Shown one piece after another: positions 1 through 64,000 of a stretch of 64,000 nt of DNA. The stretch comes from a virus. Within the stretch, counting starts at the first letter, position 1; each line of letters starts with the position of its first letter. The stretch lies in IMG/VR virus record IMGVR_UViG_3300021057_000274, positions 62,001-126,000 of that record; one strand, given 5' to 3'. The position numbers and the translations under genes are program-made. A model generated the notes under the pieces. The model was given only the letters and a program-made list of their open reading frames with translations. It ran no database searches and had not been told where the DNA came from.

Positions 1-12
1 GTTTCTTTTGGA

Positions 13-41
13 TTTACTTTCGCGTAACTTCGTGATAAAAT
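13..41 (+). promoter_or_regulatory. sigma70-like promoter
   Basis: TTTACT at 13-18 and an extended -10 TGATAAAAT ending at 41, with a 17-bp spacer. This layout recurs through the window. It drives the first small-gene operon; a Shine-Dalgarno (GGAGG) lies before the ATG at 67. Confidence 0.75.
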
Positions 42-66
42 CTCTCAATAGTTCACGGAGGCGTGA

Positions 67-333
67 ATGTCTCGGCAGTTCCAGCTGCTCTCGTTTCGCA
101 CCGATCATGCCCAGTGTGCTTGCGGCTCGCGCCGCGAGACCTCGACGCTAGTCTGGTTCGGAAAGATCGTCCCTACCCTCGCCGAGGCGTGGGAGCACAT
201 GACGACAGACGCAGAGGGGCGGCGCTTCATCTTCGGTTACCGCGTCGAGTTTCGCGTCTCGCGCGACGGCGGCCAGACCTGGAGCGGCAACCTCTTCCAA
301 CAGCAAAACATCCCGGTCTACGACTCGCCGTGA
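67..333 (+). CDS. hypothetical protein, 88 aa
   Basis: Not recognised. The ATG follows a clear GGAGG about 7 nt upstream. The N-terminal half has a Cys-x-Cys pair (CACGS) and the C-terminal half reads like a small beta-rich domain (YRVEFRVSRDGGQTW). First gene of an operon whose members overlap end to start; the stop overlaps the GTG of the next gene. Confidence 0.7.
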   Translation: MSRQFQLLSFRTDHAQCACGSRRETSTLVWFGKIVPTLAEAWEHMTTDAEGRRFIFGYRVEFRVSRDGGQTWSGNLFQQQNIPVYDSP

Positions 334-533
334 AAACTAGCACCCTCAAGGTCGAGACGACCTTCAAGAAGATCGGCTCGGATCAAACCGTCGTCGGCAA
401 GCCGGGCGATCAGGTGCAATACGAGCGCTCCCCGGTCGACATGTCGATCGTCATCTGGCTCGGAAAATTCTCACGGCGCGGCGCGTGGTACACGAAGGTA
501 GAGCCCACCAAGATCCATGAGGTGATCGCTTGA
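330..533 (+). CDS. hypothetical protein, 67 aa
   Basis: Not recognised. GTG at 330 overlaps the preceding TGA (GTGA), which argues for translational coupling and for this start over longer upstream versions. Basic and Lys/Thr-rich, with no signal peptide or membrane segment. Confidence 0.6.
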   Translation: MKTSTLKVETTFKKIGSDQTVVGKPGDQVQYERSPVDMSIVIWLGKFSRRGAWYTKVEPTKIHEVIA

Positions 534-616
534 AGCCACGTTACAAGCTGCTCTACAGCTATCGATGGGGCCGCGGTGAGTGGTGGACCCCGAGGCTGAA
601 GCTGGTGGTTCGGTGA
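530..616 (+). CDS. very small ORF, 28 aa
   Basis: TTG at 530 overlaps the previous stop (TTGA) and its own stop overlaps the GTG of the next gene. The peptide is basic and aromatic (KPRYKLLYSYRWGRGEWW). Support comes only from its exact fit between two overlapping neighbours; it may be a coupling ORF. Confidence 0.4.
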   Translation: MKPRYKLLYSYRWGRGEWWTPRLKLVVR

Positions 617-954
617 CTCCGACCGTCGCGATGTGGGTGGTCCTGGTGCCGACCGAGATCCGACGCCCGGTGGGCAAGCGTCAGCACTACTCCGTGCGGT
701 ATCATCGCACGTGGGACGCGAAGGTGCGTGAGATCACCGGGGGCTTGACGATCATGTCACCCGCGAGGGGGCAGTGGGTCGCTCCGAACGGTGAGCTCTT
801 CAAGGAGCGGATGATTCCGGTGCAGGTCATGGCGACGCGAGAGCAGATCGATCAGATCGTCGACCTCACCCTCAAGCACTACGACCAGCTCGCCGTTCTC
901 TGCTACAAGCTGAGCAGCGAGGTCATCATGCGCTACGCGTCGGAGGCCAAATGA
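613..954 (+). CDS. hypothetical protein, 113 aa
   Basis: Not recognised. GTG at 613 is chosen because it forms a GTGA overlap with the ORF ending at 616; an in-frame GTG at 580 would add 11 residues inside that ORF. The C-terminal half is a long amphipathic helix region (REQIDQIVDLTLKHYDQ). The stop overlaps the next ATG. Confidence 0.65.
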   Translation: MTPTVAMWVVLVPTEIRRPVGKRQHYSVRYHRTWDAKVREITGGLTIMSPARGQWVAPNGELFKERMIPVQVMATREQIDQIVDLTLKHYDQLAVLCYKLSSEVIMRYASEAK

Positions 955-1214
955 TCGTTTGGGTTGAAGACAGGAAATTTTCGGGGGTCTACAACGCGGA
1001 AAACCTTCCGCAGTGGAATCTTCACGGCCAACTCAAGATCAACTGGAACCTCTGGATCGAGACTCGCCCAGTCTATTGTGACCGTGGACGTTATCTCGCC
1101 AAGACAGACGCCCCGCTCGACGCGCAAGAGGGATTTCCGCGCTATTACTTCGACCTGGAGATCGCCAAGCGTGAGCTTCAAGCGTGGATTGACGCTCGAA
1201 AGGAGTTAAGGTGA
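951..1214 (+). CDS. hypothetical protein, 87 aa
   Basis: Not recognised. The ATG forms an ATGA overlap with the previous stop. Soluble, Trp-rich N-terminal half (QWNLHGQLKINWNLWIE), then a helical C-terminus. It ends in a GTGA overlap with the next gene, so the operon continues. Confidence 0.65.
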   Translation: MIVWVEDRKFSGVYNAENLPQWNLHGQLKINWNLWIETRPVYCDRGRYLAKTDAPLDAQEGFPRYYFDLEIAKRELQAWIDARKELR

Positions 1215-1513
1215 GAGAGTGGCCCTGGAAGAAGAAAGGTTTTATCGGCTTCAAGTACATCCCTCATGACCGCGGAGACGTCTTCAACAAGCTTCACGAG
1301 ATCATGCTCAAGGGTTGCTATCAAGACTCGATGAATGGCTACTCTCAAGAGTTCGCGAGCTTGGCCGACCTGACGAACCAGTATCAACAGCTCAAGCTGC
1401 TCGGGATTCTGGACGAGGGCGACATGGAGGAGCGGGCGGCCTACGTTGTCTGGTACGCCAACGGGCCGGGACGGGTCTACGTGCGCGACTTCGACTGGGG
1501 AAAGCGCGGATGA
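1211..1513 (+). CDS. hypothetical protein, 100 aa
   Basis: Not recognised. GTG start overlaps the previous TGA. Basic start (REWPWKKKG), then a predicted helical middle and an acidic C-terminal part. No membrane segment or metal site seen. Confidence 0.65.
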   Translation: MREWPWKKKGFIGFKYIPHDRGDVFNKLHEIMLKGCYQDSMNGYSQEFASLADLTNQYQQLKLLGILDEGDMEERAAYVVWYANGPGRVYVRDFDWGKRG

Positions 1514-1551
1514 GCTGGCCGATCGATGAGGGGCGCTCGGAGGAAGATTGA
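1510..1551 (+). CDS. 13-aa ORF ahead of the nucleotidyltransferase
   Basis: ATGA overlap with the previous stop; encodes MSWPIDEGRSEED. Its 3' end contains the GGAGGA that serves as Shine-Dalgarno for the next gene, and its TGA overlaps that gene's TTG. It may act only as a coupling ORF. Confidence 0.35.
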   Translation: MSWPIDEGRSEED

Positions 1552-2216
1552 TCGACCACGACCTCGTCAAGCGAGTGCGCACGGCGTTCGGAGATGAGTG
1601 TACCGTCGCTCTGTTCGGGTCGCGCGTCTACGGCACCGACGATCGCTTCTCGGATCATGACTTCATGATCCTCTACAAGGGCTCTCGTAACTTCGGCAAG
1701 AGCTTGAACAAGCGAGCCGCGCAGCTCAACCAGCGCACGATCAACCTCCATGTCTACGCCGCGGCTCAGTTTCAAGCTGCTCTCTACTCGCATGAGCCGA
1801 TCGCGGTCGAGCTCTGGATGCTCCCGAGCGAGTTCGTTCTCCAGGGACCGCACCCGGACAAGATCTGCTGGTGGCAGATCGACCACGGAGGGGCAGGAAA
1901 TTTTCACAAGTTTCATCACGCGTTCACGAAGAACGTCCAGAGCACGTGGAAGAAGGCTGAGAAGCGATTCTGGATCGATCGCCGTAGCTCGTTGAAGTGC
2001 GTCTTTCACGCGCTACGCACTCTCGAGTTTGGGGTTCAGATCGCAAAGCAAGGACGGATCACCAACTGGCGGCGCATGAATCACGTGCTAGCCGCTGTTC
2101 ACCAACCCCCGTGCGTGGAGTGGAGTCAAGTCGGCGCACGCTTTCATGGCCAACTGCAAGAGCTCACTCAGGAGTTTAACCAATCATGCCGTTCTCTGTC
2201 CTCAAGCCGCCGTTAG
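1548..2216 (+). CDS. Pol beta-superfamily nucleotidyltransferase, 222 aa
   Basis: The N-terminal 40 residues carry the family signature: GSRVYGT (the GS helix) followed by SDHD, the DxD-type metal pair that binds the incoming nucleotide. This is the minimal catalytic core of the DNA polymerase beta nucleotidyltransferase superfamily (aminoglycoside adenylyltransferases, MNT toxins/antitoxins, phage nucleotidyltransferases). The rest is helical and not diagnostic. The substrate cannot be named. TTG at 1548 has GGAGGA 5-6 nt upstream. The stop is TAG and the 3' end overlaps the next gene by 31 nt. Confidence 0.8.
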   Translation: MIDHDLVKRVRTAFGDECTVALFGSRVYGTDDRFSDHDFMILYKGSRNFGKSLNKRAAQLNQRTINLHVYAAAQFQAALYSHEPIAVELWMLPSEFVLQGPHPDKICWWQIDHGGAGNFHKFHHAFTKNVQSTWKKAEKRFWIDRRSSLKCVFHALRTLEFGVQIAKQGRITNWRRMNHVLAAVHQPPCVEWSQVGARFHGQLQELTQEFNQSCRSLSSSRR

Positions 2217-2410
2217 TCCTCTCGGAGGACGACAAGAACGCTCTCGCGCGCTCGACGAACCAGGAGCTCAGCGCGAAGTTTCAGAGGGATCTCAGCATCG
2301 ATCGCCAGATCAACGTGATCCTGCGCAAGCTCGTCGACAAGGTCGAAGCAAAGGTGCTAGAGCGCCAACGAGACAAAGAGAAGAGCCCCGAGACTCCAAA
2401 GGCTCCCTGA
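2186..2410 (+). CDS. hypothetical protein, 74 aa
   Basis: Not recognised. A highly charged, mostly helical small protein ending in a Lys/Glu/Pro tail. ATG lies 31 nt inside the nucleotidyltransferase 3' end in another frame, a larger overlap than elsewhere. No clear Shine-Dalgarno. Confidence 0.55.
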   Translation: MPFSVLKPPLVLSEDDKNALARSTNQELSAKFQRDLSIDRQINVILRKLVDKVEAKVLERQRDKEKSPETPKAP

Positions 2411-2439
2411 TTTACTTCACGACGATTAGATGATATAGT
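2411..2439 (+). promoter_or_regulatory. sigma70-like promoter, leaderless transcript
   Basis: TTTACT 2411-2416, 17 bp, TATAGT 2434-2439 with TG extension. The next ATG at 2447 is 7 nt after the -10 box, so the start codon is at about +1. Confidence 0.65.
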
Positions 2440-2446
2440 GCACGAT

Positions 2447-2713
2447 ATGAAGACTCTCGCCGAGGAAAAGATTCTCACCGTCTTCGACTGGAGAGATCCG
2501 TCGACTCTCCCAAGCGCGGCCGGGCTCTACGAGCGCCGAACGAAGCTGGGAGTCACCGTCGATTATTGGGACGGTGAGGCGTGGTATCGCGCTGGCAAGA
2601 CGAGCGAGCCCCTCATCAAGTGCGCCAACCAACACATCTTTCCTTGGCGCCGATATCTCGTAGCTAAGAACGCGCTGTATCGTCCGCTCGAGGGGATCAT
2701 CATCCGGCGGTGA
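2447..2713 (+). CDS. hypothetical protein, 88 aa
   Basis: Not recognised. Pattern of a small soluble domain (GLYERRTKLG, VDYWDGEAWYRAG). No Shine-Dalgarno: the ATG sits about +1 of the promoter at 2411-2439, so translation is probably leaderless. Ends in GTGA overlap with the acyltransferase. Confidence 0.65.
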   Translation: MKTLAEEKILTVFDWRDPSTLPSAAGLYERRTKLGVTVDYWDGEAWYRAGKTSEPLIKCANQHIFPWRRYLVAKNALYRPLEGIIIRR

Positions 2714-3339
2714 GATACGGGCGCGAGTACCTCGTCGGGTTTCTCCTGAGATGCGTCGTCTGGGTGTTGATGCACGTCGTCTATCGTCTTACCAAGGTTG
2801 GAGTTGAGAACATCCCGAAGCGTGGCCCGGGGGTCATCGTTTGCAACCACGTCTCGTTTCTCGATGCTCTCGTGATCACGGCCGCTTGTCCGCGTCCGAT
2901 CCGCTGGGTGATGGACCATCGCATCTACCGCACCCCAGTGATGAGCTGGCTCTTCAAGCTGTTGCGTGCGATCCCGATCGCGCCTGAGCGCGAGGACCGA
3001 GAGACCCTAGAGAGAGCTTACGACCGCATCGCTAGAGCCTTGGACAAGGGAGAGCTAGTCGGGATCTTCCCAGAGGGGCGCTTGACCAACACCGGTGACA
3101 TCCTCGAGTTTCGTGGCGGGGTGATGAGAATTCTCGAGCGCTACCCGGTCTACGTCGTGCCGATGGCGCTCTCGGGTCTGTGGCGCAGCCTGTTCGCGCG
3201 CAATCCCGAGAAGTACCGGTGGTGGACGCGAATCTGGCCGCGCGTGCGCGTAGTTGTCGGCGAGCCTGTCCCGCCTCTCGGAGTGACGCCTCAGATGTTA
3301 CACACGATCGTCGCTGGATTGAGAGGGGCTTGGAGATGA
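2710..3339 (+). CDS. plsC: 1-acyl-glycerol-3-phosphate acyltransferase-like protein (PlsC family)
   Basis: About 209 aa. Shows the acyltransferase blocks in order: NHVSFLD (the HxxxxD catalytic motif, residues about 46-52), a basic block, then FPEGRLT (block III, glycerol-phosphate binding) near residue 120 and a Pro-containing block IV. A hydrophobic N-terminal segment (LVGFLLRCVVWVLMHVVY) should anchor it in the inner membrane. The family moves an acyl chain onto lysophosphatidic acid in phospholipid synthesis. In a phage it would be an auxiliary metabolic gene that changes membrane lipids during infection (inference). GTG start overlaps the previous TGA. Length fits the family. Confidence 0.85.
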   Translation: MRYGREYLVGFLLRCVVWVLMHVVYRLTKVGVENIPKRGPGVIVCNHVSFLDALVITAACPRPIRWVMDHRIYRTPVMSWLFKLLRAIPIAPEREDRETLERAYDRIARALDKGELVGIFPEGRLTNTGDILEFRGGVMRILERYPVYVVPMALSGLWRSLFARNPEKYRWWTRIWPRVRVVVGEPVPPLGVTPQMLHTIVAGLRGAWR

Positions 3340-3383
3340 GTGGTGAGAACGCTCTCCGTAGCGCGTTAGGAATTCCGAACTAG
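3336..3383 (+). CDS. 15-aa ORF
   Basis: ATGA overlap with the acyltransferase stop; encodes MSGENALRSALGIPN. Only the overlap architecture supports it. Confidence 0.3.
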   Translation: MSGENALRSALGIPN

Positions 3384-3398
3384 CTCTTCAAAAAGTAG

Positions 3399-3427
3399 TT
3401 TACCTTTGAAAAGAGCTGTGATATATT
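3399..3427 (+). promoter_or_regulatory. sigma70-like promoter for the structured RNA/TerD unit
   Basis: TTTACC 3399-3404, 17 bp, TGATATATT ending 3427. Predicted start at about 3434, directly at the 5' arm of the first RNA stem. Confidence 0.75.
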
Positions 3428-3433
3428 CTTCCT

Positions 3434-3640
3434 CGCGGTGGCTATTGGTCGGGTTACTCCCACACATGCCAGCGGCGACGCCCCTCGGGGCTAGCCGCTA
3501 CCAATCACTTGGTCAGATCTCCATCGCTTTAGCGTCGCCCGGTGATCGAGGGTTCGACTCCCTCGCGGCGCTCCTGCAACGGCTATAGGTCGGGTTACTC
3601 CCATCCTTCATGCGAACACTTGGCCTAATCTTCCGTTGCA
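3434..3640 (+). ncRNA. tandem structured RNA, Y-RNA-like, with a tRNA T-arm minihelix
   Basis: Two related modules flank a tRNA-like minihelix. Module 1 is closed by a 7-bp stem, 3435-3441 with 3521-3527 (GCGGTGG/CCATCGC). Module 2 is closed by 3576-3582 with 3633-3639 (GCAACGG/CCGTTGC). The stems differ in sequence yet keep pairing, which is compensatory evidence for RNA. Both share GGTCGGGTTACTCCC after the 5' arm and CACTTGG before the 3' arm. Between them, 3531-3538 pairs with 3565-3572 and encloses a canonical T-arm (GAGGG, loop TTCGACT, CCCTC) but no D or anticodon arm. Bacterial YrlA Y RNAs are also tRNA mimics with a T-arm; that assignment is inference. It could instead be a 5'-leader regulator of the gene at 3663. 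Confidence 0.6.
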
Positions 3641-3662
3641 AACAATTCTCCACGGAGGCACC

Positions 3663-5876
3663 GTGACACAGCTCTCGAAGAACATCGTCGCCCTGTCCAA
3701 GGGCCTGGTCGTGATCCCGCGGGGATCTGGCCTCAAGATGCAGTTGCGCGAGGACGTATACGCGGCCTCCCTCCAAGCGTCGCTGATGCAGCTCGGCTAC
3801 ATGCTGAGCCGCGAGGCGTACGCCCTCGCCCTCTCGGCGCCGGCCGAGTGGGTCAAGGAGTTCTACGACGAGGCGATCCCGTACCTCAAGGAGGCGGTCG
3901 GGGCGAAGCGCGACTACCGTGCGATGTATCGCAACTTCCCCCAGCAGGTCATGGACCTGTCACACGTCGATCTGTTCATCAACGCGATCACTCACTATTG
4001 GTCAAACGGCCAGTGGGAGCCGCCGCACGAGCTAGCTGAGCGCGGCGTCAAGTTCGAGAGCACCGAGTTCAAGCTGCTGAAGCCGATCGACGAGGCCGGT
4101 TTTCTCAACCTCTTCACCCAGATGGTGGCGATCGGCCAAGCGCTCACTCCTCAAGACCGCAAGATCGTCGAGTGGTTCATCGACTCGGGGCTGAAGCTCA
4201 CCCTGCCAGAGACGATCCCGTTCAAGGAGACCCTGTGCCTGCTCGCTGCGAAGGGTCTCAACGTTCCGGTGAAGACTCCGACCGACGTGCTCCGCATCGC
4301 GGTTCACCTGTCTGGCGGTGACATCTCGCTGCCGGGCATCCCGTCGGCGAAGGTGAAGGCGCCGACCGGTGGCCGCTACTCCTCCGCTCGCTATTGGGAG
4401 ACCTACTATCGAGAGAGCGCCGAGAGAGCCGCGGCCGCCGCGCGCGAAGCGTTCAAGTTCAGGAAGTTCAAGCGACCGCAGCGACGCCTGCTGCTCGAGA
4501 TGCTTGACCGCGTCGCCGACGTCGCCGAGATGCAACGCTACCTCGGCCGCTGGCTCCGTCTGGGTGAGATCCTCCACCCGGGCGAGTTTGCCGGAAAGTT
4601 CCCACGCGCCCACGCGGCGTTCAAGACCCTTCGTAACCAGGAGGGACCAGACACTCGAGTCCGCACGTTCGACGCGCAGGTCAACCTCGCTTTCGCCGCG
4701 AGCGCGAGGGCTGGTTTGAAGGTTTTGACGACCCGGCCGGGCGAGTTCGCTCGCCGCCTGGATTGGCTGCTCCGCACCCATGACGCCGAAGCGGTCATGG
4801 ACGTTTTCACCGAGATCGCGCCGCGAATCAGCTCGAAGGTGCTGTTCGAGCTGTGGACTCACCTGGTCAATCGTGAGACTCCGGGCGCGGCGCGGACGGT
4901 CATGCTCAAGGGTCGCGGCGCGAAGTTTAAGACCCTTCCGACCCTCCCGGCGCTCCCGACCGACGTCGTGCAGCTCGCGACGCGGACGATCGCTAAGGCC
5001 CTCAAGGGCAAGATCAAGGACGCGAAGCTGCCGAGCCTGGGTAACGTTTGGATCGACCCGCAGCTGGCGACCCTGCCGCTGCCAGCGTCGATGCGTGACA
5101 TGAACACCGGTCTCAAGACGTACGTTCGCGGCACCCGTCTGCCGTTCCGCGGGGACGCGAAGGTGGTTCGCGCGTTCGTGCACTGGTACGACGAGGACGG
5201 GACTCAAGACATCGACCTGAGCTTCTCGTTCCACGGCCACAGCCTGGAGGCGATGGGGCACGTCAGCTTCACGAACCTGCGCGAGGGGGCGTGGGCGGTG
5301 CACTCGGGCGACATCCGTCACCGGGTCGGCTCGTGCGCGGAGTACATCGATGTCAACATCGAGAAGGCTCGCCAGCGCGGCGTCCGCTACGTGATGGTGC
5401 ACTGCTACAACTTCAACGGTCGTCCGATGCACACGGTGCCAGAGTGCCGCTTCGGGATGATGGAGCGCGAGCACCAGCGCTCGAACGAGATCTTCGAGGC
5501 GCGCACCGTGACCAACGCGATGCCCCTGATCAACCAGGGCACCACGGTCCTGGCGTGCATTCTCGATCTCCAGGAGCGCTGCATGATCTGGGCGGACATG
5601 GAGGCGGATCGCTACCTGGCGGTCGTTGAGAACACCGCGAGCAAGGCCGCGGAGGCGATCCGCAAGCTGGTGGGTCGTCCTGCGATCTCGGTCGCCGACC
5701 TGCTGCGCATGCACGCCGAGGTGCGCGGCGAGGTGGTGCAAGACGAGGCTCGCGCAGACACGAAGTTCAAGGCCGAGGACCTGACGACGGATTACGTCAC
5801 GATCGCGGGGCTGATGTCCCTCGACGCGCCGGCCAAGAAGGCGCCGGCGTCTAAGCGAGTGAAGATCGCCGCGTAA
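3663..5876 (+). CDS. TerD-domain protein, MXAN_6230/SCO0854-like
   Basis: 737 aa. GTG at 3663 has GGAGG at 3654-3658; a longer upstream TTG reading would enter the RNA stem. Residues 1-440 are helical. The C-terminal 230 residues look like a TerD fold: acidic pattern DEDGTQDIDLSF, then HSGDI, EYIDVNIEKA, RYVMVHCYNF and ARTVTNAMPLI. I recognise the layout of the large bacterial proteins named MXAN_6230/SCO0854 family, but see no RING domain. TerD proteins bind calcium and occur in stress and phage-response operons. A vWA protein, the usual Ter partner, is encoded at 11936. Preceded by the Y-like RNA, which suggests a ribonucleoprotein (inference). Confidence 0.6.
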   Translation: MTQLSKNIVALSKGLVVIPRGSGLKMQLREDVYAASLQASLMQLGYMLSREAYALALSAPAEWVKEFYDEAIPYLKEAVGAKRDYRAMYRNFPQQVMDLSHVDLFINAITHYWSNGQWEPPHELAERGVKFESTEFKLLKPIDEAGFLNLFTQMVAIGQALTPQDRKIVEWFIDSGLKLTLPETIPFKETLCLLAAKGLNVPVKTPTDVLRIAVHLSGGDISLPGIPSAKVKAPTGGRYSSARYWETYYRESAERAAAAAREAFKFRKFKRPQRRLLLEMLDRVADVAEMQRYLGRWLRLGEILHPGEFAGKFPRAHAAFKTLRNQEGPDTRVRTFDAQVNLAFAASARAGLKVLTTRPGEFARRLDWLLRTHDAEAVMDVFTEIAPRISSKVLFELWTHLVNRETPGAARTVMLKGRGAKFKTLPTLPALPTDVVQLATRTIAKALKGKIKDAKLPSLGNVWIDPQLATLPLPASMRDMNTGLKTYVRGTRLPFRGDAKVVRAFVHWYDEDGTQDIDLSFSFHGHSLEAMGHVSFTNLREGAWAVHSGDIRHRVGSCAEYIDVNIEKARQRGVRYVMVHCYNFNGRPMHTVPECRFGMMEREHQRSNEIFEARTVTNAMPLINQGTTVLACILDLQERCMIWADMEADRYLAVVENTASKAAEAIRKLVGRPAISVADLLRMHAEVRGEVVQDEARADTKFKAEDLTTDYVTIAGLMSLDAPAKKAPASKRVKIAA

Positions 5877-5880
5877 GTAG

Positions 5881-5909
5881 TTTACTTTTCGCGCGATCTG
5901 TGATTAAAT
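5881..5909 (+). promoter_or_regulatory. sigma70-like promoter
   Basis: TTTACT 5881-5886, 17 bp, TTAAAT 5904-5909. Start near 5916 leaves an 80-nt leader with a GGGTCCCGGGTGGGATC block before the ATG at 5997. Confidence 0.7.
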
Positions 5910-5996
5910 ATCTTCTACCGTAGTGCGAATCCTGGGGTCCCGGGTGGGATCGCCAGCCATCGAGACGATTTTTCAACGAACCAAGTGGAGAACGTT

Positions 5997-6335
5997 ATGA
6001 AGTCCTAGGTTTCCGAACAAAAGCACTGGACGTACTGCTTCCTCCGCGGTGATCTCCCGATCGCCCAGCAGGCGCTCCAAGCCGGACATGCTCTCCTCGA
6101 GCTCGGCATCAAGCACGGCCCGTCGCCCGACGGTCATCCCAGCATCATCTTCCTGGACACAAAGGACAAGCAAGAGCTCGAAGCTGCTCTCGACTTGACG
6201 CGCTCTCACGGGCTCAAGACGTACGAGTTCCACGAGCCGTACAAGAACTGGGGCCTCACGTCGTTCGCGACGCAACCGATTCCGGAAGATCAGCGTCACC
6301 TCTTCAAGCAGTTCAACCTCTGGAGGAAGTCATGA
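5997..6335 (+). CDS. peptidyl-tRNA hydrolase (Pth2-like) with in-frame UAG at codon 4
   Basis: Reads ATG AAG TCC TAG GTT TCC and then an open frame to TGA at 6333. GGAG at 5987-5990 is correctly spaced for the ATG at 5997. After the UAG (6006-6008) there is no ATG, GTG or TTG before the conserved part, so a normal downstream start is excluded. The protein has the Pth2 pattern: RGDLPIAQQALQAGHALLE (basic-Asp, then AQ..HA), IIFLDTKDKQELEAALDL and a Thr/Ala-rich C-terminal strand. Pth2 hydrolyses peptidyl-tRNA to recycle tRNAs. The amber codon could be read by the suppressor tRNA at 61181. A frameshift or sequencing error at the start is the main alternative. Confidence 0.7.
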
Positions 6336-6478
6336 ACCAGCAGCTCAAGGATAAGCTCGTCGAGTTTCTCGAGTACGCAGCTCAGCGAGAGGAGGACTCG
6401 GACCAAACCAGTGATCACTACGTCAAGTGGGCGCGAGAGCTCGCCGACGAGGTCAAGAGGGAGAAGCTCGATGCGTAA
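6332..6478 (+). CDS. hypothetical protein, 48 aa
   Basis: Not recognised. ATGA overlap with the Pth2-like stop. Acidic helical peptide (KLVEFLEYAAQREED). Overlaps the next start by 8 nt. Confidence 0.55.
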   Translation: MNQQLKDKLVEFLEYAAQREEDSDQTSDHYVKWARELADEVKREKLDA

Positions 6479-6746
6479 GGAGATGACCGAGCTGGAGCTC
6501 AAGTTCGGCTTTGAGCTCGCATGCGAGCTCAAGGAGATCGTGAAGGCGTACGCGAGAGAGCACAAGCCGGCTGACGTCTGGCATCGCCCCTTCGAGGGCG
6601 AGCCCTCACAGGTCGACTTTGACGGAGGGCTAGTCAACGTTAAGTTCAGCCGCTACATCATGGGCTGCAACGAGTACGAGCACCAGGAGTGCTCGTACGG
6701 CGTCGATGACATCATCGAGTGGTACTTCTGGGGGAGCCATGGGTGA
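6471..6746 (+). CDS. hypothetical protein, 91 aa
   Basis: Not recognised. ATG at 6471 lies inside the 3' end of the previous gene. Helical N-terminus then a beta-like half (VDFDGGLVNVKFSRYI) with two Cys. The stop overlaps the next gene by 8 nt. Confidence 0.6.
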   Translation: MRKEMTELELKFGFELACELKEIVKAYAREHKPADVWHRPFEGEPSQVDFDGGLVNVKFSRYIMGCNEYEHQECSYGVDDIIEWYFWGSHG

Positions 6747-6855
6747 CTTCTCGCGTTGTCCTCACGACGACTTTCTAGGTTACTGCAAGCAGTGCAACCC
6801 TAACCTTTGCCAGGAGTGCTACATGCAACCGTGTGAGTGTGAAGTTCCGCCGTAG
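6739..6855 (+). CDS. Cys-rich zinc-binding module, ends at UAG that may be read through
   Basis: 38 codons with GGGGGAG upstream of the ATG. Contains CPHDD, YCKQC, LCQEC and PCEC, a cross-brace-like set of Cys/His ligands. The UAG at 6853-6855 is followed in the same frame by the HD-domain gene. The codons after it are GTT TCC, identical to those after the UAG at 6006. Readthrough would give a 247-residue zinc-HD fusion. Confidence 0.55.
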   Translation: MGDFSRCPHDDFLGYCKQCNPNLCQECYMQPCECEVPP

Positions 6856-6882
6856 GTTTCCCTCGATCAGCTGATCGAGCAG

Positions 6883-7482
6883 ATGAAGACGTGCGAGCAG
6901 GCCCGCGGCCTCTCGATCTACCAGCACGGCCTCGACGTGGCCAACCGCTATCGTGACCTCTACGAGTACCTCGAGACAGGAAAGACCGTCTACAAGTGGG
7001 ACATTCCCGAGGAGTCACTTCTCGAGACTCCCGTTCTCTACCGGGTGGCCCTCCCGCCCAAGGACGTGCGCACGTACCACATCTTCCATGATTGCGGCAA
7101 GCCCTACTGTCTAACGATCGACGCTGATGGGAAGAAGCACTTTCCGAACCACGCCGCCGAATCGGCTCGGGTGTTCCGAGAGCTGTTTATCGAGAATCGG
7201 GAGTTCGACGCGACTAAGGACTCTGGATTGCTGCTCATGACCGAGCAGCTCATCAAGCTCGACATGTGGGCGCACACTTGTCGCGGCGAGGAGATCACCG
7301 AGTTTTGCAAGCATCCGCTGGCGCCGACGCTCCTCCTGACGGCTTGGGCCGAGATCCACGCGAACGCCGAGATGTTCGGTGGCTTCGAGTCCACCTCGTT
7401 CAAGATCAAGAGGAAACACCTGGCCAAGGTCACCAGGCGATTGCACGCTTACCTGTGCGAGCAATTAGAGCTACCGAAATAG
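6883..7482 (+). CDS. HD-domain phosphohydrolase-like protein
   Basis: 199 aa from the ATG at 6883, but protein-like sequence continues upstream in frame (VSLDQLIEQ) to the UAG at 6853-6855, so the true N-terminus may lie 9 codons earlier or be fused to the zinc module at 6739. HD signature: YHIFHDCGKP (His-Asp metal pair), then HFPNHAAESARVFREL. HD enzymes are metal-dependent phosphohydrolases on nucleotides or RNA ends; substrate not deducible. Stop is TAG. Confidence 0.6.
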   Translation: MKTCEQARGLSIYQHGLDVANRYRDLYEYLETGKTVYKWDIPEESLLETPVLYRVALPPKDVRTYHIFHDCGKPYCLTIDADGKKHFPNHAAESARVFRELFIENREFDATKDSGLLLMTEQLIKLDMWAHTCRGEEITEFCKHPLAPTLLLTAWAEIHANAEMFGGFESTSFKIKRKHLAKVTRRLHAYLCEQLELPK

Positions 7483-7495
7483 GTAACCACCTACC

Positions 7496-8278
7496 TCAGA
7501 ACGGAATGTCCTCAAGTTCAGGCTCCTCACGCCGAGGAGCCTGACGTTGCTTTCTCTTGTAGCTGGGACCAGAGGTAAACTCAGGAAAGTCATCAAGATC
7601 AAGCTCCGCGCGCATGAAGCGGTCATGTACTTGCTGCGGAGTTTCGCCGACCCAGACCGGGTCGATGATCACGATCGTGCCGTCATCTCGCATCATGAAG
7701 TTATCCTCCTTGATGTCAGGCGACCAATCGACGTGGAGGCTGATCTCCATGTACGCCTTGCAGAGCGACTTAAACCAAGGTACCCGGTCGAACAGCTCTC
7801 GCTGCTGGATCTTCATGACAGATCCGTCAGGCATGCGGTACTCGATCTTCGGAGCTTCACGATCTAGCTCATCTTTGCCGTGCTCCATGCGGTTGAGCAA
7901 GCTAGACGCGTTCTCGAGATAGTCCGCGATGAAGCGAGCGATCTCGGCGTGAAGCTCTTTGAGCTTCTCGACCTTGATTACCCATAGAAAGTCCTTGCCT
8001 GAGTCCTCGCGAGTGTGAAACTTGTGAAGCTTCAACGGCCGCTTGACAATTTTCGGGTAGTGCTTGCTAGGATGCTTGATGACGAAATCAATAAAGTCAA
8101 GATAGGCCGGATCGTTCTCGATGATCTTGATCACGTAAGGCCACCTGTCGTGAGTGAAGACCTGTCCATACTCTCCGCTCCCGACGAACTTGATCCCGAA
8201 GCGTCTCGCCATCTTGATGAGATCGCCCGTGCTCTTTCCGTGGAAGCGCTTGACGCCGATGAGCTCATTGAGAAGCAT
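7496..8278 (-). CDS. protein kinase-like fold protein
   Basis: 260 aa from the ATG at 8278. Features of a kinase-like fold: GSGEYGQVF (Gly-rich loop), WPYVIKII (Lys in beta 3), DWSPDIKEDNFMM (HxDxKxxN-like catalytic loop) and TIVIIDPVWVG (DFG-position Asp). So it is a divergent protein or small-molecule kinase. The N-terminus MLLNELIG resembles the capsid-targeting-like starts seen elsewhere. TAAATA lies 5 nt upstream, so it is probably a late gene. It is the only leftward gene in this part. Confidence 0.6.
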   Translation of the reverse strand: MLLNELIGVKRFHGKSTGDLIKMARRFGIKFVGSGEYGQVFTHDRWPYVIKIIENDPAYLDFIDFVIKHPSKHYPKIVKRPLKLHKFHTREDSGKDFLWVIKVEKLKELHAEIARFIADYLENASSLLNRMEHGKDELDREAPKIEYRMPDGSVMKIQQRELFDRVPWFKSLCKAYMEISLHVDWSPDIKEDNFMMRDDGTIVIIDPVWVGETPQQVHDRFMRAELDLDDFPEFTSGPSYKRKQRQAPRREEPELEDIPF

Positions 8279-8283
8279 GACAA

Positions 8284-8314
8284 TATTTAAGCGTGTCAGA
8301 TCTTGTGTTATGAT
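8284..8314. promoter_or_regulatory. overlapping divergent late and early promoters
   Basis: Minus-strand TAAATA at 8289-8284 faces the kinase-like gene. Plus-strand TTTAAG 8286-8291, 17 bp, TATGAT 8309-8314 faces the exonuclease. The late motif overlaps the early -35 box, so use of one should exclude the other. Confidence 0.55.
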
Positions 8315-8320
8315 CACGAG

Positions 8321-8911
8321 GTGAAACTTTTCATAGACACGGAGTTCTCAGATTTTCTAGATCCCCATCTCATCTCGCTCGGAGCGGTGACCGAGGACCT
8401 CATGAACGAGTACTACGTTGAGATCAGCGACTACGATCGCCGGCTCTCATCGAGCTTCGTCAGAGAGGTCGTCGAGCCCCTCCTCGATCTCCCAAAGCAC
8501 GGCAAGACGTACATGCAAGCCTCGCTCGAGTTCGGCCTCTGGCTGGGTGAGCTCGCTCAAGGATTGCCTGGGGACGAGAAGCTCTACGTCACGGTTGACT
8601 ATGCGACCGACTGGGAGCTGATGCTCGACCTGCTTCAAACTGACCTGAGCCTCCTGCCCAAGGTTAACAAGGCGTTCACTCTGATCAACAATGATCTGCT
8701 CCATCGCGTCGTGATCCGGTGCAGTCAGCTCGCGGTGCCGAACATGAATCAGAAGTGCGAGGGTGCGGCCGAGGCCTTCGGCCAGGGCCTAATGAGCTAC
8801 TTCGTCGAGAACAAGCTTCCGATCCACCACGCTCTCAACGATGCTAAGGCGAACGCTCACGGGTGGCGGAACGCGATGACGTGGATTGAGAAGAACGTGC
8901 ACCCGATCTAG
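8321..8911 (+). CDS. DEDD-family 3'-5' exonuclease (DnaQ/RNase T-like)
   Basis: 196 aa. N-terminal FIDTEFSDF gives the DxE metal pair with LISLGAV following. A mid-protein VTVDYATDWELM supplies the second Asp region. C-terminal HHALNDAKANAHGWRNAM supplies HxxxxD, the DEDDh type. The family removes nucleotides from 3' ends; RNase T and RNase D members trim tRNA 3' ends, which would suit this tRNA-rich phage (inference). GTG at 8321 is 6 nt after the -10 box, so the mRNA is probably leaderless. Stop is TAG. Confidence 0.75.
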   Translation: MKLFIDTEFSDFLDPHLISLGAVTEDLMNEYYVEISDYDRRLSSSFVREVVEPLLDLPKHGKTYMQASLEFGLWLGELAQGLPGDEKLYVTVDYATDWELMLDLLQTDLSLLPKVNKAFTLINNDLLHRVVIRCSQLAVPNMNQKCEGAAEAFGQGLMSYFVENKLPIHHALNDAKANAHGWRNAMTWIEKNVHPI

Positions 8912-8961
8912 CGTAGTACGTCGACATTCATAAGAAGGATAAGATCGACCTCGTCACTAAC

Positions 8962-9036
8962 ATGATCAAGCATTGCAAGGTGCCACACGAGCTAGCGATC
9001 AAGATGCTAGAATACATGAACGCCCGACTCGGCTAG
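8962..9036 (+). CDS. small ORF, 24 aa or longer
   Basis: From the ATG at 8962: MIKHCKVPHELAIKMLEYMN to a TAG at 9034. The same frame stays protein-like upstream (HKKDKIDLVTN) back to a TAG at 8914, with no usual start codon between. So the N-terminus is uncertain. The stop abuts the late promoter at 9038. Confidence 0.4.
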   Translation: MIKHCKVPHELAIKMLEYMNARLG

Positions 9037-9037
9037 G

Positions 9038-9043
9038 TAAATA
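9038..9043 (+). promoter_or_regulatory. late promoter motif TAAATA
   Basis: TAAATA sits inside a small inverted repeat (GGCTA, 6 nt, TAGCC) and 5 nt before the ATG at 9049. The same TAAATAGCCTC-ATG arrangement occurs at 24788. Confidence 0.6.
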
Positions 9044-9048
9044 GCCTC

Positions 9049-9471
9049 ATGAAGATTCTTGAAACCCTGCTTAGCGTCGTTGAAGCTAAGACCTCATCTG
9101 ACGACTCAGACCTCGCCAAGAAGGTCAAGGCCGCGCTAGTCGGGAAGACCGTCAAGGCCTTCGGTGGCAAGCCAGGTCTCTACGCCAAGCACGACGGGCC
9201 AGTTAAGTTTGTGATCACGAACACGCGAACGATCACGTACGACCACGACAGCCTGGCTCACTTCGCCTCGCTGAACGTCTACCTCGCGCTTGAGGCTAAG
9301 AATCACATCTACAGGCTAGATTTCATCGGTGACCTGTACACCGACGAAGGCCTCGAGAACGAGATCCGCAAGCTCCTCAAGCCGATCAAGCTGATCACCA
9401 AGATCAGCTACTCCGAGTCGGGCATGCAAGGTAAGGACTTCGTTAACTTCGACCTGCGGCTCGTCGACTAG
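9049..9471 (+). CDS. hypothetical late protein with capsid-targeting-like N-terminus, 140 aa
   Basis: Starts MKILETLLSVVEAKTSS, which resembles the T4 internal-protein targeting peptide ending in Glu before Ala/Ser. The remainder is a small alpha/beta protein, unrecognised. Late promoter directly upstream and almost no leader. Stop is TAG. Confidence 0.6.
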   Translation: MKILETLLSVVEAKTSSDDSDLAKKVKAALVGKTVKAFGGKPGLYAKHDGPVKFVITNTRTITYDHDSLAHFASLNVYLALEAKNHIYRLDFIGDLYTDEGLENEIRKLLKPIKLITKISYSESGMQGKDFVNFDLRLVD

Positions 9472-9501
9472 TTCTTCTGGACTACACGTCCGCAAAAGGT
9501 G

Positions 9502-9553
9502 TTTACTTTCTGACTGGACCGTGTTATGATGCTTCCATTGCGGCTTATAAATA
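9502..9553 (+). promoter_or_regulatory. early and late promoters for tRNA cluster A
   Basis: TTTACT 9502-9507, 17 bp, TATGAT 9525-9530; then TATAAATA 9546-9553, flanked by GGCT/AGCC. The first tRNA starts at 9566, so the cluster could be transcribed both early and late. Confidence 0.65.
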
Positions 9554-9565
9554 GCCTCAAGCGAT

Positions 9566-9643
9566 AGCGGAGTGGAGCAGCCCGGTAGCTCGTTGGCCTC
9601 ATAAGCCAAAGGTCGTTGGTTCGAATCCAACCTCACGCAACCA
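9566..9643 (+). tRNA. tRNA-fMet(CAT), initiator type
   Basis: Anticodon loop CTCATAA, D-arm GGAGCAGCCCGG and GGTCGTTGG as in bacterial initiators, unpaired position 1 against A72, encoded CCA. The 3' acceptor strand has one extra A (CTCACGCA), giving a bulge. Confidence 0.8.
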
Positions 9644-9649
9644 GCTCAG

Positions 9650-9760
9650 CACCTTCCCCGAGGTGCAAAGCTAACTAGCGGTGGATCGCTAGCACAATCT
9701 GAAAAATCAGTCGTTTCTCCACCTAAGCACAAACGACCGTCGGACGCTGTAACCGACATT
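9650..9760 (+). other. hairpin-rich inter-tRNA spacer
   Basis: No tRNA. Contains consecutive perfect small hairpins: GCACCT/AGGTGC, CTAGCG/CGCTAG, CTGA/TCAG, CGTTT/AAACG and GTCGG/CCGAC. Confidence 0.5.
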
Positions 9761-9762
9761 TT

Positions 9763-9836
9763 GCGGGTGTGGTACAATGGTAGCATGCAACCTTGCCAAG
9801 GTTGAGACGAGGGTTCGATTCCCTTCACCCGCTCCA
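9763..9836 (+). tRNA. tRNA-Gly(GCC)
   Basis: Acceptor GCGGGTG with its complement, anticodon loop TTGCCAA (U33), T-loop TTCGATT, encoded CCA. Confidence 0.9.
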
Positions 9837-9837
9837 G

Positions 9838-9894
9838 TAGGTAGTTGTAAAAGGTCGACCGCCCACATGGGGCGGCGGATTTGAAGGTACCTAC
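9838..9894 (+). other. spacer stem-loop closed by a perfect 7-bp stem
   Basis: GTAGGTA pairs with TACCTAC and encloses CCGCCC-ACAT-GGGGCGG. It lies exactly between two tRNA-Gly genes. Confidence 0.45.
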
Positions 9895-9899
9895 GCAGT

Positions 9900-9970
9900 G
9901 CGGGTGTAGCTCAATGGTAGAGCAACTGCCTTCCAAGCAGAAGACGGGGGTCCGATTCCCCTCACCCGCT
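9900..9970 (+). tRNA. tRNA-Gly(TCC)
   Basis: Acceptor GCGGGTG, loop CTTCCAA with anticodon TCC, T-loop TCCGATT. The genome continues CCG, so CCA is not encoded. Confidence 0.88.
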
Positions 9971-9972
9971 CC

Positions 9973-10046
9973 GAGGTTGTCGTCTAAGTGAAGACGCTGG
10001 GGCCCCAAAATCTCCAGAAACGGTGGTTCAAACCCATCCGACCTCG
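9973..10046 (+). tRNA. tRNA-like, oversized anticodon loop
   Basis: 7-bp acceptor GAGGTTG/CGACCTC, D-stem GTCT/AGAC and T-arm GGTGG-TTCAAAC-CCATC all form. The anticodon arm CTGGGG/CTCCAG leaves a 9-nt loop CCCCAAAAT with no U33, so the isotype is undecided. Confidence 0.5.
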
Positions 10047-10048
10047 CC

Positions 10049-10116
10049 GATGCTGGAGTTCAAACGCGAAGCCGGTTTCCGGAGCTAGCTCAACCTGAAC
10101 TCGCAGCAGAAGCATC
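10049..10116 (+). other. structured inter-tRNA element
   Basis: Closed by GATGCT/AGCATC (10049-10054 with 10111-10116); inner GAGTTCA/TGAACTC (10056-10062 with 10096-10102). No anticodon or T-loop. Confidence 0.4.
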
Positions 10117-10171
10117 ACAGGGTTGGGGGTTTCGCGGACCTCTGTGTTTCAAGAGCTTTGCTGATGCGTCT

Positions 10172-10247
10172 GGGGAAGTAGCTCAGCTGGGAGAGCGCAA
10201 CGTTCGCAACGTTGAGGTCGAGGGTTCGATCCCCTTCTTCTCCACCA
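10172..10247 (+). tRNA. tRNA-Ala(CGC)
   Basis: Acceptor GGGGAAG with complement, anticodon loop TTCGCAA, T-loop TTCGATC, encoded CCA. Confidence 0.9.
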
Positions 10248-10251
10248 CGTT

Positions 10252-10298
10252 AGTCCCGTAACTAGTACTCGGGACAGTGATCGGTGAGACTCCGATCA
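10252..10298 (+). other. two perfect spacer hairpins
   Basis: GTCCCG/CGGGAC (10253-10258 with 10270-10275) and TGATCGG/CCGATCA (10278-10284 with 10292-10298) fill the gap between two tRNA-Ala genes. Confidence 0.45.
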
Positions 10299-10302
10299 AG
10301 TT

Positions 10303-10378
10303 GGGGCCTTAGCTCAGCTGGGAGAGCGTATGCATGGCATGCATAAGGTCAAGGGTTCGATCCCCTTAGGCTCCACCA
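10303..10378 (+). tRNA. tRNA-Ala(GGC)
   Basis: Acceptor GGGGCCT, anticodon loop ATGGCAT, T-loop TTCGATC, encoded CCA. Confidence 0.9.
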
Positions 10379-10425
10379 ATCGCGCACTGAGCGGAGACGC
10401 TTGGGGCGAAAGAGGGTTCAAAGCT

Positions 10426-10504
10426 GGTGCTGAGAAGTCGGGGTAAGAGCTAACGCCCAACCCGAGAACCTCAGGATGATGCTCGCTTTGATTGCGTTAG
10501 CACC
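10426..10504 (+). other. tRNA-sized structured element
   Basis: GGTGCTGA pairs with TTAGCACC and the 3' end reads ACCA, as in a tRNA. The interior has TCGGG/CCCGA but no recognisable anticodon arm or TTCGA loop. Confidence 0.35.
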
Positions 10505-10506
10505 AA

Positions 10507-10581
10507 GCGGAATTAGTTCAGTGGCTAGAACGAGAGCTTCCCAAGCTCAAGACGCGGGTCCGATTCCCGCATTCCGCTCCA
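10507..10581 (+). tRNA. tRNA-Gly(CCC)
   Basis: Acceptor GCGGAAT/ATTCCGC, loop TTCCCAA, T-loop TCCGATT, encoded CCA. Confidence 0.88.
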
Positions 10582-10683
10582 GCGGGGTCGAGAAGTGGAG
10601 AACTAGGAAGAAATTCTGAGGTTCGCATCTCACTGGCCTCATAAGCCAGACAAGGCAGCGTTCAAATCCTGCCCCCGCAACCA
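10582..10683 (+). tRNA. tRNA-Met(CAT), initiator-like, expanded D-loop
   Basis: Acceptor GCGGGG/CCCCGC with CGCAACCA 3' end as in initiators, anticodon stem CTGGC-CTCATAA-GCCAG. The D-stem GAGA/TCTC encloses about 34 nt that holds its own GAAC/GTTC hairpin. The T-arm loop is also enlarged. Confidence 0.65.
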
Positions 10684-10710
10684 GTAGAAGCCCGCAACGG
10701 GTCTACGCCA

Positions 10711-10740
10711 ACCGGCTTTAAGAAGAAAGGCTGTTAGCCG
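10711..10740 (+). other. leader hairpin before the gene at 10760
   Basis: Perfect 7-bp ACCGGCT/AGCCGGT stem-loop at the end of tRNA cluster A. No T-run follows, so it is a processing or leader structure rather than a clear terminator. Confidence 0.4.
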
Positions 10741-10759
10741 GTCAGCCTCAAGGAGCAGT

Positions 10760-11587
10760 ATGATGTACAACAACAAGCTCGCCGTGGCGATCCTCAATAA
10801 CGGCCAGGTGTTGCGCGAACGCGGCGACACCGTCTACCTCCCCTTTGGTTCAGAGTACGCCATCCGCGTCAAGAACCTCAACACGACCAAGGCATCGGTC
10901 AAGGTTGAGATCGACGGCAAGGAGGCGACCGAGGGAGTAGCGCTCATCATCGACCCTAACGAGAGCTTCGACCTCGAGCGCTTCATCAAGAACGGCAACC
11001 TCAACCAGGGAAACCGCTTCAAGTTCATCCAGCGCACCGCGGCAGTCGCGAGGCATCGCGGCGTCAGCATCGACGACGGGCTGATCCGCGTCACGTTCCA
11101 GTTCGAGCGTCCCTACGTGCGCCCGAGCACGTGGCCATGGGTTGAACGTCGACGCAGCAGCTGGACTCTCGGCGGCACTCCCTACGGCAGGCGCTCCACC
11201 GACAACGGGAGAAGCTCTTGGACCGCAGGAGGTCTCGGATCAAGCGGGAGCTCTTACAGCGCTAGCGCCTCTAACTCCGTGCTTCGGTCGAAGTCATCAA
11301 CTGTCTACGACGGTGACGCGCAGTGCTCGCTAGAACCAGATCCGGTCGGAGTCACAGCGGCTGGAAGCGTCTCTGACCAGCAGTTTCAAGTCGTCAGCTC
11401 TCTCAATCTCGATCCTCAAGAGCACGTCATGGTGCTCCGCTTGCTCGGAGAGTCCGCCGAGACGAAGATCAAGGTGACGAAGCCGCTGACGGTCAAGTCG
11501 AAGCCCAAGTGCTCCTCGTGCGGCTTGAAGTGCAAGTCGTCCTGGAGATCTTGTCCGCGATGCAGCACTAGCCTCGAGATCGTCTAG
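10760..11587 (+). CDS. hypothetical protein with N-terminal beta domain and C-terminal zinc ribbon
   Basis: 275 aa. Residues 1-115 look like a small beta-sandwich (VKVEIDGKEA, ALIIDPNESFDLERFI, GNRFKFI). The middle is a Ser/Gly/Arg-rich linker (WTLGGTPYGRRSTDNG). The last 30 residues contain CSSCGLKC and CPRC, a zinc ribbon. AAGGAG is 5-6 nt before the ATG. Stop TAG overlaps the next GTG. Similar beta-domain proteins occur in other large phages; role unknown. Confidence 0.65.
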   Translation: MMYNNKLAVAILNNGQVLRERGDTVYLPFGSEYAIRVKNLNTTKASVKVEIDGKEATEGVALIIDPNESFDLERFIKNGNLNQGNRFKFIQRTAAVARHRGVSIDDGLIRVTFQFERPYVRPSTWPWVERRRSSWTLGGTPYGRRSTDNGRSSWTAGGLGSSGSSYSASASNSVLRSKSSTVYDGDAQCSLEPDPVGVTAAGSVSDQQFQVVSSLNLDPQEHVMVLRLLGESAETKIKVTKPLTVKSKPKCSSCGLKCKSSWRSCPRCSTSLEIV

Positions 11588-11985
11588 TGGGAAGCCGAAG
11601 CCAGCGGCGACGCGATCGCCTCGGAATCCGGGCGACCGGACACACTCCTGAGGGAAAGCAGGTCATGGGCGGGATGTTCAAGCTCGTCAACGAGCACGGC
11701 GTGCCGCTCTCGATCCTGCTCTTCAAGCTTGACGAGAGCGGTTGCGTTCTAGACTGGCAAGACTTCGTGCAAGACGCTCTAGAAGCAGGTTGGACGATCA
11801 AGGGTCTCACCTCACGGGTTGAGGAAGCTCTGATCGACAGCTCGTACAACAAGATCTCGCGTGACGAGATCTTGAGCAGGTTGAAGTTACTCGTCGTAAA
11901 GCTCTACGCCGAGACACAAGAAAGTGAAAAATTCCATGCCAAAGCGCATAAACATCAAGCCGGTCAAGAAGACCAAAACTCCTAA
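11587..11985 (+). CDS. hypothetical protein, 132 aa
   Basis: Not recognised. GTG at 11587 overlaps the preceding TAG. N-terminal basic stretch then an acidic helical body (LDWQDFVQDALEAGWTIKGL). Its last 50 nt overlap the vWA gene start. Confidence 0.6.
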   Translation: MGSRSQRRRDRLGIRATGHTPEGKQVMGGMFKLVNEHGVPLSILLFKLDESGCVLDWQDFVQDALEAGWTIKGLTSRVEEALIDSSYNKISRDEILSRLKLLVVKLYAETQESEKFHAKAHKHQAGQEDQNS

Positions 11986-12679
11986 GCTCACTCGCATCCT
12001 CTTCGTTCTCGACGAGTCGACCTCGATGGGATCGGTTCGCAACGAGACGATCGCAGGTTTCAACACCTTCCTCGAGGAGCAAAAGAAGATCAAGGGGAAG
12101 GCGACGATGACCCTAGTCAAGTTCAGCTCGGCCCCAAAGATGGTCTTCTCGAACGTTCCGATCGAGCACGTCCAACCGCTCGATCACACGACGTTCACCC
12201 CAAACGGATGGACGGCGCTCTACGACGCGGTCGGCGATGCGATCACGAGCTGCGGTGACCTCAAGCCGAAGGGCGTCAAGACGATCCTCGCGATCCTGAC
12301 CGACGGCGAGGAGAACAAGAGCTATCGCTTCTCGTTCGAGCGCATCACGGCGATGCTCAAGGAGTGCCAGGGCAACCCGAGCGAGCCCTGCGCAGATGAC
12401 TGGGAGGTGCTCTACCTCGGGTCACAGATGGGTGCGCGCCAAACCGCGATCGACATGGGCATCAAGCTCCAGAACGTCGCCGCGTTCGACGTCGGCGCCA
12501 AGGGCATGTCCGACGCGATCAAGACGATGTCGGCGACGGCCTCGTCCTACCGCGGAATCGACCAGAACATCGGTGGAGTCTTCTACGCCGCCGGCGCGGT
12601 AGACACCCAAGCGATGTACGAGACGATCAAGAAGGAGATCACGACCACAACCGTAACGACGAAGAAGGCCGACAAGTAA
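11936..12679 (+). CDS. von Willebrand factor A (vWA) domain protein, TerY/TROVE type
   Basis: 247 aa from the ATG at 11936; an in-frame GTG at 11924 would add four residues. MIDAS motif DESTSMGS near residue 26, then TFTPNGWTALYDAV with the Thr, and ILAILTDGEENKS with the second Asp. All three metal-ion-dependent adhesion elements are present. vWA proteins of this kind pair with TerD proteins, so it may work with the TerD-like protein at 3663 (inference). The 5' end overlaps the previous gene. A strong hairpin follows. Confidence 0.75.
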   Translation: MPKRINIKPVKKTKTPKLTRILFVLDESTSMGSVRNETIAGFNTFLEEQKKIKGKATMTLVKFSSAPKMVFSNVPIEHVQPLDHTTFTPNGWTALYDAVGDAITSCGDLKPKGVKTILAILTDGEENKSYRFSFERITAMLKECQGNPSEPCADDWEVLYLGSQMGARQTAIDMGIKLQNVAAFDVGAKGMSDAIKTMSATASSYRGIDQNIGGVFYAAGAVDTQAMYETIKKEITTTTVTTKKADK

Positions 12680-12684
12680 CGAAA

Positions 12685-12716
12685 GCTTTCGGGGAGGCTC
12701 GCGAGCCTCCCCGAAG
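12685..12716 (+). terminator. long GC-rich hairpin without T-run
   Basis: GGGGAGGCT-CGCG-AGCCTCCCC extended by CTTTC/GAAG, about 14 bp. No following T-run, so termination would be weak or it protects the mRNA 3' end. Confidence 0.5.
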
Positions 12717-12723
12717 CCCGCGG

Positions 12724-12752
12724 TTTACCTCTCGCGTCTCTCATGATATAAT
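12724..12752 (+). promoter_or_regulatory. sigma70-like promoter, leaderless transcript
   Basis: TTTACC 12724-12729, 17 bp, TGATATAAT ending 12752; ATG at 12758 is at about +1. Confidence 0.75.
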
Positions 12753-12757
12753 TTCTC

Positions 12758-13708
12758 ATGAGCAATTCCTACAACCTTCAATTTCAGAAGGATCGGACCT
12801 TTCTCAAGGCCTACATGTTGGGGAGAGGATACTCCCTCGGGCTCAAGGCTCTCGGCTTCTCAGAGCGACACCACACCGGACTCAGGAAGGACAAGCAGAC
12901 CCCGGAGTTTCATCACCAGGTTCAGATCGCTCTCTCGGTTCTCGATCTCAAGGGGCTCATCAACGAGGAGCTCGCGATCGTCATCGCTCTCCTCCATGAC
13001 GTTCAGGAGGATCACCGCGTTCCGACCGAGGCGATCCGCCGCGAGTTTGGCGACGATGTCGCCTCCGTCAACTGGAAGATGACCAAGAAGTTTGTCGAGA
13101 CCGACGGCACGCTCACGGTCAAGGACAGAGAAGCTTACATCATCGATCTCTCACTTGACGCGACTGGTTCGATCGTCAAGGGGCTTGACCGAGTCAACAA
13201 TCTTCAGACGATGATCGGCGTCTTCACCGTCGAGAAGATGCAGAGCTACGCCGACGAGGCGGAGACGATCTTCCTCCCGATGCTGAAGAAGGCGTCGAAG
13301 CACTTCCCCGAACAACATCACGCGTATCAGGCCGTGCAGCAAACGATGAAGCGCCAGCTCAAGTGGATTCGCGCTTACATCGACTTGCACCAGCGCCTCG
13401 AAGCTCACATCGATCATGTCGAGATGGAGCACGAGGCAACGATCGTAGAGCGAAACGCGGCGCTAAAGACGAACGCTGATTTGCGTCACTTCACAGAAAC
13501 TCTTCAAGAGAAAAATCGAGGACTCGCAGAGATTGCCGCCAAAGGGGTGACGGAAATAAACCGCGCGCTGATTCGTGCCGTTGCTAAAGCGCTTCTCGAG
13601 AACCGCGTGACAGGTGACAAGCATGACAGCGTCTTACAGCGTCTTGCATGGCGTCATGCGCGAGCTGGGCATCTCCGAGCTCGAGATGATCCAATTTCGC
13701 GACGATAA
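12758..13708 (+). CDS. SpoT-like (p)ppGpp hydrolase domain protein
   Basis: 316 aa. Residues 1-190 match the RelA/SpoT HD hydrolase: ERHHTGLRKD, FHHQVQIAL, LLHDVQED (HD metal pair) and KGLDRVNNLQTM (the later Asp and Arg). This is the size of small alarmone hydrolases and no synthetase domain follows; the rest is a coiled-coil-like tail. Expected reaction: ppGpp to GDP plus pyrophosphate. In infection it would lower the stringent alarm (inference). The last 28 residues look unnatural and overlap a better small ORF at 13623, so the native C-terminus may differ. Leaderless start. Confidence 0.8.
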   Translation: MSNSYNLQFQKDRTFLKAYMLGRGYSLGLKALGFSERHHTGLRKDKQTPEFHHQVQIALSVLDLKGLINEELAIVIALLHDVQEDHRVPTEAIRREFGDDVASVNWKMTKKFVETDGTLTVKDREAYIIDLSLDATGSIVKGLDRVNNLQTMIGVFTVEKMQSYADEAETIFLPMLKKASKHFPEQHHAYQAVQQTMKRQLKWIRAYIDLHQRLEAHIDHVEMEHEATIVERNAALKTNADLRHFTETLQEKNRGLAEIAAKGVTEINRALIRAVAKALLENRVTGDKHDSVLQRLAWRHARAGHLRARDDPISRR

Positions 13709-13736
13709 GGTGAGCGGAGACATCAACCAGACCTAA
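13623..13736 (+). CDS. small ORF, 37 aa
   Basis: MTASYSVLHGVMRELGISEL then a charged tail. Overlaps the hydrolase 3' end by 86 nt in another frame and reads more like a protein than the hydrolase tail there. No strong Shine-Dalgarno. Confidence 0.45.
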   Translation: MTASYSVLHGVMRELGISELEMIQFRDDKVSGDINQT

Positions 13737-13764
13737 CTTTCCTATCTCCCAGCGGCGGCCAGGT

Positions 13765-13770
13765 TAAATA
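13765..13770 (+). promoter_or_regulatory. late promoter motif TAAATA
   Basis: GTTAAATAAG about 30 nt before the TTG at 13801, bracketed by GGCC/GGCC. Likely drives the capsid-targeted protein run 13801-17263. Confidence 0.55.
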
Positions 13771-13800
13771 AGAGGGCCAACTAAAGCTCGGAGATGTGAA

Positions 13801-14208
13801 TTGAAGCTAAACGAACTTAAGGCCGCGATGATCCAGCGGTTCTTTAAGAGCACCAACGGTCTAGGTGACGATCGTCTCGACGAGATCCTAGGGTCTCTAG
13901 GGACCGCGATCACAGAGGAGATCGACAGCTTCTTGACCGTTGGAAGCTCCGAGTCGCATGAGGCTAGCAAAGCCTTCAGTCGATTCATCTCGGGTGACCG
14001 GGCCTTCCTCACCGTCTGCGAGGAGGAGGGCCACAAGAACAAGATCTTCTTCGCGGCGCTCAGGTCAGGAAAGAAGATCTCCTACGTCGACCTGTCGGAC
14101 GGTGAGATCAAGGTTGAGCTAGGTACCTTCGCGCAGATCAAGGAAGCTCTCAAGCAAGCTCAAGCGCTCAACGACGACATCTTCTTTGAGATCGCGGTCG
14201 AGGGATGA
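13801..14208 (+). CDS. hypothetical late protein, 135 aa
   Basis: TTG start with GGAG 7 nt upstream. Begins MKLNELKAAMI. Helical, with a beta-like C-terminal part (ISYVDLSDGEIKVELG). Not recognised. First of five overlapping genes with related N-termini; ends in ATGA overlap. Confidence 0.6.
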   Translation: MKLNELKAAMIQRFFKSTNGLGDDRLDEILGSLGTAITEEIDSFLTVGSSESHEASKAFSRFISGDRAFLTVCEEEGHKNKIFFAALRSGKKISYVDLSDGEIKVELGTFAQIKEALKQAQALNDDIFFEIAVEG

Positions 14209-15635
14209 GGATCACCGAGGTTTACCGGCGCAAGACTACCCCCGAGGGGTGGATCGAGATCGGCGAGATCGGCCGGACGATCTTTGGTCAACAAAATCAG
14301 TACTTCGCTCGATACTTCGAGATGCCCGAGATCGTCAAGGACCTGCGGGTGAACGGCGACCCCGCCGACTATCACAGCTGGTCGATCCACCCCGACGACA
14401 AGGACAAGTTCGTTGAGCGCGTGAGAGAGCATTCAAAGAGCAAGGGACTAGCTGAAGCCGACACCCCACCTTCACCCAAGCCGGAAGATCCAGTCAAGCA
14501 GGAGATCAAAGCTGAGGTTACTAAGCGAACGGGGTCGGCGCGCACCAACTTTGCTCAAGAGTACCAGCGACGCTCCGCTCGCCAGGCAGAGATCAACGAG
14601 CTGAGCAAGCAAGGCACCTCCGAGCTCAACATCAAGGAGGCGATCATCAAGATCGCCGAGGACGATAACAAGGCCTACCCCCAGTTTCACGGCAAGTGGA
14701 AGGGCAAGGACTGGCGCGTGATGCGGTGCAACCACCGCGTCAAGACGAAGGGTTACCCAGCCGCCGAGAGGGGGGACCTCGTGCTAGCCAAGAAGGAGCC
14801 TGCGCAGGAGCACGAAAAGCACAAGGGCGACGAGCGTGTCACCTTCTACTCGATCCGGAACGCCGTTGACACGATCAGCATGAAGGCTAAGTCATTCGTG
14901 CCGCTCTCTACCGTGACAGAGAGTAAGACTGAGATCAAGAAGCTCTTTAAGAAGGGTGGCTTCTTAAAGTGGAACAACATCACGAACAAAGAAGCTCGCG
15001 AAGCAGGAATCGCACCTAACGACCTAGTACCTGCGACTTTGAATCAAACTTACGACAAGAAGATCTTGGGGCTTCGCATCGACGGACGGCCTTATCTTCT
15101 CAACGAGGGTCATCCCGGCTTCGACAGCTACTACACGGTGCGACGTGCAGGAGGCTATGAGGAGTACGAGGTCGCGAAGTTCTCGGACCGCAAGGAGCCT
15201 GAGTACGTCGAGTGGGTCAAGAAGAAGGACGACAAGAACTTTGAGTCATCCTCTCACAGCTTCCGCAAGATGGGGCAGCTTGACAAGTCGATCGTCATCG
15301 TCAAGCAGTTCATCGCGGACGGTGAGCCTGACCTCGTCTACTACACCGTCGAGGAGAAGCCAAAGCGTCACGCGGTGAAGCACAAGATGGGCGGCGAGGG
15401 CCCGCAGCCAGACATGTTCTCAGAGGGAAGGTTGGGAGATCTTCAGGCAGAGCTCACTAGACTGAAGGTACCTAGCTTTCACATGAACGCCGTCATGAAC
15501 GCGGCGACGCAAGCCTCCTCCTACACCGATTTCGTCAGCATGCTCAGAAAACGCGAGCTTCTCCTGAAGCACGGCAACGAGGGGATGGAGGAGATCTACC
15601 GCACCGTACGCTCGATGATGAAGAGGACCTCATGA
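14205..15635 (+). CDS. hypothetical late protein, 476 aa
   Basis: Not recognised. Starts MRITEVYRRK. Lys/Glu-rich linker around residues 75-130, then a mixed alpha/beta body and a helical C-terminus. Its size, late position and overlapping neighbours with targeting-like starts suggest a virion-internal protein (inference). Both ends are ATGA overlaps. Confidence 0.6.
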   Translation: MRITEVYRRKTTPEGWIEIGEIGRTIFGQQNQYFARYFEMPEIVKDLRVNGDPADYHSWSIHPDDKDKFVERVREHSKSKGLAEADTPPSPKPEDPVKQEIKAEVTKRTGSARTNFAQEYQRRSARQAEINELSKQGTSELNIKEAIIKIAEDDNKAYPQFHGKWKGKDWRVMRCNHRVKTKGYPAAERGDLVLAKKEPAQEHEKHKGDERVTFYSIRNAVDTISMKAKSFVPLSTVTESKTEIKKLFKKGGFLKWNNITNKEAREAGIAPNDLVPATLNQTYDKKILGLRIDGRPYLLNEGHPGFDSYYTVRRAGGYEEYEVAKFSDRKEPEYVEWVKKKDDKNFESSSHSFRKMGQLDKSIVIVKQFIADGEPDLVYYTVEEKPKRHAVKHKMGGEGPQPDMFSEGRLGDLQAELTRLKVPSFHMNAVMNAATQASSYTDFVSMLRKRELLLKHGNEGMEEIYRTVRSMMKRTS

Positions 15636-16138
15636 AGCTTAAGACTGTCTTGACCGAAGCCCCGAAGTGGACAAAGCACCCGACTCGCAAGGGGGTACTG
15701 ACTCGCACGATCTCACCTGAAGAGCGGAAGCGTGAGGAGGAAAAGGAATCTGCTCCCAAGAAGAGCGCGAGCAACGAGCAGAAGTGGCTCCAACCGATTC
15801 CTGAGCTGGACGTCTCGGAGATCAAGAAGGCGTGCAAGAACGGAGGTAATGACATCGGCGCCGAGATCGAGGAGGCCACGCGAGGGCAATCCTTCGTCAA
15901 GGAGGTCACGTACGATCCTGAGCACATCGGGGTCCCTGAAGCGAAGCGGAAGTATAAGTTCAAGAGTGACAGCGACATGCCGAAGCGCAAGGTCGCAGCC
16001 GTCAAGTATGACCTCTTCGTCTACTACGACGCGAAGGAAGCTGGGATCGAGACCGACGCCGATCACGTCGAAGAGATGGTGAAGATCATCATCTATCGTG
16101 ATCCGATTAACCCGAAGCGCTTGATCGGAACGTACTAA
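15632..16138 (+). CDS. candidate internal head protein, 168 aa
   Basis: Starts MKLKTVLTEAPKW. The first nine residues plus Glu-Ala match the T4 capsid-targeting and protease-cleavage pattern (hydrophobic-x-Glu before Ala). A Lys/Glu-rich segment follows, then an alpha/beta C-terminal domain. Not otherwise recognised. Confidence 0.6.
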   Translation: MKLKTVLTEAPKWTKHPTRKGVLTRTISPEERKREEEKESAPKKSASNEQKWLQPIPELDVSEIKKACKNGGNDIGAEIEEATRGQSFVKEVTYDPEHIGVPEAKRKYKFKSDSDMPKRKVAAVKYDLFVYYDAKEAGIETDADHVEEMVKIIIYRDPINPKRLIGTY

Positions 16139-16139
16139 G

Positions 16140-16697
16140 TTGAAGTTCAAAGCTTTTCTCGCTGAGTCGGTCACCTTCGGCGCGACGATCCATCGCGTAG
16201 AGAAGGACGGGCAGCGCTCGCATGACTTCACTCCGTTCGAGAAGGAGAAGGAGATCGACTGTCGTGAGTGCCACTACCACGGCAAGTCCGAGCACTGCTG
16301 GATGTGCAAGGGAACGGGAAAGGAGAAGGTTTGGGTGACCGACTACGACAAGATTCAGCTCTCAAACTCGGGCGCGCTCGCCTTCTTGAGCGCGATCGGT
16401 GAGAAGGTCAACGGCGACGAGAGCTTAGTCGGCGGGTGGGATAACTCGGAGCTCCCTGAGCTCCGACGGAGGCTCATTCGGATGAAGAACGGCGACCTAA
16501 AGCACCATGAGACGCCACCGAGCGATGAGCAGCGCGTCCGCGGGGTCAAGCATGACGGAAACGTAGCGACGATCGAGCGCGGCCCTCGCATGATCAGTTA
16601 CGGACGAACCGCCGCACAGTACGGCGAGCTGATCGACGACTTGCTCAAGCTCATCGACTTCGCTCAGAAGCACGACGCAGGAGTGAGCTGGGCATGA
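16140..16697 (+). CDS. candidate internal head protein with zinc finger, 185 aa
   Basis: TTG start: MKFKAFLAESVTFGA, again a targeting-like peptide ending Ala-Glu before Ser. Residues 40-60 hold CRECHYHGK and CWMCKGTG, a DnaJ-like four-Cys zinc finger. It ends in an ATGA overlap with the next gene. Confidence 0.62.
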   Translation: MKFKAFLAESVTFGATIHRVEKDGQRSHDFTPFEKEKEIDCRECHYHGKSEHCWMCKGTGKEKVWVTDYDKIQLSNSGALAFLSAIGEKVNGDESLVGGWDNSELPELRRRLIRMKNGDLKHHETPPSDEQRVRGVKHDGNVATIERGPRMISYGRTAAQYGELIDDLLKLIDFAQKHDAGVSWA

Positions 16698-17263
16698 AGA
16701 TCATCGAGCTCGTCGAGGGCGAGGTCATCAACATCGAGGACAAGCTTACCAAGAAGGTCAGGTCAGAATTTCGTGACAAGCTCAGCAAGATTGCCGACGA
16801 CTTGCCTCGCGCTTTCAAGCAGCAAAAGGACCAGGAGAACTGGCTCTCAGACGAGCTCAAGCGAATCAAGGAGATTCCGAACAAGGAGTTCGGAAAGGCC
16901 GAGCTCATGAAGGTGCGTCCGCTCTTCAAAGATCGCGTCGGTGGCTTCCAGATCACCGACGCGATCGTCAGCAACATGCATCGCCTCGAGTGGATCAGAG
17001 ACGGCGAGGAGTACGATAACTCGGCGACCGGCGAGACCAAGGAAGAGTTTGAGCTCGCCAAGAGGTACTTCAGTGAGAACCACGAGAAGCTCATTCAAGT
17101 TCTTCAGAAGCAGATCGACGAGCTGCGAAAGCTCGCCGAGGAAGCTCGCAAGCTGAAGTGGTACGCGCCGTGGGAGCGCTACTCGATGTACGGGTACGAC
17201 CTTCATCAGTACAAGCGTGACCTGGAGTCCCTCAAGCAGTTCAAGAAAGCGTTAAAGCTCTAA
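16694..17263 (+). CDS. hypothetical late protein, 189 aa, coiled coil
   Basis: Starts MKIIELVEGEVIN. Long charged helices with heptad-like spacing (KLIQVLQKQIDELRKLAEEA). Not recognised. Last gene of the late run; stop TAA before the next promoter. Confidence 0.6.
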   Translation: MKIIELVEGEVINIEDKLTKKVRSEFRDKLSKIADDLPRAFKQQKDQENWLSDELKRIKEIPNKEFGKAELMKVRPLFKDRVGGFQITDAIVSNMHRLEWIRDGEEYDNSATGETKEEFELAKRYFSENHEKLIQVLQKQIDELRKLAEEARKLKWYAPWERYSMYGYDLHQYKRDLESLKQFKKALKL

Positions 17264-17269
17264 ATTTCA

Positions 17270-17298
17270 TTTACTTTTGAGTGATTTTGAGTTAAAAT
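17270..17298 (+). promoter_or_regulatory. sigma70-like promoter
   Basis: TTTACT 17270-17275, 17 bp, TAAAAT 17293-17298. A GGAGG-type Shine-Dalgarno precedes the GTG at 17326. Confidence 0.75.
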
Positions 17299-17325
17299 GC
17301 CTCTATTGCTACTTCGGAGGCGAAC

Positions 17326-17805
17326 GTGGCGCAAGTCTTTGACCTGAATGAGCTTCTTCACGAGGACGCGCTGCCTTGTAGCTTCGCGTATCTCGACATC
17401 GACGAGCTTCAGATGACGGTCGGGGACTTCTTCTCACGCAACTACGCTCGCGACCTGGTCAACTTCACCCCGATCGACTACCCGGGCTCGCAGCACAAGC
17501 GCGTGCTTCAAGCGTTTCTCCTGCGTCAGCCGATTCCCCGTTTCATCCTCGCCAACAATGACTCTAGCGGCGCCCTGAAGATTCTCAAGGGCCACGCGAT
17601 CATCGAGGCGATGGAGTACGTCTATCGCAATTACAAGAGCACCGACAGAGCGCTCGCCCGCCGTGTCCTGACCTCGATGATCACCTTCACGATCGTTCGT
17701 CGACACAGCGAAGCTCACAAACCCTTCGGTCGATTCGGTATCGACAACGAGACGCTCTACCTGAACTTCCTCAAGTTTCTCGACGCGTGCAACGAGTCGC
17801 GCTGA
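17326..17805 (+). CDS. DUF262/ParB-N-like domain protein, 159 aa
   Basis: The segment FTPIDYPGSQHKRVLQAFLL with RQPIPRFILA resembles the DUF262 (GmrSD N-terminal) pattern in which a nuclease or NTP-sensing core begins. The canonical DGQQR motif is not evident (KGHAIIEAM stands in its place), so activity is doubtful. GTG start with GGAGG upstream. Confidence 0.45.
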   Translation: MAQVFDLNELLHEDALPCSFAYLDIDELQMTVGDFFSRNYARDLVNFTPIDYPGSQHKRVLQAFLLRQPIPRFILANNDSSGALKILKGHAIIEAMEYVYRNYKSTDRALARRVLTSMITFTIVRRHSEAHKPFGRFGIDNETLYLNFLKFLDACNESR

Positions 17806-17987
17806 GTCTCGTCGCTCTCTGCCTCACAGGATGCGCCTCGGTCTGCCCTGAAGACACCCAGCGCCACGTCATCGCGAAGACGGTCGGCGGGCTCACCCAG
17901 TACTCGGTACCTTATGTCAGCCGAATGCCGGTACCGGTCTACGCGGAAATTCCAGTCACCGTCAGCGTCTGCCGCCCGGTCGAGTAG
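17787..17987 (+). CDS. small lipoprotein, 66 aa
   Basis: GTG start; N-terminus VALSLVALCLTGCASVC is a lipoprotein signal with lipobox LTGC. The mature part is short, Pro/Val-rich and has a second Cys pair. Could be an outer-spanin (Rz1-like) or an entry-exclusion lipoprotein. Overlaps the previous gene by 19 nt. Confidence 0.6.
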   Translation: MQRVALSLVALCLTGCASVCPEDTQRHVIAKTVGGLTQYSVPYVSRMPVPVYAEIPVTVSVCRPVE

Positions 17988-18009
17988 TTCACAAGAACTA
18001 ACGGCAGTG

Positions 18010-18038
18010 TTTACAAGCTACTAGATTCCGATTACAAT
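18010..18038 (+). promoter_or_regulatory. sigma70-like promoter for an RNA unit
   Basis: TTTACA 18010-18015, 17 bp, TACAAT 18033-18038. No good ORF follows for 400 nt. Confidence 0.7.
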
Positions 18039-18044
18039 TACTCC

Positions 18045-18430
18045 AAGTTGCACGGAGGTCCGCAAGGCTCAAGTCGGACTAGGCAGGCCCCACAAGGGTC
18101 GAACAGCAGTTCGAGCCTCCCACGCAACCCAGTTACGAAGGTTCTCCGGGTGGACTCCGGGGAAGAGATCGCAGTATAACGCCAGACCCTGTCGGTTAAG
18201 AGCCAGGGACCAACCGGTGAGACCGTGGACGCCGAGAGGCAGAGGTCAAGTCCGGGAACCCCGCAGGGCGGACTGGGTATAGCGGCCGATCGTAACGCTC
18301 TGTGGAATTCGTTTTGGATCCGCGGCTGGTGCAGTACGCAGTTCGCCACTACGCGCTGAGGTACCGAGGTGAAGAGGCTCCAGATAGACGGCCGTCTAGC
18401 TGGAGCGGATAGGGTCCAAAACAAATTGCA
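18045..18430 (+). ncRNA. unassigned structured RNA, about 380 nt
   Basis: Own promoter upstream, a second promoter at 18439 after it, and no coding frame. Many strong helices: GGTCCG/CGGACT, TCGAAC-AGCA-GTTCGA, GGCCC/GGGTC, CCCTG/CAGGG, AGTCCG/CGGACT and a long terminal arm GTTTTGGA...TCCAAAAC. It is not tmRNA, RNase P RNA or 4.5S RNA by their conserved cores. Position beside a phage tRNA array recalls GOLLD/ROOL-type RNAs, but I see no specific match. Confidence 0.55.
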
Positions 18431-18438
18431 CAAAGTTG

Positions 18439-18467
18439 TTTACAAGCGAGGGAGACTGTGATACCAT
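18439..18467 (+). promoter_or_regulatory. sigma70-like promoter
   Basis: TTTACA 18439-18444, 17 bp, TACCAT 18462-18467 with TGA extension. Confidence 0.65.
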
Positions 18468-18484
18468 CGCTCTTCGAGTTGCAC

Positions 18485-18655
18485 ATGATTAACCTTTTCG
18501 GAAAATTGAGCACCGGTATAAATACCAGCACAATGAGAACCTCCTTTACAAAACCAGCGCAAATTAGGACCGCCGCCGGCGAGCATCGAGAGACGATGCA
18601 GCCGTGCGTCAATCCTGATACGCGCTCCTCGATCGGAGGCGGAAGCTCAAACTAA
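18485..18655 (+). CDS. small ORF, 56 aa
   Basis: MINLFGKLSTGINTS start; an inner ATG at 18533 is an alternative. Polar, with a Ser/Gly tail. A promoter lies just upstream and a terminator just downstream, so a short mRNA is plausible. Not recognised. Confidence 0.4.
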   Translation: MINLFGKLSTGINTSTMRTSFTKPAQIRTAAGEHRETMQPCVNPDTRSSIGGGSSN

Positions 18656-18685
18656 CGAGATCTTCCGCTAAGGCAGCACCCGGTC

Positions 18686-18718
18686 GAGGGGTCCAGAGAT
18701 GGACCCCTCATTCGTTTT
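18686..18718 (+). terminator. rho-independent terminator
   Basis: Perfect 9-bp GAGGGGTCC/GGACCCCTC hairpin with 6-nt loop, followed by ATTCGTTTT. Confidence 0.8.
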
Positions 18719-18748
18719 GGAGTCAAGCGGTTGAAGTTGTAGCACGAT

Positions 18749-18824
18749 GCGCCTGTAGCTCAGTGGAGAGAGTGCCGCGCTACGAACGCGGAGGTCGGGG
18801 GTTCGATCCCCTCCAGGCGTGCCA
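18749..18824 (+). tRNA. tRNA-Arg(ACG)
   Basis: Acceptor GCGCCTG with complement, anticodon arm CCGCG-CTACGAA-CGCGG, T-loop TTCGATC, discriminator G, encoded CCA. Confidence 0.92.
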
Positions 18825-19028
18825 GAGGTTAAGTCGATGACCTCGATGTAACACCTAGAAGTCGACAACGCCGGTGAATCAGGGCGTGGGGAACCAAGTA
18901 CTGGTTGGATGCTGAAATGAAGCCGCGGTTTTACCCTTAAGCGCGGTGGATGACTGAGAAAGGGCGCTGTAGCCGGTCTAGCATGGGTGTCGAAGTCGAC
19001 TCCCCCTCGATCGGAGCGGTGACAAGAT
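18825..19028 (+). other. 204-nt inter-tRNA spacer without a gene
   Basis: No convincing ORF or complete tRNA. Contains GAGGT/ACCTC and CCGCG/CGCGG pairings only. Confidence 0.3.
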
Positions 19029-19100
19029 ACGCCCGCCGATGGATTTTCGGCGCCAGGTCTTCTAAACCAGGATAGGAGGGTTCGATTCCTTCCGGGCGTG
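19029..19100 (+). tRNA. tRNA-Arg(TCT)
   Basis: Acceptor ACGCCCG/CGGGCGT, anticodon loop CTTCTAA, one mismatch in the anticodon stem, T-loop TTCGATT. CC but no A encoded. Confidence 0.75.
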
Positions 19101-19103
19101 CCT

Positions 19104-19177
19104 TCCCACATAGCTCAATGGTAGAGCCGCTGGTTGTGAACCAGATTGCCCGGGTCCGATTCCCGGTGTGGGACCCA
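19104..19177 (+). tRNA. tRNA-His(GTG)
   Basis: Acceptor TCCCACA/TGTGGGA, loop TTGTGAA, discriminator C typical of tRNA-His, encoded CCA. Confidence 0.88.
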
Positions 19178-19193
19178 GTAGTTGCAGTTCAAT

Positions 19194-19286
19194 TCCTCGG
19201 TACTCTAACGGTAAGAGACCTGGCTGTTAACCAGACGTATCCCGCCACCGAGCGGTATGGAGGTTCGAGTCCTCCCTGAGGAGCCA
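19194..19286 (+). tRNA. tRNA-Asn(GTT) with a long variable arm
   Basis: Acceptor TCCTCGG/CTGAGGA, loop CTGTTAA, T-loop TTCGAGT, CCA. The variable region holds an extra CCGC/GCGG hairpin of about 18 nt, which tRNA-Asn normally lacks. A canonical tRNA-Asn follows directly. Confidence 0.7.
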
Positions 19287-19289
19287 AAT

Positions 19290-19364
19290 GGGTGCGTAGC
19301 TCAGTGGTAGAGCGGGAACCTGTTAAGTTCCGGGTCGAAGGTTTGATTCCTTCCGTGCCCTCCA
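19290..19364 (+). tRNA. tRNA-Asn(GTT)
   Basis: Acceptor GGGTGCG, anticodon arm GGAAC-CTGTTAA-GTTCC, T-loop TTTGATT, encoded CCA. Confidence 0.9.
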
Positions 19365-19374
19365 CAATTCAGTA

Positions 19375-19441
19375 ACCGGGAAGTCCTAGTGACGTATTGC
19401 CGCGGCTGCCATCGTTGGCACGTAGGCTAGGACTTCCCGGT
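19375..19441 (+). repeat. 15-bp perfect inverted repeat between tRNAs
   Basis: ACCGGGAAGTCCTAG (19375-19389) and its exact complement (19427-19441) enclose 37 nt. Likely an RNA stem long enough for RNase III, or a protected spacer. Confidence 0.8.
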
Positions 19442-19454
19442 AGAAGTACAACAT

Positions 19455-19530
19455 TGGCTCATTGATGAATGGGTTATCATACTACCCTGTCACGGTAGGT
19501 TAGCGGGTTCGAGTCCCGCATGGGTCGCCA
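19455..19530 (+). tRNA. tRNA-Asp(GTC)
   Basis: Acceptor GGCTCAT/ATGGGTC with wobbles, anticodon arm CTACC-CTGTCAC-GGTAG, T-loop TTCGAGT, G73, encoded CCA. Confidence 0.85.
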
Positions 19531-19534
19531 AAAT

Positions 19535-19615
19535 GCGCTTCGGGAGGTTGAATCTCAACAGGTCGGGTCGCTCCCGTCTGTAAAACATGGGTTAAATTCC
19601 TGTGGAAGCGCGCCA
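19535..19615 (+). tRNA. tRNA-like with CCA; possible tRNA-Tyr(GTA)
   Basis: Perfect acceptor GCGCTTC/GAAGCGC and GCCA end. The region CTGTAAAAC could hold a GTA anticodon, but no regular 7-nt loop forms. Also contains GGTCGGGTCGCTCCC, close to the motif shared by the RNA modules at 3441 and 3582. Confidence 0.4.
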
Positions 19616-19660
19616 AAATTAGAGGCTGACGATTCTGGGCGGCAATCTAGAGTCGGCGGT

Positions 19661-19766
19661 TTGTCGTTGAGGGTGGCTCCTCAGGACCCCGAGTAGGACG
19701 GTGAGATCTTGCCGGATCGAGCCGTTTGAAACGGGTCCTGTCGGTGGTTCGATTCCACCACGACTT
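19661..19766 (+). tRNA. oversized tRNA-like gene, expanded anticodon arm
   Basis: Helices in cloverleaf order: GTCGT/ACGAC, D-arm TGAGG-GTGGCT-CCTCA, GGACCC/GGGTCC (19684-19689 with 19733-19738) and T-arm GGTGG-TTCGATT-CCACC. The GGACCC arm encloses 43 nt instead of 7. Isotype not assignable; could be an intron-like insert. Confidence 0.45.
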
Positions 19767-19782
19767 CACTCTAACCCTCTTC

Positions 19783-19998
19783 ATGAAGCTGTGGGTAGAT
19801 CACCCTGCCACAAATCGGGTGATGAGGTCCGATCGCCTTCGTCCGTGGCATGCATGGCGCCAGGGCGATACCCCAGCAGTAACTGCGGCCGTCACCGAAC
19901 TTTATGCGAGAAAGTTCAGCGGTGACGAGGAGGAGGCGAACTGCTCGTTCAGTTGTCCCATTCGTCTAGTGGCTAGGACACAACCCTTTCAAGGTTGA
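19783..19998 (+). CDS. doubtful small ORF, 71 aa
   Basis: From the ATG at 19783 (MKLWVDHPATNRVMRS). The first 60 residues look protein-like; the end runs into tRNA-Glu at 19955, which no bacterial gene needs. No Shine-Dalgarno seen. Confidence 0.25.
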   Translation: MKLWVDHPATNRVMRSDRLRPWHAWRQGDTPAVTAAVTELYARKFSGDEEEANCSFSCPIRLVARTQPFQG

Positions 19999-20029
19999 GA
20001 ACGGGGATCGAAACCCCGATGGGACACCA
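19955..20029 (+). tRNA. tRNA-Glu(TTC)
   Basis: Acceptor GTCCCAT/ATGGGAC, anticodon loop CTTTCAA (U33), D-arm TTCGTCTAGTGG typical of Glu, encoded CCA. Confidence 0.92.
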
Positions 20030-20033
20030 CTAT

Positions 20034-20109
20034 CTGGGTGTAGGTCAGCGGCGAGACTGCCTGGTCCGGAGCCAGGAGGCCGTGGGTTCGAGTCCCACCA
20101 CCCAGACCA
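20034..20109 (+). tRNA. tRNA-Pro(CGG), C33 type
   Basis: Acceptor CTGGGTG/CACCCAG, stem CCTGG/CCAGG with loop TCCGGAG, giving anticodon CGG after C33. A CCG (Arg) reading would need a shifted stem. Encoded CCA. Confidence 0.65.
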
Positions 20110-20149
20110 AAGCGGCCCCCAGCGCCGCTCTAAGCCGAGGCTGGGGCAT

Positions 20150-20225
20150 CGGAGAGTCGCCTAGCGGCTATGGCGCCTGCTTTGGGAGCAGGATACCGTG
20201 GGTTCGAGTCCCACCTTTCCGACCA
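20150..20225 (+). tRNA. tRNA-Pro(TGG)
   Basis: Acceptor CGGAGAG, anticodon arm CCTGC-TTTGGGA-GCAGG with normal U33, encoded CCA. Confidence 0.9.
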
Positions 20226-20235
20226 ACACATCAAT

Positions 20236-20310
20236 CGCTTCTTGGCGGCAAGCTGCCGTGCTCCCACTAGAAGGGAGAGCGAGGAGGTTCACGCCCTCCA
20301 GGAGCGACCA
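20236..20310 (+). tRNA. tRNA with anticodon TAG (Leu-type reading), C33
   Basis: Acceptor CGCTTCT/AGGAGCG, anticodon stem CTCCC/GGGAG, loop ACTAGAA. Position 34-36 reads TAG, which would decode CUA. It lacks the long variable arm of tRNA-Leu and U33 is C, so isotype is uncertain. Encoded CCA. Confidence 0.5.
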
Positions 20311-20311
20311 C

Positions 20312-20385
20312 GGGTCCGTAGTTCAATGGTAGAATGTTACCTCGACACGGTAGAGACGAAGGTTCGATTCCTTCTGGACCCACCA
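20312..20385 (+). tRNA. tRNA-Val(GAC), C33 type
   Basis: Acceptor GGGTCCG/TGGACCC, stem TTACC/GGTAG, loop TCGACAC, T-loop TTCGATT, encoded CCA. Confidence 0.75.
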
Positions 20386-20391
20386 AAATTT

Positions 20392-20465
20392 GGGCTACAA
20401 GCTTTAAGGTGAAGCATCTGGCTCTTACCCAGAAGAACGGGGATCATTACCCCGGTAGCCCACCA
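20392..20465 (+). tRNA. tRNA-Lys(CTT)
   Basis: Acceptor GGGCTAC/GTAGCCC, anticodon arm TCTGG-CTCTTAC-CCAGA, T-loop ATCATTA, encoded CCA. Confidence 0.85.
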
Positions 20466-20468
20466 GCA

Positions 20469-20617
20469 TTCGGTAGTGACCTAACGTTCAGGACGAAAGG
20501 AATCGTGCGGTCGCCCTAGTACCAGCTCTGGGTGACTAAACGGAGTCGAGTAGGCCTGCTCGCAAAAGGGATCGGTCAGGGACTGGTACTCCAGAGGTTC
20601 GACTCCTCCTACCGGAC
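20469..20617 (+). tRNA. giant tRNA-like gene, 149 nt
   Basis: Acceptor TTCGGTA/TACCGGA, D-stem GACC/GGTC, an 8-bp arm AGTACCAG/CTGGTACT in the anticodon position enclosing nearly 60 nt, and T-arm AGG-TTCGACT-CCT. Cloverleaf order kept, loops greatly expanded. Isotype unknown. Confidence 0.45.
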
Positions 20618-20625
20618 TAAACTAG

Positions 20626-20702
20626 GGTTCTTTAGCTCAGATGCGTAGAGCGCCGAGCTTACACCTCGGATGTCGGGGGTTCAAGTCCCTCAGGAACCAC
20701 CA
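20626..20702 (+). tRNA. tRNA-Val(TAC)
   Basis: Acceptor GGTTCTT/AGGAACC, anticodon arm CCGAG-CTTACAC-CTCGG, T-loop TTCAAGT, encoded CCA. Confidence 0.9.
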
Positions 20703-20704
20703 AT

Positions 20705-20780
20705 GGCGATGTGGTGAACTGGCTATCACGCGGCTCTCATAAGGCTGAGTAGACGGGATCGAAACCCTCCATCGCTACCA
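20705..20780 (+). tRNA. tRNA-Met or tRNA-Ile2 (CAT)
   Basis: Acceptor GGCGATG/CATCGCT, anticodon loop CTCATAA, encoded CCA. Elongator Met and lysidine-modified Ile cannot be told apart by eye. Confidence 0.8.
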
Positions 20781-20782
20781 TT

Positions 20783-20876
20783 CTAGGAAGTTGGGACTGC
20801 TCAAGCGGACGGAGTCCGGTAGCCCTCGCGGGGAGACCAATGAGTTGTGGTTCGATTCAACGCCTAGCTTTTATTG
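20783..20876 (+). other. tRNA-like remnant
   Basis: T-arm TGTGG-TTCGATT-CAACG and a partial acceptor CTAGG/CCTAG, plus GGACT/AGTCC, but no anticodon arm. Confidence 0.35.
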
Positions 20877-20881
20877 CGCTT

Positions 20882-20956
20882 CCCTCATTCGTCTAATGGT
20901 CAGGGCCCGTGCTTGATAGGCGCGTGACGGTGGTTCGATTCCATCATGAGGGACCA
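20882..20956 (+). tRNA. tRNA-Ile(GAT)
   Basis: Acceptor CCCTCAT/ATGAGGG, stem CGTGC/GCGCG, loop TTGATAG (U33), encoded CCA. Confidence 0.88.
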
Positions 20957-20957
20957 A

Positions 20958-21040
20958 CAGCAGCCGAGAAGCAGGCCCGTCGGTCGGTTAGAGAGCCTTC
21001 CGCACGTGCGCTCCGTGAAGCCACGGCAAACGGACTGCTG
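20958..21040 (+). other. structured inter-tRNA element
   Basis: CAGCAG/CTGCTG closes the element; CCGTG-AAGC-CACGG inside. No anticodon or T-loop. Confidence 0.4.
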
Positions 21041-21046
21041 CATTAT

Positions 21047-21121
21047 CAGGGTGTAGCTCAGTGGGAGAGTGCTACGTCGGGAACGTAGAGGCCGCAGGTT
21101 CAATCCCTGCCACCCTGACCA
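21047..21121 (+). tRNA. tRNA-Pro(GGG), C33 type
   Basis: Acceptor CAGGGTG/CACCCTG, anticodon arm CTACG-TCGGGAA-CGTAG, T-loop TTCAATC, encoded CCA. Confidence 0.85.
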
Positions 21122-21224
21122 ATAGCTGGCTTGCAAGTGACGAGAGGTCATCATGCTTCGGAGCGCACGCTGGGGATAAGCTCCCAGCGCAGCGACCTAG
21201 ACGGCAAGCTGGCGGGCCTTATTT
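21122..21224 (+). other. inter-tRNA spacer with hairpin
   Basis: No gene. Contains GCTGGG-GATAAG-CTCCCAGC and CTTGC/GCAAG pairings. Confidence 0.35.
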
Positions 21225-21295
21225 CAGAGCGTAGCGTAGTGGTAGCGTACCTGGCCTGGAACCAGGAGGTGTTGGTTCGATTCCAGCCGCTCTGA
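21225..21295 (+). tRNA. tRNA-Pro(TGG), C33 type
   Basis: Acceptor CAGAGCG/CGCTCTG, stem CCTGG/CCAGG, loop CCTGGAA. Reads TGG after C33; a GGA (Ser) reading would require a shifted loop, and A73 favours Pro. CCA not encoded. Confidence 0.6.
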
Positions 21296-21302
21296 CCGGG
21301 GG

Positions 21303-21390
21303 AAGATGTAGGTTCGAATCCTATCCAATGGCCATAAGCCCGTGAGGGTGGCTGGCAGGTAGCTCAACCGGCAGAGCAGCTCCCCTTTCT
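21303..21390 (+). other. tRNA fragments in inverted order
   Basis: A 3'-half-like piece (GTAGG-TTCGAAT-CCTAT, ending near 21335) comes before a 5'-half-like piece (TAGCTCAACCGGCAGAGCA, about 21358-21376). GGGG and CCCC could form an anticodon stem, but acceptor strands do not pair. Confidence 0.35.
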
Positions 21391-21467
21391 GGTACATTAG
21401 CTCATGGGGTTAGAGCGCGCGCCCGATAAGCGCGGGGTGGAAGGTTCGAGTCCTTCATGTACCACCA
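21391..21467 (+). tRNA. tRNA-Ile(GAT), C33 type
   Basis: Acceptor GGTACAT/ATGTACC, anticodon arm CGCGC-CCGATAA-GCGCG, T-loop TTCGAGT, encoded CCA. Second Ile(GAT) beside the U33 version at 20882. Confidence 0.85.
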
Positions 21468-21597
21468 GACAACACCGTTGCTTCTCACCGAGAGAAGCCA
21501 GCTAGCAAGCGAAGCAGACATTCGTCTAGATCACTGCGACTGGACCCGGAATCCCTCGCGTGGTGGCCGATTGTCGGCTAGGACGGATTCGTTGTCT
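21467..21597 (+). other. multi-hairpin RNA element between tRNAs
   Basis: AGACAAC/GTTGTCT (21467-21473 with 21591-21597) encloses perfect hairpins GCTTCTC-ACCGA-GAGAAGC, AGAC-ATTC-GTCT and GCCGA-TTG-TCGGC. Confidence 0.5.
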
Positions 21598-21600
21598 ACT

Positions 21601-21673
21601 GGGGGATGTAGCCGGGGCACAGGAACGCCTTGCAAGCGATCCGCGATGGGTTCAACTCCCATATCCTCCACCA
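21601..21673 (+). tRNA. tRNA-Ala(TGC)
   Basis: Acceptor GGGGGAT/ATCCTCC, loop CTTGCAA, T-loop TTCAACT, encoded CCA whose A may be shared with the next element. Confidence 0.8.
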
Positions 21674-21774
21674 GATCTTTAGCTCAAACGGGTAAGAGCG
21701 GCGGGACAGATAACCCGCGTCAAGGTGAGCTACGGCGAGCCGAGTGCGGCGACCCCATGCCGTAAGATCTACCA
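21673..21774 (+). other. tRNA-like with normal D-arm but no TTC loop
   Basis: AGATCTT/AAGATCT acceptor and ACCA end, D-arm AGCTCAAACGGGTAAGAGC, anticodon arm GCGGG/CCCGC with an 8-nt loop ACAGATAA. The T-arm is replaced by TACGGC/GCCGTA. Confidence 0.4.
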
Positions 21775-21778
21775 AACT

Positions 21779-21849
21779 GGGCTGTTAGTTTAGCGGGAAA
21801 ACACTGCGCTTGCACCGCGGAATCCGGGGTTCGACTCCCCGACGGTCCA
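21779..21849 (+). tRNA. tRNA-Ala(TGC), second copy
   Basis: Acceptor GGGCTGT/ACGGTCC, anticodon arm CTGCG-CTTGCAC-CGCGG, T-loop TTCGACT. CCA not encoded. Confidence 0.82.
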
Positions 21850-21869
21850 CCCACAGATAGGAGATGATC

Positions 21870-22052
21870 ATGTTACCGATCGACGAAGCTGTCAAGCTCA
21901 CCGACATGGATGAGCTGGGTCGTGAGGAGTGGGAGCGTCTCTTCATCTCGACGAACCCGATGTGGAACGTCAGCCCGACCGAGGTCATGAGCGAGGTCAG
22001 AAGGTTGGGTGAACGTCGTAAGGAGCTCCTCAAGGGAGTTCGCTGGTTCTAA
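21870..22052 (+). CDS. hypothetical protein, 60 aa
   Basis: AGGAG at 21859-21863 fits the ATG at 21870 better than the ATG at 21864. Acidic, helical (DEAVKLTDMDELGREEWERL). Sits inside the tRNA array, so it is co-transcribed with tRNAs. Not recognised. Confidence 0.6.
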   Translation: MLPIDEAVKLTDMDELGREEWERLFISTNPMWNVSPTEVMSEVRRLGERRKELLKGVRWF

Positions 22053-22057
22053 GCTGT

Positions 22058-22131
22058 TGGGGATTGGTGAAATGGTATCATGTGAGATTCTGACTCTCAA
22101 GTCGTAGGTTCGATTCCTACATCCCCTGCCA
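22058..22131 (+). tRNA. tRNA-Gln(CTG)
   Basis: GGGGAT/ATCCCC acceptor with weak first pair as in tRNA-Gln, anticodon arm TGAGA-TTCTGAC-TCTCA, G73, encoded CCA. Confidence 0.85.
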
Positions 22132-22180
22132 CACAACGTCCCTCCACGCCTCTCAACGATGCGCACCCAGGAGGGCCTCT

Positions 22181-22253
22181 GTGCCTCAGACCAATCTGGT
22201 GATGGACCGAGCCTGAAAGCCTCGGAAGCTCGGTTCGATTCCGAGGGGGCACA
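22181..22253 (+). tRNA. tRNA-like, probable Phe(GAA)
   Basis: Acceptor GTGCCTC/GGGGCAC, T-arm CTCGG-TTCGATT-CCGAG. Anticodon loop CTGAAAG gives GAA but with a C31-C39 mismatch; it can also be drawn as a 9-nt loop. CCA not encoded. Confidence 0.6.
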
Positions 22254-22255
22254 CC

Positions 22256-22348
22256 GGTAGGTGGCGCTGGCGCGCGGCTGGGCCTTATAGACCCGGGAGA
22301 CTGGCCGGACTGGCTGGAACGGCGAGGGTTCGAATCCCCGACCTACCA
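22256..22348 (+). tRNA. tRNA with long variable arm, anticodon probably TAT (Ile)
   Basis: Acceptor GGTAGGT/ACCTACC, T-arm with TTCGAAT. Loop CTTATAG gives TAT with one mismatched closing pair; the variable arm is long (about 20 nt). CCA not encoded. Isotype uncertain. Confidence 0.5.
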
Positions 22349-22453
22349 CCTGTAAGAATCTCCCGAGGTTTGACCCGAGGAGTCGTTAGAGAAGATGATA
22401 TCTCGCTGGCGACGGCCAGAGAACCCCGGGGATGACAGACTCCCGGGACGATT

Positions 22454-22529
22454 GGCCCTTAAGCTAATCAGGTGAAAGCGCCGGTCTGAAAAGCCGGAGA
22501 GTCTGGTTCGATACCAGAAGGGGCCACCA
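22454..22529 (+). tRNA. tRNA-Phe(GAA)
   Basis: Acceptor GGCCCTT/AGGGGCC, anticodon arm CCGGT-CTGAAAA-GCCGG, encoded CCA. Confidence 0.9.
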
Positions 22530-22547
22530 ATACAGGAGGATCGCCAA

Positions 22548-22634
22548 ATGTTCAAAGCTTGGTGGGACAATGGGGCAACGAGAGGCTTTGGGATGCGCTT
22601 ATTCCGGAGCTGGCTTTGTGGTGATTGCTGCTAG
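22548..22634 (+). CDS. small ORF, 28 aa
   Basis: AGGAGG about 7 nt before ATG; encodes MFKAWWDNGATRGFGMRLF and a Cys-rich end, stop TAG. The strong Shine-Dalgarno is the main support. Confidence 0.4.
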   Translation: MFKAWWDNGATRGFGMRLFRSWLCGDCC

Positions 22635-22731
22635 AGCGATTCCGGACAGACAGATGACATGGAGCTGGTACTTCTTTCTCGGATTTCGCGTACGTGGAAA
22701 GCACTTAATTGATTTTCGCTGGACGAAGTAG
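22621..22731 (+). CDS. small ORF, 36 aa
   Basis: GTG at 22621 overlaps the previous ORF; or ATG at 22654. Encodes an aromatic-basic peptide (MTWSWYFFLGFRVRGKH). May be a frameshifted continuation of the ORF at 22548. Stop TAG. Confidence 0.35.
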   Translation: MIAARAIPDRQMTWSWYFFLGFRVRGKHLIDFRWTK

Positions 22732-22737
22732 ATCTGT

Positions 22738-22810
22738 TGGGGTGAGGATTGGCATCTACGGATGGCTTTGAACCATCTCGGACACGGTTCGATTCCGTGC
22801 GCCCCTGCCA
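22738..22810 (+). tRNA. tRNA-Gln(TTG)
   Basis: GGGGTG/CGCCCC acceptor, anticodon arm GATGG-CTTTGAA-CCATC, T-loop TTCGATT, encoded CCA. Confidence 0.88.
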
Positions 22811-22966
22811 AGGTTGATGGAATGATCATCGACGCCTAGAAGAGCGTGCACGCTTCCTCCAGAGCGGCTAGACGTGAGGAGGATTTTGGATGAAGGGCTA
22901 TCCTCGTTCGATTCGAGGCGTCCTGAACGAAACGGCGCCGAGTCGGTGGAAGCCCGGCGCCTGCAT
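22811..22966 (+). other. inter-tRNA spacer with a lone T-arm
   Basis: CCTCG-TTCGATT-CGAGG is a perfect T-arm near 22905-22921, and GACGCCT/AGGCGTC can pair across the region, but no anticodon arm is visible. Confidence 0.35.
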
Positions 22967-23038
22967 GTCCCGTTGGATTTCCGGGTAGATCGCTGGGACT
23001 TCACCCCAGAGAGACGGGTTCAACTCCCGTACGGGACG
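22967..23038 (+). tRNA. tRNA-Glu(TTC), C33 type
   Basis: Acceptor GTCCCGT/ACGGGAC, anticodon arm CTGGG-ACTTCAC-CCCAG, T-loop TTCAACT, G73. Second Glu(TTC). CCA not encoded. Confidence 0.75.
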
Positions 23039-23045
23039 CCCCCAC

Positions 23046-23134
23046 GGGGCGCGACGCTGAAGACACCGCCGCGGGCTCAACGCTAGGCCACCGCGGTAAG
23101 ACTTCGGGGCGGACGGTTTCCGCGCGCTCCACCA
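23046..23134 (+). other. tRNA-like element with acceptor and CCA but no T-loop
   Basis: GGGGCGC/GCGCTCC acceptor followed by A and CCA. CCGCGG/CCGCGG arm inside; no TTCGA loop and no 7-nt anticodon loop. Confidence 0.35.
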
Positions 23135-23151
23135 AATGATACAATAGCTAG

Positions 23152-23907
23152 ATGCTCTACGTAGGAACCAGCGGCTTCCAGTACAAGCACTGGAACGACG
23201 GCGTGTTCTACCCGTCTGGCGTCAAGGATCGCTTGGCGTTTCTCAGCCAACGGATGAACGCTCTCGAGATCAACGCGTCGTTCTACAGCATTCCAAAACC
23301 GGGGAGCGTGCGGCGCTGGAGCGAGAAGCTTCCGCAGAACTTCAAGCTAACGCTCAAGGCTCCTCGGTCGGTCACGCACCGACGTCGCCTCAAGCTGCGG
23401 AGCGACCCGACGATCAAGCAAGGCTGGGACCTCCTCCGCTACTTCTCGGAGGGCGTTCTTCAGATCGCTCCGCAGCAGCGAGGACCTGTTCTCGTGCAGT
23501 TGGAGCACAGATTTAAGATCGATCTCGACCGCTTAGAGGCCGTGCTGGAGTTCTTCAGAGTTCTCCAGCTGACCGTTGCGCTCGAGGTAAGGTGTACCTC
23601 CTGGCTTCGGATGGAGACGCTCAGGCTGCTTCGAGAGTATCGAGGCGCGTTGGTCTCCGCGGATTGGAGGGAGTGCACGGTGCCGATCTACGACACGGGA
23701 AGCTTCGTGTACGTGCGCCGCCACGGGTCGCTCGGACGATACTTCGGGTCATACTCGAGGGCCAAGCTCCAGGCTGATCTCGACGCGGTAGCGCCGTACC
23801 TAGAGCAAGGGCGCGACGTCTACGTCTTCTTCAACAATGACGGCGGCGGCGCGGCCCCGAGGAACGCAGTAAGCATGCTTAAGTTAGCAGATGTCCGATT
23901 CGTCTAG
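23152..23907 (+). CDS. DUF72 family protein (YecE-like)
   Basis: 251 aa. Family pattern from the first residues: VGTSGFQYKHWNDGVFYPSG, then LEINASFYSIPKPGSVRRW and NFKLTLKAPRSVTH. C-terminal FVYVRRHGSLGRYFGSYS and VYVFFNNDGGGAAPRNA also fit. DUF72 proteins adopt a TIM-barrel-like fold; function unknown. ATG is 6 nt after TACAAT (23140-23145), so the mRNA should be leaderless. Sits in the middle of the tRNA array; the stop TAG overlaps the leader of tRNA-Glu at 23893. Confidence 0.82.
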   Translation: MLYVGTSGFQYKHWNDGVFYPSGVKDRLAFLSQRMNALEINASFYSIPKPGSVRRWSEKLPQNFKLTLKAPRSVTHRRRLKLRSDPTIKQGWDLLRYFSEGVLQIAPQQRGPVLVQLEHRFKIDLDRLEAVLEFFRVLQLTVALEVRCTSWLRMETLRLLREYRGALVSADWRECTVPIYDTGSFVYVRRHGSLGRYFGSYSRAKLQADLDAVAPYLEQGRDVYVFFNNDGGGAAPRNAVSMLKLADVRFV

Positions 23908-23967
23908 TGGTAAGGACGCTAGCCCCTCAAGCTGGAAACCCGGGTTCGATTCCCGGCTCGGACGCCA
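23893..23967 (+). tRNA. tRNA-Glu(CTC), C33 type
   Basis: Acceptor GTCCGAT/CTCGGAC with a mismatch at the last pair, anticodon arm CTAGC-CCCTCAA-GCTGG, T-loop TTCGATT, encoded CCA. Confidence 0.82.
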
Positions 23968-23968
23968 C

Positions 23969-24042
23969 GCGGATTTGGTCTAATGGTATGACGTGAGATC
24001 GCCAGTCTCAAAGCGCGGGTTCGATTCCCGCAATCCGCTCCA
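23969..24042 (+). tRNA. tRNA-Gly(GCC), C33 type
   Basis: Acceptor GCGGATT/AATCCGC, anticodon arm TGAGA-TCGCCAG-TCTCA, encoded CCA. Second Gly(GCC) beside the U33 copy at 9763. Confidence 0.85.
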
Positions 24043-24111
24043 ACGTTGGTCGCGCGCTTGACCGTTCCGCGAGATAAGAGAGGAGGTCTCTAAAATGAGA
24101 TCCGCCAACGT
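24043..24111 (+). other. tRNA-sized element closed by a 7-bp stem
   Basis: ACGTTGG/CCAACGT (24043-24049 with 24105-24111); inner CGCG/CGCG and GAGA/TCTC arms. No T-loop or CCA. Confidence 0.45.
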
Positions 24112-24118
24112 TTCAATG

Positions 24119-24192
24119 GTACCCATGGTGTAATGGAAGCACTTCTCCCTGTGAAGGAGGTAGCACCGGATCGATACCGGTTGGGTACCCCA
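24119..24192 (+). tRNA. tRNA-His(GTG), second copy
   Basis: Acceptor GTACCCA/TGGGTAC, loop CTGTGAA, C73, encoded CCA. Confidence 0.88.
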
Positions 24193-24195
24193 TAA

Positions 24196-24270
24196 CTCGC
24201 TGTGGTGAAACGGACATCACGATCCTCTCCTAAAGGGTAAGTCCAGGTTCAATTCCTGGCAGCGAGGCCA
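24196..24270 (+). tRNA. tRNA-Arg(CCT)
   Basis: Acceptor CTCGCTG/CAGCGAG, anticodon arm ATCCT-CTCCTAA-AGGGT, T-loop TTCAATT, encoded CCA. Confidence 0.88.
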
Positions 24271-24271
24271 T

Positions 24272-24346
24272 CTCCGGTCCAGTGGCATTCTGGCACAGCG
24301 GCTACGAACCGCAGTTGCGGGAGTTCGATTCTCTCACCGGGGTCCA
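24272..24346 (+). tRNA. tRNA-Arg(ACG), second copy
   Basis: Acceptor CTCCGGT/ACCGGGG, loop CTACGAA, T-loop TTCGATT, encoded CCA. Confidence 0.82.
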
Positions 24347-24353
24347 AACACAT

Positions 24354-24427
24354 GTCGGTGTGGTCCAATGGCAGGGCGATTGGCTGCAACCCAATAGACG
24401 GGGGTTCGATTCCCTTCACCGACTCCA
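24354..24427 (+). tRNA. tRNA-Cys(GCA)
   Basis: Acceptor GTCGGTG/CACCGAC, anticodon arm ATTGG-CTGCAAC-CCAAT, encoded CCA. Confidence 0.9.
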
Positions 24428-24509
24428 AAGAAAAAGCGGCGCCCGATGAGTTGGGCGCCGCTGGAGGACCGGCCCTTCGCAGGGAGGGGAGGAGGGGCCG
24501 GTTGGACGA
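24428..24509 (-). ncRNA. small leftward RNA with anti-Shine-Dalgarno-like loop
   Basis: The minus strand has a complete unit: promoter TTTACT (24543-24538), 17 bp, TACATT (24520-24515); predicted start near 24509; a CCGGCCC/GGGCCGG hairpin whose 19-nt loop reads CTCCTCCCCTCCC then TGCGAA; and a terminator hairpin GCGGCGCCC/GGGCGCCGC followed by TTTTTCTTT at 24435-24428. CCTCCT equals the 16S anti-Shine-Dalgarno core. No ORF fits. It may sequester or mimic ribosome-binding sequences (inference). Confidence 0.6.
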
Positions 24510-24630
24510 ATTTCAATGTATCACTCTCTCCCGAGAAAGTAAACAGATTCTTGCAAGAAGAAAGCACTTCGACCTCAGCCTGGCCGGGCGGTCGAAAAGT
24601 TGGGGTAAGAGCCCTCATGGCTAGGCGCAG

Positions 24631-24704
24631 GCCCGGTTCGTACAGTGGTAGTACGCCTGTTTCGTAAACAGGATGCGGGGGTCCGATTCCCTCACTGGGC
24701 ACCA
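24631..24704 (+). tRNA. tRNA-Thr(CGT)
   Basis: Acceptor GCCCGGT/ACTGGGC, anticodon arm CCTGT-TTCGTAA-ACAGG, encoded CCA. Confidence 0.9.
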
Positions 24705-24705
24705 T

Positions 24706-24780
24706 CTCGCTGTAGTGAAGTGGACATCACGGTCTCCTCCGAAGGGACAAGCCCAGGTTCGATTCCTGGCAGCGGGGCCA
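24706..24780 (+). tRNA. tRNA-Arg(CCG)
   Basis: Acceptor CTCGCTG/CAGCGGG, anticodon arm GTCTC-CTCCGAA-GGGAC, encoded CCA. Close relative of Arg(CCT) at 24196. Confidence 0.88.
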
Positions 24781-24787
24781 AGCTACA

Positions 24788-24793
24788 TAAATA
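24788..24793 (+). promoter_or_regulatory. late promoter motif TAAATA
   Basis: CATAAATAGCCTC directly before the ATG at 24799; flanked by GCTA/TAGC. Same arrangement as at 9038. Confidence 0.6.
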
Positions 24794-24798
24794 GCCTC

Positions 24799-25125
24799 AT
24801 GAAGCTCTCAGACCTCTTCGAGACCAAGTCCAACTTTTACGTGAAGCTGTGGGGGAAGGTGAACGACGTCCAGATCGACGGCGTCTCCGACCTCGAGGAC
24901 CTCCACGAGAAGATCGGCACAGGCGCTTCGAATCCGATCAAGAAGAAGATTGAGGCGGCGTTCGCCGAGCTGGTCAACGCTAAAGGCGACCACTACGCCG
25001 CCGAGATTCAAGAGGTGATCTGGGAGCACAATGACGAGTTCTTCGGCGTTGACCTCTACGTCAGCACTCCAGACCTTGACGGTGAAGCTCCCCGCACGGT
25101 GCGCGGCGAAGTTCACCAGTCGTGA
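24799..25125 (+). CDS. candidate internal head protein, 108 aa
   Basis: Starts MKLSDLFETKSNF, the targeting-like peptide (Glu before Thr). Acidic, helical body (AEIQEVIWEHNDEFFGVDLY). Late promoter 5 nt upstream. GTGA overlap with the next gene. Confidence 0.6.
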   Translation: MKLSDLFETKSNFYVKLWGKVNDVQIDGVSDLEDLHEKIGTGASNPIKKKIEAAFAELVNAKGDHYAAEIQEVIWEHNDEFFGVDLYVSTPDLDGEAPRTVRGEVHQS

Positions 25126-25454
25126 GACTCAACGAGATCTTCTCCTACGAGGACGACGAGGAGCGTCGCATTCAAGCTCGTCGCAAGCGCGACACGTACG
25201 GTGCTCCACTACATCCCAGCAAGGCCAACACCTTCGTCGCCAAGTTGCTCGACAAGCATGACGGCAACCCGAAGGCGGCACTCGCTGAGCTCGTCGACGA
25301 GATCGACGACTACCAGCGGAGCCGCGGCAAGAACGGCCCGATGATGACGCTCTACACCGCGATGCACCAGATGCTCTTGGACTACGTCAAGAACCCAAGC
25401 GCCTTTCAGCGGTTCATGCAAAAGGTTGTCAAGACTCCGCCCGATAAACTTTGA
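25122..25454 (+). CDS. candidate late protein, 110 aa
   Basis: GTG start in overlap; MRLNEIFSYEDDEERR start. Helical and charged. Its last 16 nt are also the 5' end of tRNA-Thr(TGT) at 25439, so coding and tRNA sequence overlap. Not recognised. Confidence 0.58.
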   Translation: MRLNEIFSYEDDEERRIQARRKRDTYGAPLHPSKANTFVAKLLDKHDGNPKAALAELVDEIDDYQRSRGKNGPMMTLYTAMHQMLLDYVKNPSAFQRFMQKVVKTPPDKL

Positions 25455-25513
25455 CGGTGAAGCCTTCTCTTGTAAAGAAGCGGAAGTCGGTTCGAATCCG
25501 GCATCGGGCACCA
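25439..25513 (+). tRNA. tRNA-Thr(TGT)
   Basis: Acceptor GCCCGAT/ATCGGGC, anticodon arm CTTCT-CTTGTAA-AGAAG, T-loop TTCGAAT, encoded CCA. The acceptor 5' strand lies inside the preceding reading frame. Confidence 0.88.
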
Positions 25514-25524
25514 AACTCAACAAC

Positions 25525-25598
25525 GCTCTTGTAGTCCATTGGTAAGATGCATCCTTGGTAAGGATGAGAACAGGGTTCGATTCCCTGCTGGAGCACCA
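25525..25598 (+). tRNA. tRNA-Thr(GGT)
   Basis: Acceptor GCTCTTG/CTGGAGC, anticodon arm CATCC-TTGGTAA-GGATG, encoded CCA. Confidence 0.9.
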
Positions 25599-25614
25599 CG
25601 TAGAAAGTCATCAA

Positions 25615-25854
25615 ATGAATCTCAAGGACATGGTCTCAGGCAACAAGCTCGTGCGGTTCTCCTTTTACCGTGAGGGCCAGCTCTGGTACAAGACGGAGTG
25701 CGGCTTCGAGTTTCCCGTGCCCACCGATCCCAACGAGATCGGCACCGCCGTCTTCCTCGCGGAGGACAAGGCGCTGCTCTTCATGCGGTACATCAGGAAG
25801 CACCTCGACTATCTCAACAAGGCCAAGCAAGAACAAGCTGGAGATGCCGGTTAA
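25615..25854 (+). CDS. hypothetical protein, 79 aa
   Basis: ATG at 25615 with AGAAAG upstream. Starts MNLKDMVSGNKL. Mixed beta then helix; C-terminal charged helix (YLNKAKQEQAG). Not recognised. Confidence 0.55.
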   Translation: MNLKDMVSGNKLVRFSFYREGQLWYKTECGFEFPVPTDPNEIGTAVFLAEDKALLFMRYIRKHLDYLNKAKQEQAGDAG

Positions 25855-26041
25855 GACCCGGCCGGGCGCGCGTGAGTTACCGCGGCACGTAGTTTAAACC
25901 TAGAACGCCAGCTACTCACTTAGGAGTCAAACATGACGCACCTCCGAAAACATCCCGCTACACCTCGACGGGAGAGTGGTGTTAACGGTTGAGCACAGCG
26001 GACTTATTCATGAGCTTGATGCGCTATGTAAAATAGACGTC

Positions 26042-26637
26042 ATGCTCATGTGTCAGCACTGCAATAGATCCACATCGCAACGTCAAGCGCTCATCATGCA
26101 TGAGCGGTCGTGTAAGCAGAATCCTAATAGAGTGCCCGGGAAGAATTCCTGGTCCAATCCAACCTACAAAATGTCGGAAGAGACTAGGCAGAAGCTTCGT
26201 GAGAGCACGATCCGAAGAAATCGAAGCATGTCTCTAGAGTGCGCAGGAAGATCTCTGAGGGGCGGATCAGGTATCTGCGTGACCATCCTGAGATGGTGCC
26301 ATACAAACTCAATCATAAATCTAAGGGTAGATCTTTCCCGGAGAGATACTGGGGAGAGCTCCTGAAGAAATACGGTCTAGAGTTCGTCGAGCAGTTTCAG
26401 GAATCTACCTACACGCTTGACTTCGCATTCCTTGATCGCAAGATCGACCTCGAGATTGACGGAGAACAACACTACGTCGATCCTAGGATTGTTTCCTCTG
26501 ATCAGCGCCGAAATGCTTTTCTTGAGGGACGAGGATGGAAGATTGTTCGAGTGCGCTGGTCTAAGTACCAGCAGCTTTCTGGAGATGATCGCGAAAAGTT
26601 CGTCACGAATCTCGTTGAAAGCCTGACGACAGGTTAA
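26042..26637 (+). pseudogene. homing-type endonuclease, frameshifted
   Basis: ATG at 26042 is 7 nt after TAAAAT (26029-26034), leaderless type. Frame 1 encodes CQHC and a later His/Cys pair (zinc finger), then NPTYKMSEETRQKLRES, a NUMOD3-like DNA-binding segment. Near 26236 the frame is lost. Continuation in the frame opening with GTG at 26239 gives RRKISEGRIRYL, PERYWGELLKKYG, then YTLDFAFLDRKIDLEIDGEQ and GWKIVRVRW. That is the Vsr/DUF559-type PD-(D/E)xK core of free-standing homing nucleases. One missing base explains the split. It lies between tRNA genes and next to a tRNA 3' half. Whether a short product is active is unknown. Confidence 0.75.
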
Positions 26638-26639
26638 TC

Positions 26640-26675
26640 CGACAGGTCTCGGTTCGAATCCGAGTTCTCCTACCA
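26640..26675 (+). other. 3' half of a tRNA
   Basis: T-arm CTCGG-TTCGAAT-CCGAG, 3' acceptor strand TTCTCCT and A plus CCA. No matching 5' half adjoins it; the endonuclease gene ends immediately upstream. Possibly a tRNA cut by the insertion. Confidence 0.55.
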
Positions 26676-26687
26676 CGTAATTGTGTG

Positions 26688-26716
26688 TGTTCTTTTGAGT
26701 GATTTTGAGATATAAT
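26688..26716 (+). promoter_or_regulatory. sigma70-like promoter, weak -35
   Basis: TATAAT 26711-26716; TGTTCT at 26688-26693 in the -35 position. Leader carries GGAGG before GTG at 26750. Confidence 0.6.
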
Positions 26717-26749
26717 GTCTCATATTCAACGGTCCTGGAGGCGGGAAAC

Positions 26750-27148
26750 GTGGAAAAGATCACCAAGTTCGACAAACACAATCTTCAACTCCTTCGCCAA
26801 GAGATGAACGCCGCGCTAGCCACAGTCGGGGCGAAGTACGGCATCAAGGCAAACATCGGTAACATCAAGTACAGCGAGTCGGCATTCTCTTGCCCGCTAG
26901 CGGTGATCGTTGAATCCGCGGTCGCAGATCCCCGGCTCGAGAGCGTGGCGCCAGAATCGATCATCCACCTCAAAAAGAAGTGCGGTGACAAGGCCCTCCT
27001 CAAGCAGATCACCTACAACGGCCGCAAGATGGTGGTCGTCGGACTACGCGGCAGCAATTTTCTGGTGCGTGTTGACGGTGTCGACGGCGTCCGGAAGTTC
27101 AAGGGCCGTTGCTTCAGCGAAATATACGACGCGATCCTGAACCAATAG
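26750..27148 (+). CDS. hypothetical protein, 132 aa
   Basis: GTG preceded by GGAGG. Helical first third, then a beta-rich end that could be a small SH3-like barrel (GRKMVVVGLRGSNFLVRVDG). Not recognised. Stop TAG. Confidence 0.6.
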   Translation: MEKITKFDKHNLQLLRQEMNAALATVGAKYGIKANIGNIKYSESAFSCPLAVIVESAVADPRLESVAPESIIHLKKKCGDKALLKQITYNGRKMVVVGLRGSNFLVRVDGVDGVRKFKGRCFSEIYDAILNQ

Positions 27149-27154
27149 AATCGC

Positions 27155-27350
27155 ATAAATCGAATGATGCCTCCCGGGTAACCGGGAGCGCAAGCGGAGC
27201 TAGATGACCTGATCTAGCTTCGGCCGTCTCTGGAATTAGCGTCGAGCGTCACGTTGACGCGCGCAAGCTAAGGAGTTACTCCTGAAGCCTCGCGTGATGC
27301 CGCACGCCGGACCCAGTTGGGGCGTATCAGGTAGCTTGCATTTTTCTAGG
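27155..27350 (+). ncRNA. structured leader or ncRNA, about 190 nt
   Basis: No ORF. Perfect hairpins in series: CTCCCGG-GTAA-CCGGGAG, AGCTAGAT-GACCTG-ATCTAGCT, TTAGC...GCTAA enclosing GCGTC/GACGC, GGAG-TTA-CTCC and GCGTG/CACGC. Either a 5' leader of the phosphatase gene or a separate RNA ending at the T-run near 27346. Confidence 0.5.
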
Positions 27351-27359
27351 GAGCAGATC

Positions 27360-28025
27360 GTGCTGTACACGTTTGTCGGAGATGTCCACGGAAAGTGGGA
27401 GGCCGTCGAAGCGGCCCTGGCCAACGACGGCCAGGTGATCTTCGTGGGTGACATCGTCGACTCGTACGGAGATCGAGGAGTAGAAGATTATCGCCGCTGT
27501 TACGATCTCATCCTCGCCGCGATCGAGAAGGGTAAGGCTCGCGCGATCTTCGGTAACCACGAGCTCTCGTACTACATGCCGTATACACATGCGGCGTCAG
27601 GGAAGACAGACGCGTCGATCGACATGATGAAGGAGTACGAGGCCAAGCTCATGCAGAAGTTCGAGCCGTTTATTCTGCTTAACTCGCGATTTCTGGTGTC
27701 ACACGCCGGGCTCAGCAATGAGATCTGGGAAGCTGGATATCTCGATCAAGCCGATGACTTGCAAGCTCGCCTCACGATGTGGTGGCATGATCTTAAGTCA
27801 CCTATGCACTGGATCGGTGTCGTGCGTGGCGGAAAACAATTCGTCGGCGGGATGTTCTGGTGCGACTTTCGCCGGGAATTTCAACCAGTATCTGGGTTGA
27901 CTCAAGTGTTCGGTCACACCCGCGGGCGTGACATCCGCTTCGCGGAAGATCCAGTCAAGGGTGGGTCTTATTGCATCGACTGTCTAGACTTCACGGAGAA
28001 CAAGTTCCTCCAGCTAGACGTCTAA
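27360..28025 (+). CDS. metallophosphoesterase (lambda PP-like)
   Basis: 221 aa from GTG at 27360. Calcineurin-like motifs in order: GDVHGKWEAV, FVGDIVDSYGDRG, FGNHELSYY, VSHAG and a C-terminal GHT (VFGHTRGRD). All metal ligands of the bimetal centre are present. The family dephosphorylates proteins or nucleotides; lambda phosphatase is a phage example. The GTG start is chosen because the GDVHG motif follows within 10 residues and GGGAG is upstream. Confidence 0.85.
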   Translation: MLYTFVGDVHGKWEAVEAALANDGQVIFVGDIVDSYGDRGVEDYRRCYDLILAAIEKGKARAIFGNHELSYYMPYTHAASGKTDASIDMMKEYEAKLMQKFEPFILLNSRFLVSHAGLSNEIWEAGYLDQADDLQARLTMWWHDLKSPMHWIGVVRGGKQFVGGMFWCDFRREFQPVSGLTQVFGHTRGRDIRFAEDPVKGGSYCIDCLDFTENKFLQLDV

Positions 28026-28034
28026 GAAGTAACC

Positions 28035-28108
28035 GCCTCTGTACGTCAATGGCAGACCACCGCTCCCACACAGCGGGAACTCTGGTTCGATTCCAGACAG
28101 AGGCACCA
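28035..28108 (+). tRNA. tRNA-Val(CAC), C33 type
   Basis: Acceptor GCCTCTG/CAGAGGC, anticodon arm CCGCT-CCCACAC-AGCGG, T-loop TTCGATT, encoded CCA. Last tRNA of the main array. Confidence 0.85.
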
Positions 28109-28140
28109 GTCTCACCTGCCACGTGTAGGAGGAGCATCGG

Positions 28141-28172
28141 AGGGCCTTAGGCAGAGATGCCTAGGGCCCTTT
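28141..28172 (+). terminator. rho-independent terminator
   Basis: AGGGCCTTAGGC-AGAGAT-GCCTAGGGCCCT followed by TTG-TC-ATTTC; ends the tRNA transcript. Confidence 0.75.
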
Positions 28173-28206
28173 GTCATTTCTGGAGTCTCGTTCTGAGAGT
28201 CCAAAG

Positions 28207-28212
28207 TAAATA
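28207..28212 (+). promoter_or_regulatory. late promoter motif TAAATA
   Basis: TAAATA 5 nt before the ATG at 28218; nearly leaderless late transcript. Confidence 0.55.
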
Positions 28213-28217
28213 CTCGC

Positions 28218-28862
28218 ATGAAACTCACCGAAATTCTCCTTGAGCGTCGCGGCTACTACGCACCGCACTACAATGACGAGGACAAGCGCCAGGTCGGTTA
28301 CACGAAGGACTGGCTTGACCAGCTCGGCGTGACCCAAGCTGACATCGATCAAGCGATCGTAAAGGCCAAGCAGACCAAGGCCTTCAAGGATCTCATAGAA
28401 GCTGGCTTCAAGTATGACGGCACCAAGCGCACCGAAAAGAACGGCACGCTTCGCTTCGCGCTTCCAATTTTCCTCGACGTGCCTGCTGGGCACCGCAAGC
28501 GTACTGGAGAACGTTGGTATCAGATCATGGCGAACGGCCTGATCAGGCAAGAGGATGAGACCAAGGGCGTTCTCAAGGGTCGCGGCCCGATGAAGTCGCC
28601 GAAGACTCGCGTCGTGCCGGGCAACGCGGTTAAGTCGCTCGTGCGCACGTACGAGACCGCGATGGAGGAGCTAGCGAAGAAGAAGGTGCGCAACAAGGCG
28701 GTGAGAGAAGCGCTGAATCCGCGCGGCAACCTCAAGGAAGATGACACTTGTCCGAGCTGCAAGAAGGGCGTTCTAGAGGCAGGTCGAGTACGAGACTCGA
28801 GCATGCCAGACGCCGATTGGCTCCAGTGCTCTGATTGCGACTTTCAAACGGATCCAGAGTGA
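28218..28862 (+). CDS. candidate internal head protein with C-terminal zinc ribbon, 214 aa
   Basis: Starts MKLTEILLERRGYY (targeting-like). Body helical and basic. C-terminus has CPSCKKGVLEAG and CSDCDFQ, a four-Cys zinc ribbon. GTGA overlap with the next gene. Confidence 0.62.
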   Translation: MKLTEILLERRGYYAPHYNDEDKRQVGYTKDWLDQLGVTQADIDQAIVKAKQTKAFKDLIEAGFKYDGTKRTEKNGTLRFALPIFLDVPAGHRKRTGERWYQIMANGLIRQEDETKGVLKGRGPMKSPKTRVVPGNAVKSLVRTYETAMEELAKKKVRNKAVREALNPRGNLKEDDTCPSCKKGVLEAGRVRDSSMPDADWLQCSDCDFQTDPE

Positions 28863-29056
28863 AACCCTCCCTCAAGAGCTATCTCAACGAGACCCCGAGC
28901 GTGGCGACCGATAGCCAGATCCAGCACGGCTTTGACAAGCTAGACGGAAAGATCGAAGCGCTCGCGAGGGAGCTCGCGAAGCTCACCAAGGACAACGGCG
29001 GCGATCCAGCCGAGGTGGCGAAGTACTTCGTCAAGAAGTACATGCTCTTCGTATGA
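28859..29056 (+). CDS. candidate internal head protein, 65 aa
   Basis: GTG start in overlap: MKPSLKSYLNETPSV, with Asn-Glu before Thr. Helical remainder. ATGA overlap with the next gene. Confidence 0.58.
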   Translation: MKPSLKSYLNETPSVATDSQIQHGFDKLDGKIEALARELAKLTKDNGGDPAEVAKYFVKKYMLFV

Positions 29057-29256
29057 GGTTCAAGGCCATGCTCACAGAAGCTGCTACAAAGTACGTGACG
29101 GTAACCGTAAACGTTGAGACACACAAGATCTTGAGCGTCGACGGGGTCTTTAGCAGCGTGGCGGAGGCGCAAGCCCACGTTGACAAGATGAACGAGTTTC
29201 ACGGCAGGGACGTCAAATACAAGACCACCGTAGAACCAGTCACCAAGCCGCGATAA
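29053..29256 (+). CDS. candidate internal head protein, 67 aa
   Basis: Starts MRFKAMLTEAATKYV, the closest match here to the T4 internal-protein pattern (Thr-Glu before Ala-Ala). Short beta-alpha body. A terminator follows. Confidence 0.6.
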   Translation: MRFKAMLTEAATKYVTVTVNVETHKILSVDGVFSSVAEAQAHVDKMNEFHGRDVKYKTTVEPVTKPR

Positions 29257-29271
29257 TCGCTAAATTTACGA

Positions 29272-29300
29272 GAAGGCTCTCTTTATTGAGAGCCTTCTTC
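29272..29300 (+). terminator. rho-independent terminator
   Basis: 10-bp GAAGGCTCTC/GAGAGCCTTC hairpin with 6-nt loop, then TTCATTT. Confidence 0.82.
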
Positions 29301-29318
29301 ATTTATGCAACATGCTTG

Positions 29319-29347
29319 TTTACTTTTTGTCAGCATTTTGATACAAT
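29319..29347 (+). promoter_or_regulatory. sigma70-like promoter
   Basis: TTTACT 29319-29324, 17 bp, TGATACAAT ending 29347. Confidence 0.78.
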
Positions 29348-29381
29348 TCTCCTATCATAAACGTTCCGGAGCTCTAGGAAT

Positions 29382-30887
29382 ATGACGGTAGCCCAGGCGG
29401 TTCAGCAAGCTTTCGAAGATTCCGAACAACAAGCTGCGTTCTTCGCCTGGGTCAGAGACGGCTTCGGCTCCTGCATCCTCGAAGCGGTCGCCGGCGCCGG
29501 CAAGACCTCCACCCTCCTCAAGGCGCTCGCGATGATGGTCGGTACCATCTTCTTCGGCGCTTACAACAAGGGCATCGCGGTCGAGATCAAGGCCAAGGCC
29601 GCCTCGATCATGCGCCCTGGCCTCTTCATCAGCACCATGCACGCCGCCGGCCTGAAGGGCTGCCGCAGCAAGTGGAATAAGACCGAGGTCGACAACTCCA
29701 AGTGCACCAAGATCTTCCGCCGCATCCCCGAGGGCGACCCGCGACGCCAGTTCGAGGGTCAAGTTCTCTCCCTCGTGTCCTACGCCAAGCAAGCCGCCTT
29801 CGGTGTCACCGGGCAGCCAGCGATCGAGAACACCTCCGCGTGGGTTCGTCTCGCCGAGCACTTCGACGTCGAGTGCGGCGAGAGCAACGAGCACCTCGAC
29901 ACGATCATCAAGCTCGCTCAGCGCCTCCTGGTCGCCTCGAACGCCGCCTGCGCCGAGTCGCTCGACTACGACGACATGGTGTACGCGCCGCTGGTGCACC
30001 GCGTCAAGATGTGGAAGCACGACTGGGTGCTCATCGACGAGGCGCAAGACACCAACGCGGCTCGTCGTCTCCTCGCGCTCGCCATGCTCAAGCCGAACGG
30101 CCGCCTCGTCGCCGTCGGTGATCGTCACCAGGCGATCTACGGCTTCACCGGCGCTGACCACGACGCGCTCGACCTGATCGGCGCCGCCGTCAACGCCCAG
30201 CGCATGCCCCTCACCGTGACCTTCCGCTGCCCGCAAGAGGTCGTCAAGGTTGCCCAGCGGTACGTGTCGCACATCCAAGCCGCTCCGACCGCTCCGATGG
30301 GTGTGGTTCGTGAGCTCAAGACCGACCTCATCACCGAGGCCAAACCGGGCGACGTCGTCCTCTGCCGCTTCAACAAGCCGCTCATCGAGAACGTCTACGC
30401 CTTCATCGCCGCCGGCGTCCCGGCCAAGGTGGAGGGCCGTGAGATCGGCAACGGCCTCAAGCAACTGGCCGGGCGCTGGAAGGTCAAGTCGTACGACGCG
30501 CTCCTCTCCCGCCTCGACGCCTTCGTCGAGCGCGAGACCAAGAAGCTGACCGAGCGCGACCAGCTGACCAAGCTCGAGGGTGTCCTCGACCGCGTCGAGT
30601 GCCTGAAGGTGATCATCGGTCGGGCCATGGCCAAGAAGCCGAGCACGTCCACCCCGGTCGAGGACGTCAACGCCGAGATCGACGCGATCTTCGCCGATAA
30701 CGTCCACGGCGGGAAGGTCGTGACGTTCTCGACGATCCACAAGGCCAAGGGCCGTGAGTGGAACAAGGTGTGCTGGCTCCAGATGCCGCCCTCCCCGTTC
30801 GCCAAGCAGGACTGGGAGATGCAGCAAGAGACCAACCTGATGTACGTCGCAGCGACCCGCGCTAAAAAGGAGCTCGTTCTGTGCTAG
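29382..30887 (+). CDS. UvrD/Rep-like SF1 DNA helicase
   Basis: 501 aa. Helicase motifs in order: AVAGAGKTST (Walker A), FGAYNKGIAVEIK (Ia), VLIDEAQDTN (Walker B, II), AVGDRHQAIYGFTGAD (III), VTFRCPQEVV (IV), VTFSTIHKAKGREW (V) and LMYVAATRAKKELV (VI). All catalytic residues are present. SF1A helicases unwind DNA 3'-5' with ATP; in phages they serve replication or recombination. Shorter than UvrD because insert domains are reduced. The codon use is strongly GC-ending, more so than its neighbours. Stop TAG; the next GTG overlaps. Confidence 0.88.
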   Translation: MTVAQAVQQAFEDSEQQAAFFAWVRDGFGSCILEAVAGAGKTSTLLKALAMMVGTIFFGAYNKGIAVEIKAKAASIMRPGLFISTMHAAGLKGCRSKWNKTEVDNSKCTKIFRRIPEGDPRRQFEGQVLSLVSYAKQAAFGVTGQPAIENTSAWVRLAEHFDVECGESNEHLDTIIKLAQRLLVASNAACAESLDYDDMVYAPLVHRVKMWKHDWVLIDEAQDTNAARRLLALAMLKPNGRLVAVGDRHQAIYGFTGADHDALDLIGAAVNAQRMPLTVTFRCPQEVVKVAQRYVSHIQAAPTAPMGVVRELKTDLITEAKPGDVVLCRFNKPLIENVYAFIAAGVPAKVEGREIGNGLKQLAGRWKVKSYDALLSRLDAFVERETKKLTERDQLTKLEGVLDRVECLKVIIGRAMAKKPSTSTPVEDVNAEIDAIFADNVHGGKVVTFSTIHKAKGREWNKVCWLQMPPSPFAKQDWEMQQETNLMYVAATRAKKELVLC

Positions 30888-31099
30888 ACTACGAAAGACT
30901 TGAAATCATGCGAAAGTTCAACCGCGAGGCGATGGGAACGAACGCTGTGCTGCTCGCCCTGGGATCGATGACTTTAGTGTTCACAGGCCAAATGGACGGG
31001 TTTCTGGCGGCTCTCGCGATCGCCTTTCTGTCCGCCTCGTGGGTCGCTTACAACGCCGACGTCGCCGTGGTTTTAGGGATGACCGACAATGAGACCTAA
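30881..31099 (+). CDS. small membrane protein, 72 aa
   Basis: GTG at 30881 overlaps the helicase 3' end. Two hydrophobic helices (NAVLLALGSMTLVFTG and FLAALAIAFLSASWVAY). Not recognised. Confidence 0.58.
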   Translation: MLDYERLEIMRKFNREAMGTNAVLLALGSMTLVFTGQMDGFLAALAIAFLSASWVAYNADVAVVLGMTDNET

Positions 31100-31346
31100 C
31101 TTCAAGCGCTTCATGCGCACCGGCAACCCACTGGATCTCTACCGCGAGGACCCGAAGCCAGCCCTCGTCGTCAAGGAGGGGGTCGAGGGCTACTACCGCT
31201 ATCACCTCGCGGAGCAGAGCAAGTACCTCTCGCTCTGTGGCAAGCGCGTGATGAACACCAGCGTGCCAGTTCGTGCGTGGGGCACCCGTACTCACCTCGG
31301 TGAGAAGTGGTGCGACCGATGCAAGCAGCTAGAGAACCAGCGATGA
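31089..31346 (+). CDS. hypothetical protein, 85 aa
   Basis: Overlaps the previous gene by 11 nt. Basic N-terminus; C-terminal CGKRVM and WCDRCKQ could bind one metal ion. Not recognised. Confidence 0.6.
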   Translation: MRPNFKRFMRTGNPLDLYREDPKPALVVKEGVEGYYRYHLAEQSKYLSLCGKRVMNTSVPVRAWGTRTHLGEKWCDRCKQLENQR

Positions 31347-31687
31347 GATTCTGGGCAAGCTGGTGGTCTGGTAATTACGCTGACGAGGGATGCACGAAGC
31401 CACCCTTCGAGACCTGGGTCACCGGGCAGCGCTTCCGCCAGGGCGACGGGCTTAACAAGGCTCAGCTCGAGGAAGCGAGCAAGATCACGAATCAGCGTAA
31501 GTACGACGCGTACCTGAACAAGCACTCGCGAGACGACTGCTCGATGTGCGCGGTGATCGACGCCGAGAGCGAGGATGATGTCGAAAAGCTCGTGCGCCAG
31601 CACTTTCCAGACGCCGAGATGCGATTTTGCGAGGTCCGCCCAGCAGATTACGATCCTCGCAAAACTTCAGGTGGGAGGTTCAAGTGA
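31343..31687 (+). CDS. hypothetical protein, 114 aa
   Basis: ATGA overlap. Trp-rich start (MRFWASWWSGNYADEG), then a ferredoxin-like alternation ending in AVIDAESEDDVEKLVRQHF and MRFCEV. Not recognised. Confidence 0.6.
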   Translation: MRFWASWWSGNYADEGCTKPPFETWVTGQRFRQGDGLNKAQLEEASKITNQRKYDAYLNKHSRDDCSMCAVIDAESEDDVEKLVRQHFPDAEMRFCEVRPADYDPRKTSGGRFK

Positions 31688-31842
31688 GAGAGGTTTATCT
31701 CGAGCACCACCTCTGGACCGAATCACTCGGCTGGATAAAGGTGGGTGAGTACGCGCTCACCGAGGACCAGGCTGAAGCGAAGAAGCTCGAGATCAAGAAG
31801 CGCAACCCCGAGGATGACGTCAAGTTCGTGGAGCGCAAGTGA
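31684..31842 (+). CDS. hypothetical protein, 52 aa
   Basis: GTGA overlap start. Reads like a small beta-alpha domain (WIKVGEYALTEDQAEAKKLE). Not recognised. Confidence 0.55.
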   Translation: MREVYLEHHLWTESLGWIKVGEYALTEDQAEAKKLEIKKRNPEDDVKFVERK

Positions 31843-32327
31843 GCCACAGAGGCGACACCAAGATCTTCAACCGTCCGATCTGTGTTGATGATTACGGTAC
31901 AGAGGTCTACGTGTGTCACTGGACCAAAAAGCTCGTTTGGGCGGATGAGGCGATCCTCTTGGGATCGTTTTACCCAGGAATTCACGGGGTCTATGTCTCG
32001 GCCCCAGATTCGCATGAAGCTCGGCGCAACTCTCACCGGGCCTTCAACGAGATGGACCGGAACTGCAACACTTGCAAGCATCTCAAGCGAATCAAGTTTG
32101 ATCCTGTCGGAATCGTGCGCGTTCCGCTGGTGAAGGACGGCAAGCCAGCAGGTTTCAGGGATGTCAGGGTCACCTCTGGATTCATCCCAGCGCTGTGCAC
32201 GAGCACGCCGCTTGCTCACCCTTACCCGGTGACCTTTGACGGGCAGGGGCCCTTCAGCATTAAGTTTCACCCGGATGACGCGATGAACATGCCTTGCTAC
32301 GAGCCGAGGGACCCGTGGAGACCCTGA
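31839..32327 (+). CDS. hypothetical protein, 162 aa
   Basis: GTGA overlap start. Central NCNTCKHLKRI and several Cys/His could form a metal site. Not recognised. Confidence 0.6.
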   Translation: MSHRGDTKIFNRPICVDDYGTEVYVCHWTKKLVWADEAILLGSFYPGIHGVYVSAPDSHEARRNSHRAFNEMDRNCNTCKHLKRIKFDPVGIVRVPLVKDGKPAGFRDVRVTSGFIPALCTSTPLAHPYPVTFDGQGPFSIKFHPDDAMNMPCYEPRDPWRP

Positions 32328-32488
32328 GCGAAAAGTCGATGGTCACTTGGGAGTTCTTCCAGCAGCTGAAAGGCCAGACCGTGCAGGACGTCACGCTCAG
32401 GCGCGAAGGCGATACCATTACCGACGTGACGCTGAAGTTCACTAACAAGCGTGCCGTCACCTTTAACATCTCCCAACGAAAAACTTGA
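32315..32488 (+). CDS. hypothetical protein, 57 aa
   Basis: GTG at 32315 overlaps the previous gene by 13 nt. Beta-rich (DVTLRREGDTITDVTLKF). Not recognised. Ends before an AT-rich promoter region. Confidence 0.5.
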   Translation: METLSEKSMVTWEFFQQLKGQTVQDVTLRREGDTITDVTLKFTNKRAVTFNISQRKT

Positions 32489-32516
32489 TGAATTCGCGAG
32501 AATTCACACAAAAAGA

Positions 32517-32545
32517 AGAAATTTTGAGAGAATTTGTGATATAAT
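32517..32545 (+). promoter_or_regulatory. sigma70-like promoter, extended -10
   Basis: TGTGATATAAT with TATAAT at 32540-32545; the -35 region is AT-rich but not canonical. Confidence 0.6.
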
Positions 32546-32572
32546 TCTCTTGTACCACTCACGGAGGCGTGG

Positions 32573-32767
32573 ATGGCCAAGGCGATTCAAGCAGGAGAGC
32601 TGAAGTGCGGCGACGTCATGCTAGTCGGCGACCCCGAGCTTCAAGCCGACGCGACACGCACCGTCCTCACCGCGGAGCAAGTCGAGATGGACGTCACTCA
32701 CGTCGTCTTCACAGACGGCACAGACCAGTGGCTCCCCCGCACCACCGTCGTCGCGATCGAAGCATGA
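32573..32767 (+). CDS. hypothetical protein, 64 aa
   Basis: GGAGG before ATG. Small beta-rich domain (LKCGDVMLVGDPELQ). Not recognised. ATGA overlap with the next gene. Confidence 0.6.
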   Translation: MAKAIQAGELKCGDVMLVGDPELQADATRTVLTAEQVEMDVTHVVFTDGTDQWLPRTTVVAIEA

Positions 32768-33312
32768 CCGATACCGCCAACTGGGATCCATACGAGGGCA
32801 GGAGCAACCCCGCCGCAGGCGCCCGCTTCGTTCCGCTCGTTTTCGCCGAGGTGCGCAAGCTTCTCGAGGACGAGATGGGGTTCGAGCGCGTCCAGGTCGC
32901 TAAGACTCGCGAGCTCGTCTGGCAACGCCGCGTCACCGTCAAGGACGTACCGACTCACTACGCCGTTCGTGTCTACTCTACCTTGGAGCCGGACGGAATT
33001 TGCCGCAACAACGGAGCAGACGCTATCCGCGTTTGCCTCGTTGACCTCGAGCAGGGAGAGTGGATCCTCTCCGTCGAGAAGAAGGTTCTCCGCACCAAGA
33101 GCGCGCTCGAGAACCTTCGGCAACGAGCTCGTGACGTGTACGGCTACGTCCTCAACAAGAACCACCGCTGCCCGAAGTGCAACAGGTTGATGGTGGTCAA
33201 GAAGGCGAAGAAGGCCGGCACCACCGCGAGCTACTTCTTCGGTTGTCTCGGTTACTTCCGCGACCCGAAGTGCACCCACTCAACCAGCCTCATCCCGGAG
33301 ACCGCCAAGTGA
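32764..33312 (+). CDS. hypothetical protein with C-terminal topoisomerase-type zinc ribbon, 182 aa
   Basis: ATGA overlap start. Residues 140-175 hold CPKCNRLMVVKKAKK, then FFGCLGYFRDPKCTH, the pattern of the topoisomerase C-terminal zinc finger that contacts single-stranded DNA. The N-terminal 130 residues are a mixed domain I do not recognise. GTGA overlap with the next gene. Confidence 0.65.
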   Translation: MTDTANWDPYEGRSNPAAGARFVPLVFAEVRKLLEDEMGFERVQVAKTRELVWQRRVTVKDVPTHYAVRVYSTLEPDGICRNNGADAIRVCLVDLEQGEWILSVEKKVLRTKSALENLRQRARDVYGYVLNKNHRCPKCNRLMVVKKAKKAGTTASYFFGCLGYFRDPKCTHSTSLIPETAK

Positions 33313-33560
33313 AAGCCGCTATCCATGTTCCGCTGAACACCCAACACGGGCGCTATCCGCGCCTCCAGGTCAACAAGCACGGCGAGGTCGTTCTGGTTAT
33401 CGAAAACCGTGGCTTGCTGTCGACTGAAATTTTGGTCGGCAAGCTGCCCGGATCGAAGTCGACAGTGCCGCTCGGGAAGCGCTTCGACGACTGGGAAGTC
33501 GCTGGTGAGCTAACCGATTACGATGGCGAGGTTACCATCTCGCTCAAGAACGAGCAATGA
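33309..33560 (+). CDS. hypothetical protein, 83 aa
   Basis: GTGA overlap start. Beta-rich (EVVLVIENRGLLSTEILVG). Not recognised. Confidence 0.58.
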   Translation: MKAAIHVPLNTQHGRYPRLQVNKHGEVVLVIENRGLLSTEILVGKLPGSKSTVPLGKRFDDWEVAGELTDYDGEVTISLKNEQ

Positions 33561-33880
33561 TTTCGATCCTCAAGTTGCTCTTCGTGCTCAGTTGTCTCTA
33601 CCTCGCGTTCAAGTGGGTGCTAAACCGGGGCATTCGAGCGATCATGCGCGAGACACAGCTCTTCATGCTCGTCAATGAGAACGGCGAGATCGACGATCCC
33701 CAAAGCCGGTACATCCAGCGCAAGTACGTCAACGACTACGGCTGGCATGGCAAGTTCTACATCACCGAGTGGGCTCGCGTAGTGCTTCTCCGCGACGGCA
33801 CGTTCAAGATGGCGAGCGACTGGTTTCGCGCTGGCCCAGAGTTCAAGGGATTCAAGTTTCAACCGATCGCTCGCAACTAA
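33557..33880 (+). CDS. membrane-anchored hypothetical protein, 107 aa
   Basis: ATGA overlap start. N-terminal transmembrane helix (LKLLFVLSCLYLAFKWVL), then a soluble domain of about 80 residues. Not recognised. Confidence 0.58.
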   Translation: MISILKLLFVLSCLYLAFKWVLNRGIRAIMRETQLFMLVNENGEIDDPQSRYIQRKYVNDYGWHGKFYITEWARVVLLRDGTFKMASDWFRAGPEFKGFKFQPIARN

Positions 33881-33882
33881 AT

Positions 33883-33911
33883 TTTCTCTAGAGCCGTTGA
33901 AGTGATAAGAT
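33883..33911 (+). promoter_or_regulatory. sigma70-like promoter, leaderless transcript
   Basis: TTTCTC 33883-33888, 17 bp, TAAGAT 33906-33911 with TGA extension. ATG at 33919 is about +1. Confidence 0.65.
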
Positions 33912-33918
33912 AGTCACG

Positions 33919-34368
33919 ATGGCTAGAGAGCAAGTTGAAAATCCCGTAACCTGTGCGCTCGCGGTGATCGTTCCCGGGCGCCGGGTTCTCCTCGCTCACC
34001 CGACAGGCGCCAACTACGTCAACGGCTGGACCCTTCCGAAGGGAATCAAGGAGCCGAGCGAGACCGAAGCTGAGGCCGCCGCTCGAGAGTGCTTCGAAGA
34101 AACTGGTCTAGACTTAAGAGAGCGTGCAGGCAAGCTGCGAGATCACGGTCGCTTCAAGTACCAGCCCCACAAGGACTATCATCTCTTTTCGGTTCACCTC
34201 GCTGACGAGGTCCCTCTCGCGCGCTTGAAGTGTGAGTCGATGTTCATCTCGAACATGATCTTCTACCCCGAGGTAGATGCCTTCACCTACATTCGCCTCG
34301 ATCAAGCTCACATGCTCTTGTCGAGGAGACAGGGAAAGATCTGGGAAGCGGTTTGGAACCAGCTCTAG
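33919..34368 (+). CDS. Nudix hydrolase
   Basis: 149 aa. Complete Nudix box near residues 40-62: GIKEPSETEAEA then ARECFEETGL, matching Gx5Ex7REuxEExGu. Nudix enzymes cleave nucleoside diphosphates linked to another group: (d)NTPs, ADP-ribose, NADH, dinucleoside polyphosphates or RNA 5' ends. The exact substrate cannot be read, but ADP-ribose or NAD compounds would fit the other genes here. No Shine-Dalgarno; leaderless start. Stop TAG directly before the RNase P promoter. Confidence 0.88.
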   Translation: MAREQVENPVTCALAVIVPGRRVLLAHPTGANYVNGWTLPKGIKEPSETEAEAAARECFEETGLDLRERAGKLRDHGRFKYQPHKDYHLFSVHLADEVPLARLKCESMFISNMIFYPEVDAFTYIRLDQAHMLLSRRQGKIWEAVWNQL

Positions 34369-34369
34369 G

Positions 34370-34398
34370 TATACAAGTACACCTTCTCATGTTACAAT
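34370..34398 (+). promoter_or_regulatory. promoter of the RNase P RNA
   Basis: TATACA 34370-34375, 17 bp, TACAAT 34393-34398. Predicted start near 34404, the first base of the P1 stem. Confidence 0.72.
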
Positions 34399-34403
34399 GC
34401 ACT

Positions 34404-34668
34404 AGCTTCGGTCTCGATCCGTCGCGCCCGCAAGGGTGAGGAAAGTCGGGACTGCACAGAGTGGGTGTCCAAGCTCTAGGGCAGGCGAAAGCCGTAAACC
34501 GGCCTCACGGTCGGCAACCGTAACTTGGCCCGCAGCAACCTAAACAGGAGATGATGACTCTACTCGACGAGTCTCCGGGTTGGGGCACGATCGCGAGAGC
34601 GTCGGGCGGCCGTAACCGCCAGTCGAATGACGGAATAAAACAGAATCCCGCTTACGGGGACCGAAGCT
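34404..34668 (+). ncRNA. rnpB: RNase P RNA (bacterial type, compact)
   Basis: Ends pair as P1: AGCTTCGGTC with GACCGAAGCT. Conserved region I reads GAGGAAAGTCGGGACT (E. coli GAGGAAAGTCCGGGCT). Conserved region V near 34640 reads ACAGAATCCCGCTTACGG (E. coli ACAGAACCCGGCTTATCGG). GGCAGGCGAAAGCCGTAAACC and TAACCGCC lie between in the expected order. About 265 nt against 377 in E. coli, so peripheral helices are reduced. This ribozyme removes tRNA 5' leaders; the host P protein would be needed unless a phage version lies outside the window. Own promoter. Confidence 0.85.
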
Positions 34669-34684
34669 GTTTTGTGGGGGAACG

Positions 34685-35773
34685 ATGACCGAAGAAAAAG
34701 TTAGCATCAAGATCTTAGGGGCTGGACGAGTTGGAATCGCAGTCTCGCTGATGCTCGAGGAGCTTAACGCGCGGCGAGATCTAGGATGGCGGATCTCACT
34801 CGTTGACAACAACCCCGACTTAGGTCTCGTGCGTGATCTAAGAGACGTCAAAGTCATCACTGACGAGATCAAGAGCGCAACAACCGTCATCTGTTGTCTC
34901 CCGGTGTCAGTGATGAGGGCGGTGAAGCCTGGCATGATCTGTGCGAACCACGGAGTCAATTACATCGACATCACCGAGGATGTCGATCTGAGCTTGATGC
35001 ATCGGACGTACGGCGCGGTCGCCGAGAGCAACGGCTCCGTTCTCATGCCCCAGTGCGGATTAGCGCCAGGGATCATCAACATCGCGGCTGGCTCGATCTA
35101 TCGTCGCTTCGCCGACGGTGAGGAAAACGGGTGTCTTGACCTCTTTCTCAGGGTAGGTGCCCTGCCTCTCTTTCCGACCAATTCGCTCAAGTACGGGCTC
35201 ACTTGGAGCTTGGAGGGACTGATCAACGAGTACATCAATCCCTGTGACGCGATCGAGGGGTGGAAGCGAGTACGCGTTCCAGCGCTCGAGGATCTAGAAG
35301 AGCTGATGATCGCTGGAGTTCACCTCGAGGCGTTCTCAACCTCAGGTGGACTGGGATCACTCGCCCAATCTCTGAAGGGTAAGGTTCGCAACCTCAATTA
35401 CAAGTCGGTCAGGTATCCCGGTCATCACCACTTGATCAAGTTCATGCTCCAAGAGCTCGCTCTATCTAGAAAGAAGATCGAGGGCCTGCTGAGGAACACC
35501 CTCCCTCAGGTGAGCGATGACGTCGTTTACATCTCCGTCATCGGGAAGGGCGTCGTCAACGGCCAAGCTAAGCACGAGGTGTGGAGCACCGCCGTGACTG
35601 GAAAGCGGGGGTTGACGGCTCTCCAGTTGACCACGGCGCTCGGCGCCTCGGCGATGGTCGAAAACATTCACGTTAACGGCTTCTCTAGGAAGGGGTTGGT
35701 TCTCCAAGAGGACCTTGACTTGACCGCTGTCATCTTCGGATCAGACATCAACAACCAATGGAACGTCTTTTAA
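34685..35773 (+). CDS. saccharopine dehydrogenase-family oxidoreductase
   Basis: 362 aa. N-terminal Rossmann start KILGAGRVGIAVSLMLEEL, then VICCLPV, INYIDITED-like NYIDITEDV and QCGLAPGIINIAAG, the GLxPG signature of saccharopine/lysine-6-dehydrogenase and carboxynorspermidine dehydrogenase relatives. These use NAD(P) on amino-acid or polyamine imines. With the SpeD gene at 40362, a polyamine or lysine-related role is possible but not proven. ATG is 16 nt after the RNase P P1 stem, with GGGGGAACG as Shine-Dalgarno. Overlaps the HNH gene start. Confidence 0.75.
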   Translation: MTEEKVSIKILGAGRVGIAVSLMLEELNARRDLGWRISLVDNNPDLGLVRDLRDVKVITDEIKSATTVICCLPVSVMRAVKPGMICANHGVNYIDITEDVDLSLMHRTYGAVAESNGSVLMPQCGLAPGIINIAAGSIYRRFADGEENGCLDLFLRVGALPLFPTNSLKYGLTWSLEGLINEYINPCDAIEGWKRVRVPALEDLEELMIAGVHLEAFSTSGGLGSLAQSLKGKVRNLNYKSVRYPGHHHLIKFMLQELALSRKKIEGLLRNTLPQVSDDVVYISVIGKGVVNGQAKHEVWSTAVTGKRGLTALQLTTALGASAMVENIHVNGFSRKGLVLQEDLDLTAVIFGSDINNQWNVF

Positions 35774-36168
35774 CTCGTGAAGAGTTCAAGGTGCTCGTCT
35801 TCAAGCGAGACAAGCACACCTGCGTCGTGCCTAAGTGCGGGCGTCCTGCGGTTGACGCTCACCACATCCTCGACCGCAAGCTCTTTAAGGACGGCGGATA
35901 CTACCTTGCTAACGGAGCCTCGCTCTGTGGAGCGTGCCACTGGGACGCTGAGACGGGAGTGATCACTGTCGAGCAAGTTCGTGAGTACTCGAAGATCGAG
36001 ATCGTCATCCTTCCGCCCGGCTTCAATCCTAGATTCACCTACGATAAGTGGGGCAACAGCTACCACGCGGTCGACCACGGCACGAAAGCCATGAAGGGGC
36101 CGCTCTTTCATGACGCTGGAGTTCAAAAGATCTTGAAGCAAACGGGACGAATTCGGTACTTCTTTTAG
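35758..36168 (+). CDS. HNH endonuclease-like protein
   Basis: 136 aa. Pattern VFKRDKHTCVVPKCGRP (first Cys pair), VDAHHILDRKLF (HH of the HNH core), YYLANGASLCGACHWDAE (Asn, second Cys pair and His). The complete zinc-stabilised HNH motif is present. It may be a free-standing homing or DNA-processing nuclease. Overlaps the preceding gene by 16 nt. Stop TAG. Confidence 0.82.
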   Translation: MERLLTREEFKVLVFKRDKHTCVVPKCGRPAVDAHHILDRKLFKDGGYYLANGASLCGACHWDAETGVITVEQVREYSKIEIVILPPGFNPRFTYDKWGNSYHAVDHGTKAMKGPLFHDAGVQKILKQTGRIRYFF

Positions 36169-36197
36169 TGTACATCGCTAAATTTACATGATATGAT
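36169..36197 (+). promoter_or_regulatory. sigma70-like promoter
   Basis: TGTACA 36169-36174, 17 bp, TATGAT 36192-36197 with TGA extension; Shine-Dalgarno GGGAG precedes ATG at 36234. Confidence 0.62.
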
Positions 36198-36233
36198 CGG
36201 CACCGTGAGTCAACAACGTCAGAGGGAGATCTC

Positions 36234-36887
36234 ATGAGCTTCGCGACAGCTGCAAACGTTTTCGCTCAAAACCGCGTCTTACGCAACACGTTCTTTCTGC
36301 TCGCTCTCAGCTTCATCACCACGATCGCTGGGACGATCGGCGGCATCATGGCAGGGTTGCCAGCCTGGGGTAGCGAGAACCCCGTCACCTTCGCGGTGAT
36401 CAGCCTGGTCGGCGCCATCGGCTTGATCTTCCTGACCCACGCGTTTCGAGACGACGCGTTGGGAGTTCCTCTCTTCCTCGCCTTCTCTCTCTTTGAGGGT
36501 GGCGCGATCTGCGGGTTGATCAATCAGGTCTGGACCAACCCAGGCGGCCCGATGATCATCGCGAACGCGTTCGCTGGCACCGCGCTCGTCACCGTCGGCT
36601 GTTCGATCTACGCGATGGTCACCAAGCGCGACTTCAGCGTCTTCGGCGGCTTTCTCTTCGGAAGCTTGTTAGCGCTTCTCGGCCTGATGGTCCTCGCGCT
36701 AGTCTTTGGCTTCTATGGCACGTGGATCTCTTACCTCGCGATTCCGCTCTTCTCGTTCTACCTGATCTGGGACGTGCAACGAGTCGTCGACGGTGGCGAA
36801 GACAACTACATCTCAGCCGCGATCGGCATCTACCTAGACGTCCTGAACATCTTCTTGCACATGCTCAACATCGGCAAGGATGATTGA
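36234..36887 (+). CDS. Bax inhibitor-1 family membrane protein (YccA-like)
   Basis: 217 aa with seven hydrophobic segments. The C-terminal part has the family signature: FSFYLIWDVQRVVDGGED then NYISAAIGIYLDVLNIFLHM. N-terminal NVFAQNRVLRNTFFLLALSF also fits YccA. BI-1 proteins are Ca2+/H+-leak channels; E. coli YccA binds and restrains the FtsH protease. A phage copy could protect phage proteins from FtsH or alter the membrane (inference). Head of the operon with IF3; the stop overlaps the next ATG. Confidence 0.85.
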   Translation: MSFATAANVFAQNRVLRNTFFLLALSFITTIAGTIGGIMAGLPAWGSENPVTFAVISLVGAIGLIFLTHAFRDDALGVPLFLAFSLFEGGAICGLINQVWTNPGGPMIIANAFAGTALVTVGCSIYAMVTKRDFSVFGGFLFGSLLALLGLMVLALVFGFYGTWISYLAIPLFSFYLIWDVQRVVDGGEDNYISAAIGIYLDVLNIFLHMLNIGKDD

Positions 36888-37026
36888 CACCTCTCCTAAG
36901 ATCGGTGAGCTCGCCTTCGGTTGCTTTTCAATCGGAGTCGGGCTCGGCTTCGGCACGCCGTTGGGGTGGTGGCGATTCCGATCGCGATCGGGCTCTTTTT
37001 CATCCTTCCTGCGAGGTAACCAATAG
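36880..37026 (+). CDS. small protein, 48 aa, possibly frameshifted membrane peptide
   Basis: ATG at 36880 overlaps the previous stop; starts MIDTSPKIGELAFGCFSIGV. After the GGGG run at 36963-36966 this frame becomes Arg/Ser-rich. The -1 frame there gives GVVAIPIAIGLFFILPAR, a second membrane segment, ending with TAA at 37017. A one-base slip or error is likely. Its TAG overlaps the IF3 start. Confidence 0.45.
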   Translation: MIDTSPKIGELAFGCFSIGVGLGFGTPLGWWRFRSRSGSFSSFLRGNQ

Positions 37027-37526
37027 ACAAGAGACACCGCATCAATCGAGAGATCACCGCACCGCAAGTTAGAGTCGTCTCCGCCTCTGGCGACCAGATG
37101 GGCGTCATGACGGTCTTCGAAGCTCTCACTCTAGCTGAAGAGAAAAATCTTGACCTAGTCGAGTTCGCCCCCACCGCGGTGCCGCCCGTTTGCAAGATGA
37201 TCGACTACGGGAAGTTCCTTTACCAGCTCCAAAAGAGCACCCAACGTCAGAAGACGCCTGAGCTGAAGGAGATTCAGCTACGTCCGTCGGTCGACGAGGG
37301 AGATTACAAGATCAAGGTGCGAAAGATCATCGAGTTTCTCACTGACGGTCACAAGGTAAAGGTCGCTCTCAGGTTCAAGGGGCGCGAGATCACTCATCGA
37401 GAGATCGGCGACGCTTTGCTCACGCGGCTTCAAGATGACACCAAGGCCCACGGCAACGTCGAGAGCTATCCCAAGCTCGAGGGCAAGCAGATGATCATGG
37501 TCCTCTCACCCCAGAAAAAACACTGA
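37023..37526 (+). CDS. infC: translation initiation factor IF-3, AUA start codon
   Basis: 167 aa. N-terminal RINREITAPQVRVV and QMGVMTVFEAL, middle VCKMIDYGKFLYQLQK, C-terminal IQLRPSVDEGDYKIKVRKI, KVKVALRFKGREITH and QMIMVLSP match IF-3 throughout. The frame has TAA at 37017 and the first start-like codon is ATA at 37023, preceded by GAGG 6-7 nt upstream. The ATG at 37098 would delete the conserved N-terminus. Cellular infC uses AUU, AUA or AUC so that IF-3 represses its own translation; the same design is kept here. IF-3 splits 70S ribosomes and checks start codons. Confidence 0.88.
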   Translation: MDKRHRINREITAPQVRVVSASGDQMGVMTVFEALTLAEEKNLDLVEFAPTAVPPVCKMIDYGKFLYQLQKSTQRQKTPELKEIQLRPSVDEGDYKIKVRKIIEFLTDGHKVKVALRFKGREITHREIGDALLTRLQDDTKAHGNVESYPKLEGKQMIMVLSPQKKH

Positions 37527-37714
37527 TGTACTGGCTCGTCACGTACGAGCACCAGGGACAGCTCGGGGAGGAAGTGTGGAGAGGGTCTCTAGGAAAGTGG
37601 CGTCTTGATGCTCTCAGACTCGAGGAACGTGCGCAGTCAGGGCCGTACTTCCTCGTGAACGCCGTCACGATCTCCGAGGATGAGTATTACCAGCTGGAGC
37701 ACAAGATCGGATAA
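37526..37714 (+). CDS. hypothetical protein, 62 aa
   Basis: TGATG overlap with the IF-3 stop. Beta-rich start (MYWLVTYEHQGQLGEEVW), acidic end. Not recognised. Its stop lies in the late promoter at 37712. Confidence 0.58.
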   Translation: MYWLVTYEHQGQLGEEVWRGSLGKWRLDALRLEERAQSGPYFLVNAVTISEDEYYQLEHKIG

Positions 37715-37742
37715 ATAGCAGTCTACCTCTACGGAGACTGCT
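37712..37742 (+). promoter_or_regulatory. late promoter with RBS-sequestering hairpin
   Basis: TAAATA 37712-37717. AGCAGTCT (37717-37724) pairs perfectly with AGACTGCT (37735-37742) directly before the ATG; the Shine-Dalgarno GGAG spans loop and stem. Transcripts from upstream would carry the hairpin; transcripts starting near 37723 would lack its 5' arm. Confidence 0.65.
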
Positions 37743-38630
37743 ATGACCGGGCTTTCGGACTACTTCTCGTCGTTCACGATGACGCCTGACTACAAGGCGC
37801 CGTCGCTCTCGTTCTCAAAGGTCTGGGATCAGGCCGACACCTACTACTTCACGTATCCGACCGCTGGCGTTTGGGCCGCGGACGTGATCACGTTCACCGC
37901 TAAAAACCACAACCTGATTTCAACCGACTCGGTCATCGTCGAGAGCAACGTCGACGCGTGGAACATCGGTGCCGTCACCGCAACTGTCACGAACGCGAAC
38001 ACCTTCACCGTCCCCCGCGTCGGTGATCCGGTGATCGCCTTCCCAAACCGCGCGTCGGTGACTCCGAACGGGTCGGTCAGTCCAACCCCGCCGTGGACGC
38101 GACAGACTGGACCCACCGGTGGCACCGCGAACGGCACGCTGACGAAGGTAGTTGCGAATCGCGCGAGCGCGATCGCTGAAACATGGACGCTAACCTCTAC
38201 CAACGCCACTACGTTCACCGTGGTTGGCTCGCTGTCGGGCTCAAAGGCAAACGCCACCGTCGGTGTCGACTATGACAATGGGATCATCGCCTTCCTCTTG
38301 ACCGCTGGAACGACCGCGTTCCACACAGGTGGAGCTACGGTCTTCACGATCACCGTGATGGGCGGCAATCTGCTCTGGACTAGGGTGTCTTGCAAGAAGT
38401 ACTCGCGCTTGATGTTCAAGCCGACGGCCATCCAGATCGCCGCTGCTACTGGCGGCGGAACGTTGAAGGTGATGGGAAAGTTGCATCCTGACGCGGGGTG
38501 GCACGAGATCGTTGCGGCCTCTGGGGCGGCAGCGCTTCACACCTATCCGACATTTCAGTACAACCTGGTGCGACTTGAGCGAGTAGGCGGAAGCGATTCC
38601 GACATGCCGATCTGCTACACCCAGAGCTAA
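37743..38630 (+). CDS. virion structural protein, 295 aa
   Basis: Thr/Ala/Asn-rich beta-repeat character (FTAKNHNLISTDSVIVES, TWTLTSTNATTFTVVGS) typical of phage decoration or fibre proteins. The late promoter with hairpin supports late expression. No specific family recognised. Related in style to the leftward virion genes. Confidence 0.62.
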   Translation: MTGLSDYFSSFTMTPDYKAPSLSFSKVWDQADTYYFTYPTAGVWAADVITFTAKNHNLISTDSVIVESNVDAWNIGAVTATVTNANTFTVPRVGDPVIAFPNRASVTPNGSVSPTPPWTRQTGPTGGTANGTLTKVVANRASAIAETWTLTSTNATTFTVVGSLSGSKANATVGVDYDNGIIAFLLTAGTTAFHTGGATVFTITVMGGNLLWTRVSCKKYSRLMFKPTAIQIAAATGGGTLKVMGKLHPDAGWHEIVAASGAAALHTYPTFQYNLVRLERVGGSDSDMPICYTQS

Positions 38631-38631
38631 G

Positions 38632-38808
38632 ATGCGCGCGGTTGTGTTCGTAGGGCTCTGGCTGCTCGGATTCATCACCGTCGTCACGGCCATCGAACCT
38701 CCGCCGCCGCCCTTCGAAATGTGTGTCGGAAAGCACGTCTATCTCGTGAAAAACAACGAGATGACAAGATCCGCAAAGGCTTGCACCGGCAAGACGTGGT
38801 TTACTTAA
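38632..38808 (+). CDS. small secreted protein, 58 aa
   Basis: N-terminal signal-like helix (MRAVVFVGLWLLGFITVV), then EPPPPPFEMC and a second Cys near the end, so possibly one disulphide in the periplasm. Stop TAA. The -35 box of the next promoter lies inside its last codons. Not recognised. Confidence 0.55.
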   Translation: MRAVVFVGLWLLGFITVVTAIEPPPPPFEMCVGKHVYLVKNNEMTRSAKACTGKTWFT

Positions 38809-38828
38809 GAGATTGGCGGTGATACAAT
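38800..38828 (+). promoter_or_regulatory. sigma70-like promoter, leaderless GTG
   Basis: TTTACT 38800-38805, 17 bp, TGATACAAT ending 38828; GTG at 38835 is about +1. Confidence 0.75.
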
Positions 38829-38834
38829 CTCCGG

Positions 38835-39236
38835 GTGAGGCGCGATTGGGAATTCGATCCGAGTGAGCTTCCAGCTGACCTAGCTCTCCCAGAGGGGGCA
38901 TCCTGGAAGCCTGAGGTCTTCAAGCGAAAGGTCAGCCGACGCACGATCGTTCCGAAGATCTCGTGCTACGAGCTCAACGGGGTGCGTCTCAAGGATCTCC
39001 ACGCCTTCTTATCGAAGCTCATCCGTGACAACAATCCCAAGGCGGATTCTCCTCTCTTCATCGACGACGTCATCATGGGTCACGACTCCGACTATGATGA
39101 GTCTTGGCTGACGATCTGCGTCGACACCCCCGAGACCGACGAGGAGTACTTGACTCGACTCCGTCAGCATCGAAAGCGGCTGATCAGCTCGCTCAAGGGG
39201 CGTCAAGCTGCCGCGGCCAAGCGAGCTCAAAGGTGA
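38835..39236 (+). CDS. hypothetical protein, 133 aa
   Basis: GTG start about +1 (no Shine-Dalgarno). Acidic middle (DDVIMGHDSDYDESWLTICV), basic helical C-terminus. Not recognised. GTGA overlap with the next gene. Confidence 0.62.
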   Translation: MRRDWEFDPSELPADLALPEGASWKPEVFKRKVSRRTIVPKISCYELNGVRLKDLHAFLSKLIRDNNPKADSPLFIDDVIMGHDSDYDESWLTICVDTPETDEEYLTRLRQHRKRLISSLKGRQAAAAKRAQR

Positions 39237-39991
39237 GCTTCATCCCGAAGGTCCACGCCTCTCTCGCTCGCGGCGCGACACGCACGGTGCTTCGTGAGGG
39301 GCGGAGGGACATGGAGGAGCGGATCAGCAAGATCCCTGAGTGGGTGCCTGTCCGCGACGAGCGAACCGCTCGCCGAAGCTATCCGGTGCTCCGACGGTTC
39401 TTCGACAAGACAACGATCATCGGGAGGGTCGAGTACGCCAAGAAGCACTCCTCGATCAAGATCGTCTCTCTCGAGCCGCGGCGCAGAGGTGAGTTCGACG
39501 AGCTCTACGCGAGCTCGACGGTCGCAGGTAACGGGATCTTTCAAAGCAAGTGGATGAAGTTCAGAATTACTCACCACGCGATCGATCGATTTCAACAACG
39601 TCACTCCGGGGTCCTTCAAGATCTCGAGACGCTGATCGACGAGTTTGCTCCCACGGTCATCGCCGGTACTACCGTCGAGGAAGAGAAACCTCAGAACGTC
39701 TTGCTTCCAGCGGTACACGGAGCATGCATCATGAGCTTCGAGGAGGGGTCAGGCGAGCGCTACGTCTCGACCTACCTCTCAGACAATGAGCTTCGCCCCG
39801 AGCAGCTCGCGGAGCGAGAGAGACTGATGGAGAGGGTGATCAGCCTCGCGTGCGGAAGCGCGCTTCCGCTAGCTCGCCGAGGTACCTTCGCAGGACGAAA
39901 CGACACCGTCGAGTGCTACCTGCGCTCGTCGTTGCAGCCACGCGTCGCGGCGCGAGCTCTATCTCACCAGAAGGCCAAGAACAAATCTTGA
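39233..39991 (+). CDS. hypothetical protein, 252 aa
   Basis: GTG at 39233 chosen from the GTGA overlap; upstream extension would run through the previous gene. Basic N-terminal third, then FRITHHAIDRFQQRH, a His/Arg motif, and a beta-rich region. Not recognised. Confidence 0.6.
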   Translation: MSFIPKVHASLARGATRTVLREGRRDMEERISKIPEWVPVRDERTARRSYPVLRRFFDKTTIIGRVEYAKKHSSIKIVSLEPRRRGEFDELYASSTVAGNGIFQSKWMKFRITHHAIDRFQQRHSGVLQDLETLIDEFAPTVIAGTTVEEEKPQNVLLPAVHGACIMSFEEGSGERYVSTYLSDNELRPEQLAERERLMERVISLACGSALPLARRGTFAGRNDTVECYLRSSLQPRVAARALSHQKAKNKS

Positions 39992-40290
39992 AGTTGATGT
40001 GCATCGACGGAATTCCGTCGAGGGGTCTCTTCAGCGGAAGCGTATACGAGCAGCTAGCCTACCACGCGTGCTGCGGGATCAGTCCCTTTCCGCTGATCAG
40101 CGTCGATCGCTCGACGGGGCGGACCTTGCCCTGCGTTTGCAAGAGATGCCAGACTAGGGCTCCAGATGCCCCCAACGGGTGGTACAACGCGCGCCGCTTC
40201 ATTCCCTTCAATCCAGACGTAGAGAAGCTGGGCGATCTCGTCGATGAGATCATCCCGGAGCCTCTAGTCGAGGAAATTCTGAGTAAATAA
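39988..40290 (+). CDS. hypothetical protein, 100 aa
   Basis: TTG at 39988 overlaps the previous TGA. Contains YHACCGIS, PCVCKRCQ and WYNARRFIPF, so a Cys-rich metal site is likely. Not recognised. Stop codon region reads GTAAATAA, which mimics the late motif. Confidence 0.58.
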   Translation: MKLMCIDGIPSRGLFSGSVYEQLAYHACCGISPFPLISVDRSTGRTLPCVCKRCQTRAPDAPNGWYNARRFIPFNPDVEKLGDLVDEIIPEPLVEEILSK

Positions 40291-40361
40291 TCGCACCCAG
40301 CTGTGGCGTGGCCTCTCTCGGCTGCTCCGATAACTAACTTAGAAAAGAGGATCTGCTTGAG

Positions 40362-40748
40362 ATGCAAGAAATTTCTGGAGGTGTCGGGCTTCACCTGCTG
40401 TTAGACCTACACGGCGTCAAGCCTGAGCTTCTGATCGACCTCGAGTCGATCAAGAAGATCTTGGTAGAAGCTTCGAGAGCTACTGGAGCTACAGTTCTGA
40501 GCTGCGAGGGAAGATCCTTCGGCGAGGGACTGGGAGTCACGGCGATGACGATTCTCTCAGAGAGCCATTGCTCGATTCACACGTGGCCAGAGCTAGGTAA
40601 GGCTATGCTCGACATGTTCACGTGCGGAGCATGCAATCCTCGACGCAGCATTCCTGTCTTTGATCGTTACTTCAAGCCAGAGTACATGAACGTCGATCTC
40701 CTTCACCGCGGCTCAACCATAGGCCTCGTTCCAAATTATGACTTCTAA
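40362..40748 (+). CDS. speD: S-adenosylmethionine decarboxylase proenzyme
   Basis: 128 aa, the size of bacterial class 1 enzymes. Motif LSESHCSIHTWPE holds the Glu-Ser bond that self-cleaves to form the pyruvoyl group and the catalytic His. DMFTCGACNP holds the proton-donor Cys. N-terminal GVGLHLLLDLHG fits too. Makes decarboxylated AdoMet, the aminopropyl donor for spermidine. Phage polyamines can neutralise packaged DNA (inference). AGGA precedes ATG; the stop overlaps the next gene. Confidence 0.9.
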   Translation: MQEISGGVGLHLLLDLHGVKPELLIDLESIKKILVEASRATGATVLSCEGRSFGEGLGVTAMTILSESHCSIHTWPELGKAMLDMFTCGACNPRRSIPVFDRYFKPEYMNVDLLHRGSTIGLVPNYDF

Positions 40749-41106
40749 TCCTCGTCTAGCGTTCACCTCCGCCACGCTCGAGCGCATCAAACAGCTCGAA
40801 GAACGCTTGCATCAGCTTGGAGTGAGGAGCGTGAGCATGACCGTCAACTCTCTCATGGGGGCCGGCTCTTGCACCTCTGATGAGCTAGCAAACAGTTTTC
40901 TAGATCTCATCGAGGCAGGGTTAGACGGGAAGACGAAATCGATGAAGATCGAAGATACGATGAGGATCGAAGATCCACCAGAGGTCCAGCTAAATGTACC
41001 AAGGCCCATAGGTAGGTTACCATTTACCTCTCAACAGGTGTTCCAGCCTGTCATTGCACCAACGCCTACCTTAAGGGAGAACGATGAAGTTGGAAAAAGG
41101 TTTTAA
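40738..41106 (+). CDS. hypothetical protein, 122 aa
   Basis: ATG overlaps the SpeD 3' end by 11 nt. Helical first half (ERIKQLEERLHQLGVRSV), Pro-rich C-terminus. Not recognised. Confidence 0.58.
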   Translation: MTSNPRLAFTSATLERIKQLEERLHQLGVRSVSMTVNSLMGAGSCTSDELANSFLDLIEAGLDGKTKSMKIEDTMRIEDPPEVQLNVPRPIGRLPFTSQQVFQPVIAPTPTLRENDEVGKRF

Positions 41107-41317
41107 GTGCCCGGGCGCGCTGAAGACGATGATCATCACGATGAACATGAGCCCCGCGGCCAAGAAGACGATGATGCTCGCCGAGCAGACGCGCGCCAAC
41201 AAGCACCGCGAGATGCTCAAGCGCAAGTGGGTTGACGTCGTGAGCGACTCAACGACGCCGAAGCAGCGCCGCAGCACGACGAACGTCGCAAACGTCGTGA
41301 TCGGTGATCCCGAGTGA
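41084..41317 (+). CDS. hypothetical protein, 77 aa
   Basis: GGGAG before ATG. Strongly basic with a Met-rich middle (KTMIITMNMSPAAKKTMM). May bind nucleic acid. GTGA overlap with the next gene. Confidence 0.58.
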   Translation: MKLEKGFKCPGALKTMIITMNMSPAAKKTMMLAEQTRANKHREMLKRKWVDVVSDSTTPKQRRSTTNVANVVIGDPE

Positions 41318-41523
41318 AGAGGTCCCCAAAGCCTGGCGACATCCAGGTCGGTGACACCGTCAAGTGGAACTTCGGCAGAGTCGAGGTGATCGACGAGGCG
41401 ACCGACCTCGCCGCGATCGGGCCTGGGCGGTGGTTCATGATCAACGAGGACGGTGGAGTTTGGGTGAGTGAGGAAGCTGTTCTACGACGGTATGCTTCTG
41501 CTCACCGCAAGAAGAACTGGTGA
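41314..41523 (+). CDS. hypothetical protein, 69 aa
   Basis: GTG start in overlap. Small beta domain (IQVGDTVKWNFGRVEVIDEA) resembling an SH3/KOW-like fold. Not recognised. Confidence 0.58.
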   Translation: MKRSPKPGDIQVGDTVKWNFGRVEVIDEATDLAAIGPGRWFMINEDGGVWVSEEAVLRRYASAHRKKNW

Positions 41524-42014
41524 TGGGAGCTCGAACCTTTTCAACTAGCCCCAGAATTTACTCGGACATGGACGGGGTCGTCGCTGACTATGAGAGGTCG
41601 GCGGATGAGAAGGGCTTGAGCTATCGCGAGGCTCGCTTCGTGCCTGGCTTTTACCTTGAGCTTCCAGTGATGCTTGGCGCTCAAGACGCGATCACAGCTC
41701 TTGACCAGGCGGGGTTTGAGATCTTCTTTCTCACGAAGCCGCCCTCGAAGAATCCCTACGCAGCCTCGGAAAAGCTCATGTGGATGATGCGGCACTTTCC
41801 CAAGTACTACGACCGCGTCATCATCACCCCTGACAAGGGATGCGTCGGTTACTCGACCGACTTCCTGGTCGATGATCATCCAGAGTGGGCGAACGCTCAC
41901 ACGTTTCGCGGGAAGGTGATTCACTTCGGCCAGCAACCCCACGAGAACTGGGACGCGATCGTCACCTGGTTTCTCGAGATGAACTACATCGAGCAACTCG
42001 TAAAAGCGCTGTGA
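41523..42014 (+). CDS. 5'(3')-deoxyribonucleotidase-like HAD phosphatase
   Basis: 163 aa from ATG at 41523; a GTG at 41520 is also possible. Motif I IYSDMDGVVADYE (DxD nucleophile pair), motif II FFLTKPPSKNP (Thr), motif III VIITPDKG (Lys), motif IV DFLVDDHPEWA (DD). This matches the phage and mitochondrial dNT family that removes phosphate from deoxynucleoside monophosphates and so tunes dNTP pools. GTGA overlap with the next gene. Confidence 0.82.
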   Translation: MGARTFSTSPRIYSDMDGVVADYERSADEKGLSYREARFVPGFYLELPVMLGAQDAITALDQAGFEIFFLTKPPSKNPYAASEKLMWMMRHFPKYYDRVIITPDKGCVGYSTDFLVDDHPEWANAHTFRGKVIHFGQQPHENWDAIVTWFLEMNYIEQLVKAL

Positions 42015-42226
42015 AGTTCATCGTTTGGCTCTTGATCTCGTTTCCGCTAGCTAACCCTAACGCGATTGACTATGTCGGTTATGCTGATGAGACAAGTTGC
42101 AAGATCTGGGCCGCGATCACTAACATGATCAAAAATCCACGGTATTACTCGTACTGCCAGCCACTTACGGTTCACGAGACACCTATCAAGGATATCGAAG
42201 ATATCTTAAAGGATGATCTGAAGTAG
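42011..42226 (+). CDS. small secreted protein, 71 aa
   Basis: GTG start in overlap; N-terminal hydrophobic VKFIVWLLISFPLANPNA looks like a signal peptide. Two Cys in the mature part (TSCKIW, YSYCQP). Not recognised. A bidirectional terminator follows. Confidence 0.55.
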   Translation: MKFIVWLLISFPLANPNAIDYVGYADETSCKIWAAITNMIKNPRYYSYCQPLTVHETPIKDIEDILKDDLK

Positions 42227-42231
42227 GCGTG

Positions 42232-42258
42232 AAAAAGGCCGCATAATGCGGCCTTTTT
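42232..42258. terminator. bidirectional terminator
   Basis: AAAAAGGCCGCA-TAA-TGCGGCCTTTTT has an A-run and T-run on both sides; it separates the rightward operon from the leftward virion block. Confidence 0.88.
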
Positions 42259-42276
42259 CAATCTGCACCTCAACTA

Positions 42277-42861
42277 TCAGTCGAGGAAGTCCTTGATCGC
42301 CTGAAGGATCGCGCCCTTAGCAGCGGTCGCTTCGGCCGTGTTGGTCAGCTTACGCACGTCACGCCCATTGATCGTCAGGACGTCAATGACGCCGTGCTCA
42401 CCGTCGACCGAGGTCGCGATCGCGTGGGTCTTGCCTGCCGCGGTCAGAGCTGCAAGCAAGCCGCCGCCCGTGCCCGTCGTTCCGTCCGAGATCGAGATCG
42501 TCGAGTCCAAACCTGTGGTCTTGGCCACGGTGCCGCTAGTGATCTTGAGGTCGCCGCTGACGACCGCGCAGGTCGTGCCGCCGACAGCTGCATTCAAATC
42601 AGTTTGGAGCTCGGACGCGAGAGCGGTGAACGTCTGAACATCGGATCCAGTCACCGTGCAGACAGTATCGGCAGCTCCGTCGATCGATACCTTGAGCGTG
42701 TAAGTGGTCGCGTCGTTCGCGAGACCCGTCGCACCGCCGCCGGTGATGTTCGGGGTGAAGTTGATCGTTTGGTGACCGCTTGCGTTAGCAGCGCCGCCGT
42801 CAGAGGCAACGTTGAAGAGACGTGCGCTGATCAGAACTTCTTGCGTCTTAGTCTTAGCCAT
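42277..42861 (-). CDS. virion protein, 194 aa
   Basis: Ala/Gly/Thr-rich beta protein (TYTLKVSIDGAADTVCTV, SISDGTTGTGGGLL). Leftward, with late motif TAAATA at 42924-42919 and GGAG before ATG. Likely tail-tube-associated, decoration or fibre protein; no specific family seen. Confidence 0.6.
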   Translation of the reverse strand: MAKTKTQEVLISARLFNVASDGGAANASGHQTINFTPNITGGGATGLANDATTYTLKVSIDGAADTVCTVTGSDVQTFTALASELQTDLNAAVGGTTCAVVSGDLKITSGTVAKTTGLDSTISISDGTTGTGGGLLAALTAAGKTHAIATSVDGEHGVIDVLTINGRDVRKLTNTAEATAAKGAILQAIKDFLD

Positions 42862-42918
42862 TCAAATTCTCCTGGGGTAAAGGTAAACTCCTCTGCTCAG
42901 CGCAGAAGTTTGTCGGTC

Positions 42919-42924
42919 TATTTA
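42919..42924 (-). promoter_or_regulatory. late promoter motif TAAATA
   Basis: CATAAATAGAC facing left, 58 nt before the ATG at 42861; the leader forms CTGC/GCAG and AAACT/AGTTT pairings. Confidence 0.6.
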
Positions 42925-42971
42925 TGAGGAAGCTATCCTGCTTCACTCAAGACCTGATATAATGAACTATT

Positions 42972-43487
42972 ATGAACATTAGAATCGAAGACGACGGCGT
43001 CACTCACGTCAACGTTTACTCTCGAGGTCGAACCGAGCTCGGGAGGCTTCTCAGTAACTTTTCTAACCTTCCGTTCATCTTCGAGGAGCAGATCTACGCT
43101 AGCGTCGAGGCGTGGTGGTACGTCAACAGCCTCGTGCTCTGGGGTTGCGTCTTTGACGAGGAGACGCGAGAGGCCGTCAGCTCTCTCAAGTTTATGCACG
43201 GAGCCTCGGCAAAGACCCTAGGCAGAGGATTGCACTCCCTCTTGCTAGGAACAGAGCGTACACAGCCTCCCTCTCGCGAGGTTCTCAAGGCGGTATACCA
43301 CGCCAAGATCGACGCTTATCCGCGACTGAAGAGTGACCTTCTGGGATGCAAGCTTCCGTTTGACCACTACTATGTCATGAGTGAGAGAATCGTCCACACC
43401 CCGAAGCATCGGTGGACGGGACAGCTGTGGAACGAGGTGCGAGCAGACCTGCTCGCTGAGAGCGGGATCTTTACTTCTTCCGCTTAA
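42972..43487 (+). CDS. NADAR-family protein
   Basis: 171 aa. LSNFSNLPFIFEEQIYASVE then AWWY, KFMHGASAKTLGR and LGCKLPFDHYYVM follow the NADAR/YbiA plan (N-F-x(n)-S-E-H/Y core, G..AK..GR). NADAR proteins cut N-glycosidic bonds of riboflavin intermediates or remove ADP-ribose from guanine in DNA. A rightward insert in the leftward virion block. TATAAT (42958-42963) is 8 nt before ATG, leaderless type. Its end overlaps the convergent gene by 17 nt. Confidence 0.72.
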   Translation: MNIRIEDDGVTHVNVYSRGRTELGRLLSNFSNLPFIFEEQIYASVEAWWYVNSLVLWGCVFDEETREAVSSLKFMHGASAKTLGRGLHSLLLGTERTQPPSREVLKAVYHAKIDAYPRLKSDLLGCKLPFDHYYVMSERIVHTPKHRWTGQLWNEVRADLLAESGIFTSSA

Positions 43488-43995
43488 TCAGCTCATCGAA
43501 CATGGCGTGAGCCTCGGTACGCTTCTTAGGCTCAGGCTTAGGCTCTGGCTTCTTTGGCTCAAGCGTTGACTCTGTTCTAATCGGCTCTGGGGTCGGAGGA
43601 GGAGGCGCCGAGGGTGCTGTCTGGATCGGAGGAGGTGTCGGCGCGCCCATCGTTACCTTGAACGCGGGAGCTTGCGAACCCGAGGGCTTCACGGAGATTC
43701 CAGAGACCGTCGGCTTAGGTGCGAGCTTAAGCTCGCACGTGTCGCTCGCCGGGACATAATAGTGGTCACCGATGACGACGCTGATGTTGCAGGAGTAACT
43801 GCCAGGAGCTAGGAACTTGTCAAGCACCGGCACCTTCACCTCGTAGACTCCAGAGCTCTTCTCCACCGCCGGGAAGGACAAGGTCATGTCACCGGCGTTG
43901 ATGTTGAAGCAGGTCTGGAGGGATCCCTGGAGATCTCCAGTGATCAGCATCTCAAACTCGAAGGTAGCAGCTTCGCCGCACTTGAACTCGATCAT
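43471..43995 (-). CDS. decoration-like protein, Ig-like N-terminus and Pro/Lys tail, 174 aa
   Basis: N-terminal 100 residues form a beta domain (AATFEFEMLITGDLQG, SYSCNISVVIGDHYYVP). C-terminal tail is Pro/Glu/Lys-rich. Paralogue of the protein at 51378 (shared FEFEM, GxYxC.I.VVIG.H, SG patterns). TAAATA at 44007-44002 lies 6 nt upstream. Confidence 0.62.
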   Translation of the reverse strand: MIEFKCGEAATFEFEMLITGDLQGSLQTCFNINAGDMTLSFPAVEKSSGVYEVKVPVLDKFLAPGSYSCNISVVIGDHYYVPASDTCELKLAPKPTVSGISVKPSGSQAPAFKVTMGAPTPPPIQTAPSAPPPPTPEPIRTESTLEPKKPEPKPEPKKRTEAHAMFDELIKRKK

Positions 43996-44004
43996 AGCAG
44001 CTAT

Positions 44005-44343
44005 TTATCTCCAGAAGAGCTTGATGAAGTTCCTGACTGGAGTTACGACAAATTTATCAACCGCGATCGACACTCTCTCGTTAGCCGACTTGAGAGAGGT
44101 AAGCTTCATCTGAACGACGTGAGCTGTCTTAGGGGTGACCTCAAAGGTATTTCTGAACGACTTTTTACCTACCCTCATGTGAAAGTGAAGATAAGCGGTC
44201 TGGCGTTCTTCTTCAGGTCTTCGATGCGGAAACCCGCCAGGACTGACTGGGGGTTGTTCAATTACTACCTCTACCTCAACTCCGAAGATCAGCTTCATGC
44301 GAAACATCTTGGAGTTGAAGAGCTTAGCTCCGAACAGCTTCAT
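44005..44343 (-). CDS. hypothetical virion-block protein, 112 aa
   Basis: Starts MKLFGAKLFNSKMFRMKL, basic and hydrophobic. Beta-rich remainder (YLHFHMRVGKKSFRNTFEV). The ATG overlaps the end of the next upstream gene. Not recognised. Confidence 0.5.
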   Translation of the reverse strand: MKLFGAKLFNSKMFRMKLIFGVEVEVVIEQPPVSPGGFPHRRPEEERQTAYLHFHMRVGKKSFRNTFEVTPKTAHVVQMKLTSLKSANERVSIAVDKFVVTPVRNFIKLFWR

Positions 44344-45038
44344 GAGTCATCAAACGTCGGGTTAACCCTGTTTCCGTTGACGTCGTACTGCATCTGGATC
44401 CGGTCCTTGGTGCCGTCCATCGACTTGAAGGTCTCGGTAGACGTACCGACCCCAGACGTCCGGCCGAACAGCGCGGCGACCATGCGCTTGACGTAGGTGA
44501 TGACAGGGAGTCCCTCAGAGACGTAGTTCCAGACTTGAGCGACGAGAGATGGGGTGGCAGACGGAGTAGAAACCGTACCGTCGATTCCGAGCCGGTGACG
44601 AATCTGAGCGCGCTCATCTGACGACCAGTCCGTTGATCCCTCAGCGGCGTTAGTGATCGTCGAGTTGACTGAGCCTAGCGTGAAAACATTGACGTAGCTA
44701 GTCGGAAGCACGGCGTCCATAGTTTCGTTGGACGCGTTGACGGCGACAAGATTTCCACCCTTGATCTTGGCGGTAACGAAGGTTGGGCCTGGCCTAGCTT
44801 GAAAGGATAGCTTGGCGTTGAGGAGAGTCGCCGTGATCCCGAGAGTGACCCCGTCGCCCAGGTCGTCCTTTCCAGACGCGCTGACGATGTGGGGGTACTG
44901 AATGTTGCTCAGCTTTTCCTCGTTGAACCGGCAAGTATCAACGAGGTCTTGGATCAAGATGTCAAGCGAGGGTGAGAGAACGGTGATGATCCGCGGGCTC
45001 ACGTTCCAGTCGATGACGACATCATTTCTTACCGACAT
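44340..45038 (-). CDS. virion structural protein, 232 aa
   Basis: MSVRNDVVIDWNVSPRIITV start is typical of phage fibre-associated proteins. Middle beta-rich (VTLGITATLLNAKLSF), C-terminus NGNRVNPTFDDS. Leftward operon member; overlaps neighbours on both sides. Confidence 0.6.
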   Translation of the reverse strand: MSVRNDVVIDWNVSPRIITVLSPSLDILIQDLVDTCRFNEEKLSNIQYPHIVSASGKDDLGDGVTLGITATLLNAKLSFQARPGPTFVTAKIKGGNLVAVNASNETMDAVLPTSYVNVFTLGSVNSTITNAAEGSTDWSSDERAQIRHRLGIDGTVSTPSATPSLVAQVWNYVSEGLPVITYVKRMVAALFGRTSGVGTSTETFKSMDGTKDRIQMQYDVNGNRVNPTFDDS

Positions 45039-45201
45039 CTCGGATGGCCTCTAGCTCGTATAATATGCGCGTCTCTCGCTCGATCGCGACCCTCTCGTCG
45101 ATGATCGCGGACTCAAAGACGCCTATGTTCTGCTTGCGGCGATCAATCTGCCGCTTGAGCGCCTCGATGTCGTATCCTAGCTCCTCCTTGGTCAGAGCCA
45201 T
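45022..45201 (-). CDS. small coiled-coil protein, 59 aa
   Basis: MALTKEELGYDIEALKRQID then a charged helix to GKK. Heptad-like. Shine-Dalgarno is weak, but the gene fits between 45207 and 45038 with a 17-nt overlap. Not recognised. Confidence 0.6.
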   Translation of the reverse strand: MALTKEELGYDIEALKRQIDRRKQNIGVFESAIIDERVAIERETRILYELEAIRDVGKK

Positions 45202-45206
45202 GGGAG

Positions 45207-47675
45207 TTAGGTTACGATGGTGTCGGGCGTGCGGATGATGTTGTTCGACAGACCTGTGTTTACCACCGTAGCCTCGGTCGAGTACGGGAGCATGCTGCCC
45301 TTTTGGCGTGCGCGCACCAGGACAGGGATGTCAGCCAGATAAGTCAAGCCCGCCGACTCGGTGCCAGGCGTTCCGTCTGACCCAGTAGTCTCGTAAGAGT
45401 TGAGGAGCGGAACGTAATAAGTGTCGGACGTCGTGGTAGCCACGGGGAGAGTGTTGATCGTGTAAGAATCACCTGTAGTTTGCCCTGCGATCGCCGGAAA
45501 GATCTCGACCTGGTTGTCGCTGACGACGGTGGTGATGTAAGAGATCGCGGAACGAGTAGAGTTTCTGATCAGGTCACCGACCTTGGCGCCAGCAAAAGCT
45601 CCGGCATCCACGATCGTGTCAGTGTCGGTGCCAGCGTCGGCGGTCAGCGCGCCAGAGGATGCGAGAACGAACGTGGTGGTCGCCCACGACGAAAATCGCA
45701 GGCGGTACTCGACGTTCGCCGACACGTCGACCAAGATGATCGTGCCACCGGTAGAGCGACCGACGGTGTCAGCCGGGATAGTTCCGCCGGTGACGACCGA
45801 CGTCGCACCCAGCGACTGAGCGGTTCCGGTAAACATGTCCTTCTTGATCGAACCGCCGGCGCCGGTCAGCTTGAAGACCGACACCTTGTCGCCCGCGCGG
45901 GTGTTAGTTACCGAGACGGTGATCTTGGTCGGAGCCGAAACGACGGTACCCAAGTCATCTAGAGCCTGGAAGTTGTTAGCGTCGGCTGCCAGGTAGTTCT
46001 TCAAGATGACGCCAGGTGCTAGGAACCACTTGCCACCGGCGAAGGTGCCGAAGGGAGCGGCCTTGATCGGAGTGATCGAGGTGCAGACGGGGGTTGAGAC
46101 GTAGTTCGAGCCGTCAACCCTGATGTCGTCGGTGTTGTTGAAGGTGCCGCGCGTGTTGCGTAGCACGAGGATCTTGTCAGGCAGAGTGCCGCCGGCGAGG
46201 TGATGAGCGACGACCACACCGGTCGCGTTTGAGTTAAGCTGAGTGACCGTAGCCCCCTCAGCGATCGTGCCGGTGAGCGTACCGTAGGTGATGCGATACT
46301 CGGTGCCGATGTACCGTTCGCCCTGAATGCCGTCGGTGTCAGTCGTGTCGGTGTTGCCACGGCGGAAGAGGTACTTCGTCCGCTCATAACCCTGCTTCAC
46401 CGTGTAAGTGCTCGCCAGGTCGATCGCGATCGAGTAGTTCTCGTTGGTTCCGTCCTCGTTCAGGTCGACCGATTCGTCTTGAGCGTGGGTGATCGTGACC
46501 GTCGAGTAAGTGGCGGGACCCGCGTTGGCCGGCGTTCCTGCGGTGCAGGTCGCGTCGCCGTCTGCGATGCCTGTGTACTCCTTGATCGCGTCACCGTTCG
46601 AAAAGTCAGTGATGACTCCCCCGGTGCCGCCGATCAGGTAATACGTGATCGTCGGGGTGGCGCCTGTCGTCGCCGCGGTGATGCGGGCTCGCTTACCGCT
46701 CGTGGTCGCCGCTGCCCAGTTCGCTCCGACGTAGAGGTAATTACCGACCGTGAAGGTGCCCGTGCCCGCGGATCCGGTGAAGGTGCGATAGCCGGTGTCA
46801 TTGTTTAGATCCCCTCCGGTCGACAGCGGGATCGGGTTGCGGCCACCCGCAGATAGATCGACGATGTAGTTGTCTTGCGTGTTGCCGTACTCGCGGGCAA
46901 ACACCGTGACGTAACCCTGGTCGACCAGCGTGCCGGTCTCCTTGACGTTGACCAAGATGTCGATGTGGCCATCGCTCCACCAATCTTCGGTCGTGCTCTT
47001 GTACTTCCTGAGAACCGCCGCGGGCGACCCCTGGTAGACGTAGAGGTGAGTGAAGTCGACCAGCGAGCCGATCGAGTAGATGTTCGCCCAGAGCGACTCG
47101 CCTGAGACAGCGGCCGACGCTTGGGTGACGCTTCCAGTGCCGCCCGTGACCGAGACGGTACCAGAGGTCGAGTCCCAGTCGTTTGCGGCCGCGTTAGACG
47201 CCGGGCGGATCCACGCGTACTTCGTGGCGCCGACGTTGTTGAAGTCGAGGAGAGTGCCAGAGTCACCGCCGGTCGCGTTCGTGACGGTCTTGCCGATGTC
47301 AGACGCGACGAAGTCGGTGCCCGTCGTGTAGGTGATGCGAACGATGCCGGTGTTCGTGCCAGTGGAGCGAGCCCACGAAGCGGTCTTGAGCGAGCCACCC
47401 TTGAGGTACTCGACCGAGGTGCGGTCGATGAACCACGGATCCTTGTCGCCTGACTCGATGATGCCGATCGTGTACTCGGTCGGCGTTTGAGCCGACATCG
47501 GAATGCCGTCGTCCATCTGAGTGAGCTCGTCGAACAGGTCTTGAAGAGCCGAGTAAACCTGGTTGGCGGTGTCGATCGTCGTCGGAGAGACAGAAGTATC
47601 CCGAACGAGCCGCTTCTGACGATTCTCAGCTTCGTAGTAAACTATCCAACGGCCACCTAGGATCGTGTCGCTCAT
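45207..47675 (-). CDS. large virion/fibre protein, 822 aa
   Basis: MSDTILGGRWIVYYEAENRQ start; the body is a long Thr/Gly/Ala/Val beta-repeat structure (TGTDFVASDIGKTVTNATGG, repeated variants). C-terminus ends in SNNIIRTPDTIVT. Late motif at 47703-47698. Typical of long baseplate or tail-fibre proteins of large myophages. Confidence 0.68.
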   Translation of the reverse strand: MSDTILGGRWIVYYEAENRQKRLVRDTSVSPTTIDTANQVYSALQDLFDELTQMDDGIPMSAQTPTEYTIGIIESGDKDPWFIDRTSVEYLKGGSLKTASWARSTGTNTGIVRITYTTGTDFVASDIGKTVTNATGGDSGTLLDFNNVGATKYAWIRPASNAAANDWDSTSGTVSVTGGTGSVTQASAAVSGESLWANIYSIGSLVDFTHLYVYQGSPAAVLRKYKSTTEDWWSDGHIDILVNVKETGTLVDQGYVTVFAREYGNTQDNYIVDLSAGGRNPIPLSTGGDLNNDTGYRTFTGSAGTGTFTVGNYLYVGANWAAATTSGKRARITAATTGATPTITYYLIGGTGGVITDFSNGDAIKEYTGIADGDATCTAGTPANAGPATYSTVTITHAQDESVDLNEDGTNENYSIAIDLASTYTVKQGYERTKYLFRRGNTDTTDTDGIQGERYIGTEYRITYGTLTGTIAEGATVTQLNSNATGVVVAHHLAGGTLPDKILVLRNTRGTFNNTDDIRVDGSNYVSTPVCTSITPIKAAPFGTFAGGKWFLAPGVILKNYLAADANNFQALDDLGTVVSAPTKITVSVTNTRAGDKVSVFKLTGAGGSIKKDMFTGTAQSLGATSVVTGGTIPADTVGRSTGGTIILVDVSANVEYRLRFSSWATTTFVLASSGALTADAGTDTDTIVDAGAFAGAKVGDLIRNSTRSAISYITTVVSDNQVEIFPAIAGQTTGDSYTINTLPVATTTSDTYYVPLLNSYETTGSDGTPGTESAGLTYLADIPVLVRARQKGSMLPYSTEATVVNTGLSNNIIRTPDTIVT

Positions 47676-47697
47676 TCAATGATCTCCAAAGATGGTC

Positions 47698-47703
47698 TAT
47701 TTA
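47698..47703 (-). promoter_or_regulatory. late promoter motif TAAATA
   Basis: GAGTAAATAGACC facing left 22 nt before the ATG at 47675; the short leader contains ATCT-TTGG-AGAT around the Shine-Dalgarno. Confidence 0.58.
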
Positions 47704-47725
47704 CTCCTACGCGGTAAGCGGGCTC

Positions 47726-48148
47726 TTAAGCGATCGAATCTGGGATCTGGACAACGAATACCGAAGTTCCTGGAGAGATCTGGATGAATCCAGTTGGCGT
47801 CACCGACGCCACCGTCGTGAACGGTTGATATTTTTGTGACGAGCTACCCTTGCGCAGCTTGACCAAAACGGTGTTGTCACCGATCGGGCCAAACCATGAT
47901 ACTTGAATAGTTTGAGGGTCGGACGATATGGTACCGCTAGCAAGCACCTCGTTGTTAGACTGCCGCAGTATCGCGTATCTGGATCCGATCTGCGCATTTT
48001 GCAATACAAAGCCCACCGTAAGCCAAGCTGCGGCTGGATCTCTTGGTCTAGAAATTACCGCGTTATTATGTGGATACGCCCCCTTGAATCCCGAATCTAC
48101 GGTGTTAGTGGCCGGTAAGAACGGAGAGTGACTTATCAGTGAAGCCAT
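47726..48148 (-). CDS. virion-block protein, 140 aa
   Basis: Beta-rich (AAAWLTVGFVLQNAQIGSRY, FVVQIPDSIA end). Probably a fibre-associated protein. Overlaps the large gene at 48148. Codon use is less GC-rich than the flanks. Confidence 0.58.
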   Translation of the reverse strand: MASLISHSPFLPATNTVDSGFKGAYPHNNAVISRPRDPAAAWLTVGFVLQNAQIGSRYAILRQSNNEVLASGTISSDPQTIQVSWFGPIGDNTVLVKLRKGSSSQKYQPFTTVASVTPTGFIQISPGTSVFVVQIPDSIA

Positions 48149-50382
48149 TATGTCAGATCTAATTCCGGATTGATGAAGATATACTTACCGTTGGTCGAAG
48201 CTGGACAGACGCCGTGATAACTCAAAGTGGCTGTTATCTCCGTATTCTGTTTGATAGCAAATTCAGTTGTCAACGTCAATTTTTTCGAGAAATAGTTATT
48301 GTAAGGTGACGACTGCGTCCAAGCGGGGCCAGCTGCATACTGCGTGGTGGACCCATACTTGGTCTGTTGCTTTCTGATGTTACCAGAGCTGTCGATATAG
48401 CAGATCGACAGCCGAAGATTGCAGGGATTGATATCTGCTTGGGCGATGTCGTCAGAGCATAGGATGTAGACGTTCACCGTTTTTGTAGCTGCGGTCGCGG
48501 TGTAAAACATGTTTAGTCTAGCTGCGGTATATGTGCAGTGAAGACCTAGATATTGACCGAACCACAATGACCTCAAGGACCATAGAGTTCCGTCATCTAG
48601 CATCGCGTTGTAGTATGGCCACGGGGACTCGGCGCCGATCCACTCGGTATACCCGACCGGATTTTCATATCGATATATCTTCCGATCTTTAGTGGTTAAC
48701 AACCCGTAGCTGAGCAACTCAGGACTTGGATTAGTACCGGTGTACTTGCCTAGGATACCGAAAGAGATATCAGCTGGAGCTGTCTTTAGTGAGCCACCGC
48801 AGTTCTCGAACACAATTTGATTCAGAGCGGTCGCCGCCTGGGTGCCTTGAAAGCCTCCGTCAAATAATTTGAATGTCTTAGTAGCATCGTCTTCATCGTA
48901 GAAGACGCAATCTTTTATTCTCAATATAGTTCCATTAGGCGTAGTATTGCCATTAGGCTTTACTATGCCAGCGGTGGGCTGTGACAACAACCCCTTCCAT
49001 GTAAACTCGCAGCCTTCCAGAACATCTCCCATTCTCGGGGATGCATGCTGCCCGTAGGGTTGGATAGTATTTCCAACAAAGTTATTAGACTTTAGGTTTC
49101 TAAGCTTGCAATAACGGTATTGATGGAAAGTAGTGGAAGAGCTATGAGCGGGAAGTTGAATACACGCAAACGCTCCTGAAGTTGAGCTATTGTTAATACG
49201 TAGTTCTAAACCTTCCATTATATTGTACCAAGTGTTACCACCAGTACCATGACTTCCTAACGAAAACATCTTTGTACTAGTGCTTTGTACATTAACATCA
49301 ATAACGAATCTACCATTGCCGACAAACTTTAGATTCCTACCAGCAAAGTGGGTTCCGTGAGCGAAAGAGGAGTTCGTTATGTAGATGGTAAATGTCCCAG
49401 CTTCTGACCACTTTAAACCATCATCGATGATGATAGTGACTTCTCGATTTGAAGTTGGGCCTAGCGTAGACGATGAATAAGTGTGAGAGAAGCACTTTGA
49501 ACCTACCGCGGTGTGAGTGCCTGACTGAGAACCTGAAGTGTTTACCGCTGATCCACCCACCGTCGTTGAAATCTGAAAAGCATCCGCGGTGAGACCTGAA
49601 GAGATGACAAAATAGGTCGTACCAGCGGTTATCCCAGTGGGTAAAGCACCTGTTGTGCTGAATACAACTGGGGCTCCTGAGGTTAATCTATGGTTAGTCC
49701 AAGAAATAACCCCAGGAGAAGCAATTGTTATCGTTACAGTGGATGACGTAGCAGATCTGACGTGAATCTTATCACCCGCCCCCGTTCCGTTCCCCCACAC
49801 CGTCGAAATCCATGCTCCATAAGTAGCGACCGTCACCGCGCCGCCGTTGATGGTTTGAGGCAAGGAGGCTTCATTGTAAAAATAGCGCCATGGGCCAGAG
49901 ACCCCGCCTGTAAATTGGTTCGTCGTGATAGTTCCAGAGTGCCCAGCGAAGTTTGGGATGATGCTTGTATTGGCTCCTGAATCATTTAACTTCGTGGTGG
50001 CTACCCTGGCCATGATCTCGCACACGGCGCCTGTCGCTCTCGCCCATACCGTGGTGTTGACCCGCGGCGCGCTATAAGTGCCGTCAAACCAAGCCGAGGT
50101 GATCACGGCCGTGGACGAGTTGATGGCGCTAGCCATGTTGGTTGCCATGGTCGCAGGAGTAGCATTGTACGTGGGCGTGATCACAGTTGATCCAAAGATC
50201 GAAACTCCGCCGCTAGTCGGAGCAGAACCCTGAGACGCAAAGTCGACAGAGGCCGTAGCTACGGTGCCGCCCGTGGCGGCCTTGCCGTCTCCGTCCTCCG
50301 GGGTGTTCCACGTTGGGGACGAGGCAGGGTATCCACCAGAGTGGTACTGAGCCGCGTTATGATCACAGTAAAAGTCAGGCAT
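48148..50382 (-). CDS. large fibre-like protein, 744 aa
   Basis: Thr/Ser/Asn-rich beta repeats, a region resembling a beta-helix (HGTHFAGRNLKFVGNGRF) and a C-terminal domain with NTEITATLSYHG. Clearly more AT-rich than the rest of the window, which suggests recent exchange of a receptor-binding part. Confidence 0.65.
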   Translation of the reverse strand: MPDFYCDHNAAQYHSGGYPASSPTWNTPEDGDGKAATGGTVATASVDFASQGSAPTSGGVSIFGSTVITPTYNATPATMATNMASAINSSTAVITSAWFDGTYSAPRVNTTVWARATGAVCEIMARVATTKLNDSGANTSIIPNFAGHSGTITTNQFTGGVSGPWRYFYNEASLPQTINGGAVTVATYGAWISTVWGNGTGAGDKIHVRSATSSTVTITIASPGVISWTNHRLTSGAPVVFSTTGALPTGITAGTTYFVISSGLTADAFQISTTVGGSAVNTSGSQSGTHTAVGSKCFSHTYSSSTLGPTSNREVTIIIDDGLKWSEAGTFTIYITNSSFAHGTHFAGRNLKFVGNGRFVIDVNVQSTSTKMFSLGSHGTGGNTWYNIMEGLELRINNSSTSGAFACIQLPAHSSSTTFHQYRYCKLRNLKSNNFVGNTIQPYGQHASPRMGDVLEGCEFTWKGLLSQPTAGIVKPNGNTTPNGTILRIKDCVFYDEDDATKTFKLFDGGFQGTQAATALNQIVFENCGGSLKTAPADISFGILGKYTGTNPSPELLSYGLLTTKDRKIYRYENPVGYTEWIGAESPWPYYNAMLDDGTLWSLRSLWFGQYLGLHCTYTAARLNMFYTATAATKTVNVYILCSDDIAQADINPCNLRLSICYIDSSGNIRKQQTKYGSTTQYAAGPAWTQSSPYNNYFSKKLTLTTEFAIKQNTEITATLSYHGVCPASTNGKYIFINPELDLT

Positions 50383-50388
50383 GCGCTA

Positions 50389-50910
50389 TTAACCGTCTAC
50401 GATTAGGTGGCTTGGAACAAGATGCTTAGCAGAGGGAGGAATTGAAGACGCAGGAATGACGCTTTCTTGGCCAACAGCGTTGCTCAAGCAGCAAGCCACC
50501 GACTTGTCTTCGAGAGCGTAAATTTCATGCTCGGTCTCCTTGGCGATGTATAAGATCTTTGGAGCCTTGAAGATATTTTCCTTGCCGTCTACCTTGACCA
50601 TAAATGAACCAGCAACCAGCATCAAGGCGTGTTCATACGGGTGCCTGTGCTCAGGATAGAACGTTCCCTTCTTGGGGAAGTGCATCAAGAACACTCCAAC
50701 CTCTCCTATGACCGCCGTAGAGAGCGATATCACGTTGGCCGGAATTCCATCATCCAAATTGGGGTCTGGCTCATAAACGTGGTCATGGTCATGAAAATCA
50801 AAACCTATCCATTCTGTCTTTTCGCCGTTGTACATGTGAATGAGGCGATTTTCATCCCGAACATGATGTGTTAAGTTACGACACGTGTCCTTGCAATAGA
50901 CCTTATACAT
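50389..50910 (-). CDS. cupin-fold protein, 173 aa
   Basis: YPEHRHPYEHALMLVAGSFM matches cupin motif 1 (GX5HXH..E) and KETEHEIYALEDKSVACCL matches motif 2. Likely binds a metal and a small ligand or sugar. Sits next to fibre genes, so it may act in host-surface recognition. Starts with the same CR..NR..HMYN pattern as the neighbour at 50903. Confidence 0.68.
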   Translation of the reverse strand: MYKVYCKDTCRNLTHHVRDENRLIHMYNGEKTEWIGFDFHDHDHVYEPDPNLDDGIPANVISLSTAVIGEVGVFLMHFPKKGTFYPEHRHPYEHALMLVAGSFMVKVDGKENIFKAPKILYIAKETEHEIYALEDKSVACCLSNAVGQESVIPASSIPPSAKHLVPSHLIVDG

Positions 50911-51331
50911 AGAGAATTTGATTTGCTCTTTCTTGCGTTAGGATCCCAACAGAAACTAGATGGGCCATGCTCTGGAGAGTCTCACTGCTAGTGTTTGTCA
51001 CCTTCCTCCCAGAGGCGGCTGCGATATCCAGAAGGTGGATGATGTCCTCCGCGACGGGATCAGTTTTTGCCCTCGTTCTGATGGTTACTCGCTCTTGGAC
51101 GGTAAACCTATTCAAGAAGACGAAAGGATCCCATTCTCGATATTCTTGCGCTACAACTACTTCCGGTTCAATAACTTCAGTGTGTCCATGAGTATCAAAT
51201 TCTTGGCTTTGCCACTCTACTGGAGCATCAGTGTCTGAGTTATAGACGTGCAAAATTCGATTAGCTAGCCGCACCGACTCATGTGCAGGGTCGGTACAAT
51301 TTGCTAGACATCTAACCTCGAATGTTTTCAT
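50903..51331 (-). CDS. hypothetical protein, 142 aa
   Basis: MKTFEVRCLANC start, NRILHVYNSDTDAPVEW resembles the N-terminus of the cupin protein, so the two may share a domain. Helical C-terminus. Not recognised. Low-GC patch. Confidence 0.55.
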   Translation of the reverse strand: MKTFEVRCLANCTDPAHESVRLANRILHVYNSDTDAPVEWQSQEFDTHGHTEVIEPEVVVAQEYREWDPFVFLNRFTVQERVTIRTRAKTDPVAEDIIHLLDIAAASGRKVTNTSSETLQSMAHLVSVGILTQERANQILYV

Positions 51332-51377
51332 TTACGATCGATTATTTGAATACAAGCTCATTGTTTCAAACATTTTT

Positions 51378-52253
51378 CTAGTGAAATTTCTTCAACATTT
51401 GCCCTAGAAGAGCATCTACCTCTTGCTTCTTCTTCTCTTCAACCGGACGTACAGCTCTCTTAGCACCTACATAAGCAGCGAAAGACCCAGGCTTTTTCTC
51501 CTCAAGTCGCTTCTCTTCTAGCTTCTTCCTCTCAGCTAACTTAGCTTCTAACTTTCTCTTTTCCTCGAGCAACTTAGCTTCTAGCTTTCGCTTTTCCTCA
51601 AGCTTACGTGTTTCGTGCTGCTTTTCTTCTGGTAAACCAAAGATTCTTCTAAGCTTCTCTTCGGGTGTCTCTCGAGGTGGCTCCTCAGTCTTCAAGGGAG
51701 CTTCTGGAATGGATTTTTCTTCTGACTTCGCCCCCACGGACGTCTCAATTAACGGTTCAAACTTCACTGGCTCTGGTTGCACCTCGATGACCTTAGGCTT
51801 CTCCTCAGGGAGGTTGATCGGGGCTTTAATTGTGGGAGCCTTTTCTTCGGCCCTCATCTCGTCCTTCTTCTCCTGAGGCTTCTCGGTTCCAGGCTCCATC
51901 ACCTGAACGGTCACCGACGGAGCCGCGAGATCGTCGAAGTCAGAGGTAATCTTAGCCCCTGAAACGACTGGTTTGTCGTTCTCTCGCACCTCACACGTGT
52001 TGACGATCGGAACGAAGTGATGACCGCCGATGACGATCGCGATCTCACAAGGGTAAGTACCGACGTCGAGGTAACGATCTAGCGGAGGAACCGTGACCTC
52101 CCAGACCCCTGCGCTCTTCTGGTTCGCAGGGATCGAGATCGCGACGCTCTCCGGGTTTTTGATCGTGAAGTGCCCCACGGGAACCCCGCTCACGGTTCCC
52201 GTGACCTGCATCTCAAATTCAAACGTGGTTGGCTCGCCGAGTTTGAAGATCAT
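51378..52253 (-). CDS. decoration-like protein with long charged tail, about 291 aa
   Basis: Beta domain (PTTFEFEMQVTGTVSG, YPCEIAIVIGGHHFVP) parallel to the protein at 43471. Then about 170 residues rich in Glu, Lys and Pro with helical KLEEKRKLEAKL repeats. TAAATA is 7 nt upstream of the ATG (GTG at 52256 is possible). Confidence 0.62.
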   Translation of the reverse strand: MIFKLGEPTTFEFEMQVTGTVSGVPVGHFTIKNPESVAISIPANQKSAGVWEVTVPPLDRYLDVGTYPCEIAIVIGGHHFVPIVNTCEVRENDKPVVSGAKITSDFDDLAAPSVTVQVMEPGTEKPQEKKDEMRAEEKAPTIKAPINLPEEKPKVIEVQPEPVKFEPLIETSVGAKSEEKSIPEAPLKTEEPPRETPEEKLRRIFGLPEEKQHETRKLEEKRKLEAKLLEEKRKLEAKLAERKKLEEKRLEEKKPGSFAAYVGAKRAVRPVEEKKKQEVDALLGQMLKKFH

Positions 52254-54862
52254 CACTGACTATTTAGCCTTAACTTAATAGCCACATTAATCTCTTCGTC
52301 TGGCGTCTTGCTCGCAGATCTCCGCTTGACGTAGACCCTTGGATTGCCTGGCTCGATCTCGATCCTCTTGAGGTAGGTCTCTCCGTCAAAGAGGATCTCG
52401 AAGGTGAGATAGTCCCTTTCGGTTGTCCTGTCATCATCACCTCTAAAGCTAGCTGGTGACGCGCGGGTGTTAGAGTCAACCCGCGCGACGGCTACGAGGC
52501 TAGCTGATCCGAGGAGCGTCGACTTGCCGCTGACGATCTTGGACGCGGAGGCTGAGACGGCGCTCTCGCCAGCCAACTCGCCTTGGGCTCTGTTCTCCGT
52601 CGTCGCTGAGGGAGTGACGGCGCTAGAGCTTGAGAGAGTCGTGCTCCCTCGGCTCTCGTTTGAAGCTTCTGGCGTGACCGTGCTGTTGCTCGAGAGCGAC
52701 GCGGTCGCCCTGATCTCCTTTACCGCAGCTGCTGATAGCGCGCCGATGCCTGGCAGAGCCGCGGCCGCGCGCTTCTCGAGCTTACCTGCCCCCGACAGCG
52801 CGCTTGAGCTCTCGAGCGTCGAGACAGCTCGACTCTCGTTGCTAGCGACCCCAGACAGAGCGCCGATGCCTGGCAGAGTGACGGCGGCTCGAGCTTCGTT
52901 CTGAGCCGTCGCGATGATCGCCGCGGACCCAGAGAGAGAAGCCGCGCCGCGGCTATCGATCGTCGCCGCTGGGGTGAGCGCGCTGTTGCTAGACAGCGCC
53001 GCCGCACCCCGGCTCTCGCTTGCAGCGGCGCTTTCTAGGGAGCTCTGACCAGCTAGCAGCGCCGCAACGTTTCTGATTCGCGAAGCTGTAGCGGTTAACG
53101 CGCCGGTGCCAGAGAGGGACGCGCCGGCGCGGCTCTCGCTCGAAGCTGTCGGCGTAACCGTACCGTCACCGGTCAGGGACGCGCTCGCCCGATTTTCATT
53201 GGTGGCGGTCCCCGACAGAGCGCCAGCCCCCTCAAGCCCAGCAGCTGCCCGGCTTTCACTTTGAGCAGTTGCGGCCAGGATGGCCGCCCCGTTAAGCGAT
53301 GAAGCTCCGCGATTTTCATTTCTGGCGGAGGCGATGATCGAGCTGCTGCTCGCAAGCTGAGCGGTCGCGTTAGCTTCGCTTCGCGCCGCGGCCTCTAGCG
53401 TGCTTGCAGCCGCGAGAGCAGCAGCCGCACGCTTTTCAATCTTGCCTGTCGCAGCTAGAGCGCTCGCGCCCTCGAGAGTAGAAGCTCCTCGATTTTCGTT
53501 GCTAGCGTGGGCGTTGATCGAGCTAGCTCCTGCTAGCGACGACGCTGACCTAGCTTCGTTCTGAGCCGCGCCCACGACGGCGCTCGCAGACTCGAGAACC
53601 GCCGCAGCTTGATTTTCGTTCTGAGCCGCGGCTGCCAGAGCGCTTGATCCTGCTAACGTCGCCTCGCCGCGAGTCTCGATCTTGCCTGTCGCAGATAGGG
53701 TGCTTGCTCCGTCAAGAGCTGCAGCTCCCCGAGCCTCGCTTCGCGCGACAGGCACGACCGCTCCCTCGCCCGTTAACGAAGCCGCGGCTCTAACCTCCTT
53801 CCGGGCTGAAGCTGCTAACGTCGAGCTAGAAGCTAACGTCGCGGCGGCGCGGCTCTCGCTCTGGGCGACCGCGACGAGCGCGCCGACACCGTTTAGAGAA
53901 GCCGCTGCGCGGCTCTCGTTGGTCGCCGAGCTGCTTAGAGAGCCCTGCCCGCTTAGCGACGCGGCGGAGGCTAGAACCAGAACGGAAGCCGCGGACAGGG
54001 TTCCTGCGCCAGCGAGCGTAGTAGAGCCGCGGCTCTCGTTCGTCGCTGCGGCCGAGAGAGCGCTTGCTCCGCTCAGAGTCGCAGCTGCTCGGCTCTCGCT
54101 CCGAGCTGCGGCGGTGACGGTGCTTGCCCCTGCTAACGTAGCTTCGGCGCGGGTCTCGATGCTTCCTGACGCGCTAAGAGCGCTAGAACTTGATAGCGAA
54201 GCCGCAGCTCGACTCTCGACTGTGCCTGCTAGAGCGATCGAGCCTGCTCCAGCTAACGTCGTAGCGGCTCGATTTTCGTTTTGAGCTGATGGAGATAGCG
54301 TTGAGCTGCCGGCGAGAGAGGTTGACCCGCGGCTCTCGTTTGTAGCGACAGCCGCAACGGTGCCGGTACCTGTCAGCGTCGCCGAGGATCGAGCTTCACT
54401 CTGCGCCGAAGCTGAGAGAGTTCCAGCTCCAGCTAGCGCGCTAGCTGCGTCGTGTGTCCGAACGACGGAAGCGACCGCCGAGACGCTGCCTGCGCCGGCT
54501 AGACTTGAAGTTGCTCGGTTTTCGTTCTTAGCCGCGGCGGCGACGGTGCTAGATCCGCTGAGAGCGGTCGCTGCGCGGTTTTCATTGACAGCCGTCGGTG
54601 TGACCGTCCCTGCGCCAGCCAACGTGGCGACAGCTCGGCTCTCGTTGCTAGCTGCTGGAGCGACCGTTCCTGCGCCAGCTAACGTGGCAGCGGCGCGGCT
54701 CTCGTTTCTTGCGACAGCCGAAACGGTACCTGCGCCAGCAAGAACTGCGGCTGACCGGTTTTCGTTGTTAGCTACCGCGGAGAGAGAACCGGAGCTGCTT
54801 AGGGTAGCAGCTCCGTCATGTACAACTCCACCCCCACCCTGGTTCGCAAGGAGCAGGGACAT
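52253..54862 (-). CDS. extreme repeat protein, 869 aa, fibre-like
   Basis: From about residue 15 to 770 it is built of some 36 imperfect 20-residue units of the form ENRAAATLAGAGTVSAVA. The last 70 residues are different and non-repetitive (YLTFEILFDGETYLKRIEIE). Low complexity with regular L-x-G-x-G-x-L spacing suggests a long thin fibre or collar whisker. No family recognised. Confidence 0.7.
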   Translation of the reverse strand: MSLLLANQGGGGVVHDGAATLSSSGSLSAVANNENRSAAVLAGAGTVSAVARNESRAAATLAGAGTVAPAASNESRAVATLAGAGTVTPTAVNENRAATALSGSSTVAAAAKNENRATSSLAGAGSVSAVASVVRTHDAASALAGAGTLSASAQSEARSSATLTGTGTVAAVATNESRGSTSLAGSSTLSPSAQNENRAATTLAGAGSIALAGTVESRAAASLSSSSALSASGSIETRAEATLAGASTVTAAARSESRAAATLSGASALSAAATNESRGSTTLAGAGTLSAASVLVLASAASLSGQGSLSSSATNESRAAASLNGVGALVAVAQSESRAAATLASSSTLAASARKEVRAAASLTGEGAVVPVARSEARGAAALDGASTLSATGKIETRGEATLAGSSALAAAAQNENQAAAVLESASAVVGAAQNEARSASSLAGASSINAHASNENRGASTLEGASALAATGKIEKRAAAALAAASTLEAAARSEANATAQLASSSSIIASARNENRGASSLNGAAILAATAQSESRAAAGLEGAGALSGTATNENRASASLTGDGTVTPTASSESRAGASLSGTGALTATASRIRNVAALLAGQSSLESAAASESRGAAALSSNSALTPAATIDSRGAASLSGSAAIIATAQNEARAAVTLPGIGALSGVASNESRAVSTLESSSALSGAGKLEKRAAAALPGIGALSAAAVKEIRATASLSSNSTVTPEASNESRGSTTLSSSSAVTPSATTENRAQGELAGESAVSASASKIVSGKSTLLGSASLVAVARVDSNTRASPASFRGDDDRTTERDYLTFEILFDGETYLKRIEIEPGNPRVYVKRRSASKTPDEEINVAIKLRLNSQ
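52500..54830 (-). repeat. about 36 imperfect 60-bp coding repeats
   Basis: Each unit encodes about 20 residues; units are diverged at third positions but conserved in protein, so the repeat is old and under selection. Confidence 0.75.
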
Positions 54863-54891
54863 GGATTAATCCTCTATAGTGTCGCTACCTG

Positions 54892-55302
54892 TTATGCTAC
54901 GGTGATGTCTAGGTCACCAGCCAAGAAGCGGAAAGTGTCACCGGTGTTGACCGTCTTCGCTTGGGTGAGCGCGCCGTACATCAAGACGTTGACGTTCGTG
55001 CCCCAGGTCGTGTTCGTTAGGTGGTCGACCACCGCGACGTGAGTTACCGTGCCCCAGTCACCTGTAGCGGTGGTCCAGTCAACGTTGCTTGAGTTTTGAG
55101 TCGCTCCGCCAGACGCCGCGTCTAGGGTAACCGCCATTCTGGCGTAAGAGCCGCCGCTGACCTCGGCCGACGGGTTGTTCGCCTCGAGGCCGGTGACAGC
55201 CGTAAAGAGCGCCAGATAGACCGTCGACGGCGGAGTGAACGCCTGGTTCCGCAGCATGTGGTTGATGATCTGATTTTCAAAGTAATCACTAAATGCGGAC
55301 AT
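54892..55302 (-). CDS. phage structural protein of the 'SAFSDYxENxxxNH' type, 136 aa
   Basis: MSAFSDYFENQIINHMLRNQ, STVYLALFTA, SGGSYARMAVTLDAA and GDTFRFLAGDLDITV are conserved in many phage tail or fibre operons. Exact place in the virion unknown. TAAATA at 55335-55330 lies upstream. Confidence 0.68.
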   Translation of the reverse strand: MSAFSDYFENQIINHMLRNQAFTPPSTVYLALFTAVTGLEANNPSAEVSGGSYARMAVTLDAASGGATQNSSNVDWTTATGDWGTVTHVAVVDHLTNTTWGTNVNVLMYGALTQAKTVNTGDTFRFLAGDLDITVA

Positions 55303-55349
55303 TTGATTTCCCTAAGAGGATCGTGAAACTATTTATAGCTCGGTGAGAG

Positions 55350-55378
55350 TGTACTTTTCCATCTCGATAGTTTAAGAT
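55350..55378 (+). promoter_or_regulatory. sigma70-like promoter, leaderless GTG
   Basis: TGTACT 55350-55355, 17 bp, TAAGAT 55373-55378; GTG at 55385 is about +1. Divergent from the late promoter of the virion block. Confidence 0.65.
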
Positions 55379-55384
55379 AAACCG

Positions 55385-56374
55385 GTGAGCGGAAATCTTC
55401 GAGTCGGGTTAGTCGGACGAAAGCCAGCCAAGGTCACAGATGACATCACCGACCTCGAGCGCTTGATGCGCGAGGTCGCGAGGGTGATCGCTCACCATGG
55501 AAAGCTCATCGTTGAGGAGAGCACGTACAACTACCTCTTCACTCGCGACAACATCACGAAGATCGGCCTGATCGGTGAGTGGTCATCGCTCAGGGGAGCA
55601 AATCTCGATCTAGCGGTTGTGGTCGGAGGTGACGGCACGATGCTAGAGGCGGCGCGAAATCTCTACAACATTCCGTTGATCGGCGTCAACATGGGGCGAC
55701 TAGGCTTCATCACCGACCTCCCCAGAGTCGGAGCCGCGCAGGTCATTGATCTCATCCTACGCGATTGGGCCGCGTGGGATCGAGAGCGATCGAGCGACGG
55801 TCCTGTTCCAGCATACCCGAAGAACGTCACCCTCGAGAGACGCGCGCTCATCCACGCCGAGAGAGACAACGTCTCTTGGGGAGACGCCCTCAACGACATC
55901 GTCATCTCAAAGACGGGCGGACGCATCCTCGAGTTCAAGGTCTTCGTGGATGAGAAGTTCGCTTACAAGGTTCGAGCCGACGGGTTGATCATCTCCACCC
56001 CGACCGGCTCTACGGCTTACGCCTACTCCGCGGGTGGGTCAATCTTGAGCCCCGGGTCACACACCCTACAACTCATTCCGATGATGCCCCAAACACGATC
56101 CTACAGTCCGCTGATCATCAGCGACAGGGAGTGCGTCAGGGTTGAGATGGTGGCTGGTGAGGCTCGGATCTGGGCCGACGGCATCGATTCGGGAACGATC
56201 GTGCAACCAGATCTGGTCAAGCCAGCGATCTCCCGCAACAGCTCCTGGGTGAACGTGTGTCGCTCTTTTCATGACGCGGTTTTTGTTCACCCCCACTTCT
56301 CGGATCTGGATTACGAGTACTTCCAGACCCTCCGAGAAAAACTCAACTGGCATCTCGAGCCAGGAACACGATGA
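55385..56374 (+). CDS. nadK: NAD kinase
   Basis: 329 aa. VVVGGDGTMLEAAR (GGDG motif), IGVNMGRLGFITD, WGDALNDIVISK (NE/D motif) and DGLIISTPTGSTAYAYSAGG are diagnostic of NAD/ATP-NAD kinase. Makes NADP from NAD. It is rare in phages. It fits an NAD-centred group here (NadR-like, NADAR, macro, Nudix). An insert around residues 120-145 (RERSSDGPVPAYPKN) lengthens it slightly. Leaderless GTG; the stop overlaps the next ATG. Confidence 0.9.
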   Translation: MSGNLRVGLVGRKPAKVTDDITDLERLMREVARVIAHHGKLIVEESTYNYLFTRDNITKIGLIGEWSSLRGANLDLAVVVGGDGTMLEAARNLYNIPLIGVNMGRLGFITDLPRVGAAQVIDLILRDWAAWDRERSSDGPVPAYPKNVTLERRALIHAERDNVSWGDALNDIVISKTGGRILEFKVFVDEKFAYKVRADGLIISTPTGSTAYAYSAGGSILSPGSHTLQLIPMMPQTRSYSPLIISDRECVRVEMVAGEARIWADGIDSGTIVQPDLVKPAISRNSSWVNVCRSFHDAVFVHPHFSDLDYEYFQTLREKLNWHLEPGTR

Positions 56375-56604
56375 ACAACCAAAAAGAGCAACAGAGTCAG
56401 GTAGCAAACGTCGTCGGTGACGTGATCACCACGGCAGCAGAAGTCGCGATAATCGTCGGATCAAACGCCGCTCAGGCTGGAGAGAAGGCTGCTGAGCTAG
56501 CGGCTGAGCTCGCGAGCGGCGTAGTTGAGGTCGCAAGTGACGTGGCTGGAAATGTCGGTGAAGCTGTGGGCGAAGTGCTCGGCGGCTTGACCGACATCCT
56601 CTAG
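56371..56604 (+). CDS. Ala/Val-rich small protein, 77 aa
   Basis: ATGA overlap start. Two long Ala/Val/Gly helices (ITTAAEVAIIVGSNAAQAG, AELASGVVEVASDVAGNVG) of glycine-zipper type, acidic. May insert in membranes. Stop TAG overlaps the next GTG. Confidence 0.58.
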   Translation: MNNQKEQQSQVANVVGDVITTAAEVAIIVGSNAAQAGEKAAELAAELASGVVEVASDVAGNVGEAVGEVLGGLTDIL

Positions 56605-56879
56605 TGCCTGTCAACCTGAAGGTCGCAGCAGCCAAAACTCGCGACCTTCTCAAGCAAGCTCAGTACCAGCTCGGTCCGATCTATTCTGGCGACCCCTCCC
56701 TCTCTCTGGAGCACTTGATCGAGATGCTTGACAAGCTCGAGTCTGGAGAAATTGACGGCGAGAAGGGACACCGCTGGCTTGGTTGGGCACAATGCCTCAT
56801 GTGTGCGCGCGACGTCGCCTCTCTAGAAGACTTGAAGATCATCAACAAATCTTCAAAGATCTCGCAAGAAGCCGGATAA
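56604..56879 (+). CDS. hypothetical protein, 91 aa
   Basis: GTG overlaps the previous stop. [20 protein letters not shown] then WLGWAQCLM is a pattern I recall in other phage hypotheticals; function unknown. Soluble, helical. Confidence 0.6.
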
Positions 56880-56893
56880 TCTAGCAGTACTGG

Positions 56894-56922
56894 TATACTT
56901 TTCCACAGGATGTGGTTATAAT
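56894..56922 (+). promoter_or_regulatory. sigma70-like promoter, leaderless GTG
   Basis: TATACT 56894-56899, 17 bp, TATAAT 56917-56922; GTG at 56929 is about +1. Confidence 0.75.
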
Positions 56923-56928
56923 TCTCCT

Positions 56929-58035
56929 GTGGACCCCAAGATCTATCTGGTAGGCGGCGCTGTACGAGACCACGTGCTGGGAGTTCTCAGCAAGGATCGT
57001 GACTACGTCGTCGTCGGGGCCACTCCCGAGTGGATGATTGAGCGCGGCTTCAAGCGGGTGGGAGCCGACTTCCCGGTTTTCTTGCACCCTGAGACCAGGT
57101 ACGAGTACGCCCTGGCGCGGCAAGAGCGCAAGACCGGCCCAGGCTATCACGGCTTCGACACTCGGTTCGACCCCAGCATCACGCTGGAGGACGATCTGCG
57201 TCGTCGTGACTTGACGATCAACGCGATGGCGATGACCGACGAGGGTGAGATCATCGACCCGTTCGGCGGCTTGACCGACCTGAAAGCTGGCGTGTTGCGT
57301 CACACCAGCGAGGCCTTCGCCGAGGATCCGTTGCGCGTCTTGCGCGTCGCTCGCTTCGCCGCTCGCTATGATTTCACGATCGACCAGACCACCGTCGAGC
57401 TGGCGCGGAAGATCGTCGCTTCAGGCGAGCTGAACTCCCTGCCGCGCGAGCGCTTCTGGACCGAGCTGTGGAAGGGTTTCAACGAGAAGCATCCCTCCAA
57501 GATGATCTCCGCTCTGGAGAACATGAACGCGATTGCGACGGCACCGCTGAACCAGTACTTCGGCAGAAATTTCTCTCTGGACGTCACCGTCGAGAAGATG
57601 AAAGCCGCCGAAAAGAAGTCACTCCCGGCGATCGCCGTTGCAGCTCTGACCCTGGGGCCGATAGACGCCGACAAAGCGAACGAGCTGCGGGTGCCCTCAG
57701 ACGTGTACCGCGTTCATGTCTGGGCCAATAAGCTGGCGATGCTGCACACCCATGACACGGCTGAGAAGATGATCAAGTTCATGGGAAGCATCAAGTATGA
57801 CATCACCAACCCCGACTACTATGCGGCGCTGAGAACTAGCGAGCTGATCGCGTCGCTGATGCTGGACGATCGCAACTTTTCTCGGTGGCACGAGATGAGC
57901 GGCCGAATGGTCATGGTCGACGCCGAGCTGAAGAAGACCAACTTCAAGGAGGTCGCCGAGAACGGGCCGAAGGCGACCATCAGGGAGCGGATTAACGCCG
58001 CTCGCTTAGCCGCGGCCCGGAGAGCTTTCAGCTAA
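56929..58035 (+). CDS. cca: CCA tRNA nucleotidyltransferase
   Basis: 368 aa, class [30 protein letters not shown] (DxD pair), [15 protein letters not shown] (RRD motif), [19 protein letters not shown] and [19 protein letters not shown] (nucleobase-selecting region) are all present. Adds or repairs the CCA end of tRNAs. Several tRNAs here lack an encoded CCA (for example 9900, 19029, 21225, 21779, 22181, 22256, 22967), so the enzyme is directly useful. No HD phosphohydrolase tail as in E. coli. Leaderless GTG start. Strong GC-ending codon use like the helicase. Confidence 0.92.
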
Positions 58036-58047
58036 CGGAGACGCCAC

Positions 58048-58251
58048 ATGGATGAGGAGATGTACAAAGAGGTGAGGCAGATGTTTTGGCTCAAGACCTT
58101 CGACTCGGCGGTGCGCTCGGCGGATTGCGCGAACGCGCCCCACGCGACTGCGAGGCTCGCTGGCGAGATCGCTGATGCCGCGTGCAACGAGCTGGACAAG
58201 CGGATGAAGCCGAAGCCGAAGACCGAGCCGCGCGGCACGAAGGCAACCTGA
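58048..58251 (+). CDS. hypothetical protein, 67 aa
   Basis: GGAG before ATG. Helical with a basic Pro/Lys tail. Not recognised. TGATG-type overlap with the next gene. Confidence 0.58.
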   Translation: MDEEMYKEVRQMFWLKTFDSAVRSADCANAPHATARLAGEIADAACNELDKRMKPKPKTEPRGTKAT

Positions 58252-58529
58252 TGCGCCGCCTCGAGCGAGTCATTCCGGACGCGCCGCGTCCCTTCCGCAT
58301 CTACAACTCAAAGGCGCGTCGCTTCTTCCGCTGGTACCTCTTCAAGTACAAGGACCGCGCGATGAAGCAAGCCTTCTGGATCGCGCACTGGGTACCTGGC
58401 GTCGCGGTCGAGCTGATCGATATTCGCAACGGCAATTGCCACGGCGTCTACGTCGGGCGACGCGTCGGCGAGAAGATCGTCGTTGAGGCGGTCCGTGAAA
58501 CCATCAAAACGCACAAGGAGTTCAAATGA
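58251..58529 (+). CDS. hypothetical basic protein, 92 aa
   Basis: ATG overlaps the previous TGA. Arg/Lys-rich first half (MRRLERVIPDAPRPFRIYN), then a small beta end (AVELIDIRNGNCHGVYVG). Not recognised. Confidence 0.58.
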   Translation: MRRLERVIPDAPRPFRIYNSKARRFFRWYLFKYKDRAMKQAFWIAHWVPGVAVELIDIRNGNCHGVYVGRRVGEKIVVEAVRETIKTHKEFK

Positions 58530-58909
58530 AAGGTGACCGCAAGCGGCTAGCCGCTCTCAAGAAGGCCCAGCAAGCCGCACAAACTCCCTCCGCTCAGGCC
58601 AAGCGCACTGCCGGCATCCGCGCCTACCACGCTCGGCGCCGAGCTCAGCAAGCTGCCCAGCAACAGCAGGGCGAGCGCCTCGGTAGGGCGCAAGACAAGC
58701 GCCTCGCCGCGGCGCAAGCCGAGCAAGTTCGCTACCCCGTCGCCGAGTTCATTCCCGGCGGCAGGCAGCCCAACCTCGAGCTCGAGGGCGACCGTCCGCG
58801 TCCGGCGACCTCGTCCAAGCTGATCCAGAGCGCCGAGCAGCGCTTGGACCTGGCGAGGGCCCTAGTCGCGACGGTGCACGAGCTCATCAACCCCAAGAAG
58901 CGATCATGA
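58526..58909 (+). CDS. Gln/Ala/Arg-rich basic protein, 127 aa
   Basis: ATGA overlap. Low-complexity basic N-terminal half (KKAQQAAQTPSAQAKRTAG, RRRAQQAAQQQQGERLG); C-terminus helical. Probably binds nucleic acid. Not recognised. Confidence 0.55.
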   Translation: MKGDRKRLAALKKAQQAAQTPSAQAKRTAGIRAYHARRRAQQAAQQQQGERLGRAQDKRLAAAQAEQVRYPVAEFIPGGRQPNLELEGDRPRPATSSKLIQSAEQRLDLARALVATVHELINPKKRS

Positions 58910-59199
58910 AGTCGAAGAAGTCATCCCTCTCGCGAGCGAAGCAGCTCGCGCTAGCCCGCAAGAGCGCCGCGAAGAAGAGCTCTCGCTCTCGTAAAGCTAC
59001 GAGAGCTCTTCGAGGCAAGCCTGCGGCGTCCGTCAGGACGGTGAAGATGACGGACGTCTTCAAGGACCTTCGTCCGAAGATCAACGACCTCCCGGAGACC
59101 GTGCCGGTGCGCATCAACCCGGACGAGATTTACACCGGCTTCTGGCAGACCAACCTCATCCGGCTGACCCGGATGGAGGGAGGAGGCAACCTACCGTGA
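58906..59199 (+). CDS. Lys/Ser/Arg-rich protein, 97 aa
   Basis: ATGA overlap. First 45 residues resemble histone H1-like tails (MKSKKSSLSRAKQLALARK); the second half is a small folded domain (VPVRINPDEIYTGFWQ). Probably DNA- or RNA-binding. Confidence 0.55.
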   Translation: MKSKKSSLSRAKQLALARKSAAKKSSRSRKATRALRGKPAASVRTVKMTDVFKDLRPKINDLPETVPVRINPDEIYTGFWQTNLIRLTRMEGGGNLP

Positions 59200-59459
59200 G
59201 GATGCGCTGGGCGGTTCCTGTTAGACACGAGTACAACCACCCCCGCAAGCACGAAGAGCTTCTGTGCTACTGGGTACGGTACCCAGATCACAAGAAGCTC
59301 GAGGTGACGAGCGGGAAGTCGCCCTCAAGGTGGACCGAGGTGCCGCTCGTCAACGTCTTTGAGCCCTTGACTCAAGCCTGCGGCTGCTGCCTCCTGAAGA
59401 AGGGTGAAGTGCCAGCAGATCTCCCCGAGAACAAAATCTTAACTCGGACCAAGTTTTAG
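59196..59459 (+). CDS. hypothetical protein, 87 aa
   Basis: GTGA overlap. Contains HEELLCYWVRYPDHKKLEV and a CGCC cluster that may bind a metal. Not recognised. Confidence 0.58.
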   Translation: MRMRWAVPVRHEYNHPRKHEELLCYWVRYPDHKKLEVTSGKSPSRWTEVPLVNVFEPLTQACGCCLLKKGEVPADLPENKILTRTKF

Positions 59460-59478
59460 TTGCTCAAGCTAGCAACTG

Positions 59479-59509
59479 TAAATAGAGGAACCACTTACCG
59501 AGGTTCCCT
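59479..59509 (+). promoter_or_regulatory. late promoter with hairpin over the RBS
   Basis: TAAATA 59479-59484; GGAACC (59487-59492) pairs with GGTTCC (59502-59507), covering GAGG before the ATG at 59510. The predicted late start would remove part of the 5' arm. Confidence 0.6.
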
Positions 59510-60289
59510 ATGAAGGCTTTTGAGATCGGACTTACCGAAGAGCGCCAGAGCGGGCACAGCTTCGTCTACACCTTCATCTCTCCGATGGGATTCTGCATCG
59601 ACGAGGGCATCGCGGAGCAAATCCTCGGAAATCTCGACTCCGACACGATCACTGACTCCGAGTGGAAGAAGGCTCGCGACGCGATCTGTGACTGGAACAC
59701 CTTCTTCTCCTTCGACGCGCACGAGGTCCGCGGCATCATCGAGGAAGCGCTCTCAAACAGCAAGCATCAAATGAATGACAAGGATGAGGACGATCCCGAG
59801 ACCGAGGTCGAGGAGAATCGTCCCAGCCGACATGATCGCTTCAAGCAAGATCCGGTCGAGGACGCGATCGCTGACGCGGAGGCTTTCGAGAAGGACATCA
59901 ATGATGCGGTCGAGGACGCGATCGTCGAGCTAGCCAAGGACGGCAACGAGGCTGAGCTTCATCAGTACGTCCACCATGAGACCCTCAAGGAAGCTGTCAA
60001 GCTCATCCGCTTCCGCGTCCGCAAGAACGCGACGATGGGCTCTCACTACGCGCTCTTCTCTGACGTAGTTTGCTCACGACGCCTCGAGAAGGAGGAGGTC
60101 AAGGAGCTGAAGGAGGAGCTCTCGGGCCAGTTCTCCGACGGCTGGGGTGAGGGAGTCGAGCAACGCTCCTTCGGCGATCGTCACGGCACCGGGCGCGGCG
60201 GACCAGGACTCTTCTACATCAAGCTCTGGTGGTCTAGCCACGGCGAGCACGAGAGAAACTTGCCGAAGTGGAGCATCCAAGAGATCTAA
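59510..60289 (+). CDS. hypothetical late protein, 259 aa
   Basis: MKAFEIGLTEERQSG start, targeting-like. Acidic middle (DEDDPETEVEENRP), C-terminal region GQFSDGWGEGVEQRSFGD. Not recognised. Confidence 0.6.
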   Translation: MKAFEIGLTEERQSGHSFVYTFISPMGFCIDEGIAEQILGNLDSDTITDSEWKKARDAICDWNTFFSFDAHEVRGIIEEALSNSKHQMNDKDEDDPETEVEENRPSRHDRFKQDPVEDAIADAEAFEKDINDAVEDAIVELAKDGNEAELHQYVHHETLKEAVKLIRFRVRKNATMGSHYALFSDVVCSRRLEKEEVKELKEELSGQFSDGWGEGVEQRSFGDRHGTGRGGPGLFYIKLWWSSHGEHERNLPKWSIQEI

Positions 60290-60318
60290 TTTTCCATCTC
60301 TTGATTCGGTGATAAAAT
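60290..60318 (+). promoter_or_regulatory. sigma70-like promoter
   Basis: TTTTCC 60290-60295, 17 bp, TGATAAAAT ending 60318; GGAGAG before ATG at 60345. Confidence 0.65.
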
Positions 60319-60344
60319 TGACTCTCTCATCACACGGAGAGTCG

Positions 60345-60995
60345 ATGACGAAGCCACTCAGGGTTGTGAACTTTTTTGCAGGGCCTGGCACCGGAAAGAG
60401 CACCACCGCGACCGCGCTCTTCGCTGAGCTCAAGTACCAGGGCTACAACACCGAATACGTCTCAGAGTACGCGAAGGACGCGACCTGGGAGCGCCGCGGC
60501 GAGAAGGTCTTCAAGTCTCAAGAGTACATCTTCGGCAAGCAACACTTTCGCCTCTCGCGCGTCGCGGAGGAGGTCGACTTCGTCATCACCGACAGCCCGG
60601 TCCTCCTCGCGATCGCGTACACTCCCTCAGACTACTACATGCCCTCTCTCATCAAGACGATCAAGGAGGCGCACGACAACTACGAGAGCATCAACATCCT
60701 GCTCGAGCGCTCAGATCAAAAGGCCTACAATCCTGCCGGTCGCAACCAGACCGAGGCCGAGGCCAGGGAGAAGGACGTCGTGATGAGGGGTGTCGTCGAG
60801 AAGAACTGTCCCTTCTACTACACGATGCCGTTCGGGCGCGTCAACCCGTGGCAAGTGATCGACCTGATGTTCGATCACGGTTGGATCGAGGACGTCAGCA
60901 AGGCGCTCCAAGCTACACAGAGCGCGATCTCAGCCGCGCAAGAAGCCGCCAAATTTTACGAGAGAAGACTCGCCAGGCTCGCCGAGTGCTCCTGA
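60345..60995 (+). CDS. NadR-like P-loop ATPase/kinase (AAA_28 type)
   Basis: 216 aa. VVNFFAGPGTGKSTTATALF (Walker A), VSEYAKDATWERR, FVITDSPVLLAIAY (Walker B) and NILLERSDQKAYNPAGR (lid). This layout is shared by the kinase domain of NadR (nicotinamide riboside kinase) and phage AAA_28 proteins. Substrate not proven; an NAD-salvage kinase would suit the NAD kinase gene nearby. Confidence 0.78.
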   Translation: MTKPLRVVNFFAGPGTGKSTTATALFAELKYQGYNTEYVSEYAKDATWERRGEKVFKSQEYIFGKQHFRLSRVAEEVDFVITDSPVLLAIAYTPSDYYMPSLIKTIKEAHDNYESINILLERSDQKAYNPAGRNQTEAEAREKDVVMRGVVEKNCPFYYTMPFGRVNPWQVIDLMFDHGWIEDVSKALQATQSAISAAQEAAKFYERRLARLAECS

Positions 60996-61002
60996 GGCTA
61001 CG

Positions 61003-61128
61003 TTGGAATTGTGTCACTTCGTTTTTCAGTGCTTTCAAGACATCGATGTAGAGGCGATCCTTTACTTAGTGTTAGCTGGGATATTTGGAAGCGTGCTTAC
61101 TATGACTTTAAACCGAGAGAAAAGATGA
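61003..61128 (+). CDS. small membrane protein, 41 aa
   Basis: TTG start with TGAGG upstream. One membrane helix (AILYLVLAGIFGSVLTMTL) and a basic tail. Not recognised. Confidence 0.45.
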   Translation: MELCHFVFQCFQDIDVEAILYLVLAGIFGSVLTMTLNREKR

Positions 61129-61136
61129 GAATTGAG

Positions 61137-61165
61137 TAGAAAAGCGGCGAGATCTGTGATATAAT
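61137..61165 (+). promoter_or_regulatory. promoter of the suppressor tRNA
   Basis: TGTGATATAAT with TATAAT 61160-61165; weak -35. tRNA starts 16 nt later. Confidence 0.62.
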
Positions 61166-61180
61166 CTCTCTACTTTAACT

Positions 61181-61255
61181 GCTCCCTTAGCTCAGCGGCA
61201 GAGTACGGGACTCTAAATCCTAGGGTCGTGGGTTCGAATCCCACAGGGAGCACCA
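61181..61255 (+). tRNA. amber suppressor tRNA(CTA)
   Basis: Acceptor GCTCCCT/AGGGAGC, T-arm GTGGG-TTCGAAT-CCCAC, encoded CCA. Anticodon loop CTCTAAA (61211-61217) has normal U33 and anticodon CTA, which reads UAG. The anticodon stem has one C-A mismatch and one G-U pair. It stands alone with its own promoter, far from the main array. The amino acid cannot be deduced; discriminator is A. Confidence 0.85.
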
Positions 61256-61269
61256 CTTAGGAGACCAGG

Positions 61270-61986
61270 TTGACCTGGCTCAAGACGACCGGTAAGCTGT
61301 CGTACGTTGACGAGCGGGCGCTCACGGACGGCAAGGCCTTCAAGAAGACCTGGAAGTCGCGGACCCTCATCGCGAACCTTCCGCGCCACTGTCACCTCGA
61401 CCAGTACTACATCTGGCTGCTCACTCGCCGCTTCGGTCCGTGGGCTGAGCTGACGCGCCCCCTCTTCGGTCTCCACGTCACGATCATTCGCGGTGACGAG
61501 CGCTTCGACCAGAGGTACGAGGAGCTCTGGGGCCGCTGGGCTGGCACGAAGATCGACATCGAGTACAACCCGATCCCGCAGCTCAACTGGCGATTCTGGT
61601 CGCTAGAGGCGCGCTCGAACGAGTTCGGTGAGCTGCGCGAGCGCTTCGGTCTCAACCCGGTCATCAACTTCCACATCACGGTCGCGCGCGCCAACACGAG
61701 CATCATGATGAGCAAGAACGCGCGAAAGCGTGACCCGGAGATGGTGATCCGTGAGTTGCTCAAGCAAATTCCCGGCGGTCGGGGCGGTCGTTACGACTTT
61801 CGCAAGGACCTCGAGCGCACCGCTAGCGAGATCAAGCTCGGATTTCTTCGCGGCACCCAAGCGTGGGATCGCATCATCGAGATCGTGTTCGCGCACCTTC
61901 CCAAGCCCCAGGCGGATTGGGAGGCTCAAGTCGTCGCGTACATTAACATGGTACCTGTCCACCAAGTCATGGAGAAGGCCGCATGA
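61270..61986 (+). CDS. 2H phosphoesterase (LigT/Acb1-like)
   Basis: 238 aa from TTG at 61270. Two HxT motifs, GLHVTIIRGD (about residue 77) and NFHITVARAN (about residue 141), spaced as in 2H phosphoesterases. The family cleaves 2'-5' or cyclic phosphodiesters; phage members include the anti-CBASS enzyme Acb1 of T4, which degrades cyclic nucleotide signals. Which substrate applies here is unknown. Follows the suppressor tRNA directly; ATGA overlap with the next gene. Confidence 0.72.
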   Translation: MTWLKTTGKLSYVDERALTDGKAFKKTWKSRTLIANLPRHCHLDQYYIWLLTRRFGPWAELTRPLFGLHVTIIRGDERFDQRYEELWGRWAGTKIDIEYNPIPQLNWRFWSLEARSNEFGELRERFGLNPVINFHITVARANTSIMMSKNARKRDPEMVIRELLKQIPGGRGGRYDFRKDLERTASEIKLGFLRGTQAWDRIIEIVFAHLPKPQADWEAQVVAYINMVPVHQVMEKAA

Positions 61987-62207
61987 GAGAACGCTACAAG
62001 CTAGTTCGCAGCTCGCTCTCCGCTCACTGCTGCTTCGTCGGGACGGTCATCGACACCGATCGCCCGCACTTTCAAGATAACGCGAAGACGGTGCAGATGG
62101 TCGTGAACGGCGAGCTGCTCTACGAGAGCATCTGCGAGGTTTTCGACGAGAGGGACGGCGAGAAGATCGTCCAAGCTCTCAACCTCCTCGAGAAGCTCAG
62201 GTCGTGA
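61983..62207 (+). CDS. hypothetical protein, 74 aa
   Basis: ATGA overlap. Mixed alpha/beta (VQMVVNGELLYESICEVFDE). Not recognised. GTGA overlap with the next gene. Confidence 0.58.
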   Translation: MRERYKLVRSSLSAHCCFVGTVIDTDRPHFQDNAKTVQMVVNGELLYESICEVFDERDGEKIVQALNLLEKLRS

Positions 62208-62518
62208 GCGACGTCCTGATCCTCGCCGGGATGTGCTTTCTCGCGATGGTAGCCTACGGCTACTACCGCAAGGTCAAGTATGGTCCGGTGATCTTAAAGG
62301 TTAGAGTGCTCGACTACGTCGACGCCCTCGAGATCCCCTCTCGAGAGGCTCGCAAGCCTGGAAAGCCCCACTACGCCTCTAAGTCCGAGATAAAGCGTTG
62401 GTGCGACTCGAGCGTCGTCATGATCAACGGGCGGCCTCGCGGGTGGCGAGAGCAGGTGAAATTTCCTGTCAACAGCCTGGTCTTCTTCCCGAAGGGGAAG
62501 CGGATCACGATCTTCTAA
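62204..62518 (+). CDS. membrane-anchored hypothetical protein, 104 aa
   Basis: GTGA overlap. N-terminal transmembrane helix (VLILAGMCFLAMVAYGYY), then a basic soluble part. Not recognised. Confidence 0.58.
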   Translation: MSDVLILAGMCFLAMVAYGYYRKVKYGPVILKVRVLDYVDALEIPSREARKPGKPHYASKSEIKRWCDSSVVMINGRPRGWREQVKFPVNSLVFFPKGKRITIF

Positions 62519-62715
62519 TGCGCCCCGAGCCCAAGTTTGGCTTCGATTGGCTTGTCGAGGACACGACAGGCAAGCGCTACGTTGTGGTTGATCGCAACTG
62601 GAGCGAGCAAGACGAGACCTGGTGGTACAGGCTCGTCCCGCAATGGTCTCTGCCGCCGGGGAGGTTTCACCGGCTGTACGGGCTCCCCGAAGATTCACTA
62701 AAGGAGGTAACATGA
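62518..62715 (+). CDS. hypothetical protein, 65 aa
   Basis: TAATG overlap. Trp-rich small beta domain (YVVVDRNWSEQDETWWYRLV). Not recognised. AGGAGG at its end serves the macro gene. Confidence 0.58.
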   Translation: MRPEPKFGFDWLVEDTTGKRYVVVDRNWSEQDETWWYRLVPQWSLPPGRFHRLYGLPEDSLKEVT

Positions 62716-63263
62716 TCGAGCAACGAAACGGCGACGTCCTCAACGTCCCCGAGGGCATCATCGTTCACGGATGCAATTGCCTCGGGGTGATGGGCGCCGG
62801 CGTCGCTCTCCAGGTAAAGAGCCGCTTTCCTGAGGCCTTCAAAGCTTACCGCAAGCAATTCGAGTCCTCCTACGTGTTCGGCGTCGACCCGTTCATGAAG
62901 AAGTACCACGAGTACAACGGTCTCAACCTCGGCGACATCATCGCGGTTCAAGTAGGCGAGAAAAAGTGGATCATCAACGCGATGACGCAGGAGAAGTTCG
63001 GCACGGACAAGCGGCACGTCAACTACGAAGCCGTAGCTACCTGCTTCGAGAAGGTCAGTGAGTTCGCGCGATCGGTGCTCGCTGAATTTTATGGACGCGG
63101 AGATGGAACGCTCGACCTCCAGAGAGCGATCGATCACCCTCTCCAGATCTGCTTTCCAGCGATCGGAGCAGGTCTCGCTGGAGGAAACTGGAAGATCATC
63201 GCAAACATCATCGACAACACCGTTCCAGACACCTTCAAGAAGGTCCTCTATGTCTACACGTGA
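62712..63263 (+). CDS. macro domain protein
   Basis: 183 aa. IIVHGCNCLGVMGAGVALQV (the ADP-ribose-binding GCNCxGxMGxG loop), WIINAMTQEKFG and CFPAIGAGLAGGNWKII (second loop) define a macro domain of the ADP-ribose-1''-phosphate phosphatase/DarG-like type. Binds or removes ADP-ribose, so it could reverse ADP-ribosylation by host defence toxins or process tRNA-splicing products. AGGAGG before ATG. Confidence 0.88.
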   Translation: MIEQRNGDVLNVPEGIIVHGCNCLGVMGAGVALQVKSRFPEAFKAYRKQFESSYVFGVDPFMKKYHEYNGLNLGDIIAVQVGEKKWIINAMTQEKFGTDKRHVNYEAVATCFEKVSEFARSVLAEFYGRGDGTLDLQRAIDHPLQICFPAIGAGLAGGNWKIIANIIDNTVPDTFKKVLYVYT

Positions 63264-63357
63264 ACGTTGCGCTGGTTGTCCGTACTTCGTCGTGCACTAC
63301 CCGGAGTACCGCGGGCACGGTGATCGCCCAGCAAAGCTGAAGCAGCCGCCTCGATAG
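63250..63357 (+). CDS. small Cys-containing protein, 35 aa
   Basis: ATG overlaps the macro gene end. MSTRERCAGCPYFVVHYPEY; a CxxC pair. A terminator follows. Not recognised. Confidence 0.5.
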   Translation: MSTRERCAGCPYFVVHYPEYRGHGDRPAKLKQPPR

Positions 63358-63368
63358 AAGGCGGCTAT
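63344..63368 (+). terminator. rho-independent terminator
   Basis: AGCCGCCT-CGATAGA-AGGCGGCT followed by ATTT. Confidence 0.72.
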
Positions 63369-63408
63369 TTAGGCGGGCGACTCTGGAAAACACCGCCTCT
63401 TGAGCGTG

Positions 63409-63438
63409 ATAAATACCTGCAACGTCGGTGAGACGTTG
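63409..63438 (+). promoter_or_regulatory. late promoter with adjoining hairpin
   Basis: ATAAATA 63409-63415, then perfect GCAACGTC-GGTG-A-GACGTTGC (63419-63426 with 63431-63438). Predicted start falls inside the 5' arm. Confidence 0.62.
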
Positions 63439-63462
63439 CCAATCACCTCAGAGGAATACCAG

Positions 63463-63678
63463 ATGACGCCAGAAGAAGTCAGAGCCAAGCTTCGCGACAC
63501 GATCAACGCGCTCATTAAAGATGAGCCGGAGCAAGCCACCAAGTCCCTCCACGACGTGCTCGCCGCAAAGATGCGCGATCGCGTTAACCCACCCGAGCCG
63601 GTTGATCCCGCGGCTACCCCCGAGCCGGTTGATACAGACACGACTCCAGAGCCCAAGCCAGAGGCTGAGGTCGAGTAA
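63463..63678 (+). CDS. prohead-core-like small acidic protein, 71 aa
   Basis: GAGG before ATG. Helical N-terminal part (RAKLRDTINALIKDEPEQAT, LHDVLAAKMRDRV) and a Pro/Glu/Thr tail. Size, charge and late promoter recall the small prohead-core proteins of T4-like phages (gp67 type); this is inference from character only. Confidence 0.5.
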   Translation: MTPEEVRAKLRDTINALIKDEPEQATKSLHDVLAAKMRDRVNPPEPVDPAATPEPVDTDTTPEPKPEAEVE

Positions 63679-64000
63679 TGCTGGTAGTGCCCGTTCCCGG
63701 AGACAAGGTGAGGACGGTTGACGACAGCTCACCGCGCGTCGTCAGCTCCTTCACCAGTCTCAAGGATCAGCCTGCGGTTTACCTTGACCAGGAGACCTCC
63801 AAGGAGCGGTTCATCTACTTCTCTGACATCGTCGAGATCAACGGGGTCACCGTCGAGTACCAGTCTGACAGCAAGGTGTTCAGCGCGCTCGGGCCCCTCA
63901 AGCGCAAGTACAACATCCCGCAGCCGAAGGATGTCATCGTTGTACGGCTGCTCGAGAAGCCACACAACGACGAGAAGGAAGAAGTTGAGGTCACCAAGAT
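63678..64000 (+). CDS. hypothetical late protein, cut by the window end
   Basis: ATG overlaps the preceding TAA (TAATG). 107 codons are open to the window edge. Beta-rich (RTVDDSSPRVVSSFTSL, VIVVRLLEKP), acidic end. Not recognised; probably continues the head-gene cluster. Confidence 0.6.
   Translation, partial: MLVVPVPGDKVRTVDDSSPRVVSSFTSLKDQPAVYLDQETSKERFIYFSDIVEINGVTVEYQSDSKVFSALGPLKRKYNIPQPKDVIVVRLLEKPHNDEKEEVEVTK

What the first reader, a model, noticed from the sequence alone, without database searches (positions are those of the whole stretch)
3434..5876. Y-RNA-like tandem RNA placed directly upstream of a TerD-like protein
Two modules with covarying 7-bp stems and shared GGTCGGGTTACTCCC, plus an acceptor/T-arm minihelix, start at +1 of the promoter and precede the TerD-like gene. 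A vWA protein lies at 11936. TerD, vWA and Y RNA components appear together in bacterial RNA-surveillance or stress systems, so this may be a phage ribonucleoprotein.
Basis: partly seen in the sequence, partly recalled or inferred. Interest (0 to 1): 0.88.

Follow-up and report, generated by a model that had tools for sequence, protein, structure and literature searches.

The report
Y-RNA-like RNAs paired with TerD protein
A giant phage carries two copies of a small folded RNA beside a large protein gene, and the same RNA-protein pair turns up across bacteria and their viruses but is missing from the RNA family database searched, so it looks like an overlooked relative of the Ro60/Y-RNA complexes that cells use in RNA quality control.

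Summary
The window (a 389-kb phage record) has two RNA units, 3435-3527 and 3576-3639, before a 737-aa gene (3663-5876). Each unit is P1 / CUA / P2 (10 bp) / short core / loop / P2' / P1'. A model built without the window ranks exactly these two units first in the window (E 9e-4 and 2e-3, filters off).

The same unit lies next to homologous genes in diverse phages, Bacillota, Pseudomonadota, Actinomycetota, Deinococcota and others. Covariation is very strong (88.7-94.9% of cells paired; score over four times the shuffled value). In 296 genomes of one bacterial order, gene and RNA are both present in 99, both absent in 193, discordant in 4.

Units also lie downstream of the gene, so this is not simply a leader. 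In several relatives the loop carries a circularly permuted tRNA, the layout of YrlA Y RNA; Rfam YrlA matches two of them full length but below its cut-off. The protein is a helical domain, weakly Ro60-like, plus a TerD-fold domain.

Best reading: a second, TROVE-independent Y-RNA-like RNP. RNA binding is inferred, not shown. The vWA link is weak in this phage.

The parts
3399..3427 (+). promoter-like site TTTACC-17-TATATT with TG before the -10; puts +1 near 3433-3435
   Evidence: 1 found, 0.5 expected in shuffles
3435..3527 (+). RNA unit 1: P1 3435-3441/3521-3527, CUA 3442-3444, P2 3445-3454/3507-3516, core UACUCCCA 3455-3462, inner hairpin 3471-3499, linker AUCU
   Evidence: R1 27.1 bits; leave-out model R2 22.0 bits, E 8.7e-4
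3532..3574 (+). tRNA-like minihelix: acceptor 3532-3538/3565-3571, T arm 3548-3564, 3' UCC
   Evidence: sequence; orphan T arm; weak hits only to T-arm families
3576..3639 (+). RNA unit 2: P1 3576-3582/3633-3639, CUA 3583-3585, P2 3586-3595/3618-3627, core UACUCCCA 3596-3603
   Evidence: R1 31.4 bits (in seed); leave-out R2 21.2 bits, E 1.6e-3
3663..5876 (+). 737-aa protein: helical-repeat N-terminal domain (about 1-455), TerD-fold domain (about 497-661), C-terminal helices; phrog_33734, shorter relative of NCBIfam NF041916

Best explanation
It is a two-component ribonucleoprotein module: a family of small trans-acting RNAs plus one large protein with a helical-repeat (Ro60/TROVE-like arrangement) domain and a TerD-fold domain. 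Shown here: the RNA structure is conserved by strong covariation; RNA and gene are genomically linked and co-inherited; units occur upstream, downstream or both, always on the gene's strand; several relatives carry YrlA-type permuted-tRNA modules in the loop. Inferred: the constant part of each unit (P1-GG-CUA-P2-core) is the protein-binding handle, and the variable loop or attached tRNA-like piece is the effector. The tandem array would supply several RNAs that gate the protein or tether partners to it (tRNA-processing, tRNA-modifying or decay enzymes), as Y RNAs do for Rsr/Ro60. In a tRNA-rich phage the likely use is tRNA/RNA quality control or protection against host RNA-cleaving defences.
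For: Covariation: 23 units in a MAFFT alignment, 94.9% of cells paired, score 0.894 against 0.192 shuffled and at most 0.20 when slid; 150 units, 88.7%, 0.813 against 0.183. Linkage: R1 matches in 77 loci are all on the gene's strand; in 14 whole genomes all 27 hits lie close to the single gene. Co-inheritance in 296 genomes: 99 both, 193 neither, 4 discordant. Of 163 units in 67 loci, 98 are upstream, 65 downstream, none inside the gene; 19 loci have downstream units only. Salicola phage SCTP-2 has its unit (E 8.8e-7) about 18 kb from the gene. Permuted-tRNA modules with capped acceptor stems in about 12 units; YrlA model full length on L052 and L086. TerD fold Z 15.8; Ro60/TROVE structures 1yvp, 9nen, 9kop at Z 5.5-6.7 over 174-292 residues. 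RNA-repair genes near some copies: rtcR, RtcB, RNA ligase, Thg1.
Against: No expression or binding data. No TROVE sequence similarity by Pfam or hhalign, and the fold scores are within the background for helical repeats. RtcB is present in only 11 of 38 records and absent from this phage, so RNA repair by RtcB is not an obligatory partner. Neighbours of most Bacillota copies are unrelated. The window's units have a divergent core (UACUCCCA against UUCCUUCUA) and no permuted-tRNA loop.
Confidence: 0.7

Rival explanations
1. Cis-acting leader: the units are 5' UTR elements that regulate the adjacent gene (autoregulation by protein binding, or a ligand-sensing element).
For: In the window and in 32 of 67 loci all units found lie upstream on the same strand; the window promoter places unit 1 at +1.
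Against: 65 of 163 units lie downstream and 19 loci have only downstream units; one genome has its unit about 18 kb away; loops carry whole tRNA mimics; no terminator-like site was found on the gene's strand in the window.
Confidence: 0.13
2. Tandem RNA with a protein toxin, as in type III toxin-antitoxin systems (ToxIN-like): the repeats bind and silence the protein.
For: Tandem RNA repeats directly before a protein gene; tight genomic linkage.
Against: The predicted protein is a helical repeat plus TerD fold, with no nuclease match; no PADLOC hit; units are 55-170 nt with variable stems and often lie downstream.
Confidence: 0.05
3. The units are processing signals or decayed tRNA genes of the phage tRNA arrays, without a dedicated protein partner.
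For: Many copies lie beside tRNA or tmRNA genes and some hold tRNA-like pieces.
Against: In bacterial chromosomes the units occur without tRNA arrays and track the gene, not tRNAs.
Confidence: 0.05

Closest known systems
Bacterial Y RNA YrlA with Rsr (Ro60/TROVE), RYPER
   Same: Stem made by 5' and 3' ends closing on a tRNA-like module; in relatives the module has the same permuted order T arm - capped acceptor - D arm as the Rfam YrlA consensus; RNA encoded next to a large protein gene; sometimes near RNA-repair genes. Function of YrlA taken from PMC8394870.
   Different: Different conserved handle (GG-CUA-U, U(C/A)CUUCUA core, two helices of 7 and 10 bp); tandem arrays; partner has TerD instead of vWA and no TROVE sequence signal; below the Rfam cut-off; TROVE absent from the window phage and from 10 of 12 bacterial genomes with the system.
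MXAN_6230/SCO0854 family RING domain protein (NCBIfam NF041916)
   Same: Same core protein, E 4.6e-86 over residues 147-693; RING-type or TerD-named members from Streptomyces and Deinococcus also have a unit beside the gene.
   Different: The phage protein is shorter than the profile and scores 289.7 bits against a cut-off of 600.
TerD (tellurite-resistance) domain
   Same: C-terminal domain has this fold: 3ibz Z 15.8, 2.4 A over 155 residues; 2kxt Z 12.7.
   Different: No Pfam TerD hit; embedded in a 737-aa RNA-associated protein.
nc-tRNA with RtcB/Band-7 systems (Burroughs and Aravind 2016, recalled, not tested)
   Same: tRNA-like RNA linked to a scaffold protein.
   Different: Not compared here; the units are not simple tRNA-like RNAs and RtcB is optional.

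Membership tests
YrlA (Rfam RF02553) | Reaches the curated score (69 bits) | tested here: not met
   Window: no YrlA match at E<=10 in 3300-3760. Best relatives 39.3 and 34.9 bits.
YrlA (Rfam RF02553) | Permuted tRNA-like module inside the end stem | tested here: not met
   Not in the window, where an acceptor/T-arm minihelix lies between the units. Met in about 12 units of relatives.
YrlA (Rfam RF02553) | Encoded with a TROVE (Rsr) protein | tested here: not met
   No PF05731 in the window's phage record or 10 other phage records; present in 2 of 12 bacterial genomes, not at this locus.
YrlA (Rfam RF02553) | Binds Rsr and tethers PNPase | not testable with these tools
   Needs biochemistry.
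Y RNA (vertebrate, Rfam) | Matches the family model | tested here: not met
   No match at E<=10.
TROVE / Ro60 (PF05731) | Sequence similarity to the domain | tested here: not met
   No Pfam hit; hhalign with 29 TROVE proteins no better than a reversed control.
TROVE / Ro60 (PF05731) | Toroidal helical-repeat fold | tested here: inconclusive
   9kop Z 5.5 over 292 residues, 1yvp Z 6.7 over 174, 9nen Z 6.6 over 265; other helical repeats reach Z 7.5 but mostly over about 90-105 residues.
TerD domain | TerD fold | tested here: met
   3ibz, 2qng, 2qz7, 2kxt at Z 12.7-15.8 over residues about 494-665.
NF041916 RING_SCO0854 | Score above the equivalog cut-off | tested here: not met
   289.7 bits against 600, although E 4.6e-86.
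Unit family defined here (model R1/R2) | P1-GGCUAU-P2-core-P2'-P1' beside a homologue of the gene | tested here: met
   Leave-out model R2 with filters off ranks the two window units first; gene homology.
Type III toxin-antitoxin | ToxN-fold endoribonuclease | tested here: not met
   Predicted fold is helical repeat plus TerD; no PADLOC hit.

The most novel reading that the evidence does not exclude
A second, independent class of Ro/Y-type ribonucleoprotein, spread across Bacteria, possibly archaea, and phages: a TerD-bearing ring-like protein held by arrays of small RNAs whose loops mimic tRNA by several routes (permuted tRNA, tRNA without an anticodon loop, acceptor/T-arm minihelix). Phages would use it to handle tRNAs under attack by host anticodon nucleases.
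Probability: 0.35. Interest if true: 0.95.

Novelty: new variant of a known kind. Interest (0 to 1): 0.87.

Why it matters
The RNA is widespread and strongly structured, yet no Rfam family reached its curated cut-off on it, and I found no description of it in the papers held. It gives a testable function to the uncharacterised MXAN_6230/SCO0854 protein family, connects TerD domains (long linked to stress without a clear mechanism) to RNA biology, and shows the Y-RNA plan (protein-binding stem plus tRNA mimic) in a TROVE-independent setting, including in phages with large tRNA arrays. What Y RNAs and TerD proteins do in bacteria is an open question that this module makes directly testable.

Tried and rejected
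Rfam at gathering and at E<=10: no family for the units. Single-protein scans of viral contigs mostly failed; a three-sequence alignment worked. The first programmatic unit finder mis-registered some stems and was replaced by model R1 and a stricter finder (136 hits on the gene strand, 11 on the other). YrlA as a classifier: it also rings on ordinary genomes (13 of 14 controls below cut-off; my guess is neighbouring tRNA genes), so 25-35-bit hits alone were not trusted; capped acceptor stems were checked directly. TROVE homology by hhalign: none. RtcB as an obligatory partner: rejected. Defence-system label: no PADLOC hit. Listeria phage P100, relative of CKA15 whose abundant RNAs near an Rsr-like gene are reported in PMC12282133: one weak unit hit, E 0.063, and no Pfam TROVE; left open.

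Full report
Observation. The window is 62001-126000 of a 389,331-base virus record. Between 3435 and 3639 there are two structured units, a tRNA-like minihelix between them, and a 737-aa gene 23 bases further on. The region folds 3.3 sd better than shuffles. Nothing in Rfam explains the units, even at E<=10.

Relatives. The protein has homologues in nine other phage types (regions), 39 IMG/VR contigs, 41 bacterial or archaeal contigs (the archaeal and other bin assignments are those of metagenome bins) and plasmids. NCBI names bacterial relatives 'MXAN_6230/SCO0854 family RING domain-containing protein'; the profile hits the window protein at E 4.6e-86 but under its cut-off, and the phage protein is shorter than the profile. 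Reading the DNA next to these genes showed the same unit repeatedly, with a more regular core: P1..GG-CUA-U..P2-UUCCUUCUA-loop-P2'-(A/C)UUU-CC..P1'. In 150 units the GG, CUA, core and CC positions are nearly invariant while both helices vary freely.

Statistics. On a sequence-only alignment of 23 units 94.9% of cells pair, covariation 0.894 against 0.192 in shuffles and at most 0.20 when the 3' side is slid. On 150 units fitted to the model: 88.7%, 0.813 against 0.183 (this alignment leans to the structure). Model R1 gives 199 matches at E<=1 in 77 loci, every one on the gene's strand. R1 has one window unit in its seed, so I built R2 without the window: with default filters it misses the window, with filters off the two window units are its best hits, E 8.7e-4 and 1.6e-3, next 0.28. 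The window units are therefore real but divergent members (core UACUCCCA).

Linkage. In 14 whole bacterial/archaeal genomes all 27 R1 hits at E<=0.01 lie close to the one gene. In 296 genomes of one order, the gene is found in 101 and the RNA in 101; comparing the two lists by eye gives 99 with both, two gene-only (G199, G330, both fragments of the gene), two RNA-only (G114, G321) and 193 with neither (Fisher on these counts p 6e-74, not corrected for kinship; only the best first-look candidates per genome were scored). Annotated plasmid relatives have it too: Streptomyces (RING-type), Deinococcus, Variovorax, Vibrio and Niallia.

Where the units lie. Of 163 units in 67 loci, 98 are upstream and 65 downstream, none inside the gene; 32 loci have upstream units only, 19 downstream only, 16 both; median distance 248 bases. 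Salicola phage SCTP-2 has its unit about 18 kb from the gene. A general leader function is therefore unlikely and trans action likely, though a leader role in individual genomes cannot be excluded.

tRNA mimicry. A stricter unit finder found 15 long-loop units with a T arm. In about 12 the order is T arm, acceptor 3' strand, short cap, acceptor 5' strand, usually a D arm and then a stem continuing the anticodon stem: a circularly permuted tRNA. Acceptor strands pair over 5-7 bp, in most cases 7 of 7. Rfam YrlA aligns full length to two of these (39.3 and 34.9 bits, cut-off 69). YrlA also gives weak hits in ordinary genomes, so the capped acceptor stem, not the score, is the evidence. Other solutions to the same end appear: a tRNA-like RNA whose anticodon loop is reduced to a UUCG loop in L017 3392-3524, a CCA-bearing tRNA-like with a 4-base anticodon loop between units in XacN1 (by eye), and the acceptor/T-arm minihelix in the window. 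The permuted tmRNAs of RcXuper and RpAliso lie in the same stretch as their units.

Protein. AlphaFold2 on 43 sequences gives pLDDT 85.4, pTM 0.82. Residues about 494-665 have the TerD fold (Z 12.7-15.8). The N-terminal part is a helical repeat. Among its structural neighbours, three independent Ro60/TROVE structures align over far more of the chain than most others (174-292 residues against about 90-105), but at Z 5.5-6.7, within background for helical repeats; no sequence-profile link exists. I treat TROVE likeness as suggestive only.

Context. RNA-repair genes neighbour some copies: rtcR in Variovorax, RtcB 3 kb from the gene in phage Weasels2, RNA ligase in Vibrio, Thg1 in Gimesia; but RtcB is in only 11 of 38 records and not in this phage. 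vWA/MoxR genes neighbour the Streptomyces and Deinococcus copies; in the window the vWA gene is 6 kb away behind a tRNA cluster. Canonical TROVE is absent from this phage and most hosts of the system. A review of jumbo phages mentions TROVE and stand-alone TerD genes; the passages I found do not describe this RNA (PMC7824862).

Mechanism. Most likely the constant part of each unit is bound by the helical domain, the variable part presents a tRNA-like or other effector, and the complex gates or tethers RNA-handling enzymes, as described for YrlA with Rsr and PNPase (PMC8394870). The genomic association and RNA structure are shown; binding, stability as discrete RNAs, and partners are inferred. 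What it works like (a Y RNP) and what it is a member of (neither YrlA nor TROVE by the tests run) are kept apart.

Verdict. Real, widespread, undescribed as far as the tools show, and Y-RNA-like in plan: a new variant of a known kind, high interest.

Noticed in passing
window 22140-22176 (+): Rfam abiF RNA (RF03085), 48 bits against a cut-off of 37, between tRNA-Gln and tRNA-Phe genes; abiF RNAs are known upstream of abortive-infection genes (from memory).
   Followed up: no
window 9570-10581, 18749-28108 and 61181-61255: 41 tRNA genes by ARAGORN, including an Asn copy of 93 bases and a CTA-anticodon (amber) tRNA set apart at 61181.
   Followed up: no
window 11924-12679 and 12758-13708: vWA protein followed by an HD_4-domain protein, a possible metal-dependent phosphohydrolase.
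   Followed up: partly
window 2710-3339: Acyltransferase (PF01553, E 3.6e-30), 1-acylglycerol-phosphate type, directly upstream of the RNA units; unusual in a phage.
   Followed up: no
window 5874-5910: By eye, a second copy of the promoter-like element (AGTAGTTTACTTTT..GATCTGTGATTAAATA) directly after the gene, similar to the one at 3390-3427.
   Followed up: no
L006 1100-2440 and L003 1700-2820: Alphaproteobacterial phages RcXuper and RpAliso carry permuted tmRNA genes in the same unannotated stretch as the units.
   Followed up: partly
Listeria phage P100 (DQ004855) 78213-78278 (-): Weak unit hit, E 0.063. In its relative CKA15 very abundant noncoding RNAs lie near an Rsr-like gene whose protein is found in virions (PMC12282133).
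   Followed up: partly
L086 5001-7040: The gammaproteobacterial copy of the gene is split by several frameshifts or stops while its two RNA units remain intact.
   Followed up: no
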